DNA of 64,000 nt. It comes from Frateuria hangzhouensis (GTDB lineage Bacteria; Pseudomonadota; Gammaproteobacteria; Xanthomonadales; Rhodanobacteraceae). Below the pieces are notes generated by a model. The model was not told the DNA's origin. It searched no databases and saw only the letters and a program-made list of their open reading frames with translations. Each line of letters begins with the position of its first letter. Position 1 is the first letter of the stretch. The stretch is taken from contig NZ_JAPMIU010000005.1 in the NCBI RefSeq assembly GCF_026410505.1, positions 1 through 64,000 of the forward strand, in the 5' to 3' direction. A program made the position numbers and the translations under genes. Positions 1-64,000 of the stretch are shown here, piece after piece.

Positions 1-2
1 GG

Positions 3-71
3 CGCATCGCCGCGATCAAACGCGGCGACGTGGAGCAGAAGATCCGACCCATAGCGCCCAGCAAACCGTGA
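3..71 (+). CDS. C-terminal tail of an unidentified protein (partial)
   Basis: The first 71 bases read open in one forward frame and end RPIAPSKP followed by TGA. The rest of the gene lies outside the window. The tail is too short to assign to a family, and it could be chance open frame in GC-rich DNA. Confidence 0.3.
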   Translation, partial: RIAAIKRGDVEQKIRPIAPSKP

Positions 72-353
72 ATTGCATGCTGGACCGCTTGACTGCCGTG
101 GGCGGCGGTTAATCAGACCATCCCTAGAGCACCCATCGCAATCACCAGGTCGCGCACCGATAACGCACAAGCGGAACCCCGCGAGGTTCCGCATCGACGT
201 CCAGATCACAGCCCCGGCGCGCTACGGTGGTCAACCGGAGAAGGCCTGGGACGGGACGGCGTCCAGGACCCTTCGTCAACCTGCAAGCGGCCACTACATT
301 CAGCGCGCAATCCGGGATCTGGCTCCGAAGGCGGCAACAGCCGCCTCACCTGT
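72..353. other. Intergenic stretch, no gene seen
   Basis: No open frame here has convincing protein character. A small GC hairpin (ggcgg-caaca-gccgcc) near 330-345 lies just past the stop of the leftward lipoprotein gene and could act as a weak terminator, but it lacks a clear T-run. Confidence 0.4.
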
Positions 354-953
354 TCAGGCTTTATTCCGCAAGACCGCAACCTTCGCCATGAGTTCGCTTA
401 TGGCAACGATCGCCGTCGGCTTGCCGCCCAATGCATGGGCCCGGGTGAAATCGAAATCCTTGTACCCGTTGCTGGTTTGCACACGAATACGGCAGCTCCT
501 GGCCGCCACCATCCGCTCCAGCACCGAGTACGGGATGACGACTTCGTTGGTGCCATACAGTCGATTGGAGCCTGCAGTTCCAGCAACCGATCCCGCGTGG
601 CTCGCCGGCTGACCGGCCGAGTACTGTGAAATGTTGCCATCGATGTTTACGAAGAATGCGCGAGTGTCCAAGAAAACCAGGTTGCCGGCGGCACCGGCGT
701 TCCAGCTCATGACAAGCGCGACATTGTCCGGCGTTGCGCTCGACCAACGGGCTCCGAGCTCCAGCGATTCCGTCCACATGCCATCCACATTGACAAGGGC
801 GTTGGGTGACGCCTCGATGAGAGTGGCGTTGTCGAAGCCGGACGTACGTTCGGTGACGACGCCATGCCCTGTCAGGTGATCCAGCGTGCTACAGCCCGAC
901 ATCGCCAACGCAACGGCCATCGCGAACAAAGGTTTCCTGGTCATACCCTGCAT
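354..953 (-). CDS. Putative lipoprotein of unknown function
   Basis: 199 residues. The N-terminus has basic residues, a short hydrophobic stretch (FAMAVALAMSGC) and a lipobox whose Cys at about residue 21 would be lipidated after signal peptidase II cleavage, so an envelope location is predicted. The mature part is Gly/Ala/Ser-rich with no recognised domain. The end of the protein contains RIRVQTSNGYKDFDFTRAHA, consistent with a beta-rich fold. It stands alone, divergent from the rRNA pseudouridine synthase gene across a REP-filled gap. I do not recognise a family; the lipoprotein call rests on the signal sequence. Confidence 0.7.
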   Translation of the reverse strand: MQGMTRKPLFAMAVALAMSGCSTLDHLTGHGVVTERTSGFDNATLIEASPNALVNVDGMWTESLELGARWSSATPDNVALVMSWNAGAAGNLVFLDTRAFFVNIDGNISQYSAGQPASHAGSVAGTAGSNRLYGTNEVVIPYSVLERMVAARSCRIRVQTSNGYKDFDFTRAHALGGKPTAIVAISELMAKVAVLRNKA

Positions 954-1163
954 CTCCCTTTTTGATGATCAATGGCGACCCTGCGCAATGCCGACCGGTT
1001 CGCGCAGAAGTCGATCGTGCACAGCAGGATCACCCATTGCCGTGCCCGCAACGATCAGCGCGAATCCCGCCCTGCCGTCATCCCTTCAGCCGATCCACTG
1101 TCAGAGAATGTCCGTTGCTTTTTTCGGGTCGACCTATGAGAGGCTCCTGAACCGACGGCTTTG

Positions 1164-1388
1164 CTGTAGGAGCGCCCTTGGACGCGATCTGGATGGCGGG
1201 CGCGCCCGAGGGCGCTCCTGCAAGTGTGGGTATTCGAGGCTCCCTGTAGGAGCGCACCCAGTGCGCGACTGCCATGCGAATGGTCGCGCACAGGGTGCGC
1301 TGCTACAGAAAACTTCAAAACCAACGGCTGTAGAAGCGCCCTCGGGCGCGACCTGGATGGCGGTCGCGCCCAAGGGCGCTCCTACAAG
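1164..1388. repeat. Three REP palindromes of the TAGGAGCGC family
   Basis: Three imperfect hairpins in tandem at about 1164-1224, 1244-1308 and 1328-1388. Each begins ctgtaggagcgc (or tagaagcgc), runs through a gcgcgac core and ends in the inverted form (gcgctcctacaag). They fill most of the 685-base gap between 954 and 1638, which otherwise shows no gene. Related single copies occur near 31662 and 43783. Confidence 0.85.
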
Positions 1389-1638
1389 TTCGGGTAATTC
1401 ATGGCCGCACTGTGCAGCAAGGAAGTCCCGCCGCTGGAACCTGGGTCCTTGTGCTGCATGATGTCGAAATCGTCCTATCTGTCGGACGACGGTGGACGAC
1501 ATGGCGCACGTCAGGTTCTACGCTCGATCGACGATGGCGCCAATGGGGTGTCGGGAAGGTGCAACCTGGCTCGGGTTCTACTCCGTCCCCTTGCCTGCGA
1601 TTGCTAGACTGGACGCCCTGATTTTCCGGCGCTGATCC

Positions 1639-2361
1639 ATGTCCGATCCGGTTCGACTGTCGAGATACGTTGCCGACCTGGCCCGGTGTTCACGCATCGA
1701 GGCCGAGCAGTACATCAAAGGTGGCTATGTGTCGGTCGACGGGCGCGTGATCGAAGATCCGGCGCATCCGGTATCGACCGAAGTCGTTGCGCTCGATGCC
1801 GCGGCGCGCCTGGAAGCCGTGGAGCCGGCCACGATCCTGCTGCACAAGCCGGTCGGCTATGACGCGATCAAGGGCCGCAAGGCCGCGGCGGGACTGGTGC
1901 AGCCGGCAACACGATGGCCCGATGACTCTTCCGGCGTGCGCCTGCTCGAGCGCCACTTCCATCGCCTGGTGCCGCTGATGCCACTGGATACCGATGCCAG
2001 CGGCCTGATGGTGCTGACCCAGGACGGCCGCGTGCGGCGCCAGCTGACCGAAGACCGGGACGAGATCGAACAGGAGTTCGTGGTCGAGGTCAGCGGCCAG
2101 ATCGTGCCCTACGGCCTGTTCAAGCTCAACCACGGCCTGCAATTCCGCGGCCGGCCGCTGCGGCCGTGCAAGGTCAGCTGGCAGAACGAGATCCGCCTGC
2201 GCTTCGCGCTCAAGGGCGTGCAGGAAGGGCAACTGCGTGACATGTGCTCGCAGGTTGGGCTGGACGTGGTGGCGATCCGGCGCATCCGCATCGGCAAGGT
2301 CCCGCTGGCCAAGATGCCTGTCGGCGCGTGGCGCTACCTGCCCGCCGGCGAACGCTTCTGA
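1639..2361 (+). CDS. RNA pseudouridine synthase, RluF/RsuA type
   Basis: 240 residues. An N-terminal S4 RNA-binding domain (about 1-60; RCSRIEAEQYIKGGYVSVDG) is followed by a pseudouridine synthase domain. The catalytic Asp is expected at about residue 117 in PLDTDASGLMVLT, which matches the family RLDxxTxGLL motif except that Pro replaces Arg. The family isomerises specific uridines in rRNA or tRNA; this arrangement resembles RluF-like proteins of xanthomonads. It is slightly shorter than E. coli RluF. It is convergent with the YehS gene 12 bases downstream. The target nucleotide cannot be read from sequence. Confidence 0.88.
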   Translation: MSDPVRLSRYVADLARCSRIEAEQYIKGGYVSVDGRVIEDPAHPVSTEVVALDAAARLEAVEPATILLHKPVGYDAIKGRKAAAGLVQPATRWPDDSSGVRLLERHFHRLVPLMPLDTDASGLMVLTQDGRVRRQLTEDRDEIEQEFVVEVSGQIVPYGLFKLNHGLQFRGRPLRPCKVSWQNEIRLRFALKGVQEGQLRDMCSQVGLDVVAIRRIRIGKVPLAKMPVGAWRYLPAGERF

Positions 2362-2373
2362 GTCGCCCGCGGC

Positions 2374-2844
2374 TCAGGAGCCGCGCACGCGCAACGTCAG
2401 GCCCTTGAGGAAATTGCGCAGCAGCTGATCGCCGCACGGGCGGTAGTTCTTGTGCCCGGGTTGCCGGAACAACGCCGACAGTTCCGGCTTGGACACCGGC
2501 AAGCCGGCCTCGGCGAACACCTCGTGCATGTCCACGTCCTTGAGCTCGAAGGCCACCCGCAGTTTCTTCAGCACCACGTTGTTGCTGACGCGCTTCTCCA
2601 CCGGCCGCGGCGGCACGCTCTCGTCCCTGCCCCGTCGATGAACGATCAACCCGTCGAGGAAATGCGCGAGCACCTTGTCGTTGCAGGGCTTGTACCCAGG
2701 CTCGTCTTCCTTGAGCAGGAAGGCGCGTACGTCGTCCTTTTCGACCGCGAAGGACGAATCGGCCAGGCCGATGATGTCGGCCACCTTGTTGTCACTGAGG
2801 TCGAGCATGTAGCGGACGCTGCGCAGGATGTCGTTGTTGATCAT
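2374..2844 (-). CDS. yehS: DUF1456 family protein (YehS-like)
   Basis: 156 residues composed of two similar all-alpha halves (about 1-70 and 85-156). Each half carries the family pattern: an NNDILRSVRYMLDLSD-type start, a hydrophobic helix, then a CGDQLLRNFLKGL-type end (first half CNDKVLAHFLDGLI). Length and architecture match YehS/DUF1456. Function is unknown for the family. The gene is convergent with the pseudouridine synthase. A free-standing leftward promoter would lie in the 166-base gap 2845-3010. Confidence 0.85.
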   Translation of the reverse strand: MINNDILRSVRYMLDLSDNKVADIIGLADSSFAVEKDDVRAFLLKEDEPGYKPCNDKVLAHFLDGLIVHRRGRDESVPPRPVEKRVSNNVVLKKLRVAFELKDVDMHEVFAEAGLPVSKPELSALFRQPGHKNYRPCGDQLLRNFLKGLTLRVRGS

Positions 2845-3010
2845 TGATCGCCGGGCGGTTGGGGCAAGTTCGCAAGTTTACCGGTGACGAACAGCAAAGC
2901 AGGGTCACGCAAGCAGCACACCGGCTGGCGCGTGCAGGCCGGGCAAATGCACATGGGCTGCTTGCTGAGTCGCCACGGCACCCGATGAGCGTTCCTGCCC
3001 GCTCAACGAA

Positions 3011-4333
3011 TCAGCCTTGCTTGCGCCCCAGCGCACAGAGGATGGTCGCGGCCGCCACGGTGGCGCCATCCTCGCGCGCTACCTGGCTGCCGATCTGTGC
3101 CGCCGCGCGCGCGTAGTCCGGCTGATCAAGCAGCGCACGCAGGTTGGCGGCGATCTCTTTGCCGCGCCAGCGCTGCCGCGACAGCTCCCGGCCGACCCCG
3201 AGCCGCACCACCCGTGCGGCGTTGTCGGGCTGGTCGACCAGATAAGGCGTGATCAGCTGCGGACGGCCGGCGCGCAAGGCCTGCGCGGTGGTGCCGATGC
3301 CACCGTGGTGGACGTTGACGGCCGCCCGCGGGAACAACGCCGAGTACGGCGCGTAGCCGGTGACGTGGATCGTCGCCGTGGCGTGCGCTGCCCAGCGGCG
3401 CGCCTGTTCGTCGTCCAGCACCAGCACCGCGCGCATCCCCAGCAGGTCGATGGCGGCGAGGCTTTCGCGAACGAAGTCTCCGGCGTCGTGGATGGCCGAC
3501 GTGCCCTGTGTGAACACCACCGGCGCTGGCCCGGCTTCCAGGAACGCCTGCAAACCGGGCGACAGCCTGGCGGGACCGCCCTTTTCGCTGTCGTAGAAGG
3601 CAAAGCCGGCGATGGTCGTGTGCGGCGGATGGTCGGCCTGCGGCGGGCCCAGCAGCGGCGAATAGAGCCCGATCGCGCCGGCGCCGCCGAACTGGCCCTC
3701 GAACAACGGATGGGCGGCGGCTGGCGGCAGTCCGACCTGATGACGGAAGCGGTCGATCGGCCGCGCCCAGCCGCGCGAGACGCGCCGGCCCAGCCCGACG
3801 AATGCACGCGTCCAGGCCGGCCCCAACCGATAGATCCAGCGCGACAGTCGCGGCCAATCAGCCACCACCGGCGGGTCGGTCACCGAGGCGAAGAGCATCG
3901 GCTGCAGCACGATGCCGACCTGCGGCAGGCCGCGCTTTTCCGCGGCCAGCCGAGCGCCGTAGGCCACCGAATGGGTGACTACCAGGTCGGCGCCGGCGAG
4001 CGCGACCACGGCATCGTCATACGCCTCGCGCAGCGACGGCAGGATGATGCGCTGGAGCAGGAACTGCGGTCGCGCCGCCACCGCACGCGCCAGTTCCCGC
4101 GGCGCCATCGCCAACCGGTCGGCGACCGCCTCGACGTCCGGGCGCATCGGGAAAAAGCCAATGCCCTCGGCCTCCACCTTGTCGCGGTACACCTCGCCGG
4201 CAGCCAGCACGGGATCCGCGCCGCGCTCGCGCAAGGCCAGCGCGAGCGCCAGGAACGGATGGAGGTCACCGTGGGTGCCGAATGTCGCCAGCACGATCCG
4301 TGGTCGAGGCGTGTTCGAAGCGGGCGAATGCAT
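3011..4333 (-). CDS. Glycosyltransferase, GT1 / UGT-like (MGT family)
   Basis: 440 residues with the GT-B layout. The N-terminal acceptor domain opens with IVLATFGTHGDLHPFLALA, and the C-terminal donor domain holds the signature HHGGIGTTAQALRAGRPQL followed by DQPDNAARV, typical of UDP- or dTDP-sugar binding in the erythromycin/glycopeptide/sterol glycosyltransferase group. Likely cytosolic or peripheral, transferring a sugar to a lipid or small aglycone; the acceptor cannot be predicted. No biosynthetic neighbours are present: it lies between YehS and a divergent stress protein. Homologues in gammaproteobacteria are often annotated as rhamnosyltransferase-like or sterol-glucosyltransferase-like. 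Confidence 0.85.
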   Translation of the reverse strand: MHSPASNTPRPRIVLATFGTHGDLHPFLALALALRERGADPVLAAGEVYRDKVEAEGIGFFPMRPDVEAVADRLAMAPRELARAVAARPQFLLQRIILPSLREAYDDAVVALAGADLVVTHSVAYGARLAAEKRGLPQVGIVLQPMLFASVTDPPVVADWPRLSRWIYRLGPAWTRAFVGLGRRVSRGWARPIDRFRHQVGLPPAAAHPLFEGQFGGAGAIGLYSPLLGPPQADHPPHTTIAGFAFYDSEKGGPARLSPGLQAFLEAGPAPVVFTQGTSAIHDAGDFVRESLAAIDLLGMRAVLVLDDEQARRWAAHATATIHVTGYAPYSALFPRAAVNVHHGGIGTTAQALRAGRPQLITPYLVDQPDNAARVVRLGVGRELSRQRWRGKEIAANLRALLDQPDYARAAAQIGSQVAREDGATVAAATILCALGRKQG

Positions 4334-4474
4334 CGGTCAAGTCTCCTGGATCGGTCTGCCGTCCGCGACTGGTTGCGGCGAATCCGCCGGCGTCATCGGC
4401 CAGGCGCGGCAGGCTCTACGCAGCGCTCATGGCCCGGAGACTACAAAGGCGTACCCACCCACGGAGCACCGATC

Positions 4475-4957
4475 ATGGCCGACGCAGGCGAGCTGAAGCA
4501 GAAATTCTGGGACGCGATCAAGGACGATCGTACCGTGATGCTTGGGCTGGCCGGCGCCAGCACCCACCCGCGCCCGATGACCGCGATGATCGAGGGCGAC
4601 GAGGGCGGCCCGATCTGGTTCTTCACCGGCACCGCGACCGAGCTGGGCGCAGCCGTCTCCGGACCGGCGCCTGCCCTGCTGACGCTCTCATCCAAGGGCC
4701 ACGACGTCTTCGCGACGGTCCATGGCCAGCTCTCGCGCACCCACGACCGTGCCGTCATCGATCGCTTGTGGAACCCGTTTATCGCGGCTTGGTACGAAGG
4801 CGGCAAGGACGACCCCACGCTGGTGCTGCTGCGGTTCGACCCGGCCGATGCCGAGATCTGGCTGGAAGGCTCGAGCCTGGTCGCCGGCGTCAAGGCAGTG
4901 CTCGGCGTCGACCCGAAGCAGGACTACCAGGACAACGTCGGCCAGGTGCGACTCTAA
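4475..4957 (+). CDS. General stress protein, PNPOx-like (Pyrid_ox_like) fold
   Basis: 160 residues from the ATG at 4475. The sequence (KQKFWDAIKDDRTVMLGLAG, then PIWFFTGTATELG and WNPFIAAWYEGGKDDP) is characteristic of the general-stress-protein-26 branch of the pyridoxamine-phosphate-oxidase-like split beta-barrel, which binds FMN/FAD in characterised members. The frame stays open far upstream, but that part is antisense to the glycosyltransferase, so the start inside the acceptable spacing was chosen. It is divergent from the glycosyltransferase and is the last ordinary chromosomal gene before the accessory island. Confidence 0.85.
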   Translation: MADAGELKQKFWDAIKDDRTVMLGLAGASTHPRPMTAMIEGDEGGPIWFFTGTATELGAAVSGPAPALLTLSSKGHDVFATVHGQLSRTHDRAVIDRLWNPFIAAWYEGGKDDPTLVLLRFDPADAEIWLEGSSLVAGVKAVLGVDPKQDYQDNVGQVRL

Positions 4958-5339
4958 AAGCAGCAAGCTCGCGGGCGGGGGCATCAGGTCCTCCGGGAAC
5001 CTGACCTCCCGCCCTGCCCCAGCGCAACGCTTGTTGCGGTCGATGCGCGCAGGCATGCCGCCGGACAGCGCGGCAAGACAACCGCTTCAATCCCCGGCTT
5101 GCGCCCCAGGACGTCGCGCTCCGCGCAGCCGCTTGTTCGCCAACGCCAACAAGGTTGCGCCGCCGAGCGTGCGCCGGAAGGGGCTGTCTCCGTCGAGCAG
5201 CTCCCGCCTCGCCCACCAGGCAAGCGCCGCGTCCCGGGCCGTCCCCAGCAGAGGCTCGGCCGGCCCGGCGGATGCGCGCGCCGCCGCCGCAAACATGGCC
5301 CACGCCAGTATCGGCCCATTGGGTGGCTGGCCCCAGCAC
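4958..5339 (-). other. Unassigned stretch, possible gene remnant abutting IS110
   Basis: Between the stress protein and the IS110 fragment no intact gene is found. One leftward frame ending near 5087 reads like real protein (FAAAARASAGPAEPLLG, later RRTLGGATLLALANKRL), suggesting the 3-prime end of a gene cut by the IS110 event. It has no start of its own and no family I recognise. Confidence 0.3.
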
Positions 5340-5879
5340 GCCATAGCGCGTGGTCGGGTCGGGAAAGAGCGCTTCAAGCTGAGGCCCGGTGATCTGCTTC
5401 AAGGCGTTGCCCGAGAGCACGCGGCCGGTGGCGCGGCTTACGCTGGATTGGATCGAAAGCATCAATCGCACCGCCTGTCGAACCAAGGCGAAGCGACGGC
5501 GCAGCAGGTCGCGGGCGGCCCGTTGCTCGCGTGGATAGATGTAGCCCGTGGGCAGGATGCCCAGGCGCATCAGCTCCGCCAGGTGCCTTGCATCGGATTG
5601 GTCGTTGCCGTGCTTGAGCCCGTCGTATTGAGGGACGGCCGCGGTGTTTACCAGGCAAGCGACGTGGCCATGATCCATCAGGCCGTCGACCAGCCAGTAC
5701 CAGTTGTAGGTTGACTCCACTGCCACGCCCGCGAGTTCGTCCCTGAAGGGCGCCAGATCGGCCAGGATGGCAGCGAGGTCGTTGGGTCGCCGTCGATCAA
5801 GCAGATGCCGGCCGGACTGATCGATAACAGCAAGTACGCTGTTGGTGGAATGCAGATCGATAGCTGCGTAGAGTGACAT
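5340..5879 (-). pseudogene. Truncated IS110-family transposase
   Basis: From the ATG at 5879 about 180 codons match the N-terminal DEDD RuvC-like domain of IS110 transposases: MSLYAAIDLHSTN carries the first Asp (residue 8), AVESTYNWYW the Glu (55), and GNDQSDARHLAEL the last two Asp (93, 96). Homology stops near LFPDPTTRYGVL around 5340; the C-terminal Transposase_20 domain with its Ser and helix-hairpin-helix is absent, and the frame runs on into unrelated DNA. IS110 elements lack inverted repeats, so the element limits cannot be placed. It is non-functional as written. Confidence 0.8.
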
Positions 5880-5963
5880 CGCTGCCTCCTGCCGTTTGGC
5901 GACGCTCAGAACTGTGGTGGTCCCGAACGTACCGCCGAACGCGGGAGGCGGCGACATGAGTTT

Positions 5964-6665
5964 TCAGAGTGCACTTTCCGGATGCTTACGTGGCCGGCCG
6001 ATCTTCGCCGGGCCGGCACGGCGCCCCAGCTGCGCTTCGATGGCTGCACGGAAACGGTCCGTGCCCAACGCGTGCTGCCGCTGCACGTGCAGGCGGATGG
6101 CGGCCAGGTCATCGTCGGCGATCGCCTGCCTGACCAGCTCACGGTAGGCCATGTGGCGGCAAGCTGCGTCGCGTCCCAGCGCAAGAAACATCGGGTGCGG
6201 CATAACCACCGGATCCGCCGTGCCGTGCGCATTGGCAGCGTAGCTCGACCAGCGGTAGCCACCGGGGTCGTCGACCATCCGGGCACGTACCGGGTTCAGC
6301 TCAATGTACCGGTAGCAATGCAACAGGTAGCTTTCGCGATCCACCAGGCAGGCCTTGTAGCTCCCTTCCCACAGCGTCCCGGTGCGATGATGTCGGTCGT
6401 TGACGTAACGCACGTACCGGCGCCCGAGCGCCTGCATGAGGGCTGCCACCTGCCCCGCCGCCGAAGGCGTCAGCAGCAGATGCACGTGGTTGGTCATCAG
6501 CACATAAGCATGCACGGCGCAATGCTGGCGCAGGGCAAGCTCCTTCAGCTCCTGCAGATAGCGCAGGAAGTCAGCCTCCTCGAAAAAACACGGCTGCCTG
6601 TCGTTGCCCCGCTGCACGACGTGCTGAGGGATACCTGGTAGATCGAGCCTTGGCTGGCGTGGCAT
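5964..6665 (-). CDS. REP-associated tyrosine transposase (RAYT), copy 1
   Basis: 233 residues from the ATG at 6665, giving the usual RAYT start MPRQPRLDLPGIPQHVVQRG. The Y1/HUH transposase fold is supported by the HxH pair in MTNHVHLLLTP (His60, His62) and by GRRYVRYVNDRHHRTGTLWE, which holds the candidate catalytic Tyr84 or Tyr87. Such enzymes nick and join single-stranded REP DNA and are linked to REP spread rather than their own transposition. The C-terminus has an AT-hook-like IGRPRK. The frame extends upstream through repeat DNA, but copy 2 starts at the same MPRQ, supporting this start. Appears intact. Confidence 0.9.
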   Translation of the reverse strand: MPRQPRLDLPGIPQHVVQRGNDRQPCFFEEADFLRYLQELKELALRQHCAVHAYVLMTNHVHLLLTPSAAGQVAALMQALGRRYVRYVNDRHHRTGTLWEGSYKACLVDRESYLLHCYRYIELNPVRARMVDDPGGYRWSSYAANAHGTADPVVMPHPMFLALGRDAACRHMAYRELVRQAIADDDLAAIRLHVQRQHALGTDRFRAAIEAQLGRRAGPAKIGRPRKHPESAL

Positions 6666-6760
6666 GGGAGCGTCCCTGAGCGAGCACCCAAGGTTGCCTG
6701 ATCGCTCCATGCCCCGGCTGTCAGCCAGGCCAGCCTCACCGTGTCGGGAAAGTGCACTCT
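5966..6760 (-). mobile_element. RAYT/REP unit 1 with inverted-repeat ends
   Basis: AGAGTGCACTTTCC at 5966-5979 and its exact reverse complement at 6747-6760 bracket the first RAYT gene. The left end overlaps the RAYT stop codon and supplies its last codons (E-S-A-L-stop). The same arrangement recurs at 8520-9318, so these palindromic ends look like the substrate or hallmark of this RAYT subfamily. Confidence 0.7.
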
Positions 6761-6773
6761 GGCTCGGGTTTTG

Positions 6774-6793
6774 CGGCGGCGAAATGGTGACCC
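6774..6793 (+). repeat. Partial copy of the GGCGGCGAAATGGTGACC repeat
   Basis: A 20-base piece (cggcggcgaaatggtgaccc) of a motif that occurs in longer form at 6841, 9347 and 14084, all in the same orientation. It lies directly beyond the right end of RAYT unit 1. Confidence 0.75.
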
Positions 6794-6840
6794 GGGTTTT
6801 CGACCCGGGTTTTCGGGTTTTCAGGCGGGAAAGCTTGGCG

Positions 6841-6871
6841 CCTATTGATCCCGGCGGCGAAATGGTGACCC
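6841..6871 (+). repeat. 31-base direct repeat, copy A
   Basis: Reads cctattgatccc then GGCGGCGAAATGGTGACC and one more c. Near-identical 31-base copies are at 9347-9377 and 14084-14114 on the same strand. The motif resembles the end of an insertion sequence left behind after decay; I cannot name the element. Confidence 0.75.
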
Positions 6872-6873
6872 AC

Positions 6874-7926
6874 TTAGTTGGATGACGGTTGTGCTTCCGA
6901 ATCGGTGTAATGTAACCCGATCTTGCGCAGTCCGTCCGCAAGTGCTTTTGTATTCCCGCCTTTTGGCCATCCGATAACGGTTTCAACCAATTGGCCGTCC
7001 TTAAGGAAATAAAAAGCAGGAGTCTCCCAGCTGGAGATCATAGGCCAATCTGATTGCGCAGATGCAAGTGCGATAGATTCAGAGGGATGATCTCTATTCC
7101 ACGAGGAAATGGCGTCGACGTCCAGGCTGCGGCCTGGTGGTGCTATCCAAGTAGAGTGTTCGGCCAGAACCCGCGCTAGAGCCGGATGATCTTCGATATA
7201 GCGCACGGCATTCTGGGTGAAGTGGCATTCCGGGTGTGAGACAACCACAATTTGGCTGGAGCCGATTTTTACATTGTGCCAAGCTAGTGATTTACCATTC
7301 TCACTGACTAGCAAACTCGAAGGACGATCTTCAAGCTTGGCGCCGTCAATTTTCGGAATCTCCTCTAAAGAAAGGTCTGGGTGGGCGGCGCTAAATATTC
7401 TTGCCTTGTTAAATTGGCGAGTTTGCAAAAAAGCCTCATACAGGTCTCTACGATCGTGCGCAGTAGCCTTTCCTTCTCGTTCCAACGCAGAAACATCGGC
7501 TTCCATATCATCAACAAACTTTGGTTCGCCAGAGTAGTAGCCAACGAGGTCAGCTGCTTGAAATAGGGTGGCTACTTGCTCAGGGCTCAACTGGGACAAT
7601 TTAGATTGCCAAGGTTTGATGAGCTCAGAATATTTATCTGAAAGTAACTGCACTCTTTCCATGGTTGTCGGGTAGTCTTTCAGGCTGATCGATTCTATTT
7701 GATGATATGAATTATCGAGCGTCGCATCTTTAGTAGTGTCCAAGTGAGCAAAAAAAATAAAAACGGCTAGCAGCATGACTATGCTCCAAAGGTGTGCCAG
7801 CAATGTCTCAGGGGCGAGCGGATGTACCGCTCGCCTCTTGGTCGTTAACTGATCAGCAATTACCGGTACAAATCCAGCTAAATCGTGGGGCGCAAGATGC
7901 TCTGTCCGCGCAGTAAAATCCGTCAT
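6874..7926 (-). CDS. Membrane-anchored thioredoxin-fold protein of unknown role
   Basis: 350 residues. A cytosolic N-terminus is followed by one TM helix (about 42-61, HLWSIVMLLAVFIFFAHL), a helical region (70-190) and a C-terminal thioredoxin-like domain (about 210-340). IVVVSHPECHFTQ carries the protein's only Cys (about 234), and the family cis-Pro is suggested by SSWETPAFYFLKDG. The CxxC pair is reduced to one Cys, so peroxiredoxin- or single-Cys-type chemistry, or a purely structural role, is more likely than disulfide exchange. Base composition is visibly more AT-rich than the chromosome. Its start overlaps the end of the frameshifted gene upstream, suggesting translational coupling. 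Confidence 0.65.
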   Translation of the reverse strand: MTDFTARTEHLAPHDLAGFVPVIADQLTTKRRAVHPLAPETLLAHLWSIVMLLAVFIFFAHLDTTKDATLDNSYHQIESISLKDYPTTMERVQLLSDKYSELIKPWQSKLSQLSPEQVATLFQAADLVGYYSGEPKFVDDMEADVSALEREGKATAHDRRDLYEAFLQTRQFNKARIFSAAHPDLSLEEIPKIDGAKLEDRPSSLLVSENGKSLAWHNVKIGSSQIVVVSHPECHFTQNAVRYIEDHPALARVLAEHSTWIAPPGRSLDVDAISSWNRDHPSESIALASAQSDWPMISSWETPAFYFLKDGQLVETVIGWPKGGNTKALADGLRKIGLHYTDSEAQPSSN

Positions 7927-8379
7927 AGTCTTTGATTAATGATGGGTATGCAGCATTTGAGGGCGACAGAATTAGCTTGTCAGCTTGATTGTACGCGCGT
8001 ATACCCTTTAGCCTCGGAGTGAGACGCTCCACCCCAAACAAGCTAAGAATTGCATACGCTTGCGACGCGGACAGCCCCTCAAGAGGCGCGTAACTGAAGC
8101 CAGTAATGCCCTTTTTCGTTGAAGGTAAGGATGTCAATAAATGTACGCCGATTTACTGGTGAAAGAGCATCTAGTGCAGTAGATTTGCCCTGATTTGACG
8201 CCACAAAGTTATGCAGTTCCGCTAGAAAGCGGACTCGAGCCATTTGCAATGCGATCTCGCTGCGGACGCGAGCTTGGTCTTTGAGATGATTGGCATCTAA
8301 CTGATGGGCTTGCTGAGCAGCCTGGGTTGGAGGTGGCAGCGGTGATGGCCATGGCCACGGCAAGCAAAAGCCTATTCAT
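7853..8379 (-). pseudogene. Frameshifted gene for an exported protein of unknown function
   Basis: A good Shine-Dalgarno (AGGAG) precedes ATG at 8379, giving a signal peptide MNRLLLAVAMAITAA. The protein then continues in a second frame (QARVRSEIALQMARVRFLAE) from about 8335, and in a third frame after FNEKG at about 8110 (GITGFSYAPLEGLSASQAYA) to the stop at 7853. Joining the frames yields one plausible exported protein of about 175 residues. Two shifts in one short gene mean either decay or assembly error; the second falls in a GAAAAAGGG run. The 3-prime end overlaps the thioredoxin-fold gene by 74 bases. No family recognised. Confidence 0.6.
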
Positions 8380-8517
8380 AATCTTCTCCTTTCAAAGAAA
8401 GTAGTCGGTAGCGCAGAGCAAATCCGCGCAGGTATCGACAGAAGTGTTCGTGCGTGAACTATACGTCTATGAAGCTGCCGAGGTGGCCTAGCCGGACAGG
8501 ATTGTCCCAAAGCCGGA

Positions 8518-9219
8518 TCAGAGTGCACTTTCCGCATTCTTCTTGGGGCGGCCGATCCTGGCCGGACCCGCACGGCGCCCCAGTTGCGCCTCGATGGCTG
8601 CACGGAAGCGGTCCGTACCCAACGCGTGCCGACGTTGCAGGTGCAGACGTATGGCCGTGAGATCGTCATCCGAAATGGCTTGCCTGACCAGTTCGCGATA
8701 GGCGTACTGCCGGGACTCCGCATCACGGCCCAGGGACAGAAAGTTCGGGTGCGGCGTGACCAGCGCGTCGTGCCTTCCATGCGCATTGGCGCCGTAGCTC
8801 GACCAGCGATAGCCATCGGGGTCCTCCACCATGCGGGCACGCACCGGGTTGAGCTCGATGTACCGGTAGCAATGCAACAGATAGCTCTCGCGGTCCACGG
8901 GACACGCCTTGTAGCGTCCCTCCCACAGCGTTCCGGTGCGATGGTGGCGATCGTTGATATAGCGCACGTACCTGCGCCCGAGCGCCTGCATCAGCGTCGC
9001 TACCTGGCCGGAACAGGTAGGCGTAAGCAGCAGATGCACGTGGTTGGTCATCAGCACGTAGGCATGCACGGCGCAATGCTTGCGCAAGGCGAGTTCCTTA
9101 AACTCCTGCAGGTAACGCAGGTAGTCGGCCTCCTCGAAGAAACAGGGTTGCCGATCGTTGCCTCGCTGCACGACGTGCTGAGGGATACCTGGCAGATCGA
9201 GCCTTGGCTGGCGTGGCAT
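8518..9219 (-). CDS. REP-associated tyrosine transposase (RAYT), copy 2
   Basis: 233 residues, the same length as and closely similar to the copy at 5964-6665. It retains HxH in MTNHVHLLLTP, GRRYVRYINDRHHRTGTLWE and YRYIELNPVRARM, so the HUH nuclease appears intact. The C-terminus is again AT-hook-like (IGRPKKN). The start MPRQPRLDL at 9219 is shared with copy 1. It sits just upstream of the restriction-modification cassette. Differences from copy 1 are mostly conservative substitutions, so the duplication is not very recent. Confidence 0.9.
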   Translation of the reverse strand: MPRQPRLDLPGIPQHVVQRGNDRQPCFFEEADYLRYLQEFKELALRKHCAVHAYVLMTNHVHLLLTPTCSGQVATLMQALGRRYVRYINDRHHRTGTLWEGRYKACPVDRESYLLHCYRYIELNPVRARMVEDPDGYRWSSYGANAHGRHDALVTPHPNFLSLGRDAESRQYAYRELVRQAISDDDLTAIRLHLQRRHALGTDRFRAAIEAQLGRRAGPARIGRPKKNAESAL

Positions 9220-9318
9220 GGGGTAGTTCGCTAGGCGAGAGAGCCCAAAAGGCTGCGGCAACCCTTTGCGATTCGCTGTCGGCGCGGACAGCCGCTCATT
9301 GTCAGAAAAGTGCACTCT
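8520..9318 (-). mobile_element. RAYT/REP unit 2 with inverted-repeat ends
   Basis: AGAGTGCACTTTCC at 8520-8533 and GAAAAGTGCACTCT at 9305-9318 bracket the second RAYT gene exactly as in unit 1. Just outside, at 9319 onward, the sequence ggctcgggttttg is shared with the same position beside unit 1, so a larger segment than the IR-bounded unit was duplicated. The 140 bases 8380-8519 between this unit and the frameshifted gene hold nothing recognisable. Confidence 0.7.
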
Positions 9319-9346
9319 GGCTCGGGTTTTGTCGAAGAGCTATGCG

Positions 9347-9377
9347 CCTATTGACCCCGGCGGCGAAATGGTGACCC
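9347..9377 (+). repeat. 31-base direct repeat, copy B (left of the R-M cassette)
   Basis: Reads cctattgacccc then GGCGGCGAAATGGTGACC and c. With the copy at 14084-14114 it brackets the restriction-modification genes in direct orientation. Confidence 0.8.
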
Positions 9378-9394
9378 GGGTTTCCTTTGAGGCG

Positions 9395-9405
9395 CCCCCC
9401 CCCCC
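9395..9405 (+). repeat. Run of 11 C residues upstream of the methyltransferase
   Basis: A homopolymer of 11 C followed by gggcggg, 65 bases before the methyltransferase ATG, in the likely promoter or leader region. Runs of this length are prone to slippage in replication and to sequencing error. Confidence 0.8.
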
Positions 9406-9455
9406 GGGCGGGTCATGTGGCGCGGCATGCTCGACTCCGTCGCACACTTTGAGAA

Positions 9456-9483
9456 CGGAATAGGACACAATGTCCGCATTCCG
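9456..9483 (+). promoter_or_regulatory. Dyad operator overlapping the methyltransferase start
   Basis: GGACA (9463-9467), CAA, TGTCC (9471-9475) form a perfect 5-bp inverted repeat, extended outward by CGGAAT (9456-9461) and ATTCCG (9478-9483). The ATG at 9470-9472 lies in its centre. It closely resembles the AGGACA-N3-TGTCCT site that, as I recall it, the M.SsoII methyltransferase binds through its N-terminal HTH to repress its own gene. The protein encoded here has such an HTH, so autorepression is a reasonable inference. Confidence 0.65.
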
Positions 9484-10747
9484 TCCCGCCGAGCGCCTTG
9501 CCATGTCCGAAGACCGCAAGCTCCTTTCCGAAGTCCGCAGGCGCTACACACAGGAGCAACTCGCCCAGTTGCTGAACACCACGGCCCGAAACATCCGACG
9601 CTGGGAGGTAGGGGAAACCGACCCTCCGCCCTATCTGGCCGATGCCATCCGCCAGCGACTGCTGCCGCTAGCCGATCCCCATGAGCAGGAGGAGCATGAC
9701 TTCCGGTTCATCGACCTGTTCGCCGGCATCGGCGGCATCCGCATGGCCTTCGAGGCCCACGGTGGCCGCTGCGTGTTCACCAGCGAATGGAACACTTACG
9801 CCCAGAAGACCTACCTGGCCAACTTCCCGGAGTCGGCCCACACCCTGGAAGGTGACATTACCAAGGTGGACGAGCGCGACATCCCCGACCATGACGTGCT
9901 GCTGGCGGGCTTCCCCTGCCAGCCCTTCAGTATTGCCGGGGTATCGAAGAAGAACGCCCTGGGTCGCGCCCACGGCTTTGCCGACGAAACCCAAGGCACC
10001 CTGTTCTTCGATGTGGCCCGCATTATTGCGGCCAAGCGGCCCGCGGCCTTCCTGCTCGAGAACGTCAAGAACCTCGTCAGCCACGACAAGGGCAACACTT
10101 TCCGGGTCATCAGGAAGGTGCTGGAGGAAGAGCTGGGCTACCACATTGCCTGTAAAGTGGTGGACGGCGCGCACTTCGTGCCCCAGCACCGCGAGCGCAT
10201 TCTGATCGTGGGCTTCCGCGAGAAGACCGATTTCGGCTTTTCTGACCTTGTTCTGCCGGAACATAAGCCGACCATGAAGGAAATTCTGCATCCGCAGGAC
10301 GGCAGCGAGAAACCAGAGGGACACTACACCACAGGCCCGAAGGCCAAGGTGGACGAGCGCTACACGCTCACACCCAAACTTTGGGCCTACCTGCAGGCCT
10401 ATGCGGCAAAGCACCGCGCTGCAGGCAATGGCTTCGGCTTTGGCCTAGTCGGCCCGGACAGCGTGTCCCGCACGCTGTCGGCCCGCTACTACAAGGACGG
10501 CTCGGAGATCCTCGTGTCACAGGGGCCGCGTAAACGCCCGCGCCGGCTCACGCCGCGGGAGTGCGCCCGCCTGATGGGCTTCCCGGATGACTTCATTATT
10601 CCGGTCAGCGACACGCAGGCCTACAAGCAGTTCGGGAACAGTGTGGTCATGCCGGTGATGCGGGAAGTCGCCCGCGCCATGAAGCCGCGGATCATGGAGC
10701 TCATCGACCCGGAGCTGGCCAAGCAGAGATCCCTGCTGGTTGCCTGA
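9470..10747 (+). CDS. DNA (cytosine-5)-methyltransferase with N-terminal HTH (Dcm/M.SsoII type)
   Basis: 425 residues. Residues about 18-55 form a lambda-repressor-like helix-turn-helix (RRYTQEQLAQLLNTTARNIR). The C5-methyltransferase domain follows: motif I DLFAGIGGI (82-90, AdoMet), motif IV GFPCQPFS with catalytic Cys150, motif VI LLENVKN, motif VIII QHRERI, then the target recognition region and motif X (YKQFGNSVVMPV). HTH-plus-C5-methylase architecture is that of M.EcoRII, Dcm and M.SsoII, which modify CCWGG or CCNGG, so a CC-N-GG-type target is predicted. An internal start at 9503 is possible. Vsr follows after 6 bases. It protects host DNA against the endonuclease encoded at 12071-13687. 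Confidence 0.92.
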   Translation: MSAFRPAERLAMSEDRKLLSEVRRRYTQEQLAQLLNTTARNIRRWEVGETDPPPYLADAIRQRLLPLADPHEQEEHDFRFIDLFAGIGGIRMAFEAHGGRCVFTSEWNTYAQKTYLANFPESAHTLEGDITKVDERDIPDHDVLLAGFPCQPFSIAGVSKKNALGRAHGFADETQGTLFFDVARIIAAKRPAAFLLENVKNLVSHDKGNTFRVIRKVLEEELGYHIACKVVDGAHFVPQHRERILIVGFREKTDFGFSDLVLPEHKPTMKEILHPQDGSEKPEGHYTTGPKAKVDERYTLTPKLWAYLQAYAAKHRAAGNGFGFGLVGPDSVSRTLSARYYKDGSEILVSQGPRKRPRRLTPRECARLMGFPDDFIIPVSDTQAYKQFGNSVVMPVMREVARAMKPRIMELIDPELAKQRSLLVA

Positions 10748-10753
10748 GTACGC

Positions 10754-11158
10754 ATGGACATCGTGGATCGGCCCACTCGCAGCCGGATGATGTCCGGCAT
10801 CCGCGGCAAGAACACCATGCCGGAACTGACCGTGCGCAGCTTTCTGCACCGTGCAGGACTGCGCTTCCGCCTTCACGCCAAACTGCCCGGCAAACCCGAC
10901 CTAGTGTTTCCCAAGTACCGCACGGTGGTCTTCGTGCACGGCTGCTTCTGGCACCGGCACGAGGATTGCCGATATGCCACGACACCAGCCAGCAATCCGG
11001 AATTTTGGCAGCACAAATTTGCGGCCAATGTCCGTCGCGACGCAAAGGTCAGGGAGCAACTGGCAGAGCTAGGCTGGCGCGCATTGGTAATCTGGGCTTG
11101 CCAGTTAAATGAGCCCCGCCTCCGAGCGCTCGCCATGGAAATCCGGCAGGGAAAGTAG
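10754..11158 (+). CDS. vsr: Very short patch repair endonuclease
   Basis: 134 residues. Family landmarks are MMSGIRGKNTMPE, the catalytic Asp49 in GKPDLVF, and zinc ligands in HGCFWHRHEDC plus a later Cys in VIWACQL. Vsr nicks 5-prime to the T of T:G mismatches created when 5-methylcytosine deaminates, limiting C-to-T mutation at methylated sites. Its position 6 bases after the methyltransferase indicates co-transcription and matched sequence specificity. Length matches E. coli Vsr (about 156) with a slightly shorter C-terminus. It is convergent with the HNH gene 40 bases downstream. Confidence 0.93.
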   Translation: MDIVDRPTRSRMMSGIRGKNTMPELTVRSFLHRAGLRFRLHAKLPGKPDLVFPKYRTVVFVHGCFWHRHEDCRYATTPASNPEFWQHKFAANVRRDAKVREQLAELGWRALVIWACQLNEPRLRALAMEIRQGK

Positions 11159-11198
11159 CGACCCGATTCCTCCGAATGTGGCTACCCCGTTTTGACAC

Positions 11199-11951
11199 TT
11201 AAACCGGAATCTTTGCAACGTGCTTTCTGAGCACTTGACGGAGTTCCAACCTGTTCTTAGCGAAGTGAAGTTCGCGGTGATGATGCGGACACAGTGCCGC
11301 AGCATTCACCAAACTGTCGTCTCCCTTCTCTGACAGCGGGGTTATGTGGTGCACTTCAAGGTACGAGGCTCCGTTGTCCTTAAGAAAGAGCACGCAGGTG
11401 CAGCCAGGCATCTCGCATTTTCCGCTTGCCCTGATCAAGGCACCCGCAGCCACAATTGGGCTTCGGATGAATTCGGTCCGATCAACCTTGCGGGTCTTCG
11501 GCTTCCCTTTCGCCTTTTTTGCCAGAGCCATAATCTTCTTGGCGGCCTCCTGCGCAGCTTTGGCTATGTCGGCTGCGGTGGGGGCTGACGGCTGCTTTCT
11601 GCCGGGGGCTATGGTGGAAACGACTTTCTCGATGAATAGACAAGCCCCAACGTTGCCAATCAAAACGTAATCGCCCTTCCTTAGCCACGACGCGATTTCA
11701 TGGCCCATCCTTGGCTCCGGCGTTCGAGTCGCCCCCTTTCTGAGAGCATGATAGTAGGAGGCGCCGACTGATTTTTTGACCGGGTCCCCGAGCACCGTGA
11801 TCTTGAATTCTTCGGCTGGCCGACTTTCCGACCCTGAAATACCCGAATCCTCGATCGCTGCCACCTGTTGCTTGTTCGGCACGTAGGCCTTCTTAGCGAC
11901 GTCGGTCTTTGAAACCTTCTTTACACCGTAGTTATCGAAACTGATCGCCAT
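11199..11951 (-). CDS. HNH endonuclease within the R-M cassette
   Basis: About 250 residues from the ATG at 11951, preceded by AAGGGG; an in-frame ATG at 12014 is possible. The C-terminal HNH domain (about 170-240) shows Cys pairs (KCEMPGCTC), the LEVHHITPLSEKGDDSLVNA core with the His-His, and CPHHHRELH. A central Ala/Lys-rich segment (AADIAKAAQEAAKKIMALAK) looks like a helical linker. The N-terminal half has no recognised fold. It lies between Vsr and the restriction enzyme, on the opposite strand from both. It may be a second, possibly modification-dependent, nuclease of the cassette, but this is inference from position only. Confidence 0.75.
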   Translation of the reverse strand: MAISFDNYGVKKVSKTDVAKKAYVPNKQQVAAIEDSGISGSESRPAEEFKITVLGDPVKKSVGASYYHALRKGATRTPEPRMGHEIASWLRKGDYVLIGNVGACLFIEKVVSTIAPGRKQPSAPTAADIAKAAQEAAKKIMALAKKAKGKPKTRKVDRTEFIRSPIVAAGALIRASGKCEMPGCTCVLFLKDNGASYLEVHHITPLSEKGDDSLVNAAALCPHHHRELHFAKNRLELRQVLRKHVAKIPV

Positions 11952-12070
11952 ACTTACCCCTTGGTCGTCCGCGAGGTACGCGGCGTAGGCGCGAGCCTCC
12001 CATGGCTGCGCCACGAACTCAAGATGGAGAACGGGGATGCGAACAATGGACGGAGCAATGGGGAGCTTTA

Positions 12071-13687
12071 ATGGGTACGGAGGGAATTACAGACTCGCCC
12101 TCCAGACGGCCCCTGCCGCAGTCGTCTCGCTCCACCGGCTACGCGGGCGATCGCCTGGCAACACGCTCGCATGCATGCCACGTCGCCCACGCCTCCAGCT
12201 TGCAGGTGCCCCCCCCACGTCACCCAGCGCCGTGTCGATGGCTGCGCAATGGGACGGACGCAGCCATCAGCGACCTTGCTACCACGATAGCGACCCACAC
12301 GCTACGCGCTGACGGCTTTGCAGTGATTCTTGCCGCAGGTAACCTCGTGCCAAGTGAGCACGCGAGCCTCCCTGTGGAATCTTTCCCCGACCTCTCCACA
12401 CTTGTTTCCCGCTTCCGGCACCTCGGCGCGACCCGGGTCTTCTACAAATTGCTGAGCGAAAACGACAACAGCAAGCAACAGATTTACCTCGGCAGCAGCT
12501 TTGGCGTCCTGACGTATTTCCCGTACGGACCCGTTCGACCGGAGGCGGGGGCGAAGGACCCGACCTTCAAGGCGCCGCTCGAATTTTTCTGGGTTGGCCC
12601 AACGACCTCGGAAAGGGCTCCCAATGCACAGCTGATCCTCTACTCAGGCTATCCAGAAGTGAGGCTTTCCGGGTTCCTGCGTGGCTGTCGAACTGGCCCG
12701 AATGAGCACCTGCGCCCCATCCCGAAAGAACACCGACGCGGTGTCGATGGCCGCGTTCTCTTCTTCGGCATAACCACAAGCAATCAGACCCTTGCGTACT
12801 TGGCACCGACAGGATCGGCGCTCGCAGCCGAAGCCATTCTGGCTTCGCATTCCGAGACGGGGTTGTTCCAGGAACTCGCGATTGCCGGTCCAACAGCCGG
12901 GGACTCCAAGTCACTCCTGCTAGCGAGACTTCGCGAGATCCAGCAGCTCGGGGCGGTTCCATCTATGAGATTGAACAATGCAGGCGAGCGTATCCCGTAC
13001 AAGGCGCGCAATGGTGGTGGCTACACGCTGGAAGCCCTGTTGGGCATCAAGCCCAACGGAGACGCCTCTCCTGACTATCTGGGATGGGAAGTAAAGGCGT
13101 TCGGCGGCAGTTACCTTACGCTCATCACACCGGAACCCGACGGGGGCTACTACGGTTCGGAAGGTGTCGGCGCGTTCGTGCGCCGGTATGGGCGCCACGT
13201 AGCTGAAAAGGACCAGATGTACTTCACGGGGCGTCACTATTACGACCGGCCCGATACGACGACGTCCATGACTCTAGGTCTCATAGGGTTTGACGCCGCC
13301 AAGGGCGTCATCACCGATGCGGGCGGCCGCATAGTACTCACTGATAGAAACGGCAGCGAGGCTGCAACATGGAGCTACAGCCAGTTACTTACCCACTGGA
13401 ATCGCAAGCATGCGTCTGCTGCGTACGTGCCTTATACAAGCCAGCGCAGCAGCGAACCAACCTATCGCTACCAGAACCCGGTGCTGCTTGGCGAAAGGAC
13501 CGACTTCGCCAAGTATCTCAGCGCCATAGCCAAAGGGTTCGTGGCCTTCGATCCTGGCTCGAAGGTCGATGGCCTCACAACCGCACGCCCGAAAGTGAAG
13601 GCACGGAGCCAGTTCAGGATTCCCCGGGAGCGTCTGCCGGTTCTATACGAGAGCTTCGAAGAGCTCGACCTGACCCAAGGGACCTAA
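12071..13687 (+). CDS. MvaI/BcnI-family type II restriction endonuclease
   Basis: About 538 residues from the ATG at 12071 (GGGGAG at proper spacing); the frame opens at 12002. The first 60-80 residues are Ser/Arg/His-rich and look non-native, so the true start may be later or affected by the C8 run at 12209. The C-terminal half holds the catalytic region of the MvaI/BcnI family: NGGGYTLEALLGIKPNG then SPDYLGWEVKAFGG, giving the metal-binding D...ExK at about residues 334-343. MvaI and BcnI cut CCWGG and CCSGG as monomers, which fits the Dcm-like methylase in the cassette. The N-terminal extension (80-330) may bind DNA or oligomerise. Confidence 0.82.
   Translation: MGTEGITDSPSRRPLPQSSRSTGYAGDRLATRSHACHVAHASSLQVPPPRHPAPCRWLRNGTDAAISDLATTIATHTLRADGFAVILAAGNLVPSEHASLPVESFPDLSTLVSRFRHLGATRVFYKLLSENDNSKQQIYLGSSFGVLTYFPYGPVRPEAGAKDPTFKAPLEFFWVGPTTSERAPNAQLILYSGYPEVRLSGFLRGCRTGPNEHLRPIPKEHRRGVDGRVLFFGITTSNQTLAYLAPTGSALAAEAILASHSETGLFQELAIAGPTAGDSKSLLLARLREIQQLGAVPSMRLNNAGERIPYKARNGGGYTLEALLGIKPNGDASPDYLGWEVKAFGGSYLTLITPEPDGGYYGSEGVGAFVRRYGRHVAEKDQMYFTGRHYYDRPDTTTSMTLGLIGFDAAKGVITDAGGRIVLTDRNGSEAATWSYSQLLTHWNRKHASAAYVPYTSQRSSEPTYRYQNPVLLGERTDFAKYLSAIAKGFVAFDPGSKVDGLTTARPKVKARSQFRIPRERLPVLYESFEELDLTQGT
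12209..12216 (+). repeat. Run of 8 C residues inside the restriction enzyme 5-prime region
   Basis: Eight consecutive C residues in the doubtful N-terminal part of the endonuclease frame. A gain or loss of one base would connect the conserved frame to a different upstream start. Confidence 0.7.
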
Positions 13688-14312
13688 CGATATCGCGAGT
13701 GAACTAAATGCTGAGAGCTCTTGCGGGTAACGCGCCAGAAAAGTGCTCTGACCCGGGCGTTAGGAACTCCGGGGTATGGCTCCGAACCCCCGCTCTGAAT
13801 GGTCGCGTTCCGCCGGCACCCGCGTTGCAAGGCAGGACCGCGCGCGCACCGAGCCACGAACGAGTGGGCCTTCGAGCCCGCGACTCTGTGCAGCGCCTCG
13901 CTCGCACCTGGACGGCCACCGTGAAAACCGACGAGTGTTTGGGCAGCAAAAGGGCCGCTACCGCGGCCCTAACCAGAACGGTGACTGGCGCGCTCCTGGC
14001 GCCGGATCGAACGCAACGGACAGCGGAGCCTCAAGCAACCGGGATACCCCTACCCCGCGCACGCGGGCGGGAGAACTCTGTGTCTATTGACCCCAGCGGC
14101 GAAATGGTGACCCCGTTCGTTCGGCCGGGCGTTTCTCGCTACTGGCTGCGCACCTGCACGTCTCGTGTCCTATTGGGCAACTACGCCTTTTTTCCTCCGT
14201 CGCCCAGCCAAGCGTTTCCGCTCACTGCAGCCAACGTACGGAGCCTTCTTAAGCCACACTCCGGCCTACGCAGCTGAAGCCAACACAGGTGGCTCTCTGG
14301 GTAATTCAAAGG
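13688..14312. other. Gene-poor stretch right of the R-M cassette
   Basis: No convincing gene. It contains a RAYT-end-like string (aaaagtgctctgaccc, about 13739-13754), a GC palindrome (gggccgc-tacc-gcggccc, about 13951-13968) and the third direct-repeat copy at 14084. The one long rightward frame has shuffled, Arg/Pro-rich composition and spans the repeat, so it is not called. Confidence 0.6.
14084..14114 (+). repeat. 31-base direct repeat, copy C (right of the R-M cassette)
   Basis: Reads ctattgacccca then GCGGCGAAATGGTGACCCC. It differs from the copy at 9347 at few positions and has the same orientation. Together they bracket about 4.7 kb containing only the restriction-modification genes. 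Confidence 0.8.
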
Positions 14313-14525
14313 CTACGGCTTTAACGACCAAAGCAGGAAAAAGCCACCGGCCACACACAAAAAACCAGCAAGCAAAGGTGCCAAAACAACAAGTCGCGAA
14401 TCCGGCTTATGGCAAGCAACCTTCACGGAGAAAGCTAAACCACGCTTAATCATAAAAGCGCCAAGCCAAACAACGATCACGACTGCAGATAGATATGCAA
14501 CCTTAAGTACAAGAGCTGCGTCCAT
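14313..14525 (-). CDS. Small two-TM membrane protein, third gene of the DCD/TS operon
   Basis: 70 residues, about half in two hydrophobic helices: 5-25 (LVLKVAYLSAVVIVVWLGAF) and 46-67 (VLAPLLAGFLCVAGGFFLLW), joined by a basic loop (IKRGLAFSVKVACHK). It starts 9 bases after the stop of the thymidylate-synthase-fold gene, so it is almost certainly co-transcribed with it. No family recognised. Small two-TM proteins in nucleotide-linked conflict operons are often effectors or membrane partners; that role is only a suggestion here. The first operon gene also carries a TM helix, so the two may form a membrane complex. Confidence 0.7.
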   Translation of the reverse strand: MDAALVLKVAYLSAVVIVVWLGAFMIKRGLAFSVKVACHKPDSRLVVLAPLLAGFLCVAGGFFLLWSLKP

Positions 14526-14534
14526 AGCCTCTCT

Positions 14535-15392
14535 TTACGCCGCCAACCTAGGATTACGCGCCAAAAGGCGCAACGAATAAGCCTCGAAGTCCGTGATCTC
14601 TCCTTCTGACCACGAGCCACCGCGTCTCCATACGCGCTCAGCCTCAGCGAGCCGCAACAAGCTTTTTGCGTCTTGGATCGGCGGCATCTTTTCTTCAACC
14701 AATGCCAACGGGTCCAGCCGAGAGATCTTTCGGGCCATTTCGAAGTGGCGCTCGTAAATATGCATGGATGCCGCATAATGGTAGTAATTACCGAGCCGCA
14801 AACCAAGCTCGACCGCCATTAACTCTTGCAAAGTCGTAAACAAGAATACGTCGTAGGGGACACCCCAAATAACGTCGTTACTCCTCATGTTCACGAATGC
14901 ATGCAGCGCCCCCTCTCTAGCAATGAATTGAATCGTATTCGTGCATGACAAGTCGCTTGTGGGTGCAGATACGTCTTTCTCCCGCCTCAACGAAAGAACC
15001 GCTCGACGCGTTGTCGGCTCACGCCGAAGGAGAGCCTTCACGTTCTCCCATTGAGAGGATTCCACATCCTGACCAAAGATCGTAGCACCGTAGCAACTTC
15101 CCCTTATTTGCCCTTCATCGGCGAAGTCTCTCCACTTAGGCGCATAAAACGCCAAAGGTTCAACGGAACGCTCACCCCGCAAGTTCCAAGCAAGCTCTGC
15201 GATGGCCAAGGAGGCACTCCATCGACGTCCTGGGATGATAGTTAGCCTTTGGCGGGGGTCTGTGACGACAAATGAGACACCCAATAACTCGCGTGTTAGA
15301 AGACCGCGAGGATCCACCTCAACGCCTTGAGTCATCACCGCGCGGCAAAGCTCAATTTGGACACGGCTGGAGGAACAGCAGCTGATGTTCAT
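14535..15392 (-). CDS. Thymidylate-synthase-fold enzyme, predicted dCMP (hydroxy)methylase
   Basis: 285 residues aligning along their length with ThyA. Conserved positions: Glu66 in IAELAWNLRG, Trp87 (PKWRDFADE), Tyr101 (SCYGATIF), Arg129-Arg130, the nucleophile Cys150 (DLSCTNTIQF), Arg170, Asp173, His211 and Tyr213 (SMHIYERH). The ThyA motif RSxDVFLGxPFN reads RSNDVIWGVPYD here, so the Asn that selects uracil is Asp181. The same change is found in phage dCMP hydroxymethylase, and engineered Asn-to-Asp ThyA accepts dCMP. A dCMP-specific enzyme is therefore predicted, methylating or hydroxymethylating position 5. The canonical ThyA is elsewhere (56544). It starts 8 bases after the DCD-fold gene. 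AT-richer than the core genes. Confidence 0.8.
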   Translation of the reverse strand: MNISCCSSSRVQIELCRAVMTQGVEVDPRGLLTRELLGVSFVVTDPRQRLTIIPGRRWSASLAIAELAWNLRGERSVEPLAFYAPKWRDFADEGQIRGSCYGATIFGQDVESSQWENVKALLRREPTTRRAVLSLRREKDVSAPTSDLSCTNTIQFIAREGALHAFVNMRSNDVIWGVPYDVFLFTTLQELMAVELGLRLGNYYHYAASMHIYERHFEMARKISRLDPLALVEEKMPPIQDAKSLLRLAEAERVWRRGGSWSEGEITDFEAYSLRLLARNPRLAA

Positions 15393-15400
15393 AGGCTCTC

Positions 15401-16225
15401 CTATTCCCGTGAGCGGGGATCGGCTTTCGGGCTCGATCCTATTGTTGCGGGGGTAGATCTCGCGGATTGAGATTTCAGCAGACCCTCGAGTGCGGACACC
15501 TTGGCTTCCAGGCGTCGCATCTCAGCCATGTCCACTGGTGGTTGTCCTTGGCTGCTGTGATCCGCCGCTGACAATACTCGAGTGACCACAGCACCACCAA
15601 CCGTAACCAAGAGCGCGAAAAACGCCAGCGAAAAAGCGGCAATCGGTAAATACTTGAGGAAAGCATCACGGAGCCTTGCATTTTCCTTCTCCGATGCTCT
15701 TCCCACCAGCTGGTCGATGTTAAGGAAGTATTTCCCAAAATTATCCACCGCTCGCGAACAAACTTCACGCTGATACGAGCTATCTTCAAAGTTGAGCGAA
15801 CGATTGTCTCGGACATACTCGCTTCGCTCCTCCATTGAGACTCGGTGGAACGTCAACCTGATAAATTTGTCTCCCTTGGAGAGGAGTCTTCGTTCGGCAC
15901 TAAAATTCAAAATTGAGGTGGAAATCTTGCCTGACCACCCCGGATCAACCACGCCTATATTCAGCGTCAACAAGCCTTGATTGCATTTGCGAGTAAGCAC
16001 ATGCGCCAAGGCGCACACATCCAAAGGAAGTCGAACTTCTTCTTCTGAGACCAAGTGAGCAATACCCTGCGGCTCCAGCACAAGAGAGTCAACCTTCCTC
16101 CCTTTATGGTCCACTATCTCGCCAACTGTCATAACTTGGCCGACTTTCCAGAACTCTTTAACAGGAGTTGCCGGATGTCCTCCAAAGCAGGCGATTTTGG
16201 ACCCATCGAAGCTTGGCTGAATCAT
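15401..16225 (-). CDS. Membrane-anchored dCTP-deaminase/dUTPase-fold protein
   Basis: 274 residues. Residues about 20-135 match the trimeric dCTP deaminase fold: an LPLDVCALAHVLTRK strand, then GVVDPGWSGKIS (91-102), equivalent to the IDPGWSG motif of E. coli Dcd. The residue at the catalytic Glu position of Dcd (VLEFYN) is Ser or Ile here (STSILNF), and the RSSLAR nucleotide motif is degraded to TRKCNQ, so deamination is doubtful; nucleotide binding or sensing is more likely. A TM helix (about 193-215) and a C-terminal coiled coil (MRRLEAKVSALEGLLKSQ) follow. First gene of a tight operon; AAGG precedes its ATG. The icmF stop is 47 bases upstream on the same strand. Confidence 0.72.
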   Translation of the reverse strand: MIQPSFDGSKIACFGGHPATPVKEFWKVGQVMTVGEIVDHKGRKVDSLVLEPQGIAHLVSEEEVRLPLDVCALAHVLTRKCNQGLLTLNIGVVDPGWSGKISTSILNFSAERRLLSKGDKFIRLTFHRVSMEERSEYVRDNRSLNFEDSSYQREVCSRAVDNFGKYFLNIDQLVGRASEKENARLRDAFLKYLPIAAFSLAFFALLVTVGGAVVTRVLSAADHSSQGQPPVDMAEMRRLEAKVSALEGLLKSQSARSTPATIGSSPKADPRSRE

Positions 16226-16272
16226 AGCCTTACCTTCCCTGAGAAATTAGTTCGGTAACAAAAGCCGTCCGG

Positions 16273-19200
16273 CTACATATTCCTCCGATACTCCCCACCC
16301 ACGTCGTACAACGCGTGACTGATCTGCCCCAGCGAGTTGTACTTCACCGCCTCGACCAACTGCTCGAACACATTCCGCCGCTCCCGAGCCGTCTGCTGCA
16401 ACCGCTTCAAGCTCTCCGGCGCCAACCCATTCCGCGCCTCTCCGAACGCCCGCACGTTGGCAATCTGCTGCCCCTTCTCCTCCTCCGTGGAGCGAATGAG
16501 CTCGATCTCGGTGGCCACTTCTCCACCATGCTCCTTCGGCAGGAAGGTGTTCACGCCAATCAACGGCAGCGACCCATCGTGCTTCTTGTGCTCGTAGTAC
16601 AGCGACTCTTCCTGGATCTTGCCGCGCTGGTACATGGTGTCCATCGCCCCAAGCACGCCACCACGCTCGCTGATCGCCTCGAACTCCTTGTACACCGCCT
16701 CTTCCACCAGGTCGGTCAGCTCCTCGACCACGTAGCTGCCCTGCCAGGGGTTCTCGTTGAAGTTGAGGCCCAGTTCCTTGTTGATGATCATCTGGATCGC
16801 CACGGCGCGGCGCACGCTTTCTTCGGTCGGCGTGGTGATGGCCTCGTCGTAGGCGTTGGTGTGCAGGCTGTTGCAGTTGTCGAACAGCGCGTAGAGCGCC
16901 TGCAGCGTGGTGCGGATGTCGTTGAACTGGATCTCCTGCGCGTGCAGTGAGCGGCCGGACGTCTGGATGTGGTACTTCATCATCTGGGAGCGGGGGCTGG
17001 CGCCGTAGCGCTCACGCATGGCGCGGGCCCAGATGCGGCGGGCGACGCGGCCGATGACGGTGTACTCCGGGTCCATGCCGTTGCTGAAGAAGAAGCTCAG
17101 GTTCGGCGCGAAGTCGTCGATGTGCATGCCCCGGGCGAGGTAGTACTCGACGATGGTGAAGCCGTTGGACAGGGTGAAGGCGAGCTGGCTGATCGGGTTC
17201 GCGCCGGCCTCGGCGATGTGGTAGCCGGAGATGGACACCGAGTAGAAGTTGCGGACCTTGTGCTCGACGAAGTACTGCTGGATGTCGCCCATCATGCGCA
17301 GGGCGAATTCGGTGGAAAAGATGCAGGTGTTCTGCGCCTGGTCTTCCTTGAGGATGTCGGCCTGCACGGTGCCGCGCACGGCCTGCAGGGTCTCCTGCTT
17401 GATGCGGGCGTAGGTCTCGGCGTCGACGAGCTGGTCGCCGGTGACGCCCAGCAGGCCTAGCCCTAAGCCATCATTGCCCTTGGGCAGCTCGCCGGAGTAG
17501 CGCGGGCGCTCGCGGCCTTCGTAGAGCTTGGCGATGGTCTTCTCGGCCTCGGCCCAGCGGGCGGCATCGGCCTTGAGATACTTCTCCACGTTCTGGTCGA
17601 TCGCGGTGTTCATGAACATTGCGAGGATCATCGGCGCCGGGCCGTTGATGGTCATGGAGACCGAGGTGCTCGGCGCGGACAGGTCGAAGCCGGAGTAGAG
17701 CTTCTTCATGTCGTCCAGGGTGGCGATGTTGACGCCGGAGTTGCCGATCTTGCCGTAGATGTCCGGGCGCGGGGCCGGGTCTTCGCCGTACAGGGTGACT
17801 GAGTCGAACGCGGTGGACAGGCGCGTGGCGGCGCCGCCCTGGCTCAGGTAGTGGAAGCGGCGGTTGGTGCGCTCCGGGGTGCCCTCGCCGGCGAACATGC
17901 GGGTGGGGTCCTCGCCGGTGCGGCGGTACGGGTAGACGCCGCCGGTGTAGGGGTAGTGACCGGGGAGGTTTTCCTTGCCGAGGAAGAGGAGTTGGTCGCC
18001 CCAGTTGGTGGTTTTGGGTGGGGCGACTTTGGGGATCTTCTGGTGGCTGAGGGATTCGCGGTAGTTGTCGACGCGGATGGTCTTGCCGCGGACTTGGTAT
18101 TCGTTGACGTCGGTGGTGACGGATTCGCGGAGCTTCGGCCAGTCGCGCAGGAGATGGGTCGACTCGGCGGAGAGTTCCTTGACGGCTTCGTTGTAGCGCT
18201 GGCGTAAGAGCAGCAGTGTGCGGTCTACGGCAGGCGCTTCGACTTCGCCCTGCGGGCTACGCTCAGCGCGAACGGTTCCATTGGAGGTTTGCGCAAGACC
18301 CGTACCCTCACCCTCGGTCCCTCTCCCGGAGGGAGAGGGATGCACAGCCTCGGCCTTGGAGGTTGAGGGAGGCAGAGCCTCGGCCTTGGGGGTTGAGGGG
18401 TGCAGGGCGTCGCGGGGGTAGAGGTCGAGCGGGCGCGGGAGCGCCTGGTCGCCCAGTTCCTTGAGCGATTCGTAGTAGTGCTGGGCTTTGCTGGCGGCTT
18501 CGGCCTGGCGGGCGATGGAGCTGTTGATGCCCCGGCCCTGCTCGGCGATTTCGGCGAGGTAGCGCACGCGGCTGCCGGGGATGAGGACGGTGGCGCGCGG
18601 TTCCTTGAGGCTGGTGTCGAGGTCGGGCTGGAAATTGCAGTTCGGGCTGCCGATGGCGTGGGGGGAAGAAATGGGGTCAGAGTCATTTTTCGACCCACGC
18701 CCCTCGCCTGTGCCACCGCCTTCGTTCGAAAAATGACTCTGACCCCATTTCTTCTCTCGCAGCAGGCGGCAGAGGTTCACGAACATCCAGGTCACGCCCG
18801 GGTCGTTGAACTGGCTGGCGATGGTCGGGTAGACCGGCACGTCCTCGTCCTTCAGGGCGAAGGCGGTGCGGTTGCGCTTCCACTGCTTGCGCACGTCGCG
18901 CAGGGCGTCTTCGGCGCCGCGCTTGTCGAACTTGTTGAGCACGATCAACTCGGCGAAGTCGATCATGTCGATCTTCTCGAGCTGGCTGGCCGCGCCGTAG
19001 TCGCTGGTCATCACGTAGAGCGGGAAGTCGACCAGGTCGACGATCTCCGAGTCGCTCTGGCCGATGCCGGCGGTTTCCACGATGACCAGGTCGTAGGGCT
19101 GGCTCTTCAGGAACGCGATGCAGTCCTTGAGCACCTCGTTGGTGGCCATGTGCTGGCGACGGGTGGCCATGGAGCGCATGTACACGCGGTGGGAGCGCAA

Positions 19201-19995
19201 CGAGTTCATGCGGATGCGGTCGCCCAGCAGCGCGCCGCCGGAGCGGCGGCGGGTCGGGTCGACGGCGAGCACGGCGATGCGCATCTCGGGGAAGGCGTGC
19301 AGGAAGCGCAGCAGCAGTTCGTCCACCACGGACGACTTGCCGGCGCCGCCGGTGCCGGTGAGGCCCAGCACCGGGGTCTTGCGGCCGGCCAGGTCCCATT
19401 CCTTGCGCAGGTGGGCCAGGTCGGTCTCGCCGAGACGGGTTTCCTCGATGTCGGTGAGCATGTGGCCGACGGAGATTTCGTCGTCGATGTCGACGGTCGG
19501 CACGCCGGCGGGCTCGGCCTTCAGGCGCGCGGCCTGGGCGGCGCGGGTGCGGGTGATGACGTCCTCGATCATCTCGGTCAGGCCCATCTTCATCCCGTCG
19601 TTGGGGTGATAGATGCGCTCGACGCCGTAGGCCTGCAGTTCCTTGATTTCTTCCGGGGTGATGGTGCCGCCGCCACCGCCGAACACGCGGATGTGGCCGG
19701 CGCCGCGCTCGCGCAGCATGTCGACCATGTACTTGAAGTACTCGACGTGGCCACCCTGGTAGGAGGACAGCGCGATGGCGTCGGCGTCTTCCTGCAGCGC
19801 GGCGCGCACGACGTCTTCCACGGAGCGGTTGTGACCCAGGTGGACCACCTCGGCGCCCTGGCTCTGGATGATGCGGCGCATGATGTTGATCGCCGCGTCG
19901 TGGCCATCGAAGAGGCTGGCGGCAGTGACGAAACGCAGCGGGGCGGTTTCGGCCTGCGCGGCGGTGGCGGGGACGTGGCTGGCGGGGGAACTCAT
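16273..19995 (-). CDS. icmF: Fused isobutyryl-CoA mutase (IcmF-type), B12-dependent
   Basis: 1240 residues from the ATG at 19995 (GGAG at good spacing). Order: B12-binding domain (about 20-150) with the His32 ligand in [13 protein letters not shown]; MeaI-type G-protein chaperone (205-400) with P-loop [12 protein letters not shown] (211-222); then the mutase TIM barrel (about 600-1240, e.g. [12 protein letters not shown]). It interconverts isobutyryl-CoA and n-butyryl-CoA and related acyl-CoAs; the G domain loads and protects the cofactor. Characterised IcmF proteins are about 1090 residues. The surplus is mostly two low-complexity inserts between G domain and mutase domain (about 415-443 and 530-590) made of repeat DNA. 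Single gene, not in an operon. Confidence 0.9.
18226..18425. repeat. Repeat-derived in-frame insert 2 inside icmF
   Basis: Contains the ccctctcccggagggagaggg-type palindrome (about 18318-18349), a ctacgctcagcgcgaacgg string also found near 48850, and a short tandem (gcctcggccttggaggttga, repeated as gcctcggccttgggggttga). In protein it reads [20 protein letters not shown] and [12 protein letters not shown]. The same palindrome family lies intergenically at 25295-25391 and 53160-53311. Confidence 0.8.
18668..18751. repeat. Repeat-derived in-frame insert 1 inside icmF: perfect 25-bp inverted repeat
   Basis: The arms 18668-18692 and 18727-18751 are exact reverse complements (core ggggtcagagtcattttt) around a 34-base spacer. 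In protein this reads [13 protein letters not shown] and later SKNDSDPIS. The arm core resembles the ends of the RAYT units (TCAGAGTGCACTTT), so it is probably a REP doublet inserted in frame. Confidence 0.85.
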
Positions 19996-20160
19996 GGCGA
20001 CTCCGACATCTCTTTGCTCTGAACCCTTCGATTCTAGTGGGTTCAGGGTTAAGCGTGCGGAGCGCGGGTGGCGGGGGTTCGACGGCAGTGCGTACCTACA
20101 GGGAGCCTCGAAAGTTTCCTGGAGACGCCGCATCACCCGACAGGCCACTGTGCGGAGAAC

Positions 20161-20226
20161 CTGTAGGAGCCCAGTTGTGGGCGATCGGACGACCCAGAGC
20201 ATCGCCCACAAGTGGGCTCCTACAAG
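20161..20226. repeat. REP doublet, TAGGAGCCCA family
   Basis: ctgtaggagcccagttgtgggcgat paired with its near inverse (atcgcccacaagtgggctcctacaag). It is preceded at 20095-20112 by a short flanking repeat (cctacagggagcctcgaa). Confidence 0.85.
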
Positions 20227-20249
20227 GGTGCGGCGGGTCGGGTTGGTGA

Positions 20250-20558
20250 CTACGAATCCTCGTCGTCACCGCCTGTACGGTCACTGCCGTGCAGGGAGGC
20301 CTGGGCCGCGGCGTACTCGCGCGAATCGAGCGTGCCGTCGTGGTTGGTGTCGTAGGTGGCCAGGCGGGTGCGCAGCAGCGACATGTCCGACGGGATCTCC
20401 GAACGTGTGAGGCGGCCGTCCTGGTTGGTGTCCAGGCTTTCGAACGAAGCGCCGGCATTGCCCTCGGTCTTGTCCTGCTGCGCGGTTGCCACGCCGGCGA
20501 GGCCGAACAGGGCAAACGCGAGTGCGAAGCCCTGGGATGTCGAGAGTCGGGTCTGCAT
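20250..20558 (-). CDS. Secreted EF-hand calcium-binding protein
   Basis: 102 residues. A Sec signal peptide (about 1-26; [16 protein letters not shown]) precedes two EF-hand loops: [12 protein letters not shown] (43-54) and [12 protein letters not shown] (70-81), both with Asp/Asn at positions 1, 3 and 5 and Glu at 12. Ca2+ binding in the periplasm is predicted; the biological role is unknown. Small EF-hand proteins of this type are common in Xanthomonadales. It stands alone between a REP doublet and the hydrolase gene, with GGAG upstream of the start. Confidence 0.85.
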
Positions 20559-20678
20559 GAGTGGTCTCCTTGCGCGAATGACGGAGTGGCGCGCCCGCGA
20601 ACGCGCGCCGATCGACTCTGCACCGGACCGGGTGAAGCTCGACTAAAAAACCTCGGGAGGGTTCAGCAACCAGGCGGG

Positions 20679-21602
20679 TCAGGCCACGCCGAAGGGCAGG
20701 TTGGCCGATGCGACCACGCGCTCGCCAACGGTTTCGTCGCGGGCGAAGGCGAGCACGGCCTCGATGACGTGCGGCGCATCGAGCACGCGGTGGTGCCCGA
20801 GCCCCTGGGTGGTGAGCAGTCGCGCGCTGGGCCAGTGGCGGGCGTAGCGTTCGCCCTCCTCCCACGGCACGTCGGCGTCGTCCAGGTCGTGCACGATCAG
20901 GCCGGGCTGGCCCAGCGCGGGTACGTGGCGGTGCATCTGCAGGTCGTCGACGTTGAGGCCGGTGCGTTTGACCAGCCAGCCGTAGAACGGACGGCGCAGG
21001 TGTTCGCCCAGGCGCACGAAGCGGAAATAGCGGGTGGTGGCGGCGTCCATGTCGGCGGCCGGTGCGACCAGCACCAGTTTGCGGGCACGCCAGGCTTCGC
21101 CTTGGGCCAGAACGAGCGCGGCGCCGCCGAGCGAGTGGGCGATCGCCAGTTCGGCTTCACCGTAATGCCGCCCCACGGCGCGGACTGTGTCGGCGAACTC
21201 CGGCAGCGTGCAGTAATGGCCGCTGCTGAAACCATGGCCGGGCTGGTCGAAAGCCACTACCGCATAACCCAGCGCGCGCAGCCGCTCGATCCATGGCAAA
21301 AAGCGCAGGCCGAAGCTGGACCAGCCGTGCACCAGCAGCACGTAGGGTTGCGTGGCCGGATTGCCCCAGACGTAGGTGGCGATGAATTCACCGTTGAGGG
21401 CCAGCGTTTCCCGGCGCATCGACGGGTCGGGCGGGACGGCGCGCGCACGGGCACGGCTGCTGGCAAACGGCGTGGCGAACAGGCGCGCCGCGCGATCGGC
21501 GGTGCGCCGGGGCGCCAGCCGCCCGCCGAGGGCAAAGCTGGTGCGTACGGTGGCGAGCTTGAAGCGGGCGGCCAGCCCGGGGCGGCGCATCACGGTGGAC
21601 AT
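20679..21602 (-). CDS. Alpha/beta hydrolase
   Basis: 307 residues from the ATG at 21602. Hydrolase landmarks: the HGW oxyanion turn (YVLLVHGWSSFGLRFLPW), the nucleophile elbow AHSLGGAA, an Asp in HDLDDADVPW and the catalytic His in GLGHHRVLDAP. It is probably a cytosolic esterase or acyl hydrolase; the substrate is unknown. It lies 11 bases after a TetR-family gene on the same strand, so the two are an operon and the regulator probably controls the hydrolase. Confidence 0.85.
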   Translation of the reverse strand: MSTVMRRPGLAARFKLATVRTSFALGGRLAPRRTADRAARLFATPFASSRARARAVPPDPSMRRETLALNGEFIATYVWGNPATQPYVLLVHGWSSFGLRFLPWIERLRALGYAVVAFDQPGHGFSSGHYCTLPEFADTVRAVGRHYGEAELAIAHSLGGAALVLAQGEAWRARKLVLVAPAADMDAATTRYFRFVRLGEHLRRPFYGWLVKRTGLNVDDLQMHRHVPALGQPGLIVHDLDDADVPWEEGERYARHWPSARLLTTQGLGHHRVLDAPHVIEAVLAFARDETVGERVVASANLPFGVA

Positions 21603-21613
21603 GGGCGGTTCCT

Positions 21614-22216
21614 CTACGATTGCCAGCTTCGCCACAGGCGCTCGAAGGCGGCCTGCGTGCGTTGGTGGGCCTGCTCGAAACCGAACAGGCCGGCGTCGTG
21701 GTGCAGGCCGAGCATCAGTGCGTAGATCTCGAACGCGAGCTGGCCGGCGTCCGCGCTCGCATTCAGGTGGCCTTCGGCGGCGGCCTGGGCGATCGCCTTT
21801 TCCAGCTCGTCGCGCCAGCCGCCCTGCTGCGCCACCACGGCGTCGTGCAGGGCGCCGTCGCGGCCGTCGTATTCGCCCGCGGCGGTCAGCAGAACGCAGC
21901 CGCTCTGGTGCTTGCGGCCCCATTCGCTCCACTGCGCGACGATCGCGCGCAAGCGCGGCAGCCCGCGCGGCACGGACAGCGCCGGCAGCAGCACGTTGGC
22001 CATGAAGCGGCGGCCGGCCGTCTCCAGCACGGCCAGTTGCAGGTCTTCGCGCGAGCCGAAGTGCGCGAACAGGCCGCTCTTGGACATGCCGACGTCGGCG
22101 GCGAGCGAGCCGATCGACAGGCTCTCCAGGCCGCCTACGCGGGCGCGTTCGTAGGCGTGGTCGAGGATGAGTTCGCGGGTGGCTTGGCCCTTGGCGGGTG
22201 CGGTGGCGGCGGTCAT
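21614..22216 (-). CDS. TetR-family transcriptional regulator
   Basis: 200 residues from the ATG at 22216. The N-terminal HTH (about 12-60) includes TRELILDHAYERARVGGLES and LAADVGMSKSGLFAHFGSRE, the family DNA-binding pattern. The C-terminal ligand domain (TetR_C-like) resembles regulators of fatty-acid or solvent responses (QSGCVLLTAAGEYDGRDGAL). The open frame continues upstream, but that part is a REP doublet, so the internal start is preferred. It likely represses its own operon with the alpha/beta hydrolase; the inducer is unknown. Confidence 0.87.
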   Translation of the reverse strand: MTAATAPAKGQATRELILDHAYERARVGGLESLSIGSLAADVGMSKSGLFAHFGSREDLQLAVLETAGRRFMANVLLPALSVPRGLPRLRAIVAQWSEWGRKHQSGCVLLTAAGEYDGRDGALHDAVVAQQGGWRDELEKAIAQAAAEGHLNASADAGQLAFEIYALMLGLHHDAGLFGFEQAHQRTQAAFERLWRSWQS

Positions 22217-22280
22217 GAGCGGATAATAGCACGACCGTTCGTTCTTTTTGACAATCGTGGTGTGCCGTTGCCGGGCACGT

Positions 22281-22355
22281 TGTAGGAGCCCGCTTGCGGG
22301 CGATGCTCTTGTCGCGACGTGTGGAAAGAGCATCGCCCGCAAGCGGGCCCCTACA
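22281..22355. repeat. REP doublet, TAGGAGCCC family
   Basis: tgtaggagcccgcttgcgggcgat paired with catcgcccgcaagcgggcccctaca, in the gap between the divergent TetR and M48 genes. Confidence 0.85.
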
Positions 22356-22495
22356 GGGGCGGTCGCGGGGCCGAGCGTGTTGTCGGGCCTACGAGTTTCT
22401 GCGGGACGTCGGGTGCGACACCGCTGGCGACTTCATCCGTCATAGCCGGGCGCTGCGGCTATGCTTGGCCGCTGCCCATTGCAAAGGAGATGTTC

Positions 22496-23293
22496 ATGAA
22501 GTCCCGCATGCTGATCGCCGCAGCCCTTGTGTCGCTGCTCGCCGGGTGCACGACCTCGCCGACCGGCCGGTCGCAGTTGATGATGGTGTCCGATTCGCAG
22601 ATGAGCGAGATGGGCCTGGCCTCGTTCAACCAGATGCGCCAGCAGGGCAAGTTCGCCAACGCGCCGAAGCAGCGCGCGTACGCCACCTGCGTATCCCATG
22701 CCCTGGTCTCGGTGCTGCCGCCGCCGTGGAACACGCAGCAATGGGAAGTGCAGATCATCGAGGACGACACGGCCAACGCCTTCGCCCTGCCCGGCGGGCG
22801 GATCGGCGTGAACCAGGGCATGTTCAAGGTGGCCAGCAACCAGGACCAGCTGGCCGTGGTGCTGGGCCATGAGCTGGCGCACGTAGTGGCACGCCATGGC
22901 GCCGAGCGCGTTTCGGACAACCTGGCCACGCAGGCGGCAGTGGCCGCCGGCACCATCTACGCCGGCACGCGCGGCGGCGACGCGGGTCAGGTTGCGGCGC
23001 TGCTGGGTGCGGGCGCGGAAGTGGGCATCCTGCTGCCGTTCTCGCGCACGCAGGAATCGGAAGCCGACACCCTGGGCCAGCGTTACATGGCCAAGGCGGG
23101 CTTCGATCCGCGCGCGGCGGTGACGCTGTGGGACAAGATGGAGAAGCAGGGCAGCGGCAGTACGCCGGCGTTCCTGTCCACCCATCCGGCGCCGGACAAG
23201 CGCTCGCAGGTGCTTGGCGGGCAGGCGAAGGAGTTGATGCCGACGTACCAGCAGGCACGGGCTGGCGGACAAACGCCGAACTGCAAACTCTGA
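22496..23293 (+). CDS. M48-family metalloprotease lipoprotein
   Basis: 265 residues from the ATG at 22496, 7 bases after AAGGAG; the ATG at 22490 is too close. Lipobox LVSLLAGC puts the lipidated Cys at 18. The zinc site is HELAH (125-129) in VLGHELAHVVARHG, with the third ligand Glu in QESEADTLGQRYM. The family (LoiP/YcaL-like) degrades misfolded outer-membrane or periplasmic proteins, and a periplasmic membrane-tethered location is expected. Single gene. Confidence 0.9.
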   Translation: MKSRMLIAAALVSLLAGCTTSPTGRSQLMMVSDSQMSEMGLASFNQMRQQGKFANAPKQRAYATCVSHALVSVLPPPWNTQQWEVQIIEDDTANAFALPGGRIGVNQGMFKVASNQDQLAVVLGHELAHVVARHGAERVSDNLATQAAVAAGTIYAGTRGGDAGQVAALLGAGAEVGILLPFSRTQESEADTLGQRYMAKAGFDPRAAVTLWDKMEKQGSGSTPAFLSTHPAPDKRSQVLGGQAKELMPTYQQARAGGQTPNCKL

Positions 23294-23320
23294 GGCGCGC
23301 GCCCCGACAGGCAACCTGCT

Positions 23321-23417
23321 CGCTCCCCTGCTTGCAGGGGAGGGCCGGGGAGGGGCGCTTTTTCGCTCCGGACGAACAACCCCTCCCAACCTCCCCCTGC
23401 AAGCAGGGGGAGGAGCC
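23321..23417. repeat. Long palindromic repeat, CTCCCCTGC family
   Basis: cgctcccctgcttgcaggggagg pairs with cctccccctgcaagcagggggagg, arms of about 25 bases around a 50-base centre. It is an intergenic repeat of a third sequence family and may also end M48 transcription. The rest of 23294-23572 shows no gene. Confidence 0.75.
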
Positions 23418-23572
23418 AATCCGCGCGCCGTGGCGTGAGACAAGGCGGCTACTGGGCTAGCGTCATACGCCCCGTCCGCTGGCTGAACGCGCGTGAGCGG
23501 CCTGTCAACATACGGCCGCCCGCGCCGTTTTCCGGATGGCACGCCGCCGCTGCGGCGCTACCGGAGAAGCCG

Positions 23573-23905
23573 ATGACCGCCATCACCCGTCCCCTTGCCC
23601 TGCTCGCCGGCCTTGGCCTGGCCGTGGGCGCCCTTGCCTATGCACCCCCCACGCAGGCCCGCACCCACGTGTCGCTGGGCGTGGTGGTCGGCGTGCCGCC
23701 TCCGCCGGTGCGCGTGGTCCACGTGCGGCCGCGACACGGCCATGTGTGGGCGCCGGGTTACTGGCGCTGGAGCCCGCGCGCCCATCGTCATGTATGGGTG
23801 GACGGCCACTGGATGCGCGCGCGCCGCGGCCACCACTACCGTCCGGCACGCTGGGTGCACGAGGGGCGGCATTGGCGTTTGCATCGCGGCCATTGGGACC
23901 GCTGA
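23573..23905 (+). CDS. Exported YXWGXW-type His/Arg/Trp-rich small protein
   Basis: 110 residues from the ATG at 23573. A signal peptide (about 1-28, LALLAGLGLAVGALAYAPPT, cleaved near QAR) is followed by a short Val/Pro segment and tandem aromatic repeats: GHVWAPGYWRW, RHVWVDGHWM, ARWVHEGRHW, HRGHW. This matches the YXWGXW repeat family of periplasmic proteins of unknown function, often His-rich and possibly metal-binding. Single gene. Confidence 0.8.
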   Translation: MTAITRPLALLAGLGLAVGALAYAPPTQARTHVSLGVVVGVPPPPVRVVHVRPRHGHVWAPGYWRWSPRAHRHVWVDGHWMRARRGHHYRPARWVHEGRHWRLHRGHWDR

Positions 23906-24133
23906 GCACGCCGGCCGGGCGCCGCGCGCGCCCGGCTTGCTGCGGCGCAGAAGCAGCCTGCCCCCCGAAGTACTAAACTAGCGGACTGAATCGACCGCCC
24001 CGGCCCTTGCCGGGGCTTTGACTTTCAAGCGTTTTCTGCCGCTTCCGGCGGTCCGCACTGGATCGGCCCGCCACACTTTCTGCGGGATGCCCCTCCCCCG
24101 GGCATCCGCCAAACTCGTGGAGTCATCGTTCCA

Positions 24134-25237
24134 ATGATCTTTGAAACCATCGCCAAGACGGGTCACGAAGAAGTCGTCTTCTGCCACAACCAGGAAGCCG
24201 GCCTGAAGGCCATCATCGCGATCCACAACACGGTGCTGGGCCCTGCGCTCGGCGGCCTGCGCATGTGGCCGTACAAGACCGAGCAGGACGCGGTCAACGA
24301 CGTGCTGCGCCTGTCGCGCGGCATGACCTACAAGAACGCCGTGGCCGGCCTGAACCTGGGCGGCGGCAAGGCGGTGATCATCGGTGACCCGTCGAAGGAC
24401 AAGTCCGAGGCGCTGTTCCGTGCGTTCGGCCGCTTCGTCAATTCGCTCGGTGGGCGCTACATCACCGCCGAGGACGTCGGCATCGACGTCAACGACATGG
24501 AATACGTGTTCCGCGAGACCGAGTACGTGACCGGCGTGCACCAGGTGCACGGCGGTTCGGGCGATCCCTCGCCGTTCACTGCCTACGGCACGCTGCAGGG
24601 CCTGATGGCCGCGCTGAACTTCAAGCACGGCAACGAGGACGTGGGCAAGTACAGCTACGCCGTGCAGGGCGCCGGCCACGTGGGCTCGGAGTTCATCAAG
24701 CTGCTGCGCGAGCAGGGCGCCAAGGTGTTCGTCACCGACATCAACAAGGATGCGGTGCAGCGCTGCGTGGACGAGCTGGGTTGCGAGGCGGTGGGGCTGG
24801 ACGAGATCTACGACGTCGACGCCGACGTGTACTCGCCGTGCGCGCTGGGCGGCACGGTCAACGAGCAGACCATCGACCGCATCAAGGCCAAGATCATCTG
24901 CGGCGCGGCCAACAACCAGCTGGCCACCGACGCGATCGGCGACGAGCTGAACAAGCGCGGCGTGCTGTACGCGCCGGACTACGCGGTCAACGCCGGCGGC
25001 GTGATGAACGTGTCGCTGGAGATCGACGGTTACAACCGTGAGCGCGCGATGCGCATGATGCGCACGATCTACTACAACCTGGGCCGGATCTTCGAGATCT
25101 CCAAGACGCAGAGCGTGCCGACCTACCGGGCGGCCGATCGCCTGGCCGAGGAGCGCATCGAGTCCATCGGCAAGATCAAGCTGCCGCACATGGGCAATGG
25201 CGGTACGCGCTTCCAGGGGCGCATGCGCGGGCAGTAA
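24134..25237 (+). CDS. ldh: Leucine dehydrogenase (Glu/Leu/Phe/Val family)
   Basis: 367 residues. The catalytic domain has GGLRMWPY and the glycine-rich GLNLGGGKAVIIGDP with the catalytic Lys. The Rossmann domain shows AVQGAGHVGSEFIKLL (GxGxxG) and an acidic residue at the end of beta-2 (VTDIN), consistent with NAD+ preference. It oxidatively deaminates leucine, valine and isoleucine to the 2-oxo acids, the entry step to the branched-chain catabolic genes downstream in this window. Length agrees with Bacillus leucine dehydrogenase (about 365). A strong terminator follows. Confidence 0.9.
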   Translation: MIFETIAKTGHEEVVFCHNQEAGLKAIIAIHNTVLGPALGGLRMWPYKTEQDAVNDVLRLSRGMTYKNAVAGLNLGGGKAVIIGDPSKDKSEALFRAFGRFVNSLGGRYITAEDVGIDVNDMEYVFRETEYVTGVHQVHGGSGDPSPFTAYGTLQGLMAALNFKHGNEDVGKYSYAVQGAGHVGSEFIKLLREQGAKVFVTDINKDAVQRCVDELGCEAVGLDEIYDVDADVYSPCALGGTVNEQTIDRIKAKIICGAANNQLATDAIGDELNKRGVLYAPDYAVNAGGVMNVSLEIDGYNRERAMRMMRTIYYNLGRIFEISKTQSVPTYRAADRLAEERIESIGKIKLPHMGNGGTRFQGRMRGQ

Positions 25238-25256
25238 GCCTCCCGTTGCAGAACTG

Positions 25257-25284
25257 GAAAAAGCCGCCCTTGGGCGGCTTTTTC
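25257..25284 (+). terminator. Rho-independent terminator after leucine dehydrogenase
   Basis: aaaaagccgcccttgggcggctttttc: a 9-bp GC stem with a short loop, followed by T5. The A-run on the other side would also let it work on the minus strand. Confidence 0.9.
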
Positions 25285-25294
25285 TTTGCTTTAG

Positions 25295-25391
25295 CCCCTC
25301 TCCCTCCGGGAGAGTGTTCGTTATCGCCGGAACATCCCGCTACGCCCGAACCCTCACCCGCCCTGCGGGCACCCTCTCCCGGAGGGAGAGG
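25295..25391. repeat. CCCTCTCCC-GGGAGAGGG palindromic repeat
   Basis: cctctccctccgggagag near 25297 and accctctcccggagggagaggg ending at 25391 bracket a cgccctgcgggca hairpin. Same family as insert 2 in icmF and the copy at 53160-53311. Confidence 0.75.
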
Positions 25392-25471
25392 GATTCGGCG
25401 AGCTTGAGGCCTCATCGGCCGCCTCACATCTGTGCGCTAAAATCGAAATCCACACCCAAGGAGTCCCACGG

Positions 25472-26629
25472 ATGCGCCCGTTCCCGCTCGGAGAAGACAT
25501 CGACCTGCTGCGCGAAAGCGTTCACGCCTTCGCGGAGAAGGAGATCGCCCCGCGCGCCGACCGCATCGACCGCGAGAACGCCTTTCCGGAGGACCTCTGG
25601 CTGAAGTTCGGCGAGATGGGCCTGCTCGGCATGACCATCCCGACCGAGTACGGCGGCACCGGCATGGGCTTCCTGGCGCACATGGTGGCGATGGAGGAAA
25701 TCTCCCGCGCCTCCGGTTCGGTCGGCCTCTCCTACGGCGCGCACTCCAACCTGTGCGTGCAGAACATCTTCCACAACGGCAACGAGGAGCAGCGCCGCAA
25801 GTACATCCCCAAGCTGTGCTCGGGCGAGTACGTGGGCGCGCTGGCGATGAGCGAGCCGGGCGCCGGCTCGGACGTGGTCGGCTCGATGAGCTGCAAGGCC
25901 GAGCTCAAGGGCGATGTGTGGGTGGCCAACGGCTCGAAGATGTGGATCACCAACGGCCCCGACGCCGACGTGCTGCTGGTCTACATGCGCACCGCGCCGC
26001 GCCCGGCCGGCAGCCGCTGCATGACCGCCTTCATCGTCGAGAAGGGCATGAAGGGTTTCTCCACGGCGCAGAAGCTGGACAAGCTCGGCATGCGTGGATC
26101 CAACACCTGCGAGCTGGTGTTCGACAACTGCGAGATCCCGGCCGAAAACATCGTCGGCGAGGTCAACGAAGGCGTGCGCGTGCTGATGAGCGGCCTGGAC
26201 ACCGAGCGCCTGGTGCTTTCCGGCGGCCCGCTGGGCCTGATGCAGGCGGCGCTGGATCTCACACTGCCCTACGTGCGCGAGCGCAAGCAGTTCAACGCGC
26301 CGATCGGCACCTTCGAGATCATGCAGGCCAAAGTCGCCGACATGTACACCGCGCTGCAGAGCTCGCGCGGCTTTGCCTACATGGTGGCGCAGCAGTTCGA
26401 CAACGGGGTCAAGTCGCGCATCGATCCAGCCGCGTGCCTGCTCAATGCCTCGGTCAACGCGGTGCAGGTGGCGCTGGAGGCGATCCAGTCGCTCGGCGGC
26501 AACGGCTACATCAACGAGTTCCCGGCCGGCCGGTTGCTGCGCGACGCCAAGCTGTACGAGATCGGCGCCGGTACCAACGAGATCCGGCGCATGCTGATCG
26601 GGCGCGAGTTGTTCCACGGCAAGGCGTAA
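25472..26629 (+). CDS. ivd: Isovaleryl-CoA dehydrogenase
   Basis: 385 residues, full-length acyl-CoA dehydrogenase: N-terminal helical domain, beta domain with [13 protein letters not shown] and WITNG, and C-terminal helical domain with [19 protein letters not shown]. The catalytic Glu sits at about residue 245 in [19 protein letters not shown], the position used by isovaleryl-CoA dehydrogenases and not by most other family members, which decides the substrate call. FAD-dependent; oxidises isovaleryl-CoA to 3-methylcrotonyl-CoA and passes electrons to ETF. It follows leucine dehydrogenase but has its own ribosome site (AAGGAG) after a terminator. Confidence 0.92.
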
Positions 26630-26637
26630 ATGCCTTC

Positions 26638-26697
26638 GTAGGGTGGGCTTCAGCCCACCGCCACGCACCCGTAGGGTGGGCTGAAGCCCACCCTACG
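26638..26697. repeat. REP doublet, GTAGGGTGGGCTTCAG family
   Basis: cgtagggtgggcttcagcccacc paired with ggtgggctgaagcccaccctacgg, between the convergent ends of ivd and the autotransporter. Further copies lie at 30934, 33595, 37017, 37163, 44519, 44867, 58477 and 63722. Confidence 0.9.
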
Positions 26698-26702
26698 GTT
26701 CG

Positions 26703-29537
26703 CTAGAAGGACAAGCGGTACGCGAGCGTCGCCATGCTGCCTTGCTCGCGCTGGGCGAAGCGGTGGTCGACGCCGAACGACAAGCCCGCCCGCGGTGTCA
26801 TCGCCCAGTCCAGCGTCATGCCGGCCACGCCGCCGTAGCGCGACAGGCCGATGCCGCCCAGCGGTGCCCACTGGTCGATGCCGGTGAAGCTCGCTTCGAA
26901 CACCTCGCCGCGCACCGCAAACGCATGCTGCCAGGCCAGGTGGCCCTGCAGATCCAGGCTGCCGCCGCCGGCGAGGTTCCAGTGCCGTGCCGCGCGCAGG
27001 CCCAGCCCGGCTTGCCAGCGTTCGATCGTGCGCGCGTCGGTTTTCAGGCCGAAGCCCCAGGCGCCGGCCTCGTCGAACCCGCTGTTGCCGATGCGCGCGT
27101 ATTGCAGGTTGGCGTAGGGCGTCAGCGTCAACCGCCCGAGCGTGGCGTGGTAGCCGCTCTCGCCGTAGGCGACCTCGTAGCGGCCGCGGCTGTCGCTGGC
27201 TACACCGGCGAACGCAGGGCCGAGTTGCAGATGACGGCGCATGGTTTCGCGGTAGTTGCCCATGCCCACGCGACCCATCAGGTAGCTGTTGCCGCGCACC
27301 AGGCCGCCGTAGAGCATGCCCTCGACCGCGTGGCTGCGACCCTGGTCGGCGCTTTCAGCCAGGCGGCCCAGGCCGCGCGACTGCGCCAGCGCGAAGCCGG
27401 CCACGCCGTTGCTGCCGATCCGCATGTCCTGCCCGACCAGCGTGCCGCTGAGATCCACGCCGACATCGGCGTAACCGTTGCGCACCATGCCGCCGTGGTA
27501 GCCCAGGTTCTGCGCCCAGCCGCCGGTCGCGTTGCTGTCGAGCAGGAGGTCGAAGCGGTCGGACAACGCGCGCGTGCCCGCGTCGATCGCCTCGAAGGTC
27601 ATCGCCGCGCTGGCCGCGTGCAACTGGCCGGACAGGCTTTCCAGCGAACGCTCGGCGGCGGTCAGGGTCGGCGTGCGCTGCAGGCTGGCCGCGCCGGTCA
27701 CGAAGCCGCTGGCCACCGCGGCGCTGCCGGCCGTCGCGCCGGTGCCGAGCCGCACGTTGAGCTGGTCGAACGCGCCCTGCACCCGCTCGGCCGCGCCGGA
27801 TGAGGCGGCCGTGTAGCTCATGCCCGTCACCGCGGTGACGTTCACCTGCTGCACGTTCAACCAGGCGTTGTTGGCGTCGTACTCGAGCGTGGCGTCGAGA
27901 AATACATTGGCCGCCGTGTCCAGGCTGGCAAAGGTGCCGGTAAGGCCGCCGCCGGCGGTCAGCACGTCGGTGTGCGCGCTGATCACGTAGCCGTCCGTGA
28001 CCCCGTTGACGTAGAGGCTGCCGCCGTTGAGCGTGGCGTGCCCGGTCACACCCAGGTGGGTGCCCAGTTCCACGCTGAGCCGGCCGGTGGCGCCTTGTAC
28101 GTAGTCCCCCTGGATCAGGGTCATCTTCTTCTGGATGACCACGGTCCCGTTGTTTTCCAGGTAGCTGGGGCCAAAAACAAACGGAACGAGCGTGGCGCCA
28201 GCCGCGACCACCGCCGGCCCATCGATGCCATTGTCCGTTTTGAGCGTGCCTTCGGCGACGGTCGTCAGGCCGGTGTAGCGGGCGTGCCCGTGCAACACCA
28301 GCGTGCCGGTACCGGTCTTGGTAAGCCCGCCCGCGCCGCTGATCTCGTTGCCCCAGGTCGAGGTGATGTCGTCGAAATCGACCGTCACGTCGCCCCAGTC
28401 GAATTTCGCCGGGCCATTGACCGCCTTGCCGACGTTGAGCATGCCGTAGCCGAACACGCTATCGGGACCCGGCGTGCCCAGGTCGTCGGCAGTGCCCAGC
28501 AGCGTCTGGCGTACCAGGTCGTTGTTGAAATAGGGGTAGGCCTGCCACACCAGCGCCGCGGCGCCGGACACCTGCGGCGCGGCGAAGGAGGTGCCGCCGA
28601 CGATCCAGTAGTCCTCTTTGGGGTTGCCGGTCGGGTAGTCCTTGTCCGTCACGATGACGTCGCCGGGCGCGGTCAGGCAATAGTCCTTCGCCTTGCCGCA
28701 AGCGTTGGAATAATCCGCCAGTTTGGTCTCGCCCGCATCGGCGCTGATGCTGTCGGCCGCCACCGCCACCAGCCAGCCGCGCTCCAGCTGCGGCGCCAGG
28801 TTGGGCAGTGCGGCGATGTCGCTGGGGTCGGCGGCCGCCTCGTTGCCGGCGGCGAAGACGACCAGCCCGTCGTGGTTGATCACGAAGTCGTCGTAGGCCT
28901 GGGCGAAGGCCTGGTTGATGCTGTCGTCGTCGGTATCCCAGTAGATGCCGCCCCAGGAATTGTTCTGGATGCGCACGCCGGCGGCGATCAGGTCCGGGTT
29001 GAGGTACTGGCCGAAGAAATCCGCGTCCGAAGCGCCCACTTCGTTGCCCTGGCCAGTGCCGTCGTCATCGGGTTCCTCGTCGGCGATGATCCGCGCGGAG
29101 ACCAGCGTGGCGCCCGGCGCGATGCCGCCGGGGAAGTCCCCGACGGGCTCGCCCGCGGCGATCTGCGAGACCCAGGTGCCATGGCCGACCACGTCGTCGA
29201 CGGCGGTGTCGTTCGCCTCGGGATCGAGGTAGATCAGTTCCTGGCTGACCCGGCCGGTGAGGCTGGGATGGTTGCGCATCACGCCGCTGTCGACGATGCC
29301 GATGGTGACGCCAGCGCCGGTGTAGCCCTGGTGGTGCGCCGCATAGGTGTGGGTCAGCGCCAGCTGCGAATCCAGCGGCGGTTGCGGGGTTGGCGCCGGC
29401 GGTGCCGTGGGCGTGCTCGGCGGCGGGCTGGGCCGCACGTTGCCGCCACCACCACCACCGCCACCGCAGGCGCTCAGGCCCAGCGCAACAAGAATCCCGA
29501 ACGCCACGTCCCGACGGCGCAATACCTGCGTATGCAT
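26703..29537 (-). CDS. Lipoprotein autotransporter serine protease (subtilase, NalP/SphB1-like)
   Basis: 944 residues from the ATG at 29537. The signal sequence ends in a lipobox (LVALGLSAC, Cys24), followed by a Gly run and a Pro/Thr spacer. The S8 subtilisin domain (60-400) has the triad Asp83 (GIVDSGVM), His119 (GHGTWVS) and Ser317 (GGTSFAAPQVSG). An autotransporter repeat region (GLTKTGTGTLVLHG, TTVAEGTLKTDNG) leads into the C-terminal beta-barrel (about 680-944), ending in the outer-membrane Phe (YRLSF). Surface-tethered subtilases of this build (NalP, SphB1) process other secreted proteins. Single gene, convergent with ivd. Confidence 0.92.
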   Translation of the reverse strand: MHTQVLRRRDVAFGILVALGLSACGGGGGGGGNVRPSPPPSTPTAPPAPTPQPPLDSQLALTHTYAAHHQGYTGAGVTIGIVDSGVMRNHPSLTGRVSQELIYLDPEANDTAVDDVVGHGTWVSQIAAGEPVGDFPGGIAPGATLVSARIIADEEPDDDGTGQGNEVGASDADFFGQYLNPDLIAAGVRIQNNSWGGIYWDTDDDSINQAFAQAYDDFVINHDGLVVFAAGNEAAADPSDIAALPNLAPQLERGWLVAVAADSISADAGETKLADYSNACGKAKDYCLTAPGDVIVTDKDYPTGNPKEDYWIVGGTSFAAPQVSGAAALVWQAYPYFNNDLVRQTLLGTADDLGTPGPDSVFGYGMLNVGKAVNGPAKFDWGDVTVDFDDITSTWGNEISGAGGLTKTGTGTLVLHGHARYTGLTTVAEGTLKTDNGIDGPAVVAAGATLVPFVFGPSYLENNGTVVIQKKMTLIQGDYVQGATGRLSVELGTHLGVTGHATLNGGSLYVNGVTDGYVISAHTDVLTAGGGLTGTFASLDTAANVFLDATLEYDANNAWLNVQQVNVTAVTGMSYTAASSGAAERVQGAFDQLNVRLGTGATAGSAAVASGFVTGAASLQRTPTLTAAERSLESLSGQLHAASAAMTFEAIDAGTRALSDRFDLLLDSNATGGWAQNLGYHGGMVRNGYADVGVDLSGTLVGQDMRIGSNGVAGFALAQSRGLGRLAESADQGRSHAVEGMLYGGLVRGNSYLMGRVGMGNYRETMRRHLQLGPAFAGVASDSRGRYEVAYGESGYHATLGRLTLTPYANLQYARIGNSGFDEAGAWGFGLKTDARTIERWQAGLGLRAARHWNLAGGGSLDLQGHLAWQHAFAVRGEVFEASFTGIDQWAPLGGIGLSRYGGVAGMTLDWAMTPRAGLSFGVDHRFAQREQGSMATLAYRLSF

Positions 29538-29749
29538 GCTCCTGCTCTCCCCACGCTGCCCCCGCGAGCCCCCCGCGCGATCGCGCGAACGCCTGCCCGC
29601 CACGGCAGCCAGTTTCCCACAACGACAAGCGCCTGAAGCGTGCACGATGCCGCGCGGGCCGCGGTTTGCCGCACTGCCGCATCGGCTGCGATAATGGGCA
29701 ATCGTCCACGGCGCGCCGGGCGCGCCCCAAGCCTCGCGGAGAATTCCCC

Positions 29750-30928
29750 ATGTCCGACGTCGTCATTGCCGGCGCCAAGCGCACCGCCATCGGCTCTTTC
29801 CTTGGCCAGTTCACCGGCGTGCCCACGCCCACGCTCGGCGCGGCCGCCATCCGTGCGGCGCTGGAGCAGTCCGGCGTGGCGCCGGCCGACGTCGGCGAGG
29901 TGATCATGGGCTGCGTGCTGCCGGCCAATCTCGGCCAGGCGCCGGCGCGCCAGGCCTCGCTCGCCGCCGGCCTGCCGGTCGCCACCGGTTGCACCACCAT
30001 CAACAAGGTGTGCGGCTCGGGCATGAAGGCCATCATGCTGGCCCACGACCTGATCAAGGCCGGCTCGGCCGCCGTGGTCGTTGCCGGCGGCATGGAGTCG
30101 ATGACCAATGCCCCGCACATGGTCGCCGCCCGCACCGGCATCCGCTACGGCGACGGCCAACTGGTCGACCACATGGCCCACGACGGCCTGACCAATCCCT
30201 ATGACGGCAAGGCGATGGGCGTATTCGGCGAGCTGTGCGCCGACAAGTACCAGTTCAGCCGCGAGGAGCAGGACGCCTTTGCGATCGAGTCGGTCAAGCG
30301 CGCGCAGGCGGCGCAGGCCTCCGGCGCGTTCGCCGACGAGATCGTCCCGGTGACGGTCAAGGGTCGCAAGGGCGACACCGTGGTCGATACCGACGAGCAG
30401 CCCGGCCGCTCGGACATCAACAAGATCCCGACCCTGAAGCCCGCCTTCCGCAAGGAAAACGGCACCATCACCGCAGCCAGCTCTTCCAGCATTTCCGACG
30501 GCGCCGCCGCGGTGGTGCTGCTGTCGGCCGACGACGCCAAGGTGCGAGGGCTCACTCCGCTGGCGCGCATCGTGGCGCACGCGACCAACTCGCAGGAGCC
30601 GGAATGGTTCACCACCGCGCCGATCGGTGCGATCCAGAAGGTGCTGGACAAGGCCGGCTGGAAGGTCGACGACGTGGATCTGTTCGAGGTCAACGAGGCC
30701 TTCGCGGTGGTCGCCATGGCGCCGATGCGCGAGCTGGGCGTGCCGCACGACAAGCTCAACGTCAACGGCGGCGCGACCGCGCTCGGCCATCCGATCGGCG
30801 CCAGCGGCGCCCGCCTGGTGGTCACCCTGCTCAACGCCCTGAAGACCCGCGGCGGCAAGCGCGGCGTGGCGGCGCTGTGCATCGGTGGCGGCGAAGCGAC
30901 CGCCATCGCGGTGGAACGACTCGATTAA
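29750..30928 (+). CDS. Acetyl-CoA C-acetyltransferase (thiolase)
   Basis: 392 residues, typical thiolase length. Active-site Cys88 in INKVCGSGMKA, the GHPIGASGAR His motif near residue 348 and the C-terminal CIGGGEATA Cys are all present. It interconverts two acetyl-CoA and acetoacetyl-CoA; in this neighbourhood it would finish leucine and fatty-acid degradation by cleaving acetoacetyl-CoA, although a biosynthetic role (PhaA) cannot be excluded. The start at 29750 was chosen over the longer upstream frame, which is antisense to the autotransporter signal region. Confidence 0.9.
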   Translation: MSDVVIAGAKRTAIGSFLGQFTGVPTPTLGAAAIRAALEQSGVAPADVGEVIMGCVLPANLGQAPARQASLAAGLPVATGCTTINKVCGSGMKAIMLAHDLIKAGSAAVVVAGGMESMTNAPHMVAARTGIRYGDGQLVDHMAHDGLTNPYDGKAMGVFGELCADKYQFSREEQDAFAIESVKRAQAAQASGAFADEIVPVTVKGRKGDTVVDTDEQPGRSDINKIPTLKPAFRKENGTITAASSSSISDGAAAVVLLSADDAKVRGLTPLARIVAHATNSQEPEWFTTAPIGAIQKVLDKAGWKVDDVDLFEVNEAFAVVAMAPMRELGVPHDKLNVNGGATALGHPIGASGARLVVTLLNALKTRGGKRGVAALCIGGGEATAIAVERLD

Positions 30929-30933
30929 ACCGC

Positions 30934-30992
30934 ACGGCGGGCTTCAGCCCGCCATGCGTGGCGAGAGTGGTGGGCTGAAGCCCACCCTACTC
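30934..30992. repeat. REP doublet, GGGCTTCAGCCC family
   Basis: cggcgggcttcagcccgcc paired with ggtgggctgaagcccaccctac, directly after the thiolase stop. The remaining 170 bases to 31163 are AT-richer and probably carry the promoter of the lipoprotein gene. Confidence 0.8.
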
Positions 30993-31163
30993 GCGAGGGA
31001 TTGGCCGCCAATCGTCACCTTCTGTCGACGAAACGAATGAAAGCCTGTTAACTGCCTTTTTAATATGTACTGAAGGGCAGTTGGTAAAACATATGGCGCG
31101 TCTACGGCGAAAGCGCTATTAATACGCGGCCAAAACGGCATTCCACGGCAAAGGAGATCCACC

Positions 31164-31577
31164 ATGAAGTTGACGCGTACCCTACTCGCCTCCGCGCTCG
31201 TCGCGCTGCTGGCGGCTTGCAGCAACGGCGCGCAGGATTCCGCGCAGGACGCCCAGCAGTCGGCCGACCAGGCTCAGCAGTCCGCTGACCAGGCTCAGCA
31301 GGCTGCGGCGCAGACCGGCACCCCGGCTGCCGACCAGGCCGCCCAGCAGGCCACCACCGCTGCCAACGCCGCCGGCATGGCTGCCGACCAGGCCCAGCAG
31401 GCCGCTACCGCGGCTTCGGCCGCCGCCCCGGCCAACAACGACATGTCCGACAACGCCATGTCGCAGGCCAAGGATGCCGCCGACAATGCGTCCGACCAGG
31501 CCGACAAGGCTGCCGACGCGGCCAAGGACGCTGCGGACAATGCCAAGGATGCCAACGACGACCAGAACGATCACTGA
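31164..31577 (+). CDS. Ala/Gln/Asp-rich small lipoprotein
   Basis: 137 residues. Lipobox LVALLAAC gives a lipidated Cys at about 19. The mature part is almost wholly low complexity: repeated QSADQAQQ and AADQAQQAAT units, then DAADNASDQADKAADAAKD, predicted to form a long alpha-helix or coiled coil much as Lpp-like proteins do. It is highly acidic at the C-terminus and has no aromatic residues. A good ribosome site (AAGGAG) and a strong terminator suggest a single, well-expressed gene. Function unknown; envelope spacing or stress roles are possible. Confidence 0.8.
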   Translation: MKLTRTLLASALVALLAACSNGAQDSAQDAQQSADQAQQSADQAQQAAAQTGTPAADQAAQQATTAANAAGMAADQAQQAATAASAAAPANNDMSDNAMSQAKDAADNASDQADKAADAAKDAADNAKDANDDQNDH

Positions 31578-31598
31578 TCCTTCAGTTCGTTCGATCGG

Positions 31599-31629
31599 AA
31601 AAACCGGCCGCTTGCGGCCGGTTTTTTTT
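31599..31629 (+). terminator. Rho-independent terminator after the small lipoprotein
   Basis: aaaccggccgcttgcggccggttttttt: a 9-bp stem with a 4-base loop followed by T8. Confidence 0.93.
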
Positions 31630-31661
31630 AGCTTTCGGCTCGACGCCCATGGATCTTGGTC

Positions 31662-31734
31662 TCTAGGAGCGCACCTGTGCGCGACCGCCATGCCTGATCG
31701 GTACCACGCGGTCGCACAGGTGCGCCTCTACGAG
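31662..31734. repeat. REP doublet, TAGGAGCGCA family
   Basis: ctctaggagcgcacctgtgcgcgacc paired with ggtcgcacaggtgcgcctctacgag; same family as the triplet at 1164-1388. The rest of the 360-base gap to 31939 shows no gene. Confidence 0.85.
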
Positions 31735-31939
31735 CGAAACCGGCGAAAACCCTTTTCGACGATTGGCATACAGGGCAAAAACCCCGCCCGCTGGTACGCG
31801 CGTACAAGGGCGGTGAAAGCGCGAAGCGTGATCGGCGGTTATCATCCTTCGTTTGGCTGGCGCGGACATGGGTTCTGGCCGCGGCCACGGATGACAAACC
31901 GCCCGCGGGCGGCCAGACGCTGACGGTGAGTTTTCGCCC

Positions 31940-33547
31940 ATGAGCATGATTGCCTCGCAGATCGATCCCCGTTCTCCCGATTTCCAGGCCTCCAGCGCCG
32001 CGTTGCGCGTGCAGGTCGACGACCTCAAGGCGCAACTTGCACGCACCGCCGAAGGCGGCGGCGCCAAGGCGCGCGACAAGCACGTCGCACGCGGCAAGTT
32101 GCTGCCGCGCGAGCGCATCCGCGCGCTGCTCGATCCCGGCTCGCCATTCCTGGAACTGTCGCCGCTGGCTGCGCACGGCATGTACGACGACGCCGCGCCG
32201 GCGGCCGGCATCATCACCGGCATCGGGCGCGTCAACGGCACCGAGGTGGTGGTGGTCGCCAACGATGCCACCGTCAAGGGCGGCACGTATTTCCCGATGA
32301 CGGTGAAAAAGCACCTGCGCGCGCAGGAAGTGGCGCTGGAGAACCGCCTGCCCTGCATCTACCTGGTCGACTCCGGCGGCGCGTTCCTGCCGCTGCAGGA
32401 CGAGGTGTTTCCGGACAAGGAGCATTTCGGCCGCATCTTCTACAACCAGGCGCGCATGTCGGCGCTCAACATCCCGCAGATCGCCGTGGTGATGGGTAGC
32501 TGCACCGCCGGCGGCGCCTACGTGCCGGCGATGAGCGACGAGACCATCATCGTGCGCGAGCAGGGCACCATCTTCCTGGGCGGCCCGCCGCTAGTGAAAG
32601 CGGCCACCGGCGAGGTGGTCGATGCCGAGACGCTGGGCGGCGCGGACGTCCATACGTCGATCTCCGGCGTGGCCGACCATTTCGCCGAGAACGACGCGCA
32701 CGCGCTAGCCATCGCGCGCGACGTGGTGGCCAGCCTGAACCGTCGCAAGGACATGCCGCTGGCGCTCCAGCCTCCGGTCGAGCCCCGATACGCGGCCGAG
32801 GAACTGTACGGCGTGATCCCGCAGGACACGCGCCGGCCGTTCGACATCCGCGAGGTGATCGCGCGCATCGTCGACGGCTCGGAGTTCCACGAATTCAAGG
32901 CGCGCTACGGCAAGACCCTGGTAACCGGCTTCGCGCACATCCACGGCTACCCGGTGGGCATCATCGCCAACAACGGCATCCTGTTCGCCGAAAGCGCGCT
33001 CAAGGGCGCGCACTTCATCGAACTGTGCAACCAGCGCAACGTGCCGCTGGTGTTTTTGCAGAACATCACCGGCTTCATGGTCGGCAAGAAGTACGAGCAG
33101 GCCGGCATCGCCAAGGACGGCGCCAAGATGGTCACCGCCGTGGCCTGTTCGCACGTGCCCAAGTTCACCGTGGTGATCGGCGGCAGCTTCGGCGCCGGCA
33201 ACTACGCCATGTGCGGTCGCGCCTACGGCGCGCGCTTCCTGTGGATGTGGCCCAACGCGCGCATCTCCGTGATGGGCGGCGAACAGGCCGCCAGCGTGCT
33301 CGCCACGGTCAAGCGCGACGGTCTGGAAGCCGCGGGCAAGGCGTGGAGCGCGGAGGACGAGGACGCCTTCAAGGCGCCGATCCGTGAGCAGTACGAACGC
33401 CAGGGCCATCCCTATTACGCCAGCGCGCGGCTGTGGGACGACGGCATCATCGATCCGGCCGACACCCGCCGCGTGCTGGGCCTGGCCATCTCCGCCTCGA
33501 TGAACGCGCCGATCGAGCCGCAACGCTACGGCGTGTTCCGCATGTAA
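31940..33547 (+). CDS. mccB: Methylcrotonoyl-CoA carboxylase, carboxyltransferase (beta) subunit
   Basis: 535 residues with the two crotonase-like halves of acyl-CoA carboxyltransferases: N-terminal half with [14 protein letters not shown] and [19 protein letters not shown], and C-terminal half with [20 protein letters not shown] and [26 protein letters not shown]- and KYEQAGI-type signatures match methylcrotonyl-CoA rather than propionyl-CoA carboxylases. It transfers CO2 from biotin to 3-methylcrotonyl-CoA, the step after isovaleryl-CoA dehydrogenase. The biotin-carrying alpha subunit, normally adjacent in liu clusters, is not in this window, and the next gene belongs to feo. Confidence 0.92.
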
Positions 33548-33594
33548 CGTGGACAGCGGCGCTTAGGGAACATCGCCAGCAACCACGGTGCCCG

Positions 33595-33660
33595 GAGGGT
33601 GGGCTTCAGCCCACCAGCCCCTTCGCGGAGGTGCATGGTGGGCTGAAGCCCACCCTACGG
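33595..33660. repeat. REP doublet, AGGGTGGGCTTCAG family
   Basis: ggagggtgggcttcagcccacc paired with ggtgggctgaagcccaccctacgg, between the convergent mccB and feo operon ends. Confidence 0.9.
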
Positions 33661-33691
33661 CCCGCTAGGGACTGCTAGGCAATGGCGAGGC

Positions 33692-33991
33692 TCAGGGACG
33701 CGGACGGAATTTGAGCGGCACTGCGTCCGACATGGGCGACACCGGCGCGCAGCCGCCGCAGCTGTTGCAGCCATCGCCACTGCCGCAGCCCCCGCTCTTC
33801 GCCTCGGCCGGCTGCAGCCATCGCCCCAGGCGACGCACGATCGCGCCGCGGGCGGGACGATCCAGTGCGGCCGAGAGCCGCGACTGCATGCGCTTGGCCG
33901 TCTGCGGCAGCAGCTTGCGAAACGCCGCGAGCAGGCTCGCCAGCAACACCAGTGCAAGCACCACCGCCTGGATGATCGCGAACGTGGTCAC
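33692..33991 (-). CDS. Small Cys-rich protein at the feoC position
   Basis: 99 residues from a GTG at 33991 that overlaps the feoB stop as GTGA, so it is translationally coupled. An N-terminal TM helix (about 4-26, IIQAVVLALVLLASLLAAF) is followed by a basic segment and a Cys/Gly-rich stretch (SGGCGSGDGCNSCGGCAP). It occupies the place of FeoC but lacks its winged-helix fold. Similar proteins downstream of feoB in xanthomonads are annotated as DUF6587, an assignment I make from memory. The Cys cluster could bind iron or an Fe-S cluster near the transporter. Confidence 0.75.
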   Translation of the reverse strand: MTTFAIIQAVVLALVLLASLLAAFRKLLPQTAKRMQSRLSAALDRPARGAIVRRLGRWLQPAEAKSGGCGSGDGCNSCGGCAPVSPMSDAVPLKFRPRP

Positions 33992-35838
33992 GACAAGGCC
34001 CGCGCGATCTGGTAGGTGATCAGCGAGGCCAGGTAGGCCAGGCCGAACAGGTAGCCCGCGGTGATCGCCACGTTGCGCCAGGAGTTGGTCTCGCGGCGGA
34101 TCACCGCCAGCGTGGACATGCACTGCGGCGCGAACACGTACCAGGCCAGCAGGCTGAGCGCGGTGGCCAGCGACCACTGGTCGGCGATCAGCGGCCCGAG
34201 CTGGCTGGCGACGGTATCGTCGCTGCCGGACATCGCGTACACGGTGCCCAGCGCCGACACGGCCACCTCGCGCGCCGCCAGCCCCGGCACCAGCGCGATG
34301 CAGATCTGCCAGTTGAAGCCGATCGGCGCGAACACGTAGTGCAGCGCGTGGCCCAGCCGCCCGGCCAGGCTGTAGTCGATCGCCGGCCCGGTGGCCCCCG
34401 GCGGCGGTCCCGGAAAGCTGGAAAGGAACCACAGCAGCACCGTGAGCGTCAGGATGATGCCGCCCACGCGCTTGAGGAAGATCTTGGTGCGTTCCCACAG
34501 GCCGAGCGCAATGTCGCGCACGTGTGGCATGCGGTACGAGGGCAGCTCCATCAGCAGCGCATGCTCGCTCTTGTCGCGGCGCATGCGCTTGATCACGAAC
34601 GCCACGACGAGCGCACTGACGATGCCGGTCACGTACAGCGAGAACAGCACCACGCCCTGCAGGTTGAACAGTCCCCATACCGTGCGCTGCGGGATGAACG
34701 CCGCGATCAGCAGCGTGTACACCGGCAATCGTGCCGAGCAGGTCATCAGCGGCGCGACCAGGATCGTGGTCAGGCGATCGCGCGGGTCGGTGATGCTGCG
34801 CGTGGCCATGATGCCGGGGATCGCGCAGGCAAAGCTGGACAGCAGCGGGATGAAGGCGCGCCCGGTCAGGCCCGCCTTGAACATCAGTTTGTCCAGCAGG
34901 AACGCCGCGCGTGGCAGGTAGCCCGACTCCTCCAGGATCAGGATGAACAGGAACAGGATCAGGATCTGCGGCAGGAACACCAGCACGGCGCCGAGGCCCG
35001 CGAAGATGCCGTCATTGAGCAGGCTGTGCAGCGCGCTCTGTGGCGGCAGCGCGGAGGTCGCCCAGCCGCCCAGCGCGGTCACGCCCGCCTCGATCGCATC
35101 CATCATCGGCTGCGCCCAGGAGAACACCGCCTGGAAGATCAGGAACATCAGCACCGCCAGGATGCCGAGCCCGAACACCGGATGCAGCGCCCAGCGGTCG
35201 AGCGCGTCGTCCAGCGCGTCGGTGGCTCGGGGCATGCTCACCGTGGCGGCCATCAACGCGCGCACCTGCGCGTGCAGGTCGTTGCGGCTGTCCGCATCAT
35301 CGGCCTGGGCGGGCGCGGCCAGCGGTATCTCGCCGTCGACGCGCTCGATCAGCGCCTTCGCGCCGCCGCGCCTGACCGCGATGGTTTCCACCACCGGCAC
35401 GCCCAGCCGGCGCTGCAGCTCGGATACGTCGATCACGATGCCGCGGCGGCGCGCGGTATCCATCATGTTGAGCGCCAGCACCACCGGCCGGCCGAGGCGC
35501 TTGACCTCGAGCACGAAGCGCAGGTGCAGGCGCAGGTTGGTGGCGTCGGCCACGCAGACAATCAGGTCCGGCGCCGCCTCGCCGGGGTAGCGCCCTTCGC
35601 AGACGTCGCGGGTGATCTGCTCGTCCGGGCTGGCCGCATCGAAGCTGTAGGTACCGGGCAGGTCGAGCAATTGCAGCACGCGGCCGGACGGCGCCACGAA
35701 GCGGCCTTCCTTGCGCTCGACGGTGACGCCGGCGTAGTTGGCGACCTTCTGCCGCCCGCCGGTGAGCAGGTTGAACAGCGCCGTCTTGCCGCAGTTGGGA
35801 TTGCCGACCAGCGCGATGCGCAGGCTGTCCGCGCTCAT
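33988..35838 (-). CDS. feoB: Ferrous iron transporter B
   Basis: 616 residues. The N-terminal G domain has G1 GNPNCGKTALFNLLTGG, G3 DLPGTYSF and G4 LNMMD; an Nramp-independent permease core follows, with FeoB motifs such as ILEESGYLPRAAFLLDKLM and LLSSFACAIPGIMATRSI. The GTP-gated inner-membrane protein imports Fe2+. It is shorter than E. coli FeoB (773) mainly in the loop and C-terminal parts, as in other xanthomonads. ATG overlaps the feoA stop as ATGA. Confidence 0.95.
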   Translation of the reverse strand: MSADSLRIALVGNPNCGKTALFNLLTGGRQKVANYAGVTVERKEGRFVAPSGRVLQLLDLPGTYSFDAASPDEQITRDVCEGRYPGEAAPDLIVCVADATNLRLHLRFVLEVKRLGRPVVLALNMMDTARRRGIVIDVSELQRRLGVPVVETIAVRRGGAKALIERVDGEIPLAAPAQADDADSRNDLHAQVRALMAATVSMPRATDALDDALDRWALHPVFGLGILAVLMFLIFQAVFSWAQPMMDAIEAGVTALGGWATSALPPQSALHSLLNDGIFAGLGAVLVFLPQILILFLFILILEESGYLPRAAFLLDKLMFKAGLTGRAFIPLLSSFACAIPGIMATRSITDPRDRLTTILVAPLMTCSARLPVYTLLIAAFIPQRTVWGLFNLQGVVLFSLYVTGIVSALVVAFVIKRMRRDKSEHALLMELPSYRMPHVRDIALGLWERTKIFLKRVGGIILTLTVLLWFLSSFPGPPPGATGPAIDYSLAGRLGHALHYVFAPIGFNWQICIALVPGLAAREVAVSALGTVYAMSGSDDTVASQLGPLIADQWSLATALSLLAWYVFAPQCMSTLAVIRRETNSWRNVAITAGYLFGLAYLASLITYQIARALS

Positions 35839-36077
35839 GCCGTCTCCGCCTTGACCGCTACCCGCGCCGCCTCGCTGCGCCGCAAGGCAAATCGCGTCGA
35901 GCCGATCTGGATCAGCAGCGGGTCGGCGCCCAGCGGCCCGCGGGCCACCACGCGCACCGGCTCGCCGTCGACGAAACCCAGGTCGCGCAGGCGTTGGGCG
36001 ATCGGGTCGCCGGCGTGGGCATCGTCCACGCGGTCGACCACGGCGGGTGAACCCTTGGGCAAGTCGGAAAGGCGCAC
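35835..36077 (-). CDS. feoA: Ferrous iron transport protein A
   Basis: 80 residues, an SH3-like FeoA domain: MRLSDLPKGSPAVVDRVDD, then QRLRDLGFVDGEPVRVVARG and a C-terminal FALRRSEAARVAV. It is a small cytosolic partner required for FeoB function. First gene of the feo operon; the three reading frames overlap by 3-4 bases. A Fur box lies immediately upstream. Confidence 0.92.
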   Translation of the reverse strand: MRLSDLPKGSPAVVDRVDDAHAGDPIAQRLRDLGFVDGEPVRVVARGPLGADPLLIQIGSTRFALRRSEAARVAVKAETA

Positions 36078-36089
36078 GGCTCGTCAAAT

Positions 36090-36113
36090 CAAATAAGAAT
36101 GGTTCGCATTATA
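36090..36113 (-). promoter_or_regulatory. Fur box of the feo operon
   Basis: On the minus strand ATAATGCGAACCATTCTTAT, an inverted-repeat match to the Fur consensus (GATAATGATAATCATTATC), located 13-36 bases upstream of the feoA ATG. This indicates Fe2+-Fur repression of feoAB when iron is plentiful, as in other bacteria. Confidence 0.8.
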
Positions 36114-36128
36114 TAGGACCCGCCTGCC

Positions 36129-36204
36129 ATGTAGGAGCCCACGGGTGGGCGATGCTTTTTGCACGGTTGGCGAAAGAGCATCGCCCACCAGTGGGCTCCT
36201 ACAA
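36129..36204. repeat. REP doublet, TAGGAGCCCA family
   Basis: catgtaggagcccacgggtgggcgatgc paired with gcatcgcccaccagtgggctcctacaatg, in the divergent gap between feoA and the hydratase. Confidence 0.9.
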
Positions 36205-36231
36205 TGGGGGTCTTTCGCAAGGAGCCCGCGC

Positions 36232-37020
36232 ATGTCCGCCATCCTCGTCACCGACCGCGGCGCCGTCCGCCAGATCGCGCTCAACCGCCCCGAGGTTCAC
36301 AACGCCTTCGACGACGCGCTCATCGCCGAGCTCACCGCAGCGCTGGTCGAAGCCGGCCGCGACGACACGGTGCGTGCGCTGGTGCTCACCGGGACGGGTG
36401 CGAGCTTCTCAGCCGGCGCCGACCTCCACTGGATGCGTGGCATGACCGGCGCCAGTGAAGAGGAAAACCGCCAGGATTCCCTGCGCCTGGCCGCACTGGT
36501 GCGCACGCTGCAGTTCTGCCCCAAGCCGACCCTCGCGCGCGTCAACGGCGCGGCCTACGGCGGCGGCGTCGGCTTGATCGCCGCGTGCGACATCGCCATC
36601 GGCGCAGAGAACGCGAAGTTCGGGCTGACCGAAGTGAAGCTCGGCCTGGCGCCGGCGGTGATCTCCCCCTACGTGGTCGCGGCCATCGGCGTGCGCCAGG
36701 CGCGGCGGCTGTTTCTCACCGGCGAGATCTTCGATGCCGCCGAAGCGTGTCGCATCGGCCTGCTGCACCGGATCGTGCCGACCGATTCCTTGGACGAGGC
36801 GGTCGAATTCACCCTCAAGCTGCTGGCCAAGGCCGGCCCGCAGGCACAGCGCGAGGCCAAGCAACTGGCGCTGCGCATGGCGGGCATCGACGAGCAAGGC
36901 GCCGGGCGGATCGACAGCGAGAACGCCGAACTCATCGCGCGGTTGCGGGTATCGGCCGAAGGACAGGAAGGGCTGGGCGCATTCCTCGACAAACGCGCCC
37001 CGACCTGGATGCAGGCGTAG
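36232..37020 (+). CDS. liuC: Enoyl-CoA hydratase family, likely methylglutaconyl-CoA hydratase
   Basis: 262 residues from the ATG at 36232 (AAGGAG at 9 bases). Crotonase landmarks: NRPEVHNAFDDALI, the oxyanion-hole segment SFSAGADLHWMRGM and AAYGGGVGLIAACDIAIG. The ADLxWM and GLIAACD details fit LiuC/methylglutaconyl-CoA hydratases, and the genome context supplies the preceding (mccB) and following (HMG-CoA lyase) steps. The stop codon TAG is the first triplet of a REP repeat, so the protein end is set by repeat DNA. A general enoyl-CoA hydratase role is the alternative. Confidence 0.82.
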   Translation: MSAILVTDRGAVRQIALNRPEVHNAFDDALIAELTAALVEAGRDDTVRALVLTGTGASFSAGADLHWMRGMTGASEEENRQDSLRLAALVRTLQFCPKPTLARVNGAAYGGGVGLIAACDIAIGAENAKFGLTEVKLGLAPAVISPYVVAAIGVRQARRLFLTGEIFDAAEACRIGLLHRIVPTDSLDEAVEFTLKLLAKAGPQAQREAKQLALRMAGIDEQGAGRIDSENAELIARLRVSAEGQEGLGAFLDKRAPTWMQA

Positions 37021-37086
37021 GGTGGGCTTCAGTCCACCTTCCAGATTTCCGGCAAGTGTGTTGGTGGGCTGAAGCCCACCCTACGT
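37017..37086. repeat. REP doublet overlapping the liuC stop
   Basis: gcgtagggtgggcttcagtccacc paired with ggtgggctgaagcccaccctacgta. The TAG of the first arm is the liuC stop. Confidence 0.9.
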
Positions 37087-37162
37087 ATCGCCGCCGGTTG
37101 TGGACTTGGCTAAGCCAGGATGGACCGGTGTGTTTCGAGAATCACACGATTGCCAGATGCCG

Positions 37163-37232
37163 GCGTAGGGTGGGCTTCAGCCCACCACCCACCTTTCCCG
37201 CATGTGCTGGTGCGCTGAAGCCCACCCTACGG
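37163..37232. repeat. REP doublet before the response regulator stop
   Basis: ggcgtagggtgggcttcagcccacc paired with gctgaagcccaccctacgg, ending at the last base before the response-regulator stop triplet. Confidence 0.9.
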
Positions 37233-37835
37233 TTACAGCCAGCCTTTTTGGCGGGCCAGGCGGAAGGCTTCGATGCGGTTGCCGGCGCCGAGTTTGCCGA
37301 TGGCCTCGGACAGATAGTTGCGCACGGTGCCGTGGGAAAGGTTGAGCCGGGTGGCGATATCGCCGGCGGACATCCCCTCGCCGGCCAGGCGCAGTACCTG
37401 GCGCTCGCGGTCATTGAGCGGATCGGCCTCGGTCCAGGCTTCCAGCGCCAGTTGCGGATCGATCGCGCGGCCGCCGCGATGCACGGTGCGCAGCGCCTCG
37501 GCCAGGTTCTCGGCCGGCGCATCCTTGAGCAGGTAGCCGGACACGCCCGCGTCCAGCGCGCGGCGCAGGAAGCCGGGGCGGGCAAAGGTGGTCACGATGA
37601 TCACCTTCATCGGCAGCTCGTGGCGCTGGATGCGCTGGGCCAGCTCCAGCCCGGTCAGCCCGGGCATCTCGATGTCGGTGACCAGCACGTCGGGCTTGAG
37701 CCGCTGCAGGTCGCGCCAGGCCGCCTCGCCGTCGGCGGAGGAACCGAGCACCTCGATGTCGCTTTCCAGGTTGAGCAGTGCGGACAGCGCGCCGCGCACC
37801 ATCGCCTGGTCTTCGGCCAGCAGCACGCGGATCAT
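37233..37835 (-). CDS. NarL/DesR-type response regulator
   Basis: 200 residues. The receiver domain has the acidic pair in LLAEDQAMVR, the phospho-acceptor Asp in VLVTDIEMPGLTG (about residue 54), Thr in VTTFARPG and Lys in YLLKDAP. The C-terminal LuxR HTH is LNDRERQVLRLAGEG followed by AGDIATRLNLSHGTVRNYLS. Its ATG overlaps the kinase stop (ATGA). It is the last gene of a five-gene operon (ABC ATPase, permease, kinase, kinase, regulator) and probably activates that operon. Confidence 0.92.
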   Translation of the reverse strand: MIRVLLAEDQAMVRGALSALLNLESDIEVLGSSADGEAAWRDLQRLKPDVLVTDIEMPGLTGLELAQRIQRHELPMKVIIVTTFARPGFLRRALDAGVSGYLLKDAPAENLAEALRTVHRGGRAIDPQLALEAWTEADPLNDRERQVLRLAGEGMSAGDIATRLNLSHGTVRNYLSEAIGKLGAGNRIEAFRLARQKGWL

Positions 37836-39016
37836 GCGGCGCTCCCGACCGCCGGCAGCGCGGGCGCGGCGGTCGCCTCGACCGGCGCCTCGTCAGTGCG
37901 GGCCAGCGGCACGCGGATCGACAGCACCGTGCCGCGCCGCGGCGGCGACTCGATCGCCAGCGTGCCGCCGAGCGCACGCACGCGCTCGCGCATGCCGCTG
38001 ACGCCGTTGCCGTGGGCGGACAGGCCGCCGCGTCCGTTGTCGCTGATATGCATCTGGAGCATGTCGTCCTCGATGGAAACGCTCACCGCGGCCCGGCTGG
38101 CACGCGCGTGGCGGTGGATGTTGGTGACCGCCTCGCGCAGCACCAGCGCGAGCGGTGCCTCGACGGCGCCGGGCAGTTCCGTTCCGGCGGGCACGTTGCC
38201 GTCGAGCGCCACGCCGCAGGCCTCCAGCATCAGCCGTGCCGAGGTCAGCTCCGCCACCAGGTCGCTGCGGCGCATGCCGGTCACCGCGGCGCGCACCTCG
38301 GTCAAGGCATGGCGGGCGACGCGCTCCACCTCTGCCATCTCGCACTGCGCGCGTGCCGGATCGTCCAGCGCCAGGCGTTTGGCCAGTTCGGACTTGAGCG
38401 CCACCAGCGATAGCGTGTGGCCGAGCAAGTCGTGCAGGTCGCGGCCGATCCGCTCGCGCTCGGCGAGGATGGCCAGCCGCCGCACCTCGGTCTGCGACAA
38501 CCGCAGTTCGGCATCCTTGCGCGCGCTGTACATGTAGGCGACGTTGCCGAATCCGCCGAACAATCCCGACATGACCACCCACAGGGCGACGCTCGGTGGT
38601 TCGCCGGACAACCAGGCCTTGCCGAGCGCGAGCACGCCCATCAGCGCAACGCTTGCCAGCCAGCGCCGCCACGAAGCGGAGAACGCCGACACCACGGCGG
38701 CCAGCACTAGCAGGATGAAACCGAACGGGTTGTACACCCACGTCGCCAGTCCCACGGCGACCATGGCGGCGACGCACCACTCAACGCGCCGGCGCGGGCC
38801 CACGTAGACCCGCGAATACAGGTACACGAATACGGGCACCGCCAGCAGCGTGGGCAGCAGCCACGGCCCGACCTCGCGCTTCAGCGTCATCGGCCCCTGG
38901 AACAGGGCGACCAGCGCAAACAGCGACAGCCCGGCCTGCCAGCGCATGTACAGCGGCGAGCGCAGTTGCCCCAGCAGCGAATCGGGCCGCGGCGTGAACA
39001 GGCGCATCAGCATCAC
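37832..39016 (-). CDS. DesK-type sensor histidine kinase, second of two
   Basis: 394 residues. Five or six predicted TM helices (about 25-165) form the sensor. HisKA_3 dimerisation domain follows with the phospho-acceptor His in RERIGRDLHDLLGHTLSLV, then an HATPase_c domain with N box REAVTNIHRHARAS and G box ISDNGRGGLSAHGNGVSG. It is intact by motif and closely similar to the kinase encoded directly upstream, so the pair arose by duplication. It should phosphorylate the regulator at 37233-37835. Overlaps both neighbours by 4 bases. Confidence 0.9.
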   Translation of the reverse strand: MMLMRLFTPRPDSLLGQLRSPLYMRWQAGLSLFALVALFQGPMTLKREVGPWLLPTLLAVPVFVYLYSRVYVGPRRRVEWCVAAMVAVGLATWVYNPFGFILLVLAAVVSAFSASWRRWLASVALMGVLALGKAWLSGEPPSVALWVVMSGLFGGFGNVAYMYSARKDAELRLSQTEVRRLAILAERERIGRDLHDLLGHTLSLVALKSELAKRLALDDPARAQCEMAEVERVARHALTEVRAAVTGMRRSDLVAELTSARLMLEACGVALDGNVPAGTELPGAVEAPLALVLREAVTNIHRHARASRAAVSVSIEDDMLQMHISDNGRGGLSAHGNGVSGMRERVRALGGTLAIESPPRRGTVLSIRVPLARTDEAPVEATAAPALPAVGSAA

Positions 39017-40230
39017 AGCCGCGCCTCCTGCGCCGACGCGGTCTGGTCAGGGTCGGGGCCCGCCACGGGCACGGCCCTGCGCCGATGCCCCGGCTCGGGC
39101 ACTATTACCCGCAGGCGCGTGCCATGGCCATGCTGCGAATGGATCTGCAGGCGGCCGCCCAGGCCGCGCACACGCTCGCGGATGCCGGTCAGGCCGTTGC
39201 CTTCCTCGTCGATGCCGCCGCGGCCGTTGTCGGCCACGGTCAGACACACGCCGCCATCGATGGTCTCGAAGGTGATGCTGGCGCGACGGGCATGCGCATG
39301 CCTGGCGATGTTGGTGACCGCCTCGCGCAGCACCAGCGCCAGGTCACGCTCGATCTCGGCCGGCAGTGCAGGCGGCGGGCCATGATCGAGCCACACGCCC
39401 GAGGAGCCCAGCAACAGTTGCGCCGAGGCCAGCTCGGCGGCCAGGTCCGTGGCGCGGATGCCGGTGACCGCCGCGCGCACCTGCGCCAGCGCGTGGCGGG
39501 CCACGTTCTCGGCCTCGGCCACTTCGCGCCGCGCCGCCTCCGCGTCGCGGTCGAACAGCTTGCGCGACAGCTCCAGCTTGAGCGTGATCAGCGACAGGGT
39601 GTGGCCCAGCAGGTCGTGCAGGTCGCGGCCGATACGCTCGCGTTCGGCCGTGGCGGCCAGCCGGCGCACTTCGTCATGCGACAAACGCAGTTCGGTGTTC
39701 TTGCTCAGCGTGATGCGCCCGGCCAGCGCGCCGGCGCCGCTGCTGGAGCAGATCGCGACCATCAACAGGCTCACCCACCACGGCCAGCCGAGCGCGATCG
39801 TCTCGAGCACCAGCAACAGCTGGATCAGCGCGATCCGGCTGAGCGACGCGAGCAGCGAGCCGCGGTAAGGCACGTAGACGCAGGCGAATACGGCAAACGT
39901 CCAGGCGCTGGGGTTCCAGACCATCGACACGCCGGCCAGCAGCACCAGCAGCGCGACATAGGCGCCCATCTCCGCCGACGGCCGCACGTACACCAGCGCG
40001 AACAGCGCCAGGAAGATCGGGTAACCGACCAGCAGCGACCACCAGAAGCTCGGTTCCACATGCGTGAACACCGGCGCCAGGAACGCCCACCCCGACCACA
40101 GCACGTTGAGCGCCTGCAGCCGCGGGTTCTGCCCGGAACGGGCCATCATGCTGGCCATGGAATCGGGCGCGGGCTGCAGGAACAGCGGCAGTTTCATCGT
40201 TCCGTTCCGGAAGTCGCCGAGGCTCGCCAT
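39013..40230 (-). CDS. DesK-type sensor histidine kinase, first of two
   Basis: 405 residues with the same plan: about five TM helices, HisKA_3 (RERIGRDLHDLLGHTLSLIT), N box REAVTNIARHAHARR and G box VADNGRGGIDEEGNGLTGI. The catalytic regions of the two kinases are much more alike than their membrane sensors, suggesting they see different signals or form a heterodimer. It lies 6 bases after the ABC permease stop, and its own stop overlaps the next kinase start. Both kinases feed the only regulator in the operon. Confidence 0.9.
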   Translation of the reverse strand: MASLGDFRNGTMKLPLFLQPAPDSMASMMARSGQNPRLQALNVLWSGWAFLAPVFTHVEPSFWWSLLVGYPIFLALFALVYVRPSAEMGAYVALLVLLAGVSMVWNPSAWTFAVFACVYVPYRGSLLASLSRIALIQLLLVLETIALGWPWWVSLLMVAICSSSGAGALAGRITLSKNTELRLSHDEVRRLAATAERERIGRDLHDLLGHTLSLITLKLELSRKLFDRDAEAARREVAEAENVARHALAQVRAAVTGIRATDLAAELASAQLLLGSSGVWLDHGPPPALPAEIERDLALVLREAVTNIARHAHARRASITFETIDGGVCLTVADNGRGGIDEEGNGLTGIRERVRGLGGRLQIHSQHGHGTRLRVIVPEPGHRRRAVPVAGPDPDQTASAQEARL

Positions 40231-40236
40231 GCTACT

Positions 40237-41025
40237 TCACCCGTAGCGGCGCAACCGGCGCGTGGCCAGCACCAGGAAGGCCGCGGTGAAACCGAGCAGC
40301 ACCAGCACGTGCGGCAGCAGGGCGTCCTGGCGCATGCCCACCGCGGCGAGTGCCAGGCGGTCCAGGTGGTAGCTCGGCCAGACCGGCGCGGCCTGCTGCA
40401 GCACCTTCGGCAGCATCGGCAGCGGGAACCACAGGCCGGAGAGGAACGACATCGGCAGATAGATCAGGTTGAGCAGGCCCGGCGCGCCCTGCCCCTTGAT
40501 CAAGGTGCCGACGAACATGCCCAGAGCGCAGAACGGCAGCACGCCGAGCATGCCGGTGACCAGCAGCGCGCCGGCCTGGGCGGGCGTAAGCGTCACGTGC
40601 GCGATCTGCGACAGGCCGAGCAGCAGCAGCACGACGATGGCCGCGGCGGCCATCGCCATCAGCATCTTGCCAAGCAGATAGGCACCCGGCGGCATCGGCA
40701 GCGCGCGCTTGAGGGTAAGCAGGCCGCCATCGCGCTCGACCGCCAGCGAAACGCCGAAGCCGAACAGGCCCGGGCTCATCACGCCGAACGTGGCGTAGCT
40801 GGCCAGCAGGTAGCGTGTCGCGTCAGTGCCTTCGGCCCGTCCCATCAGCACGCCAAAGACCAGATAGAACATGCCGGGAAACAGCATGATCGGCAGCATG
40901 AAGCCCGGCGCACGCAGGTAGCGCAGACACTCGCTGCGCGCCTCGGCGAGATAGGCGCCGAACACGCGGCCCGGTGGCATGTCGCCGGTTCCGGCGGCCG
41001 CATCAAGGGAAAGCAGGGTATCCAT
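40237..41025 (-). CDS. ABC-2 type transporter permease
   Basis: 262 residues from the ATG at 41025. About six TM helices (PGFMLPIMLFPGMFYLVFGV, then VSPGLFGFGVSLA and further) and the ABC2_membrane pattern near LPFCALGMFVGTLIKGQGAP. It pairs with the ATPase encoded 1 base upstream to export a drug, peptide or lipid. Linkage to DesK/DesR-type signalling matches operons for antibiotic or membrane-stress efflux in Firmicutes and xanthomonads. Substrate unknown. Confidence 0.87.
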   Translation of the reverse strand: MDTLLSLDAAAGTGDMPPGRVFGAYLAEARSECLRYLRAPGFMLPIMLFPGMFYLVFGVLMGRAEGTDATRYLLASYATFGVMSPGLFGFGVSLAVERDGGLLTLKRALPMPPGAYLLGKMLMAMAAAAIVVLLLLGLSQIAHVTLTPAQAGALLVTGMLGVLPFCALGMFVGTLIKGQGAPGLLNLIYLPMSFLSGLWFPLPMLPKVLQQAAPVWPSYHLDRLALAAVGMRQDALLPHVLVLLGFTAAFLVLATRRLRRYG

Positions 41026-41026
41026 G

Positions 41027-41953
41027 TCAGGCGGCCTCGCGCTGGTCGGTGGACGATGCCGCGGCATCGCGGGTGAGTTCGGTAAAGGCTTCGGCCAGTC
41101 CGGCGCGCTGTACTTCCAGTTCACGCAGCCAGGCGTCGCTCTGCAGCAGGCGCAGCACCACGACTTCGGCCTCGGCGGTGGTCAGCTGCAGGCGGCCGCC
41201 CTCGACGCGCACGTCCGCCACTTCGGGCCATTCGGCCACGGTTTCCGGCAGCAAGGTGCTGATGCAGCGGATGCGCCTGACGCCGACGCGGGCGCGCAGC
41301 TCGTCCACCGTGCCCTCGTGGATCGCGCGGCCGCGTGCCATCACGCAGACCCGCGTTGCCAGCGCTTCGGCTTCCTCCAGATAATGCGTGGTCAGCAGCA
41401 CCGAGCAGCCCTCGCCGACCAGCTGGCGGATCGCCGTCCACAGCGCCTGGCGCGCCTCGATATCCATGCCCACGGTGGGCTCGTCCAGGAACAGCAGGCG
41501 CGGACGCCCGCACAGCGCCAGCGCGAACTGCACGCGCCGTTGCTGCCCGCCGGAAAGCTTGCCGTAGGGGCGGTCGAGCAGGTCGCTCACGGTGGCCAGC
41601 TCGGCGGTTTCCTGCAGCACGCGCGGGTTGGCGTAGTAGCTCGCCGTCAGCCGCAGCAATTCGCGCACGCGCAGGGTCGGCGGCAACGTCGCGTCCTGCA
41701 GCATCACCCCGATGTGGCGGCGCGCCTGGATGCGTTGCGGATCCTGGCCGAACAATTCGACCTGGCCGGCGTCGGCACGCTGCAGGCCCAGCAGCAGGCC
41801 GATCGCGGTGGACTTGCCCGCGCCGTTGGGACCGAGCAGGGCGAGCAGTTCGCCGGGGTGCAATGCAAGGTCCAGTCCATCGACCGCAGTCAACGCGCCG
41901 TAGCGCTTGACGGCGCCCTGCAGGCGCGCGACCGGGTTAGTTGACATCTCCAT
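41027..41953 (-). CDS. ABC transporter ATP-binding protein
   Basis: 308 residues with a strong ribosome site (AAGGAGG) before the ATG at 41953. Walker A GPNGAGKST, Q-loop VMLQDATLPPTL, signature LSGGQQRRVQFALAL, Walker B LLFLDEPTVGMD, H-loop LTTHYLEEAEALATR. A C-terminal extension (about 215-308) resembles the DUF4162 region of drug-export ATPases. First gene of the efflux/two-component operon. The 265-base gap to the divergent aminotransferase holds promoters for both directions. Confidence 0.93.
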   Translation of the reverse strand: MEMSTNPVARLQGAVKRYGALTAVDGLDLALHPGELLALLGPNGAGKSTAIGLLLGLQRADAGQVELFGQDPQRIQARRHIGVMLQDATLPPTLRVRELLRLTASYYANPRVLQETAELATVSDLLDRPYGKLSGGQQRRVQFALALCGRPRLLFLDEPTVGMDIEARQALWTAIRQLVGEGCSVLLTTHYLEEAEALATRVCVMARGRAIHEGTVDELRARVGVRRIRCISTLLPETVAEWPEVADVRVEGGRLQLTTAEAEVVVLRLLQSDAWLRELEVQRAGLAEAFTELTRDAAASSTDQREAA

Positions 41954-42218
41954 GGCTTGCCTCCTTGGTATGAATTAAACATTAGGCGCGGCAAGGCCTT
42001 GCGGACACTGGTCGACGTCAGCCGGCGGGCGTGACAGCCGTCATGCGGGGTTACGGCAAAGCCGGGGGCACGTTATCCTTGGGCTTATCCCCGGCCCGCC
42101 ATACGCGCTTTTGACGTCATCAGACGGGCCGCACAACCGCATGCGCCGAAGCCGCGCGTGCCCGCAATCACCGCCAGCGGCGCCACCCCGGCGCCAGCCG
42201 GCTTCGAGGAGGACTGCC

Positions 42219-43715
42219 ATGGGTGTGATCGATCAGCTGCGCGAGATGCGCGATTTCGGCGGCAAGCCGCGTACCGTTGGCCTGGACGACGCCAACATCG
42301 AGCGCATGGCAGCCAGCCAGCCCGAATTGGTGCAGGCGGTCGAGGAGGCGCTGGCGCGCCATCGCGAGTTGCGCGCGGAGCTTTCCGATTTCCTCAGGCT
42401 GGATGAGTCCGAGCAGTTGGCCCGGGCGCAGGCTGGCTACGTCAATTTCTACCCGGACGACGCGATCAACCCGTACCTCCCGGCCGCCGCGCGCGGCCCG
42501 TGGATCGTCACGCTGAAGGGCGCCGTGCTGCACGACAACGGCGGCTACGGCATGCTCGGCTTCGGCCACAACCAGCCGTCCATCCTCGAGGCGCTGTCGC
42601 GCCCGCAGGTGATGGCCAACGTGATGTCGCCGAGCGTTTCGCAGTTGCGCTTCACCCAGGCGATGGAGCAGGAGCTGGGCCGCAGCCGCGGCGGCAATCC
42701 GTACCATCACTACCTGTGCCTGAACTCCGGCTCCGAAGCGGTCGGCCTGGCCTGCCGCATCGCCGACGTCAACGCCAAGCTGATGACCGATACCGGCGCG
42801 CGCCACGCCAACCGCACGGTCAAGCGCCTGTCGGTCCGCGGCGCCTTCCACGGCCGCACCGACAAACCGGCGCTGTATTCCGATTCCACCCGCAAGGCCT
42901 ACCAGCAGCACCTGGCCAGCTACCGCCACGAGGACACCCTGCTCACCGTCGCCCCGTACGACGTCGAGCAGCTCAAGGCCGCCTTTGCCGAGGCCGACAA
43001 GCACGGCTGGTTCATCGAGGCGATGTTCCTGGAGCCGGTGATGGGCGAAGGCGACCCGGGCCGCGCGGTGACGCCGGAGTTCTACAAGGCCGCCCGCGAG
43101 CTGACCGAGGCGCACGGCACGCTGCTGCTGGTCGATTCGATCCAGGCCGGCCTGCGCGCGCACGGCGTCCTGTCGATCATCGACTATCCCGGTTTCGAGA
43201 ACCTGCCGGCGCCAGACATGGAGACCTTCTCCAAGGCGCTCAACGCGGGGCAGTACCCGCTGTCGGTGCTGGCCGTGAGCGACCGCACCGCCGCGCTGTA
43301 CCGCAAGGGCATCTACGGCAACACCATGACCACCAACCCGCGCGCGCTGGACGTGGCGCTGGCCACGATGGCACTGCTCACCGACGAGGTGCGCACCAAC
43401 ATCCGCGCACGCGGCGAGGAGTTCGTGGCCAAGCTGGAGAAGCTCAAGGACGAACTGGGCGGCCTGATCACCAAGGTGCAGGGCACCGGCCTGCTGTTCT
43501 CCTGCGAGCTGGCACCGCAGTTCAAGTGCTACGGCGCCGATTCGACCGAGGAATACATGCGCGAGCACGGCGTAGGCGTGATCCACGGTGGCGCCAATTC
43601 GCTGCGCTTCACGCCGCACTTCAACGTGACCAGCGCGGAAGTGGACCTGGTCGTGGACAACGTGCGCCAGGCCCTGCTGAAGGGGCCGCGCAAGCAGACC
43701 GCCGAGGCGGCCTGA
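42219..43715 (+). CDS. Class III PLP-dependent aminotransferase
   Basis: 498 residues from the ATG at 42219 (GAGGAGG). Aminotransferase III features: [14 protein letters not shown] near 185, [25 protein letters not shown] and the PLP Lys in [19 protein letters not shown]. The family covers ornithine, 4-aminobutyrate and lysine-epsilon aminotransferases. The [11 protein letters not shown] segment departs from the usual DEVQTG pattern, so an ordinary GABA or acetylornithine substrate is unlikely. The N-terminus (residues 1-80) is longer than in small-subunit members. Monocistronic, with a terminator after the stop. Confidence 0.82.
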
Positions 43716-43730
43716 GCAAGCCCGGACCGA

Positions 43731-43760
43731 AGGGCGCGTCGGCAACGGCGCGCCCTTTTT
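43731..43760 (+). terminator. Rho-independent terminator after the aminotransferase
   Basis: gggcgcg-tcggcaacgg-cgcgccc followed by TTTTT. Confidence 0.85.
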
Positions 43761-43782
43761 CATGCCTGACGAACGCAGGCCC

Positions 43783-43846
43783 TTGTAGGAGCGCCCTTGG
43801 GCGCGACCGGGATGCGGATGGCTGCATTGCTCGCGCCCGCTCCGGC
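43783..43846. repeat. REP, TAGGAGCGCCC family
   Basis: ttgtaggagcgcccttgggcgcgacc with a diverged second arm (gctcgcgcccgctccgg), just upstream of upp. Confidence 0.75.
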
Positions 43847-43873
43847 AAAAACGTTCAACTTGAGGAATCCGCC

Positions 43874-44512
43874 ATGCCCGTCACCGAAGTCCGCCATCCG
43901 CTGATCCGCCACAAGCTCGGCCTGATGCGCCGAGCCGGCATCAGCACCAAGGAATTCCGCGAACTGGCCTCCGAAGTGGCCGCCCTGCTCACCTACGAGG
44001 CGACCAAGGATCTGCAGACGCTGGACGACACCATCGAGGGTTGGGCCGGCCCGGTGAAGGTCGAGCGCATCAAGGGCAAGAAGATCACCATCGTGCCGAT
44101 CCTGCGCGCGGGCCTGGGGATGCTGCCGGGCGTGCTGGACCTGATCCCCTCGGCCAAGGTCAGCGTGGTCGGCGTGCAGCGCGACGAAGCCACGCTGGCG
44201 CCGGTGGCCTACTACGAGAAGCTGAGCGGCAGCCTGCACGCGCGCACGGCGCTGATCGTCGACCCGATGCTGGCCACCGCCGGCACTCTGGTGGCGACGG
44301 TGGACATGCTCAAGGCGGGCGGCTGCCGGCGGATCAAGGGGCTGTTCCTGGTCGCGGCGCCCGAGGGCCTGGCGCGCATCGAGGCGGCGCACCCTGACGT
44401 GGAGATCTACACCGCCTCGATCGATGAGCGGCTCAACGAGAAGGGCTACATCCTGCCGGGGCTCGGCGATGCCGGCGACAAGATCTTCGGCACCAGGCAA
44501 CTGCCCGGTTGA
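43874..44512 (+). CDS. upp: Uracil phosphoribosyltransferase
   Basis: 212 residues from the ATG at 43874 (GAGGAA). Family landmarks: start [34 protein letters not shown], the PRPP-binding loop [17 protein letters not shown] and the C-terminal uracil-binding [16 protein letters not shown]. It salvages uracil with PRPP to UMP. Length matches E. coli Upp (208). Single gene surrounded by repeats. Confidence 0.95.
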
Positions 44513-44513
44513 G

Positions 44514-44860
44514 CATTTCGTAGGGTGGGCTTCAGCCCACCACCACGCTTGCCGGCGAAGTCCCCGGTGGGCTGAAGCCCACTCTACGTCGCTGCCGGCT
44601 GATTTCCGCCGGCCGCCTTTTGTAAGAGCCCACTCGTGGGCGATGCTTTTCGGCAGGCATCAGAACAGGAGCATCGCCCACAAGTGGGCTCCTACAGGGT
44701 CCGGTATTCGGCGTTAGCGCCTGGCTTTAACGCCTGAAGCGACCGGTGGCCTCGATGAGCTCGTGCGTTATCCCCGGCTCGAACGCCGAATGCCCGGCGT
44801 CCTGCACGATGCTTTCGGCCACGCACGGTGCAGATCCCACGCACTGCGCAGCTGGCAACG
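44514..44860. repeat. Segmental duplication, copy A (REP doublets plus a decayed pip 3-prime end)
   Basis: Contains a GTAGGGTGGG-family REP doublet (44519-44588), a TAGGAGCCC-family doublet (44621-44696) and a degenerate copy of the last 120 or so bases of pip (44731-44855). It is repeated as 44862-45125, where the second REP doublet is missing except for a tgtaggagcc stub. Confidence 0.85.
44731..44855 (-). pseudogene. Decayed fragment of the prolyl iminopeptidase 3-prime end
   Basis: Matches 44992-45125 (ctcgaacgccgaatgcccgg and tcctgcacgatg are identical) with an internal loss of about 12 bases and several substitutions. It has no start and is non-coding. Confidence 0.85.
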
Positions 44861-44861
44861 C

Positions 44862-46011
<1,150 letters not shown>

Positions 46012-47397
46012 CTAGTCGAACAGTTTGCCCGGGTTGAGGATGCCGTTGGGGTCGCACACCTGCCGCACCCCGCGCATCAGCGCGATCTCGGCCGCGCTGC
46101 GGGTGCTGCCCAGATAGGGCTTCTTGACCAGCCCGATGCCGTGCTCGGCCGAAATACTGCCGCCGTGGCGCTGCAACGCATCAGCGAGCAGGCGCGTGAC
46201 CCGCTCGCAATGGGCGAGGAATTCGGCCTGCGCCATGTCCCCGGGCGGCAGCACGTTGATGTGCAGGTTGCCGTCGCCAATATGGCCGAACCAGACCACC
46301 TCCATGCGCGGGTACTCGCGCGCCAGCAGCGCCTGCATCTCGTGCAGGAACGCGGGCATCGCGCTGATCCGCAATGCGATGTCGTTCTTGTACGGCTTGC
46401 GCGGCGCCAGGCTCTCGGTGATGCCCTCGCGCAACCGCCACAACGCGGCCGCCTGCGCCTCGCTCTGGGCGATCACGCCGTCGCTGATCCAGCCCTCGCG
46501 CACGCCCTCCTCGAACGCCAGCAAGGCGGCCTGCTCGTCGCGGTCGTCCGGCGCGTCGTACTCGGCCACCACGTAGTACGGCTGGTTCGCGTCGAGCGCG
46601 CGCTTGGCCCCGTGCGCCAGCACGTGCCCGAGCGCCACGTCGGTGAAGAACTCGAAGGCCTGCAGTTTCAGTTGCGTGCGGAACAGCCCGAACACCTGCA
46701 TCAGCGCGTCCATGTGCGGCAGCGCCAGCAACATCGTCTGCACCGGCGGCGGCGGGTCGGCCAGCTTCAGTTGCACACCGACCACCACGCCCAGCGTTCC
46801 TTCGGACCCGATCATCAACTGGCGCAGGTCGTAGCCGCTGGAGTTCTTGACCAGCCCGCGGTTGAGCTCCAGCAGCTCGCCGTTGCCGGCCACCACGGTC
46901 AGCCCGCCGATCCACTCGCGCGTGGTGCCGTAGCGGATCACCCGGATGCCGCCGGCATTGGTGGCGACGTTGCCGCCGATGGTGCAGGAGCCGCGCGCCG
47001 CAAAATCCACCGGATAAAGCAGCCCGTGCGAGCGCGCCGCCTCGTGCACCGCCTGCAGAGTGATGCCGGCCTCCACCTCGAGCAGGCGGTCGGTGGCGTC
47101 GAAGCCAAGCACGCGGTTCATCCGCTCCAGGCTGAGCACCAGCTCGCCACGCGCCGCCACCGCACCGCCGGACAGGCCGGTACGCCCCCCCGAGGGCACC
47201 AGCGAAACCTGGCGTTCGTTGGCCCAGCGCACGATGGTCTGCACCTCCGCGACGGTCGAGGGCAACGCCACCGCCAGCGGCGCCGGGCCCCAGCGGCGGG
47301 TCCAGTCGCGCCCGTAGTGGATCAGGTCGGCCAGTTCGGTGAGCAGGCGCAACCCGGGTGCGCGGGCGGTCAGGTCGTCGAGGCGGGATTCGGTCAT
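46012..47397 (-). CDS. FAD-linked oxidase, likely D-2-hydroxyglutarate dehydrogenase
   Basis: 461 residues from the ATG at 47397 (GGAG). A PCMH-type FAD domain (VPSGGRTGLSGGAVA, IGGNVATNAGGIRVIRYG) precedes the C-terminal FAD-oxidase_C domain with the metal-binding GHIGDGNLHIN and AEHGIGLVKKPYL. The family includes D-lactate, glycolate (GlcD) and D-2-hydroxyglutarate dehydrogenases. Divergence from serA by 121 bases favours D2HGDH, because SerA reduces 2-oxoglutarate to D-2-hydroxyglutarate and the two enzymes are functionally coupled in pseudomonads. Residues alone do not settle the substrate. Confidence 0.85.
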   Translation of the reverse strand: MTESRLDDLTARAPGLRLLTELADLIHYGRDWTRRWGPAPLAVALPSTVAEVQTIVRWANERQVSLVPSGGRTGLSGGAVAARGELVLSLERMNRVLGFDATDRLLEVEAGITLQAVHEAARSHGLLYPVDFAARGSCTIGGNVATNAGGIRVIRYGTTREWIGGLTVVAGNGELLELNRGLVKNSSGYDLRQLMIGSEGTLGVVVGVQLKLADPPPPVQTMLLALPHMDALMQVFGLFRTQLKLQAFEFFTDVALGHVLAHGAKRALDANQPYYVVAEYDAPDDRDEQAALLAFEEGVREGWISDGVIAQSEAQAAALWRLREGITESLAPRKPYKNDIALRISAMPAFLHEMQALLAREYPRMEVVWFGHIGDGNLHINVLPPGDMAQAEFLAHCERVTRLLADALQRHGGSISAEHGIGLVKKPYLGSTRSAAEIALMRGVRQVCDPNGILNPGKLFD

Positions 47398-47518
47398 GGC
47401 GGCTCCGGAAGAACGTGCAGCCTGCCAGAGGGTGGCCGGCACGGTCCAGTGTTGCAGCGCCGCAAAAGCCGGGGAGCTCTGGCATAGTTGGAGCCCGCTC
47501 CGCTTGGACTTGCGACCC

Positions 47519-48751
47519 ATGAAGACCTCGTTCCCGAAGCAGGACATCCGCGTGCTCCTGCTCGAAGGCGTCAGCCGCAGCGCCGTGGAGACCTTCCGCC
47601 AAGCCGGTTACAGCCAGGTCGAGGCGCATCCCAAGGCGTTGCCGGAAGCCGAGCTGAAGGCGCGCCTGGCCGAGGCGCACATCGTCGGTATCCGTTCGCG
47701 CACGCAGCTCACGCCGGAGCTGCTGGAGCACGCGCGCCGGCTTATCGCGGTGGGGTGCTTCTGCATCGGCACCAACCAGGTGGACCTGGCTGCCGCGCGC
47801 CGGCTGGGCGTGCCGGTGTTCAACGCGCCCTACTCCAACACCCGCAGCGTGGCCGAACTGGTGGTGGCCGAGGCGATCATGCTGCTGCGCGGCATCCCGC
47901 AGAAGAACATGCAGTGCCACCGCGGCGGCTGGTCCAAGTCGGCCACGAGCAGCTACGAAGCGCGCGGCAAGGTGCTTGGCATCGTCGGCTATGGCCACAT
48001 CGGCACGCAGGTCGGCGTGCTGGCCGAAAACCTCGGCATGCGCGTGCTGTTCCACGACATCGAGGCCAAGCTTTCGCTGGGCAACGCGCGCGCCGCGGCG
48101 AGCCTGGACGACCTGCTGGAAAGCGCCGACGTGGTGACCCTGCATGTGCCCGACACGCCCGCCACCCGATTGATGATCGGTGCGGAGCAGCTTTCGCGCA
48201 TGCGGGAAGGATCGCTGCTGATCAACGCCTCGCGCGGCAGCGTGGTGGACATCGACGCGCTGGCCGCCGCGCTGTTCAAAGGCCACCTGGGCGGTGCCGC
48301 GGTAGACGTCTTTCCGTCCGAACCCAAAGGCAACGACGACGCCTTCGTCTCGCCGCTGGTCGGCATGGACAACGTGATCCTCACCCCGCACATCGGCGGC
48401 AGCACGCTGGAGGCGCAGGACAACATCGGCATCGAGGTGACCAGCAAGCTGGTGCGCTACAGCGACAACGGCTCGACGCTGTCGGCCGTCAACTTTCCCG
48501 AGGTGTCGCTGCCGGAGCATCCGCGCAGCCGCCGCCTGCTGCATATCCATCGCAACGTGCCGGGCACGCTCGCGCGCATCAACGAGCTGTTCTCCGCGGG
48601 GAACATCAACGTCGACGCGCAGTTCCTGCAGACGGATGCGGAGGTGGGTTACGTGGTGATCGACGTGGCCGCCGATGCGGCGCAGGCGCAGGCGTTGAAG
48701 GAACGGATGGCGGCGATTCCGGGGACGTTGCGGACGCGGGTGCTGTATTAG
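47519..48751 (+). CDS. serA: D-3-phosphoglycerate dehydrogenase
   Basis: 410 residues from the ATG at 47519, exactly the E. coli SerA length. Substrate and NAD domains: GCFCIGTNQVDL, NAD loop LGIVGYGHIGTQVGVLAENLG, catalytic Arg in INASRGSVVDI, and the His-Glu pair ending in LTPHIGGSTLEAQ. A C-terminal ACT domain (about 337-410) mediates serine feedback inhibition. It makes 3-phosphohydroxypyruvate, the first step of serine synthesis, and as a side reaction forms D-2-hydroxyglutarate. Confidence 0.94.
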   Translation: MKTSFPKQDIRVLLLEGVSRSAVETFRQAGYSQVEAHPKALPEAELKARLAEAHIVGIRSRTQLTPELLEHARRLIAVGCFCIGTNQVDLAAARRLGVPVFNAPYSNTRSVAELVVAEAIMLLRGIPQKNMQCHRGGWSKSATSSYEARGKVLGIVGYGHIGTQVGVLAENLGMRVLFHDIEAKLSLGNARAAASLDDLLESADVVTLHVPDTPATRLMIGAEQLSRMREGSLLINASRGSVVDIDALAAALFKGHLGGAAVDVFPSEPKGNDDAFVSPLVGMDNVILTPHIGGSTLEAQDNIGIEVTSKLVRYSDNGSTLSAVNFPEVSLPEHPRSRRLLHIHRNVPGTLARINELFSAGNINVDAQFLQTDAEVGYVVIDVAADAAQAQALKERMAAIPGTLRTRVLY

Positions 48752-48925
48752 CTCGGCTTCCTGGATCGGGTAGGCATCCGCTCCGGAGGGAGAAGGATAC
48801 GGGCGGCCGGCTCGCGGCAAGCGCTTCGACTTCCGCGCGTTGCACGCCTACGCTCAGCGCGAACGGTATGGGGGCTGCGACGCGGCGCCGGTGGCTACGC
48901 TTAGCGCGACGTTTGCCGCGGAAAC

Positions 48926-48950
48926 AAAAACGGCGCCGAGGCGCCGTTTT
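48926..48950. terminator. Bidirectional terminator between serA and tRNA-Pro
   Basis: aaaacggcgccgaggcgccgtttt: a 7-bp GC stem flanked by A4 and T4, just past the tRNA 3-prime end and in the path of serA. Confidence 0.88.
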
Positions 48951-48962
48951 CAGCTTCCGAAT

Positions 48963-49039
48963 TGGTCGGGGCGGCCGGATTCGAACCGACGACCCTCTGC
49001 CCCCCAGGCAGATGCGCTACCAGGCTGCGCTACGCCCCG
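48963..49039 (-). tRNA. proL: tRNA-Pro (anticodon GGG)
   Basis: 77 bases with encoded CCA. Acceptor CGGGGCG/CGCCCCG with A73; the D-arm contains AGCCTGGTAGC; the anticodon loop CTGGGGG in a TCTGC/GCAGA stem gives anticodon GGG (reads CCC and CCU); the T-arm is GTCGGTTCGAATCCGGC. It lies 67 bases after the MerR-type gene. Confidence 0.95.
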
Positions 49040-49083
49040 ACGTGACTCGTGCGTTCGCCGCGTTCGCGGTGAACAGACGGCGA

Positions 49084-49110
49084 ACTATAGCAGATACCTG
49101 GATGTTTCAG
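49084..49110 (-). promoter_or_regulatory. Possible promoter of tRNA-Pro
   Basis: TATAGT (minus strand, 49084-49089) and a weak CTGAAA -35 (49105-49110) with 15-base spacing; transcription would start near 49077, about 38 bases before the tRNA. The -35 match is poor, so read-through from the ihfA operon remains possible. Confidence 0.35.
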
Positions 49111-49463
49111 CGACGCAGCAGGGTCAGGATTTCCTCCAGTTCCATGCGCACCTGACGCACGATCTGGTGGGAAATGCTCGACTCCATGCGCGCCTGCGGG
49201 CCTTCCAGCCGCGCGCGGGCACCGGTGATGGTGAAACCTTCGTCGTACAACAGGCCGCGGATCTGGCGGATCATCAGCACGTCGTGGCGCTGGTAGTAAC
49301 GACGGTTGCCGCGGCGCTTGACCGGATTGAGCGCGGGGAACTCCTGCTCCCAGTAACGCAGCACGTGCGGCTTCACCCCGCACAACTCGCTGACCTCACC
49401 GATGGTGAAGTAGCGCTTGGCCGGGATGGCGGGTAGCTCGGTGTTATTCCCTTGGTCCAGCAT
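49107..49463 (-). CDS. MerR-family transcriptional regulator (ihfA-linked)
   Basis: 118 residues. The MerR HTH and wing occupy 18-85: [40 protein letters not shown]. There are no Cys metal ligands in the C-terminal helix ([13 protein letters not shown]), so it is not a metal sensor. This conserved short MerR protein follows ihfA in many gammaproteobacteria. Its start overlaps ihfA by 20 bases, so it is co-translated. Confidence 0.9.
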
Positions 49464-49743
49464 AGCTCTCGACTCGCACCTTGAGTTTCTGGCCCGGACG
49501 GAACGTCACCACGCGACGGGCGGAAATCGGAATCTCCTCGCCCGTCTTGGGGTTGCGACCCGGTCGCTGGTTCTTCTGACGCAGGTCGAAATTGCCGAAA
49601 CCGGACAACTTCACCTGCTCGCCCCTTTCCAACGCTTCACGGACGACCTCGAAATAGGCATCCACGAATTCTTTCGCCTCACGCTTGTTGAGGCCTACCT
49701 CGAGGAACAGGCGCTCGGCCATCTCCGCCTTGGTCAGCGCCAT
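49444..49743 (-). CDS. ihfA: Integration host factor, alpha subunit
   Basis: 99 residues, [20 protein letters not shown] at the start and the DNA-bending arm [20 protein letters not shown], with the Pro that intercalates DNA. IHF alpha/beta bends DNA sharply at specific sites and acts in recombination, transcription and replication. It starts 1 base after the pheT stop, the conserved pheST-ihfA order. Confidence 0.96.
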
Positions 49744-49744
49744 C

Positions 49745-52123
49745 TCAACCTCGCAACCTTGCCTTGCATGTCGTTTCCAACGCAGCCACCGCATCACGCA
49801 CGCAGCGGTCCGCGTCGTCGTCGGTAAGCGTGCGTGAAGCGTCCTGCAAAATCAAGCCCATAGCGAGACTCTTTCGGCCTGTCTCGACGCCCTTGCCGCT
49901 GTAGCGGTCAAACAGCTTGAGCTCCTTGAGCAGGTCGCCCAGGCTGCCGCGCACGGTCTGCTCGATCTGTGACCAGCGCACCTCTTCGGGCAGCTCGACA
50001 GCGATGTCGCGCCTTACGGAGGGGAAGCGGGGCACCGGCTTTGCGCGCGGCAGACGGCGCTCGAGCAGCGGCAGCAGGGCGATCTCCAGGACGTGCACGT
50101 CCGGCCCCAGGTCCAGCGCCTTGGCCAGCTGCGGGTGCAACGCGCCCAGGTAGCCAGCTGTCTCACCATCCCGCGCGACGCGAGCGCTGCGGCCCGGATG
50201 CAGCCACGAGGGCAGGCCGTCGGTGTGCAGCGACCAGTGTTCCGGCTCGCCACCCCAGGCCAGCAGTGCGTCCAGCTCGCCCTTGAGATCGAAGAAGTCG
50301 AACGGACGCGCGGGCTCGGCCCATTGCTCGGCACGCGCGCCACCGCAGGCAGCGATGGCCAGGCTGGGCGTCTCCTTCGGGGGATCGCCAGCCGCGAATA
50401 CCCGGGCGACCTCGAACAGCCGCACCCGCTCCTGCTGGCGCGCGCGGTTGTGACGCAGCGCTTCGACCAGGCCGGGCAGCAGCGACGGGCGCATTACCGC
50501 CAGGTCGGCCGACAGCGGGTTGGCCAGCGGCACCAGGTTGTCCACATGGCCCCAGCGGGCGAGCAGTTCGGCGCTGACGAAGGACAGGTTCACGGCTTCG
50601 TAAAAATCGCGCGCGGCCAGCTGTTCACGCAGCGGCAGTTCGCCGATGCGCGCCTCCGGCTCGGCCGCCAGCGCCAGCGCGCCGGCGGGGGTGTGGGTCG
50701 GAATGCGGTCGTAGCCGTACACGCGGGCGACCTCTTCGATCAGGTCCTCCTCGCGCTCGATGTCGAAGCGACTGGACGGCGCGGTGACCTGCCAGCCATC
50801 GGCGTCGGTCTGCACGGTCATGCCCAGCGCGGTGAAGATGCGCGTGACCTCCTCGTCCGGCACGGCGATGCCCAGCACGCGAGCCAGGCGCGCGCGGCGC
50901 AGGGCGACCGTGGCGGGCCTGGGCAGGTCGGCCGGGTTTTCGGCGACCAGCACCGGACCGGCCTGGCCGCCGGCGATCGAGAGCAGCAGCTCGGTGGCAC
51001 GCTCCAGTGCACGGCGCGGCAGTTCCGGGTCGACGCCACGCTCGAAGCGATGCGAGGCGTCGGTGTGCAGGCCGAGCTTGCGCGCGCGGCCCATGATGGC
51101 GGCCGGTGCAAAGTGCGCCGATTCCAGGAAGATGTTGCCGGTGGCGTCGGTCACGCGCGAGTCGTGGCCGCCCATGACGCCGGCCACGGCCAGGCCCCTG
51201 CGCTCGTCGGCGATCAGCACGAAGCCCTCGTCCAGCTTCGCCTCGGAACCGTCGAGCAGCTTCAGCGTCTCGCCGGCGCTCGCGTGGCGTACCACGATGT
51301 CGCCCTCGAGCGCGTCGTTGTCGAAGGCGTGCAGCGGCTGGCCAAGCTCCAGCATCACGTAGTTGGTGACGTCGACCACCGCGCTGATCGGGCGCAGGCC
51401 GGCGCGGCGCAGGCGCTCGGCCAGCCACAGCGGCGAGCGCGCCGACGCGTCGATGCCCTCGATGATGCGGCCGAGGTAGCGCGGTGCGTCCCTGCCCGCT
51501 TCCAGGCGGATGCCGCGGCGGGCGTCGGAAGTCACCGGCGCGGGGTCCTGCACCGGCACCAGCACGCGGCTGCCGAACAGCGCCGCCACGTCGTGCGCCA
51601 GGCCGACCAGGCCCAGGCAATCGGGGCGGTTCGGGGTGAGTTTCAGCTCGATGCTGGCATCGGGCAGGCCCAGGAACGCGGCCAGCGGCTGGCCGACCGG
51701 CGCGTCGGCCGGCAGTTCCATCAGGCCGGAAGCGTCGGCGTCGATGCCCAGTTCCCTGGCCGAGCACAACATGCCGGCCGATTCCACGCCGCGCAGCTTG
51801 GCCGCCTTGATCGTGATGCCACCCGGCAGGATGGCGCCGATCATCGCCAGTGGCGCCTTCAGGCCCACGCGCGCATTGGGCGCGCCGCAGACGATCTGCA
51901 GCGGCTCGCCCTGCCCGGCCGCGACCTTGCAGACCTGCAGCCGATCGGCCTCCGGATGCTTCTCGGCTGCCACGATCTCGCCCACCACCACACCGGCGAG
52001 GCCCTCGCCCAGCACGGTCAGCTCTTCCACTTCCAGTCCGGCCATGGTCAACGCATGGGCCAGTTCGGCGCGATCGGCCTGGATCTCGACCAGCTCGCGC
52101 AGCCAGTTCTCGGAGAATTTCAT
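49745..52123 (-). CDS. pheT: Phenylalanyl-tRNA synthetase beta subunit
   Basis: 792 residues, close to E. coli PheT (795). Domains: tRNA-binding OB fold (about 40-150, [20 protein letters not shown]), B3/B4 editing domain (210-400), B5 (400-475), the catalytic-like core and a C-terminal anticodon-binding FDX-ACB domain (700-792, [18 protein letters not shown]). It forms the alpha2-beta2 enzyme with PheS. It lies 22 bases after the pheS stop. Confidence 0.96.
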
Positions 52124-52145
52124 GGGTACTTGGTTCCTTGCCGGC

Positions 52146-53311
<1,166 letters not shown>

Positions 53312-53333
53312 AGCGAACGCGAAAAGCAACGTT

Positions 53334-53373
53334 ATTAAATAAAAACGGGGAGAAGGCGTCAGCCTTCTCCCCG
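53334..53373 (-). terminator. Strong terminator after rplT
   Basis: Minus strand: a 12-bp perfect stem (CGGGGAGAAGGC with its complement, 53346-53373), 4-base loop, then TTTTTATTTAA. It ends the rpmI-rplT transcript before pheS. Confidence 0.93.
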
Positions 53374-53405
53374 CTTGATTTACAGCATAACGTCAGTAAT
53401 GACGA

Positions 53406-53765
53406 TCAAGCGGCCAGGCTGGCCTTCGCCTTTTCAGCGATGGCGCCAAACGCCTTGATGTCGTGCACGGCGATGTCCGCCAGCACCTTGCGGTCGATCG
53501 TGATGCCGGCCTTGGACAGGCCGTTGATCAGGCGGCTGTAGGACAGACCGAACTGACGCGCGGCGGCGTTGATACGCACGATCCACAGTGCGCGGAACTG
53601 GCGCTTGCGCTGCTTGCGACCGATGTACGCGTACTGGCCAGCCTTGATGACGGCCTGGTTCGCTACGCGGAAGACCTTGCGACGGGCGTTGTAGTAGCCC
53701 TTCGCGCGGCCAATGATCTTCTTGTGACGACGACGGGCAGTGACGCCACGCTTTACACGAGCCAT
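53406..53765 (-). CDS. rplT: 50S ribosomal protein L20
   Basis: 119 residues: [20 protein letters not shown], then [16 protein letters not shown] and the C-terminal globular part ([13 protein letters not shown]). A basic N-terminal tail and length match L20. An early assembly protein of the 50S subunit. It follows rpmI by 15 bases. Confidence 0.97.
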
Positions 53766-53780
53766 GGTGTTCTCCTCGCC

Positions 53781-53978
53781 TTAGACGTACGGCAACATGC
53801 GCGCCACACCCTTGGTGTCGCACGCCTTGACGTGGTTGGTCGCGCGCAGGTTGCGCTTACGCTTGGTCGACTTCTTGGTCAGGATGTGCGACTTGAAGGC
53901 GTGACCGGCCTTGAACTTGCCCGACGCGGTCTTGCGAAAACGCTTCGCCGCCGCCCGGTTGGTCTTGATCTTGGGCAT
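53781..53978 (-). CDS. rpmI: 50S ribosomal protein L35
   Basis: 65 residues from the ATG at 53978: [20 protein letters not shown], then [15 protein letters not shown], the standard L35 sequence. In most bacteria infC (and thrS) lie directly upstream; here the upstream gene is the divergent HMG-CoA lyase, so the rpmI-rplT transcript must start in the 238-base gap to 54217 and is uncoupled from infC. Confidence 0.97.
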
Positions 53979-54216
53979 GGGAATGCTCCATGAGTGGGCT
54001 TGATTGCCCGGTTTCTGACTGATTCGGCGGTGGTCCCGAAGGCCACGCTTTCCATCCTGCCGACATCGGTTCACGACCCGTCCATGTGGGTCGAACCGGC
54101 GATTATACGGAGGAGTCCGGGGCAAAGCCAGCGTTGCCGACAGCCTTTCGTGCGAAGGGCCACCAGGGCTGCGGCCAACCGGCTAAAGTGACGGCCCCGC
54201 CCGATCCGGAGCCGCC

Positions 54217-55119
54217 ATGGCCAACCCCGTCGATACCGTCCGCATCGTCGAAGTCGGCGCCCGCGACGGCCTGCAGAACGAGAAAACCCTGCTGCCGGCC
54301 GAGGTGAAGATCGCTCTGATCGACCGACTGTCCTCCACCGGCCTGACCACCATCGAGGCGACCAGCTTCGTCAGCCCCAGGTGGGTACCGCAGCTGGCCG
54401 ACGCCTCCGAAGTGTTCGCCGGCATTCGCAAAGTGCCCGGCGTGCGCTACCCCGTGCTGGTACCCAACCTGCAGGGTTACGAGCGGGCGCGGGAGGCCGG
54501 CGCGAGCGAGATCGCCGTGTTCACCGCCGCCAGCGAAGCATTCAACCGCAAGAACATCAACGCGTCCATCGACGAATCGATCGAGCGCTTCGCGCCGGTG
54601 GTCGAGCGCGCCAAGGCCGACGGCGTGGCCGTGCGCGGCTACGTTTCCACCGTGCTCGGCTGTCCCTACCAGGGCGAAGTGCCGGTTGCGGACGTGGTGC
54701 GGGTCGCCGAGCGGCTGCATGCCCTGGGCTGCTACGAGATTTCGCTGGGCGACACCATCGGCGTGGGCACGCCGGCCAGGGCGCGCGCGATGCTGCGCGC
54801 GGTGGCGCAAGCCGTGCCGATGCAGGCGCTGGCGGTGCATTTCCATGACACCTACGGCCAGGCATTGGCGAACATACTGGCCTGCCTGGAGGAAGGCGTG
54901 CGCGTGGTCGACAGCGCGGTGTCCGGCACCGGCGGCTGCCCGTATGCCAAGGGTGCCACCGGCAACGTCGCCAGCGAGGACGTGGTGTACATGCTGCATG
55001 GCATGGGCATGCATACCGGCGTTGACCTGGATCTGCTGATCGCCACCGGCGCCTGGCTTTCGGCGCAGCTGCACAAAGAGACGGCCAGCCGCGTCACCCG
55101 CGCGCGCACCGCGGCCTGA
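54217..55119 (+). CDS. liuE: Hydroxymethylglutaryl-CoA lyase
   Basis: 300 residues: EVGARDGLQNEK (metal-binding Asp), SFVSPRWVPQLADA, STVLGCPYQGEV, HFHDTYGQALAN (metal His) and the catalytic-loop signature GGCPYAKGATGNVASEDVVYM with its Cys. It cleaves HMG-CoA to acetoacetate and acetyl-CoA, the last step of leucine degradation, completing the pathway begun at 24 kb. Divergent from rpmI. Confidence 0.94.
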   Translation: MANPVDTVRIVEVGARDGLQNEKTLLPAEVKIALIDRLSSTGLTTIEATSFVSPRWVPQLADASEVFAGIRKVPGVRYPVLVPNLQGYERAREAGASEIAVFTAASEAFNRKNINASIDESIERFAPVVERAKADGVAVRGYVSTVLGCPYQGEVPVADVVRVAERLHALGCYEISLGDTIGVGTPARARAMLRAVAQAVPMQALAVHFHDTYGQALANILACLEEGVRVVDSAVSGTGGCPYAKGATGNVASEDVVYMLHGMGMHTGVDLDLLIATGAWLSAQLHKETASRVTRARTAA

Positions 55120-55126
55120 AGAACTT

Positions 55127-55338
55127 GCAGGGGCCCACTCGTGGGCGGTTTTGTCGGCAACGGCAAAGGGCATCGCCCACGAGTACAGGGAACCTCGAAA
55201 AACCCCGAAAGCTTTCGACGCCCACTGTAGAGCCCACTTGTGGGCGATGCTTTTGGCGGTGGCGTAAGGGCATCGCCCACAACTGGGCTCCTGCAAAAAA
55301 CGTCGCACGAATGGAGCTATTCGAGGCTCCCTACAGGG
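55127..55338. repeat. REP cluster nested in an outer inverted repeat
   Basis: A partial TAGGAGCCC-family copy (55127-55186) and a full doublet (55225-55294). An 18-base sequence occurs inverted on both sides of the full doublet: tacagggaacctcgaa (55184-55199) and ttcgaggctccctaca (55320-55335). The same 18-mer is at 1233-1250 and 20095-20112 beside other REPs. Confidence 0.8.
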
Positions 55339-55371
55339 TCGCGGCTGGCTGGGTAGAATCGGCCGATCCCA

Positions 55372-55875
55372 TTGACGATTACCCCCGTGACCACTTCCTA
55401 CCTGATCCGCCCGATCCAGCTCGACGACAACGCGGCCATGGCCTCGGTCATCCGTACGGTCATGCCCGAATTCGGTGCCGACGGCCCCGGTTTCGCGATC
55501 CACGACGCCGAAGTCGACCACATGGCCGAAGCCTACGCGCGCCCGGGCTGCGCCTATTTCGTGATCGAGCGCGATGGCGTGGTGATCGGCGGCGCGGGCG
55601 TGGCGCCACTGGACGGCGGCGAGCCGGACGTGTGCGAGTTGCGCAAGATGTACTTCCTGCCGCAGTCGCGCGGCATCGGCGCGGGCGCCGCGATGATGCA
55701 GCGCTGCCTGGATACGGCACGCGTTCTGGGCTACCGCCGCTGCTACCTGGAAACTCTCACCGGCATGGAGGCGGCGCAGGCGCTCTACTTGCGCAGTGGC
55801 TTCCATCCCATCTGCGAGGCCATGGGCGGCACCGGCCACCACGGTTGCGACCGCTACTACCTGCGCGAGCTCTAG
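55372..55875 (+). CDS. GNAT-family N-acetyltransferase
   Basis: 167 residues. GNAT fold with the acetyl-CoA loop in LRKMYFLPQSRGIGAGAAMM (R/QxxGxG/A) and motif B LETLTGMEAAQALYLRSGF. Substrate unknown. It is followed 2 bases later by a second, unrelated GNAT gene, so both are likely co-transcribed. Confidence 0.87.
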   Translation: MTITPVTTSYLIRPIQLDDNAAMASVIRTVMPEFGADGPGFAIHDAEVDHMAEAYARPGCAYFVIERDGVVIGGAGVAPLDGGEPDVCELRKMYFLPQSRGIGAGAAMMQRCLDTARVLGYRRCYLETLTGMEAAQALYLRSGFHPICEAMGGTGHHGCDRYYLREL

Positions 55876-55877
55876 CC

Positions 55878-56456
55878 GTGATCCGCATCGCCGGCCCGGA
55901 TGACGCCGCGGCGATCCATGCGATCTACGCCCCGTCGGTCACACACGGCGTAGCCACCTTCGAAACCACCCCGCCCGGCGTGGTGGCGATGCGCGATCGC
56001 ATCGAGGCCCGCCTGGCGCACTACCCGTGGCTGGTGAGGGAAAGCGGCGGCGAGCTACTGGCTTACGCCTACGCCAGCCGCTTCCGCGAGCGCGCGGCCT
56101 ACGACTGGATCGCCGAAACCTCGATCTACGTGCGCGAGGATGCGCAGCGCCGCGGCATCGCCCGGCACCTGTACGGCGTGCTGCTGGAGGCGATGCGGCT
56201 GCAGGGCATCAACCAGGCGGTTGGCGTGATCACCCTGCCCGGCGAGGCCAGCGTGCGGATACACGAGGCGATGGGCTTCGCGCCGGCCGGTGTGTGGCGG
56301 CAGAGCGGCTACAAGCTCGACCGCTGGTGGGACGTCGGGGTATGGCAGAAGACCTTGCAGACGCCAGCCGCGGTGCCGGCACGGGTGGTGCCGTTTGCGG
56401 CGTTACGCGAGTCCGACGAACTGCGGCGCCTGCTCGAAAACGCGCGCTCCTTGTAA
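55878..56456 (+). CDS. GNAT acetyltransferase, phosphinothricin-acetyltransferase-like
   Basis: 192 residues from a GTG at 55878. The PAT subfamily pattern is clear: AIYAPSVTHGVATFETTPP, YAYASRFRERAAYDWIAETS, IYVREDAQRRGIARHLYGVL and GFAPAGVWRQSGYKLDRWWDVG. Such enzymes acetylate amino-acid analogues (phosphinothricin, methionine sulfoximine). A C-terminal extension of about 30 residues runs into a REP repeat whose TAA is the stop codon. Confidence 0.88.
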   Translation: MIRIAGPDDAAAIHAIYAPSVTHGVATFETTPPGVVAMRDRIEARLAHYPWLVRESGGELLAYAYASRFRERAAYDWIAETSIYVREDAQRRGIARHLYGVLLEAMRLQGINQAVGVITLPGEASVRIHEAMGFAPAGVWRQSGYKLDRWWDVGVWQKTLQTPAAVPARVVPFAALRESDELRRLLENARSL

Positions 56457-56525
56457 GAGCCCACTTGTGGGCGATGCTTTTTCACGGCGCGGCCAAGAGC
56501 ATCGCCCACAAGTGGGCTCCTACAA
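56451..56525. repeat. REP doublet overlapping a GNAT stop codon
   Basis: ttgtaagagcccacttgtgggcgatgc paired with gcatcgcccacaagtgggctcctacaa. The TAA in the first arm ends the acetyltransferase. Confidence 0.9.
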
Positions 56526-56543
56526 AAAGGCGTGGCGGGTTGG

Positions 56544-57338
56544 TTAGACGGCGACGGGCGCCTTGATCGCCGGGTGAGGCGCGTAGCCCTCCAGCGTGAT
56601 GTCCTCGAAGCAAAAATCCTCCAGCGCCCGCACGTCCGGATTCAACACCACGCGCGGCGACGCTTTCGGCTCACGACCAAGCTGCAGCCGCGCCTGCTCC
56701 ACATGGTTGTTGTACAGGTGCGCATCACCCAGCGTGTGCACGAAATCGCCTACGCCCAGGCCGCACACCTGCGCCACCATGTGGGTGAGCAGCGCGTAGC
56801 TGGCGATGTTGAAAGGCACGCCCAGGAAGATGTCGCCGGAACGCTGGTAGAGCTGGCAACTGAGCTTGCCGTCGGCGACGTAGAACTGGAACAGCGTGTG
56901 GCAGGGCATCAGCGCCATCTTCGGCAGCTCGCCCACGTTCCAGGCGCTGACGATCAGGCGCCTGGAATCGGGATTGCGGCGGATCTCCTCGACCACCCAG
57001 CGAAGCTGGTCGACGGCGCCGCCATCGGCCGTCGGCCAGGCGCGCCACTGCTTGCCGTAGACCGGGCCCAGGTTGCCCTCGGCGTCGGCCCACTCGTCCC
57101 AGATGCTGACGCCGTGTTCCTTCAGATAGGCGATGTTGGTGTCGCCGCGCAGGAACCAGATCAGCTCGTGCACGACCGACTTCCAGTGCACCTTCTTGGT
57201 GGTGACCAGCGGGAAGCCTTCGTTGAGATCGAAGCGCATCTGCCAGCCGAACACGCTTTTCGTGCCGGTGCCGGTGCGGTCGGTCTTTTCCGTGCCGTGG
57301 TGGAGGACGTGGTCGAGCAGGTCGAGGTAGGTGCGCAT
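56544..57338 (-). CDS. thyA: Thymidylate synthase
   Basis: 264 residues, same length as E. coli ThyA. Folate and nucleotide residues are intact: [30 protein letters not shown], catalytic Cys in [30 protein letters not shown] with the uracil-selecting Asn, and [10 protein letters not shown]. It makes dTMP from dUMP using methylene-THF. In many gammaproteobacteria thyA follows lgt; here lgt is nearby (58552) but separated by a divergent gene. Confidence 0.97.
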
Positions 57339-57459
57339 GGGGGGATTCTAGCGGGAGGGCGCGAGCCGGGGTCGCCTCGGCCAGCCGGTGACATCCGTCA
57401 CTCCCCGCGCCACCCCGGACCGCCCTAGACTCGTGGCCTTTCCCCAAGGGATGGCCAAC

Positions 57460-58470
57460 ATGACGCAGTGGTATTTCAGCTACGGCAACAACGAACGCAT
57501 CGGCCCGCTGGATGACGAGGCTGCCCGCGCGCAGGCGCGCAGCCGCCCCGATGGCTATTGCTGGAAGGAAGGCTTCGGCGAATGGCGGCCGATCCACAGC
57601 GTCTTCCAGCCGGCCAGCGACCTGGCGGTCGCGCCGCCGCCCGTCCCGGCCGGCCGCTACGGCAACGCCGACGAGGTCGACTACCGCATCGTCGGTGGCG
57701 ACATGCAGTTCGTCGAGGTGGAACTCGATCCGGGCGAGAGCGCGATCGCCGAGGCCGGTTCGCTCATGTACAAAGAGTCGGCGGTGCAGATGGACACCGT
57801 GTTCGGCGACGGTTCCACCGCGGCCCAGGGCGGCAGCGGCCTGATGGGCAAGCTGCTCTCGGCGGGCAAGCGCGTGATCACCGGCGAAAGCCTGTTCACC
57901 ACGGTGTTTACCCACACCGGCAACGGCAAGGCCAAGGTGGCCTTCGCCGCGCCCTACCCCGGCACGGTGATGGCGATGAAGCTGTCCGAGCACGGCGGGC
58001 GGCTGATCTGCCAGAAGGATTCGTTCCTGGCCGGCGCGCGCGGCGTGCAGTTGGGCATCTATTTCCAGCGCAAGATCCTCACCGGCCTGTTCGGCGGCGA
58101 GGGCTTCATCATGCAGAAGCTCGAGGGCGACGGCTGGGTGTTCGTGCACGCCGGCGGCACCGTGGTCGAGCGCGAGCTCAAGCCCGGCGAGCGGCTGGAT
58201 GTGGACACCGGCTGCGTGGTTGCCTTCCACGACACGATAAACATGGACGTGCACACCGTCGGCGGCATCAAGAGCATGCTGTTCGGCGGCGAAGGCATGT
58301 TCCTGGCCTCGCTGACCGGCCCGGGCAAGGTGTGGTTGCAGTCGCTGCCGTTCTCGCGCATGGCTGGACGCATGCTGGCGGCGGCGCCGCAGGGCGGCGG
58401 CCAGCGCCGTGGCGAGGGTTCGGTGCTCGGTGGCCTGGGCGACCTGCTCGGCGGCGACCGCAACTTCTGA
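57460..58470 (+). CDS. GYF_2-AIM24 (TIGR00266) domain protein
   Basis: 336 residues from the ATG at 57460 (AAGGG at usable spacing; 57451 also possible). An N-terminal GYF_2 domain (about 1-50, WYFSYGNNERIGPLDDEAAR and GFGEWRP) is followed by a linker and an AIM24/TIGR00266 beta-helical domain (70-300: ESAIAEAGSLMYKE, FLAGARGVQLGIYFQRKI, LTGPGKVWLQSLP). Function in bacteria is uncharacterised. The C-terminus is Gly/Arg-rich (QGGGQRRGEGSVLGGLGDLL). Divergent from thyA. Confidence 0.88.
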   Translation: MTQWYFSYGNNERIGPLDDEAARAQARSRPDGYCWKEGFGEWRPIHSVFQPASDLAVAPPPVPAGRYGNADEVDYRIVGGDMQFVEVELDPGESAIAEAGSLMYKESAVQMDTVFGDGSTAAQGGSGLMGKLLSAGKRVITGESLFTTVFTHTGNGKAKVAFAAPYPGTVMAMKLSEHGGRLICQKDSFLAGARGVQLGIYFQRKILTGLFGGEGFIMQKLEGDGWVFVHAGGTVVERELKPGERLDVDTGCVVAFHDTINMDVHTVGGIKSMLFGGEGMFLASLTGPGKVWLQSLPFSRMAGRMLAAAPQGGGQRRGEGSVLGGLGDLLGGDRNF

Positions 58471-58476
58471 TGGCTA

Positions 58477-58544
58477 CGTAGGGTGGGCTTCAGTCCGCCG
58501 GCCGTCCGGCCGGAAAGCATGGTCGGCTGAAGCCCACCCTACGA
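58477..58544. repeat. REP doublet, GTAGGGTGGG family
   Basis: acgtagggtgggcttcagtccgcc paired with ggctgaagcccaccctacgagg, between the convergent AIM24 and lgt genes. Confidence 0.9.
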
Positions 58545-58551
58545 GGCAGGT

Positions 58552-59430
58552 TCAATGCGCCGCCGGCACCAGCGTCGGTGCCCGGCGCGACAGCGCCACC
58601 AGCACCAGGCCAACCAGGATCAACGGCAGCGATTGCACCTGCCCCATCGTCAGCCAGCCCCAGGCCAGGTAACCGAGCTGCGGGTCGGGCACGCGCACGA
58701 ATTCGATGGCGAAACGGAAGCAGCCGTACATCAGCGCGAACAGGCCCGATATCAGGTAGCGCGGGCGAGGCTTCATCGACACCAGCCATAGCACCGCGAA
58801 CATCACCAGGCCTTCGAACGCCATCTCGTACAGCTGCGAGGGATGCCGCGGCAACCCACCGTACTGCGACAGCTGCTGCGCCAGCAGGGGCTGGTCGTGG
58901 GCCAGCTGCACGTCTTCCAGCTTCGCGTTGGGGAAGATCATCGCCCACGGCGCGTCGGTGGGCTTGCCCCACAGCTCGCCGTTGATGAAATTGCCCAGCC
59001 GCCCGAGCCCCAGGCCCAGCGGCACCAGCGGTGCCACGAAATCCATGGTGTCGAAGAAATGCAGCCGGTGGCGCCGCGACCACCACCAGGCCGCCGCCAG
59101 CACACCGAGCAGGCCGCCGTGGAAGCTCATGCCGCCGTCCCACACCTTGAACAGCGCCAGCGGCTCGGTCCAGATCCACTGCAGTCCGCCGGCGTAATAA
59201 AACAGCATGTACCAGATGCGCCCGCCCACGATGATGCCGAGCATGGCGTAGAAGGCCAGGTCGCTGAGCGCGTCGCGGCTCACCGGCAGCCGTCCCTGCT
59301 GGCGCCGCCGTTCGCCCAGCAGGCCCGCCGCCAGGAAACCCAGCAGGTACATCAGGCCGTACCAGTGCACCTGCACGGGACCGATGTGGAAGGCGACCGG
59401 GTCGAACTGGACGGTGAAAGGCTGGGTCAT
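58552..59430 (-). CDS. lgt: Prolipoprotein diacylglyceryl transferase
   Basis: 292 residues from the ATG at 59430. About seven TM helices; the Lgt signature [20 protein letters not shown] and the essential region [15 protein letters not shown] with [11 protein letters not shown] are present. It transfers diacylglycerol from phosphatidylglycerol to the lipobox Cys of prolipoproteins, the first step for the several lipoproteins encoded in this window. Confidence 0.96.
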
Positions 59431-59614
59431 CGGTGGAAGACTGGCGGGCAAAGGCCAAGTGTAGCCGGCCACGACCGGAGCGGCGCGGAACCTTCCGGCG
59501 GGCGCCCCTCGCGACTAGAATCGGTGGCACGCGAAGCGGCATGGGGATGCCGCCTGGCCGGTCGCCGCGCTCCCGGCGGCCGGGTCCGTAACCAGGAGTT
59601 CAAGGGGGAAAGGG

Positions 59615-61564
59615 ATGATGAATCGATACACGCGGGCCGCGCTGTGCGCGGCTGCGCTGCTGGCGCCCGCCATCGCCGCGGCGGTCGACCTGCTGCCGGT
59701 GGAAGACTTCGCGCGCCATCCGGCGCTGTCCATGCCGCGGCTCTCGCCGGACGGCAAGTACATCGCCATGCGCTGGGACGAGGGCAGTTCGCACGCGCTG
59801 GTGATCTACCGCGTCGAGGACATGTCCAAGCCCGCCAGCATGCTGCGGATGCCCAAGTACGAGTTGCCGGCGGGCATCACCTGGGTCAGCCCGACCCGGC
59901 TGGTGGTGGAAAAGGGCAAGGAAATGGGTTCGCTGGACATGCCGCAGCTCACCGGCGAGATCATCGCCACCGACGTGGACGGCAAGCACCAGGATTACCT
60001 GTACGGCTACGAGGTCAAGTACAGCTCGCGCGCCACCACGCGCGGCACCGACCGCGGCTGGGGTTTTGTCGACGGCCTGCCAGAGCGCGCCAACGGGCAC
60101 TTCTACATGGCTGCGCGGCCGTGGGACAGCCCCGACCACAGCTATCTGTACGACGTCGACGCCAGCATCAACGCCCGCCACCTGGTCGGCGATATCAGCG
60201 AGGGCGACATGAGTTTCATGGTGGGCGCCGACGGCCAGGCGCATTACGCCTATGGCCGCAACGAGGACTACGACTACGTCGTCTACCACCGCCGGAACGA
60301 TCGCTGGCAACGCCTGTCCCCGGATCAGATCGGCGGCTCGTTCGCCCCGATCTCCTCCGCCCCGGACCAGCAGCGCGTCTACGCCATGTACGACGCCAGC
60401 GGCGGCCCGCTGTCGCTGGTCGAGCAGGACGAACTGGGCAGCAACCGCAAAGTGCTCGCCGCCGCGGGTTTCGGCAGCATCGCCGGCATCGAATGGACGC
60501 CGCTGCCGCACCGGCCGTTCGCGACCATTCCCGATACCGGCCTGCCGCAGGTCAGCTACATCGACCCGAACCTGCCGGCCGCCAAGCTCCATCGCGCGCT
60601 CGCGATGAAGTTCCCCGGCCAGTACGTGCACTTCATCGACTACAGCGAAGACGGCGGGCAACTTTTGTTCAGCGTCTCGGGGGATCGCAACCCTGGCGAG
60701 TTCTTTTTGATCGACACGCACACCTTCAAGGTGCGCGGCCTGTTCAAGGCGGCGCCGTGGATCGACCCGTCGAAGATGGCCGAACGCCGCCCGCTGCGCT
60801 TCAAGGCCAGCGACGGTACCGAACTGGAAGCCATCCTTACCCTGCCCCCCGGCCGCGGCGAGACCAACCTGCCGATGGTGCTGCTGCCGCATGGCGGCCC
60901 GATCGGGGTGAGCGACGACTGGTTCTACGACGGCGACGCACAGTTCCTGGCCAATCGCGGCTACCTGGTGTTGCAGGTCAACTACCGCGGTTCGGGCGGG
61001 CGCGGTTCGGACTTCAAGGTAGCGGGCTACCTCAAGTGGGGTACGCGCATCCAGCAGGATCTGATCGACGGCGTCAAATGGGCCATCGACCAGCACTACG
61101 CCGACGCTTCCCGCGTGTGCGTCTACGGCGGCAGCTTCGGCGGCTACTCGGCGATGATGACGGTGATCCGCGCGCCGGGCATGTTCAAGTGCGCGGTGGG
61201 CTATGCCGGCGTTTACGACCTGAAGATGATGTACAAGAAGGGCGATATCCGCAGCCGCGAGAGCGGCCGCAGCTATCTCACCACGGTGATCGGCCGCAAC
61301 GACGCGGAGCTGGACGCCAACTCGCCCGACAAGCTGGCCGGCCAGATCACCGTACCGGTGCTGCTGATCCACGGCGAGGACGACGAACGCGCGCCTTTTG
61401 CCCAGGCCAAGGCCATGCGCGCCGCGCTCGATGCCGCGCACAAGCCCTACGAATGGATGAGCAAGCCCGACGAAGGCCACGGCTTCTACGACGAGCAGAA
61501 CCGTGTGGACCTCTACAACGCGCTGCAGGCGTTCCTGGAGAAGCACATCGGCAAGGGCGCCTGA
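59615..61564 (+). CDS. Prolyl oligopeptidase family (S9) peptidase, exported
   Basis: 649 residues. Signal peptide (about 1-22; CAAALLAPAIAAA) precedes a beta-propeller region (30-390) and the alpha/beta-hydrolase domain (400-649), with Ser in VYGGSFGGYSAMMTVI, Asp in HGEDDERAPF and His in DEGHGFYDEQN. It is similar to periplasmic dipeptidyl/acylaminoacyl peptidases of xanthomonads. The product probably acts on short peptides in the periplasm. Single gene with a terminator. Confidence 0.9.
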   Translation: MMNRYTRAALCAAALLAPAIAAAVDLLPVEDFARHPALSMPRLSPDGKYIAMRWDEGSSHALVIYRVEDMSKPASMLRMPKYELPAGITWVSPTRLVVEKGKEMGSLDMPQLTGEIIATDVDGKHQDYLYGYEVKYSSRATTRGTDRGWGFVDGLPERANGHFYMAARPWDSPDHSYLYDVDASINARHLVGDISEGDMSFMVGADGQAHYAYGRNEDYDYVVYHRRNDRWQRLSPDQIGGSFAPISSAPDQQRVYAMYDASGGPLSLVEQDELGSNRKVLAAAGFGSIAGIEWTPLPHRPFATIPDTGLPQVSYIDPNLPAAKLHRALAMKFPGQYVHFIDYSEDGGQLLFSVSGDRNPGEFFLIDTHTFKVRGLFKAAPWIDPSKMAERRPLRFKASDGTELEAILTLPPGRGETNLPMVLLPHGGPIGVSDDWFYDGDAQFLANRGYLVLQVNYRGSGGRGSDFKVAGYLKWGTRIQQDLIDGVKWAIDQHYADASRVCVYGGSFGGYSAMMTVIRAPGMFKCAVGYAGVYDLKMMYKKGDIRSRESGRSYLTTVIGRNDAELDANSPDKLAGQITVPVLLIHGEDDERAPFAQAKAMRAALDAAHKPYEWMSKPDEGHGFYDEQNRVDLYNALQAFLEKHIGKGA

Positions 61565-61594
61565 AAACGCTCTGCGTCGCTCACTTCGTCATGG

Positions 61595-61623
61595 AAAAGG
61601 CCGCCCTTGGGCGGCCTTTTTTT
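61595..61623. terminator. Bidirectional terminator between the S9 peptidase and TPM genes
   Basis: aaaaggccgcccttgggcggccttttttt: a 7-8 bp stem flanked by A4 and T7. Confidence 0.92.
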
Positions 61624-62126
61624 CAGAGCAACACCGGCCGGTCGGGCAATTCGTCCGGGTTATCCCGATCGCCCGCCGGAAAATGCTCGCGCAACAGGCC
61701 GTGGATGGCGGCCAGGCCGGCCAGGCCGCCATCACGCCAGCGCCCGGCGGCGAAGTGGTCGCGCATGAGCGCACACACGGCGTCCCATTTCGCCTGATCC
61801 ACGCGGTGCACGATGCCGCGGTCGGCCACGATCTCGATGCGCTGCTCCGACAGCAGCAGGTAGATCAGCACGCCGGAATTGTCTTCGGTATCCCACACGC
61901 GCAATTGCGCGAAGACCTCCTGTGCGCGTGTCCGGGCATCCACGCCGGCCAGCACGGCACGCACGGTCAGGCGCGATTCCACTGCAAAGCGCACTTCGCC
62001 CAGGTGATCGCGCTCGCCGGCCGTGACCGCGTCGGCCAACTCGTCAAGCAAGCCCGCGGGAAAGCGCTGGCGCAACTGGAACCAGCCGCCGAACACGTTG
62101 GCGAACAATCGCTGCATCGGCGTCAT
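61623..62126 (-). CDS. TPM-domain protein (YgcG-like, small)
   Basis: 167 residues, a soluble TPM (Psb32/YgcG) domain without signal peptide or TM helix: AGERDHLGEVRFAVES, VFAQLRVWDTEDNSGVLIYL, LSEQRIEIVADRGIVHRV. It is last in the lemA-TPM-TPM operon and starts directly after the preceding stop. The family is linked to membrane-protein quality control but has no settled activity. Confidence 0.87.
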   Translation of the reverse strand: MTPMQRLFANVFGGWFQLRQRFPAGLLDELADAVTAGERDHLGEVRFAVESRLTVRAVLAGVDARTRAQEVFAQLRVWDTEDNSGVLIYLLLSEQRIEIVADRGIVHRVDQAKWDAVCALMRDHFAAGRWRDGGLAGLAAIHGLLREHFPAGDRDNPDELPDRPVLL

Positions 62127-63026
62127 CTACCAGCTCCCCGAAGAACCGCCGCCGCCGAAGCTGCCGCCACCGCCGCTGAAGCCACCCCCGCCGCCGAACC
62201 CGCCGCCGCCGAAGCCACCACCTCCGAAACCGCCGCCACCGAAGCCACCCCAGCCACCCCAACCACCTCGGCCGATCGAGCGCCCGCCACCGCCGGGAAG
62301 CAGCATCAGCACGCCACCGATCACGCCGCCCACCACGGCCATACCCAGGCTGGCGGCAATCAGCCACAGCACGCCGCCGGTAATGCCGATGCCCAGCGGC
62401 GTGCGCACGAACAGATTGGCGCGTCCGAACAGGTTGCGCAGGAAAAAGGCGATGAACACGCCGACCAGCAGCGCCTGCTGGAAACCCAACCCACGGTGTT
62501 CTCGCGGCGCGCCCTGCACCGGCGGCGGCAGCGGCTCGCCGTCGATCAGCTGGGTCATGGCGCCGACCGCATCGAGGATGCCGCCGTAGTAGTCGCCCTC
62601 GCGGAACTTCGGCGCGATGTACTCCCGGATGATGCGCGCCGTGGCGGCATCGGGAATCGCGCCCTCCAGGCCATACCCGACCTCGATGCGCACGCGCCGG
62701 TCATCCTTGGCGACCAGCAGCAGCACACCATCGTCGGTGCCCTTGCGGCCGACCTTGTTCTGCTCGGCCACCGCCAGCGAGTAGCCCTCGATATCCTGCT
62801 CGCCGGTGCTGCCGACCATCAGCACCACCAGCTGCGCGCCCTTGCGCTTTTCCAGCGCGACCAGCTGGGCATCGAGCTGATCGACCTGCTGCGCGCTCAT
62901 CGTGCCGGTCAGGTCGGTGACGTGGCGCTCGAGCGTGGGCACCCCGGCCGCCTGCGCGAAACACCCGGTCGCGACGAACAGCCATGCCAGCAGCAGCCAC
63001 GCCAGCCGTGGCGGGCGATAGGTCAT
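62127..63026 (-). CDS. TPM-domain membrane protein with Gly-rich tail (YgcG/BatE-like)
   Basis: 299 residues. Signal peptide (1-27) leads into a periplasmic TPM domain (30-170: RKGAQLVVLMVGSTGEQDIE, DDGVLLLVAKDDRRVRIEVG), two TM helices (about 185-245) and a Gly/Phe/Ser-rich C-terminus (GGGGFSGGGGSFGGGG). Downstream of lemA, the usual partnership. Function unclear; homologues are tied to cell-surface stress and LemA. Confidence 0.92.
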   Translation of the reverse strand: MTYRPPRLAWLLLAWLFVATGCFAQAAGVPTLERHVTDLTGTMSAQQVDQLDAQLVALEKRKGAQLVVLMVGSTGEQDIEGYSLAVAEQNKVGRKGTDDGVLLLVAKDDRRVRIEVGYGLEGAIPDAATARIIREYIAPKFREGDYYGGILDAVGAMTQLIDGEPLPPPVQGAPREHRGLGFQQALLVGVFIAFFLRNLFGRANLFVRTPLGIGITGGVLWLIAASLGMAVVGGVIGGVLMLLPGGGGRSIGRGGWGGWGGFGGGGFGGGGFGGGGFGGGGGFSGGGGSFGGGGSSGSW

Positions 63027-63027
63027 G

Positions 63028-63651
63028 TCAGTGCGCAGCCGAGGCGGACGGTGCCGGCGCCGCGGTGCCGAAGTCCACGGTCGGTGCGGTGGAAATCGCC
63101 TTCTCGTTCTCCACGCTGAAGTTCGGCTTCACGGTGTAGCCGAACATCTTGGCGGTGAGGTTGTTGGGGAAGGTGCGGATCATCGAGTTGTACTCCTGCA
63201 CCGATTTGACGTAGCGGTTGCGCGCCACGGTGATGCGGTTCTCGGTGCCTTCCAGTTGCGCCTGCAGGTTCTGGAACAGGCCGTTGGCCTTGAGGTCCGG
63301 ATACCGCTCGCTGACCACCATCAGTCGCGACAGCGCGCTGGACAGTTCGCCCTGCGCCTGCTGGAACTGCTTGAGCTTGGCCGCGTCGTCGATCATGTCG
63401 GGGGTGACCTGCACGCTGCCGACGCGGGCACGCGCCTTGGTGACCTCGGTCAGCACGCGCTCCTCGTGCTGGGCATAGCCCTTGACCGTGTTGACCAGGT
63501 TCGGCACCAGGTCGGCGCGACGCTGGTACTGGTTGAGCACTTCGGACCAGGACGCTTTTACCGCTTCGTCCTGGCGCTGGATGGCGTTGTAGCCGCAGCC
63601 GGTGAGCAGCACGGCCAGCAACGACAGCACGAACAGGCGAAGGGTCTTCAT
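63028..63651 (-). CDS. lemA: LemA family protein
   Basis: 207 residues. A lipobox-like N-terminus (LSLLAVLLTGC, Cys18) and the LemA helical repeat: GYNAIQRQDEAVKASWSEVL, NQYQRRADLVPNLVNTVKGY, QLEGTENRITVARNRYVKSV. It is predicted to be a periplasmic, lipid-anchored helical-bundle protein. First gene of the operon with two TPM proteins. Confidence 0.93.
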   Translation of the reverse strand: MKTLRLFVLSLLAVLLTGCGYNAIQRQDEAVKASWSEVLNQYQRRADLVPNLVNTVKGYAQHEERVLTEVTKARARVGSVQVTPDMIDDAAKLKQFQQAQGELSSALSRLMVVSERYPDLKANGLFQNLQAQLEGTENRITVARNRYVKSVQEYNSMIRTFPNNLTAKMFGYTVKPNFSVENEKAISTAPTVDFGTAAPAPSASAAH

Positions 63652-63721
63652 GGAGGCGCTCCGGAGGGGTGAGAACGCCAGCGTAGGGGCACGCTCCCGC
63701 CAGCGTCAACGACGCCCGATG

Positions 63722-63787
63722 CGTAGGGTGGGCTTCAGCCCACCGGTGTTCGGGCGGCAGGTGCCGGTGGGCTGAAGCCCACCCTAC
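63722..63787. repeat. REP doublet overlapping the dgkA stop
   Basis: gcgtagggtgggcttcagcccacc paired with ggtgggctgaagcccaccctacatg. The TAG read on the minus strand ends dgkA. Confidence 0.9.
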
Positions 63788-64000
63788 ATGCCCAGGAGCG
63801 CCGGCAGGCGCGGGCCCACGATCAGCGCCCAGCTCAGCCCCATGAACACCAGCAGCACGAACACCGCCGCCGAACCCATGTCCTTGGCGCGGCCGGCCAA
63901 TTCGTGGAACTCGGGGCTGACCTTGTCGACCACCGCCTCGATCGCCGAGTTGAGCAGTTCGGCCGACAGGATCAGGAACATCGGCAGCACCAGCGCCAGT
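63784..64000 (-). CDS. dgkA: Diacylglycerol kinase, C-terminal part (cut by window end)
   Basis: The last 72 codons are visible: the DgkA signature ILSAELLNSAIEAVVDKVS and EFHELAGRAKDMGSAAV (catalytic Glu, Asn and membrane helix 2), then the third TM helix. The small trimeric integral-membrane enzyme phosphorylates diacylglycerol (or undecaprenol in Gram-positives). Its C-terminus (LPALLGM) stops at a TAG inside a REP repeat. The N-terminus lies beyond 64000. Confidence 0.9.
   Translation of the reverse strand, partial: LALVLPMFLILSAELLNSAIEAVVDKVSPEFHELAGRAKDMGSAAVFVLLVFMGLSWALIVGPRLPALLGM

Follow-up and report, generated by a model that had tools for sequence, protein, structure and literature searches.

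A three-gene operon in the 64,000-nucleotide stretch of Frateuria hangzhouensis DNA analysed here (the window) combines a membrane-anchored protein of dCTP deaminase (DCD) fold, whose deaminase residues are lost, with an enzyme of thymidylate-synthase (TS) fold that is probably a dCMP 5-hydroxymethylase. We tentatively read this operon, giving the reading somewhat less than an even chance, as an anti-phage module that acts through a base-modified deoxynucleotide sensed at the membrane, by a logic like that of the Kongming system. All three genes are intact open frames with ATG starts on the minus strand, and their ORF coordinates agree with the leftward arrangement and the 8- and 9-base gaps described in the first-pass annotation: gene 1 (15401..16225, 274 aa; ORF call, Pfam, structure model and Foldseek), representative of what we call the DCD-TM proteins; gene 2 (14535..15392, 285 aa; Pfam and residue code), the TS-fold enzyme and predicted dCMP 5-hydroxymethylase; and gene 3 (14313..14525, 70 aa; ORF call and hydropathy), with two predicted transmembrane (TM) segments. 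A promoter and terminator scan returned counts no higher than in shuffled sequence.

Gene 2 matches the Pfam family Thymidylat_synt at 7.3e-28, and among solved structures MilA is nearest to it in sequence (2.8e-35), with a weaker match to the T4 dCMP hydroxymethylase structure 1b49 (E 3.5e-16). In a residue table that took in 12 of the 24 loci from the viral scan with gene 2, its code reads E66, Y101, R129, D147, C150, S171, D181, H211 and Y213, in which the catalytic Cys, Glu and Tyr (C150, E66, Y101) are all present, and it agrees with T4 gp42 at the positions of Cys148, Glu60, Tyr96, Asp145, Ser169, Arg123 and Asp179. These residues also agree with the determinants given in the parts of PMC5175136 and PMC6400193 drawn on here. 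Asp181 (14850..14852, minus strand) occupies the cytosine-selecting position of T4 Asp179 (PMC5175136, in part), which is Asn in five ThyA rows (the window and L002-L005); S171 and R129 stand at the deoxyribose positions Ser169 and Arg123 of T4; and D147, at the T4 Asp145 position that favours hydroxymethyl over methyl, is Leu in the five ThyA rows, the stretch from this water-activating position to the nucleophile Cys150 covering 14943..14954 on the minus strand (PMC6400193, in part). A ThyA-type dUMP methylase was rejected because D181 lies where E. coli position 177 has Asn, and a MilA-type CMP hydroxymethylase because S171 and R129 replace the ribose-selecting Ala176 and Lys133 of MilA. 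Both the TS fold and the dCMP-type rather than dUMP-type activity proposed at first pass are consistent with the Pfam match and this residue code, and the product is predicted to be 5-hydroxymethyl-dCMP, although the enzyme may instead be a dCMP methylase yielding methyl-dCMP. T4 gp42 serves the phage as a biosynthetic enzyme for its own DNA, a role other than that predicted for gene 2. It is highly improbable that the operon belongs to ordinary metabolism, as a redundant thymidylate synthase or as a nucleoside antibiotic gene of MilA type; the rank of MilA as nearest PDB relative would suit this, but Asp181 in place of Asn, Ser171 and Arg129 in place of the MilA Ala and Lys, and an intact ordinary thyA already present in the window (56544..57338, minus strand, 264 aa) all argue against it.

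Gene 1 matches Pfam DCD at 4.3e-7, and its AlphaFold model (mean pLDDT 77.4, pTM 0.51; block means of at least 90 over residues 31 to 120) matches dUTPase and dCTP deaminase structures (Foldseek E 2.7e-9), with the beta core of the DCD/dUTPase fold at residues 30-130 (15836..16138, minus strand). The Foldseek matches include E. coli E138A structures. A predicted TM segment (residues 195-213; 15587..15643, minus strand; Kyte-Doolittle 2.29) sits inside a modelled helix spanning residues 170-224, which is followed by a C-terminal helix at residues 233-254 (15464..15529, minus strand). Pfam, model, Foldseek and hydropathy thus agree with the earlier description of a DCD-fold domain carrying a TM helix; of the coiled coil described with it, the C-terminal helix is modelled, and that this helix forms a coiled coil is a probable reading of the model.

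Glu138 has a catalytic role in dCTP deaminase, in which Arg115 and Ser111 also play a part. In our alignment E138 is kept in none of 35 DCD-TM proteins and in all 29 ordinary DCDs, R115 in 4/35 against 29/29 and S111 in 6/35 against 29/29, both being absent from gene 1, which has Ser104 (15914..15916, minus strand) in the Glu138 column; S112 is kept in 4/35 DCD-TM, and L133, a DCD-TM outside the 35, likewise lacks the Glu when read by eye. The pocket residues are retained, the Asp of the DPG motif (D128) in 35/35 DCD-TM and 28/29 ordinary DCDs and Asn N141 in 35/35 and 29/29. Gene 1 therefore has the fold and the pocket Asp and Asn in common with the dCTP deaminase/dUTPase superfamily and differs from it in the loss of the deaminase residues and the addition of TM and C-terminal helices. 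A working dCTP deaminase was rejected since Glu138, Arg115 and Ser111 are gone despite the DCD fold, and, judged by its residues, the domain is not one. A reading of gene 1 as an enzyme of dCTPase or deaminase type paired with gene 2 calls for revision; without the deaminase residues, a sensor role appears likelier than that of a dCTPase partner to a hydroxymethylase. The retained Asp could nevertheless permit dUTPase-like hydrolysis, and gene 1 might then act as a membrane dNTP hydrolase, depriving the phage of dCTP or dUTP while gene 2 drains dCMP. Defence by nucleotide depletion is known, dUTPases are among the nearest structures of gene 1, and the DPG Asp, the sole dUTPase motif compared, is invariant; we nonetheless regard this as distinctly unlikely, with E138, R115, S111 and S112 so rarely kept among the DCD-TM proteins.

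The linkage of DCD-TM and TS genes in other genomes, proposed at first pass as a check, was seen: a DCD-TM gene is followed by a TS gene in Arenimonas (L016, which appears frame-interrupted) and in G364 (L033/L062), and only two loci other than the window were found with a DCD-TM and a TS of gene 2 type. This recurrence speaks against a chance pairing. In a Chryseobacterium MAG the DCD-TM lies on the TS contig, and in an Acidobacteria MAG on a different contig from the TS. The association extends to other enzymes. Nucleotide-modifying enzymes lie within 1.5 kb in 23/35 DCD-TM loci and 0/29 ordinary dcd loci, the partner queries being proteins from the same DCD-TM loci and the controls being the DCDs nearest to the profile and five more, unmatched by genome and with slightly shorter flanks (median 1.44 kb, least 0.33 kb); with the window and three TS-query loci set aside, the count is 19/31. 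Partners comprise TS, dCMP-deaminase-like proteins, ThyX, 5-hmdU kinase, MazG, UDG, and an adenylosuccinate synthetase (PurA-like) with deoxynucleoside kinase; seven of the 35 loci lack every partner family within 4 kb, one of these (L115) ending at a contig edge. The wider unit is a DCD-TM with one of many nucleotide enzymes, rather than the trio of the window.

Sisters of the window clade adjoin cytidine/dCMP-family deaminases (L022, L114) and L062 carries both such a deaminase and a TS, from which we infer that dCMP may be the common substrate. Uracil-type TS enzymes, with Asn, stand beside DCD-TM genes at L020, L103, L131 and L135, with a 5-hmdU kinase within 4 kb in 4/4, and no such kinase was found within 4 kb at the three loci with the TS type of the window. 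The hypermodification-type partners 5-hmdU kinase, MazG and UDG would also suit a base-modification pathway for the self-protection of the element's own DNA, with gene 1 in a house-cleaning role, but genes for a kinase, polymerase, transferase or glycosylase are lacking from the window operon, and gene 1 carries a TM helix and is without the deaminase residues, so that we hold such a pathway to be quite improbable.

In the phylogenetic tree the DCD-TM proteins do not form one clade; with the deep forks weak (66/39) and two DCD-TM proteins (L109, L119) grouping with ordinary DCDs (89/88), the membrane-bound dead DCD may have several origins. The hydropathy scan missed the TM segment in 7/35 DCD-TM proteins. 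Four proteins read from stop to stop, L133 (DCD-TM) and L134, L146 and L149 (ordinary DCDs), stand outside the 35 and the 29, and from a plasmid-record search with 51 matches nine of the best ten were used (H78 being L023), the 30 listed including ordinary dcd genes. Genes of the DCD-TM type bear the annotation "deoxycytidine triphosphate deaminase" or else "hypothetical protein", and we found no description of the family in the open-licence literature searched, although Burroughs et al. (2015) and the Kongming paper may mention it.

Gene 3 has hydrophobic segments at residues 3-21 and 45-63, as expected for the two-TM protein described earlier, and no Pfam match over the cut-off. Conservation of gene 3 as a core part of the unit found no support: no relative of gene 3 was found within 4 kb in the 34 other DCD-TM loci. 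The Arenimonas locus (L016) has a gene of like size, topology and place; its homology with gene 3 was rejected because the alignment score of 18.0 is at shuffle level (mean 17.4; 210 of 500 shuffles equally high).

The operon is a recent and probably horizontal acquisition. Its GC content is 52.0%, against 66.1% for the whole window, and it lies downstream of a methylmalonyl-CoA-mutase-family fusion gene with mutase, MeaB and B12-binding domains (16273..20211, minus strand), which we take to be icmF-like and whose 3' end forms the border of a variable slot. The operon is absent after this gene in 4/4 congeners, and gene 2 is missing from all five congener genomes searched, each with one ThyA-level match. 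Known or candidate defence genes occupy the slot in two of the four: in G004 these are a GmrSD-like HNH protein together with an RT of Drt3b type, and in G002 they are PDC-M30/M41 proteins. Among ten ORFs scanned in G001 and G003, the former gave a partial BnzA match and the latter none. Beside the operon lies a restriction-modification cassette of a C5 methylase (9470-10747, plus strand), Vsr (10754-11158, plus strand), an HNH/type-IV-like protein (11199-12014, minus strand) and an MvaI/BcnI-family endonuclease (12002-13687, plus strand), so that both the cassette and the defence-like setting noted at first pass are substantiated. Elsewhere, the L109 DCD-TM adjoins gajA/gajB and that of L111 lies near SIR2-like, methylase and REase genes. 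The operon is not covered by any PADLOC model, and its three genes gave 0 PADLOC matches.

The HNH protein, which matches the PADLOC model mREase_IV at 4e-19, raises the possibility that hydroxymethyl-dCTP enters phage DNA and that this neighbour cuts it, and phages do build hydroxymethyl-dC into DNA (PMC6400193, in part); we consider this improbable, however, as no relative of the HNH protein was found within 4 kb of a DCD-TM in the 34 other loci, and gene 1 would be left without a role. A phage-borne gene set was rejected: at E 1e-4 gene 1 matches none of 50,697 phage records, and six peptide patterns run against viral_contigs turned up no relative. The L034 type likewise gave no match; the L031 type matches 70 phage records, each over less than 80% of the query, and the 12 among them that were listed are archaeal-virus dUTPases/dCTP deaminases or a hypothetical protein.

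Among known systems, membrane effectors of CBASS and Pycsar fuse a nucleotide-binding domain to TM helices. Gene 1 likewise joins a nucleotide-binding-type fold and a TM helix, but its fold differs from that of those effectors, and no cyclase domain was found by Pfam among the three operon genes. In Kongming, as described in the part of a review used here, a host enzyme alters the base of a deoxynucleotide, kinases raise it to the triphosphate dITP and a sensor binds it; the likeness lies in the base-altered deoxynucleotide, the triphosphate and the sensor protein, all predicted on the side of the operon. Whereas Kongming converts dAMP to dITP and leads to NAD depletion, the operon has a predicted cytosine hydroxymethylation and a membrane-anchored candidate sensor, and by Pfam labels it has no gene in common with KomA, KomB and KomC and no deaminase, Ham1 or Sir2 domain. 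KomB has a house-cleaning fold. Systems with TS and 5-hmdU-kinase domains protect E. coli, and MazG, MazG-C and dUTPase domains are predicted defensive, in the DefensePredictor study (PMC13092281, in part); its TS-containing systems have the TS domain in common with the operon, and the part consulted mentions no membrane DCD protein.

In the favoured Kongming-like reading, gene 2 would hydroxymethylate dCMP to 5-hydroxymethyl-dCMP, which kinases would raise to the triphosphate during infection, most likely a phage dNMP kinase because the operon has no kinase gene. The deaminase-dead DCD domain of gene 1, with its pocket Asp and Asn, would capture the modified nucleotide at the cytoplasmic face; the TM helix of gene 1, possibly with help from gene 3, would then damage or depolarise the membrane and so stop phage growth. 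The operon anatomy is equally compatible with the reverse arrangement, in which a modified deoxycytidine nucleotide made all the time by gene 2 would keep gene 1 quiet and its removal by phage would free the effector. Phages commonly remodel dCTP pools, and enzymes of the phage that break down or use up dCTP-type nucleotides might strip the inhibitor. Panoptes, by analogy, is a precedent for such decoy nucleotides. We think this arrangement unlikely, since partners as unlike as PurA-like, ThyX and MazG proteins would all need to yield an inhibitor.

More speculatively than for the operon itself, the DCD-TM proteins in general might be modular immune receptors, in which a dead membrane protein of DCD/dUTPase fold takes as ligands the modified deoxynucleotides of exchangeable enzymes, conceivably hydroxymethyl-dC, dU, dS/dZ-type purines and hydroxymethyl-dU derivatives; many bacterial "DNA-modification" gene sets would in that case really be signalling systems. 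If the Kongming-like reading is true, hydroxymethyl-dCTP would be the candidate ligand and a phage dNMP kinase the candidate trigger, and genes now labelled "deoxycytidine triphosphate deaminase" or "hypothetical protein" would gain a function, and a metabolic interpretation of them would call for caution. Base-modified nucleotides would then serve immune signalling as a recurring design rather than in one isolated case, with enzymes that are exchangeable and a dead enzyme at the membrane as the shared sensor.

The operon's three leftward genes, separated by 8 and 9 bases, are as the first-pass annotation had described, and measure 274, 285 and 70 codons: gene 1 (15401-16225, reverse strand), encoding a DCD/dUTPase-fold protein with a transmembrane (TM) helix, gene 2 (14535-15392, reverse strand), with a thymidylate-synthase (TS) fold, and gene 3 (14313-14525, reverse strand), encoding a two-TM protein. 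The upstream same-strand gene (16273-20211), a methylmalonyl-CoA-mutase-family fusion, ends 47 bases before the start of gene 1, and promoter-like or terminator-like sites were no more frequent than in shuffled sequence.

Gene 1 matches Pfam DCD (4.3e-7) and, under the family cut-off, TIGR02274. The sequence table labels its closest solved proteins dCTP deaminase, the structure library labels them dUTPase, and E. coli DCD E138A structures with dCTP and dTTP are among the structure-library matches. An AlphaFold model built with 20 aligned relatives (mean pLDDT 77.4, pTM 0.51) combines a confidently modelled beta core with a long helix holding the TM segment, followed by a second helix. We aligned 35 membrane-anchored proteins of the gene 1 type (DCD-TM) with 29 ordinary dCTP deaminases, using E. 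coli numbering. Glu138, the catalytic residue of the deaminase, is present in 29/29 ordinary DCDs and 0/35 DCD-TM, and Arg115 and Ser111, both invariant in the ordinary enzymes (29/29 each), are retained in only 4/35 and 6/35 DCD-TM, whereas Asp128 (35/35 vs 28/29) and Asn141 (35/35 vs 29/29) are kept. Because of this residue pattern, DCD-TM proteins are predicted to have lost the deaminase chemistry, with the fold and some of the pocket retained; they may still be capable of dUTPase-like hydrolysis. A hydropathy scan found a TM segment in 28/35 DCD-TM and 0/29 ordinary DCDs.

Gene 2 matches Pfam Thymidylat_synt (7.3e-28), and its best solved relative is MilA (2.8e-35). According to PMC5175136 and PMC6400193, the determinants are as follows: Asp vs Asn selects cytosine vs uracil, Ser/Arg vs Ala/Lys selects deoxyribose vs ribose, and water is activated by Asp145 in the T4 hydroxymethylase. 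At these positions gene 2 has D181, S171, R129 and D147; the ordinary thyA in the window (56544-57338) has Asn in place of D181 and Leu in place of D147. Over these four positions gene 2 has the code of a predicted dCMP 5-hydroxymethylase.

Gene 3 has two hydrophobic segments, as does a 73-codon ORF at its position in Arenimonas (L016), the two being no more similar in sequence than shuffles. Among the ORFs 3' of the TS gene in genome G364 (L062) none has two predicted TM segments, and the 34 other DCD-TM loci, searched with gene 3, gave no relative inside 4 kb. In Arenimonas both gene 1 and gene 2 (L016 7130-8560) appear frame-interrupted, by decay or sequencing error, and were left uncorrected.

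The DCD-TM family is sparse, yet spread across several phyla, as follows from the profile-search counts and the further members found in plasmid searches. At E <1e-20 it was found in 6/398 Pseudomonadota genomes, and at E up to 1e-15 in 2/299 genomes of the order, one of them G000. At this second limit, which also holds for the searches that follow, the class of G089 yielded 1/78, the seed itself, that of G211 8/337 matches including an ordinary DCD (L118), and a further class search 6/350, again including an ordinary DCD (L134). The phylum of a Chryseobacterium MAG gave 1/198, that MAG, and the phylum of an Acidimicrobiaceae MAG 7/149 matches, four of them ordinary DCDs.

Partners were searched with 26 query proteins drawn from the DCD-TM loci themselves, plus the window's thyA. 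The named set comprised TS, dCMP-deaminase-like protein, ThyX, adenylosuccinate synthetase, deoxynucleoside or thymidylate kinase, 5-hmdU kinase, MazG and UDG, and at least one of these lies within 1.5 kb at 23/35 DCD-TM loci and within 4 kb at 24/35; adding DUF1643, an HD protein and two unnamed families raises these counts to 27/35 and 28/35, the loci including two close-copy pairs (L024/L110 and L023/L105). Any of these partners was found at 0/29 ordinary dcd loci, whose flanks were slightly shorter (median 1.44 kb, least 0.33 kb) and which were the DCDs closest to the profile plus five others, not matched by genome. Leaving out the window and the three loci reached via the TS query (L016, L020, L135), the 1.5-kb counts are 19/31 for the named set and 23/31 with the additional families. 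Seven loci had none inside 4 kb (L064, L115, L116, L119, L132, L136, L145). Labels were checked by Pfam scans of 20 neighbours and five more: dCMP_cyt_deam_1, Thy1, Adenylsucc_synt, dNK, Thymidylate_kin, HMUDK_hel, MazG, Thymidylat_synt, DUF1643, UDG, and IrrE-type and C1 peptidases scored above cut-off; the HD protein (L024), a MazG-like protein (L109) and a radical-SAM-like protein (L136) scored under it; and a 248-aa family (L135) and a 196-aa family (L060) had no accepted Pfam match. A set of adenylosuccinate synthetase, DCD-TM and deoxynucleoside kinase was found in both G089 and G1569. At L117 (5637-7321) DCD-TM overlaps a flavin-dependent ThyX gene (Thy1, 1.1e-47), and at L136 (6148-7938) the radical-SAM-like gene lies directly 3' of DCD-TM. 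An unnamed family of ~190 aa adjoins many DCD-TM genes (L060 6270-6860, L111 5833-6408, L112 7175-7732).

In a tree of the 35 DCD-TM and 8 of the 29 ordinary DCDs, the ordinary DCDs form a single clade (99/96), the three loci with window-type TS another (99/90), and the latter group with two deaminase loci (98/90). Partner labels, assigned by us, change 15 times on this tree against 31.0 in shuffles, 0/200 of which were as low. Support for the deep forks is weak, and the ordinary DCDs are joined by L109 and L119 (89/88); the tree is therefore no proof of a single DCD-TM origin. At each of the four uracil-type (Asn) TS loci (L020, L103, L131, L135) a 5-hmdU kinase lies within 4 kb; none was found within that distance at the window, L016 or L062. 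The cytosine-type residue was readable in the window and L062 only, the L016 frame being interrupted there.

TS genes with the cytosine-type Asp also occur in a second recurrent set (L019 1108-3917, L027 5938-7835, L028 5875-7852, L029 6007-7873), in which an aGPT-Pplase3/ADDT-family protein follows the TS directly or one gene further on (Pfam was run for L027 and L019 only), with an opposite-strand gene annotated ImmA/IrrE on three plasmids; this may be another nucleotide-based system. The plasmid TS relatives at L025 and L026 likewise have this Asp and cluster with QueA-like, PqqD, CYTH and ABC transporter genes, which may form a pathway to a nucleoside product.

The GC content of the operon is 52.0% vs 66.1% for the window, and its genes have third-position GC of 0.53, 0.59 and 0.44 vs 0.89 for the gene at 16273 and 0.90 for thyA. 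In four of four congeners with the upstream gene (G001-G004) the match breaks off at that gene's 3' end, and the operon is absent from the 15 kb beyond; in a fifth congener the upstream gene was unmatched. Searching the five with gene 2 gave one ThyA-level match each and nothing else. Among ten ORFs picked from the four variable slots bordered by this 3' end, we found a GmrSD-like HNH protein and a Drt3b-type reverse transcriptase (G004), PDC-M30/M41-type proteins (G002) and a partial BnzA match (G001); three ORFs scanned in G003 had no match. The window carries two similar Y1-type (IS200-like) transposase-domain genes (5964-6986 and 8518-9315; Pfam Y1_Tnp), presumably REP-associated, and related stretches occur in the congeners' slots. 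An HNH protein opposite the restriction-modification genes (11199-12014) resembles type IV restriction enzymes (PADLOC 4e-19); relatives of it were found within 4 kb at 0/34 other DCD-TM loci. Elsewhere, GajA and GajB adjoin DCD-TM at L109, methylase and Vsr genes lie near it at L022, and SIR2-like, methylase and restriction enzyme genes at L111; in this last locus (7758-11424), from another member of the order, the neighbours also include what we take to be a ParA-like protein. On a Priestia plasmid (L119 4977-8161) a DCD protein for which two TM segments are predicted lies one gene from a DUF4062-annotated gene (Pfam 1.7e-4, slightly under cut-off), DUF4062 being an antiphage NADase according to a preprint (PMC13174449).

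In PMC13092281, defence systems that contain TS and 5-hmdU kinase domains are validated, and MazG, MazG-C and dUTPase domains are predicted to be defensive; PMC12948488 describes Kongming, and PMC10853773 predicts DndF to be a sensor for modified nucleotides of phage origin. A membrane DCD protein with such partners was not found described in the open-licence literature searched. In a full activating model, gene 2 would make 5-hydroxymethyl-dCMP, kinases would raise it to the triphosphate, and its binding by gene 1 would lead to membrane damage or depolarisation; this scheme is tentative and we lean slightly against it as a whole, its least certain parts being phosphorylation by kinases, whether the signal activates or restrains, and the membrane damage. 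We infer most firmly that gene 1 senses a deoxynucleotide which its partner enzyme has altered, and we judge it quite likely that the operon is, in some form, a defence-type mobile module.
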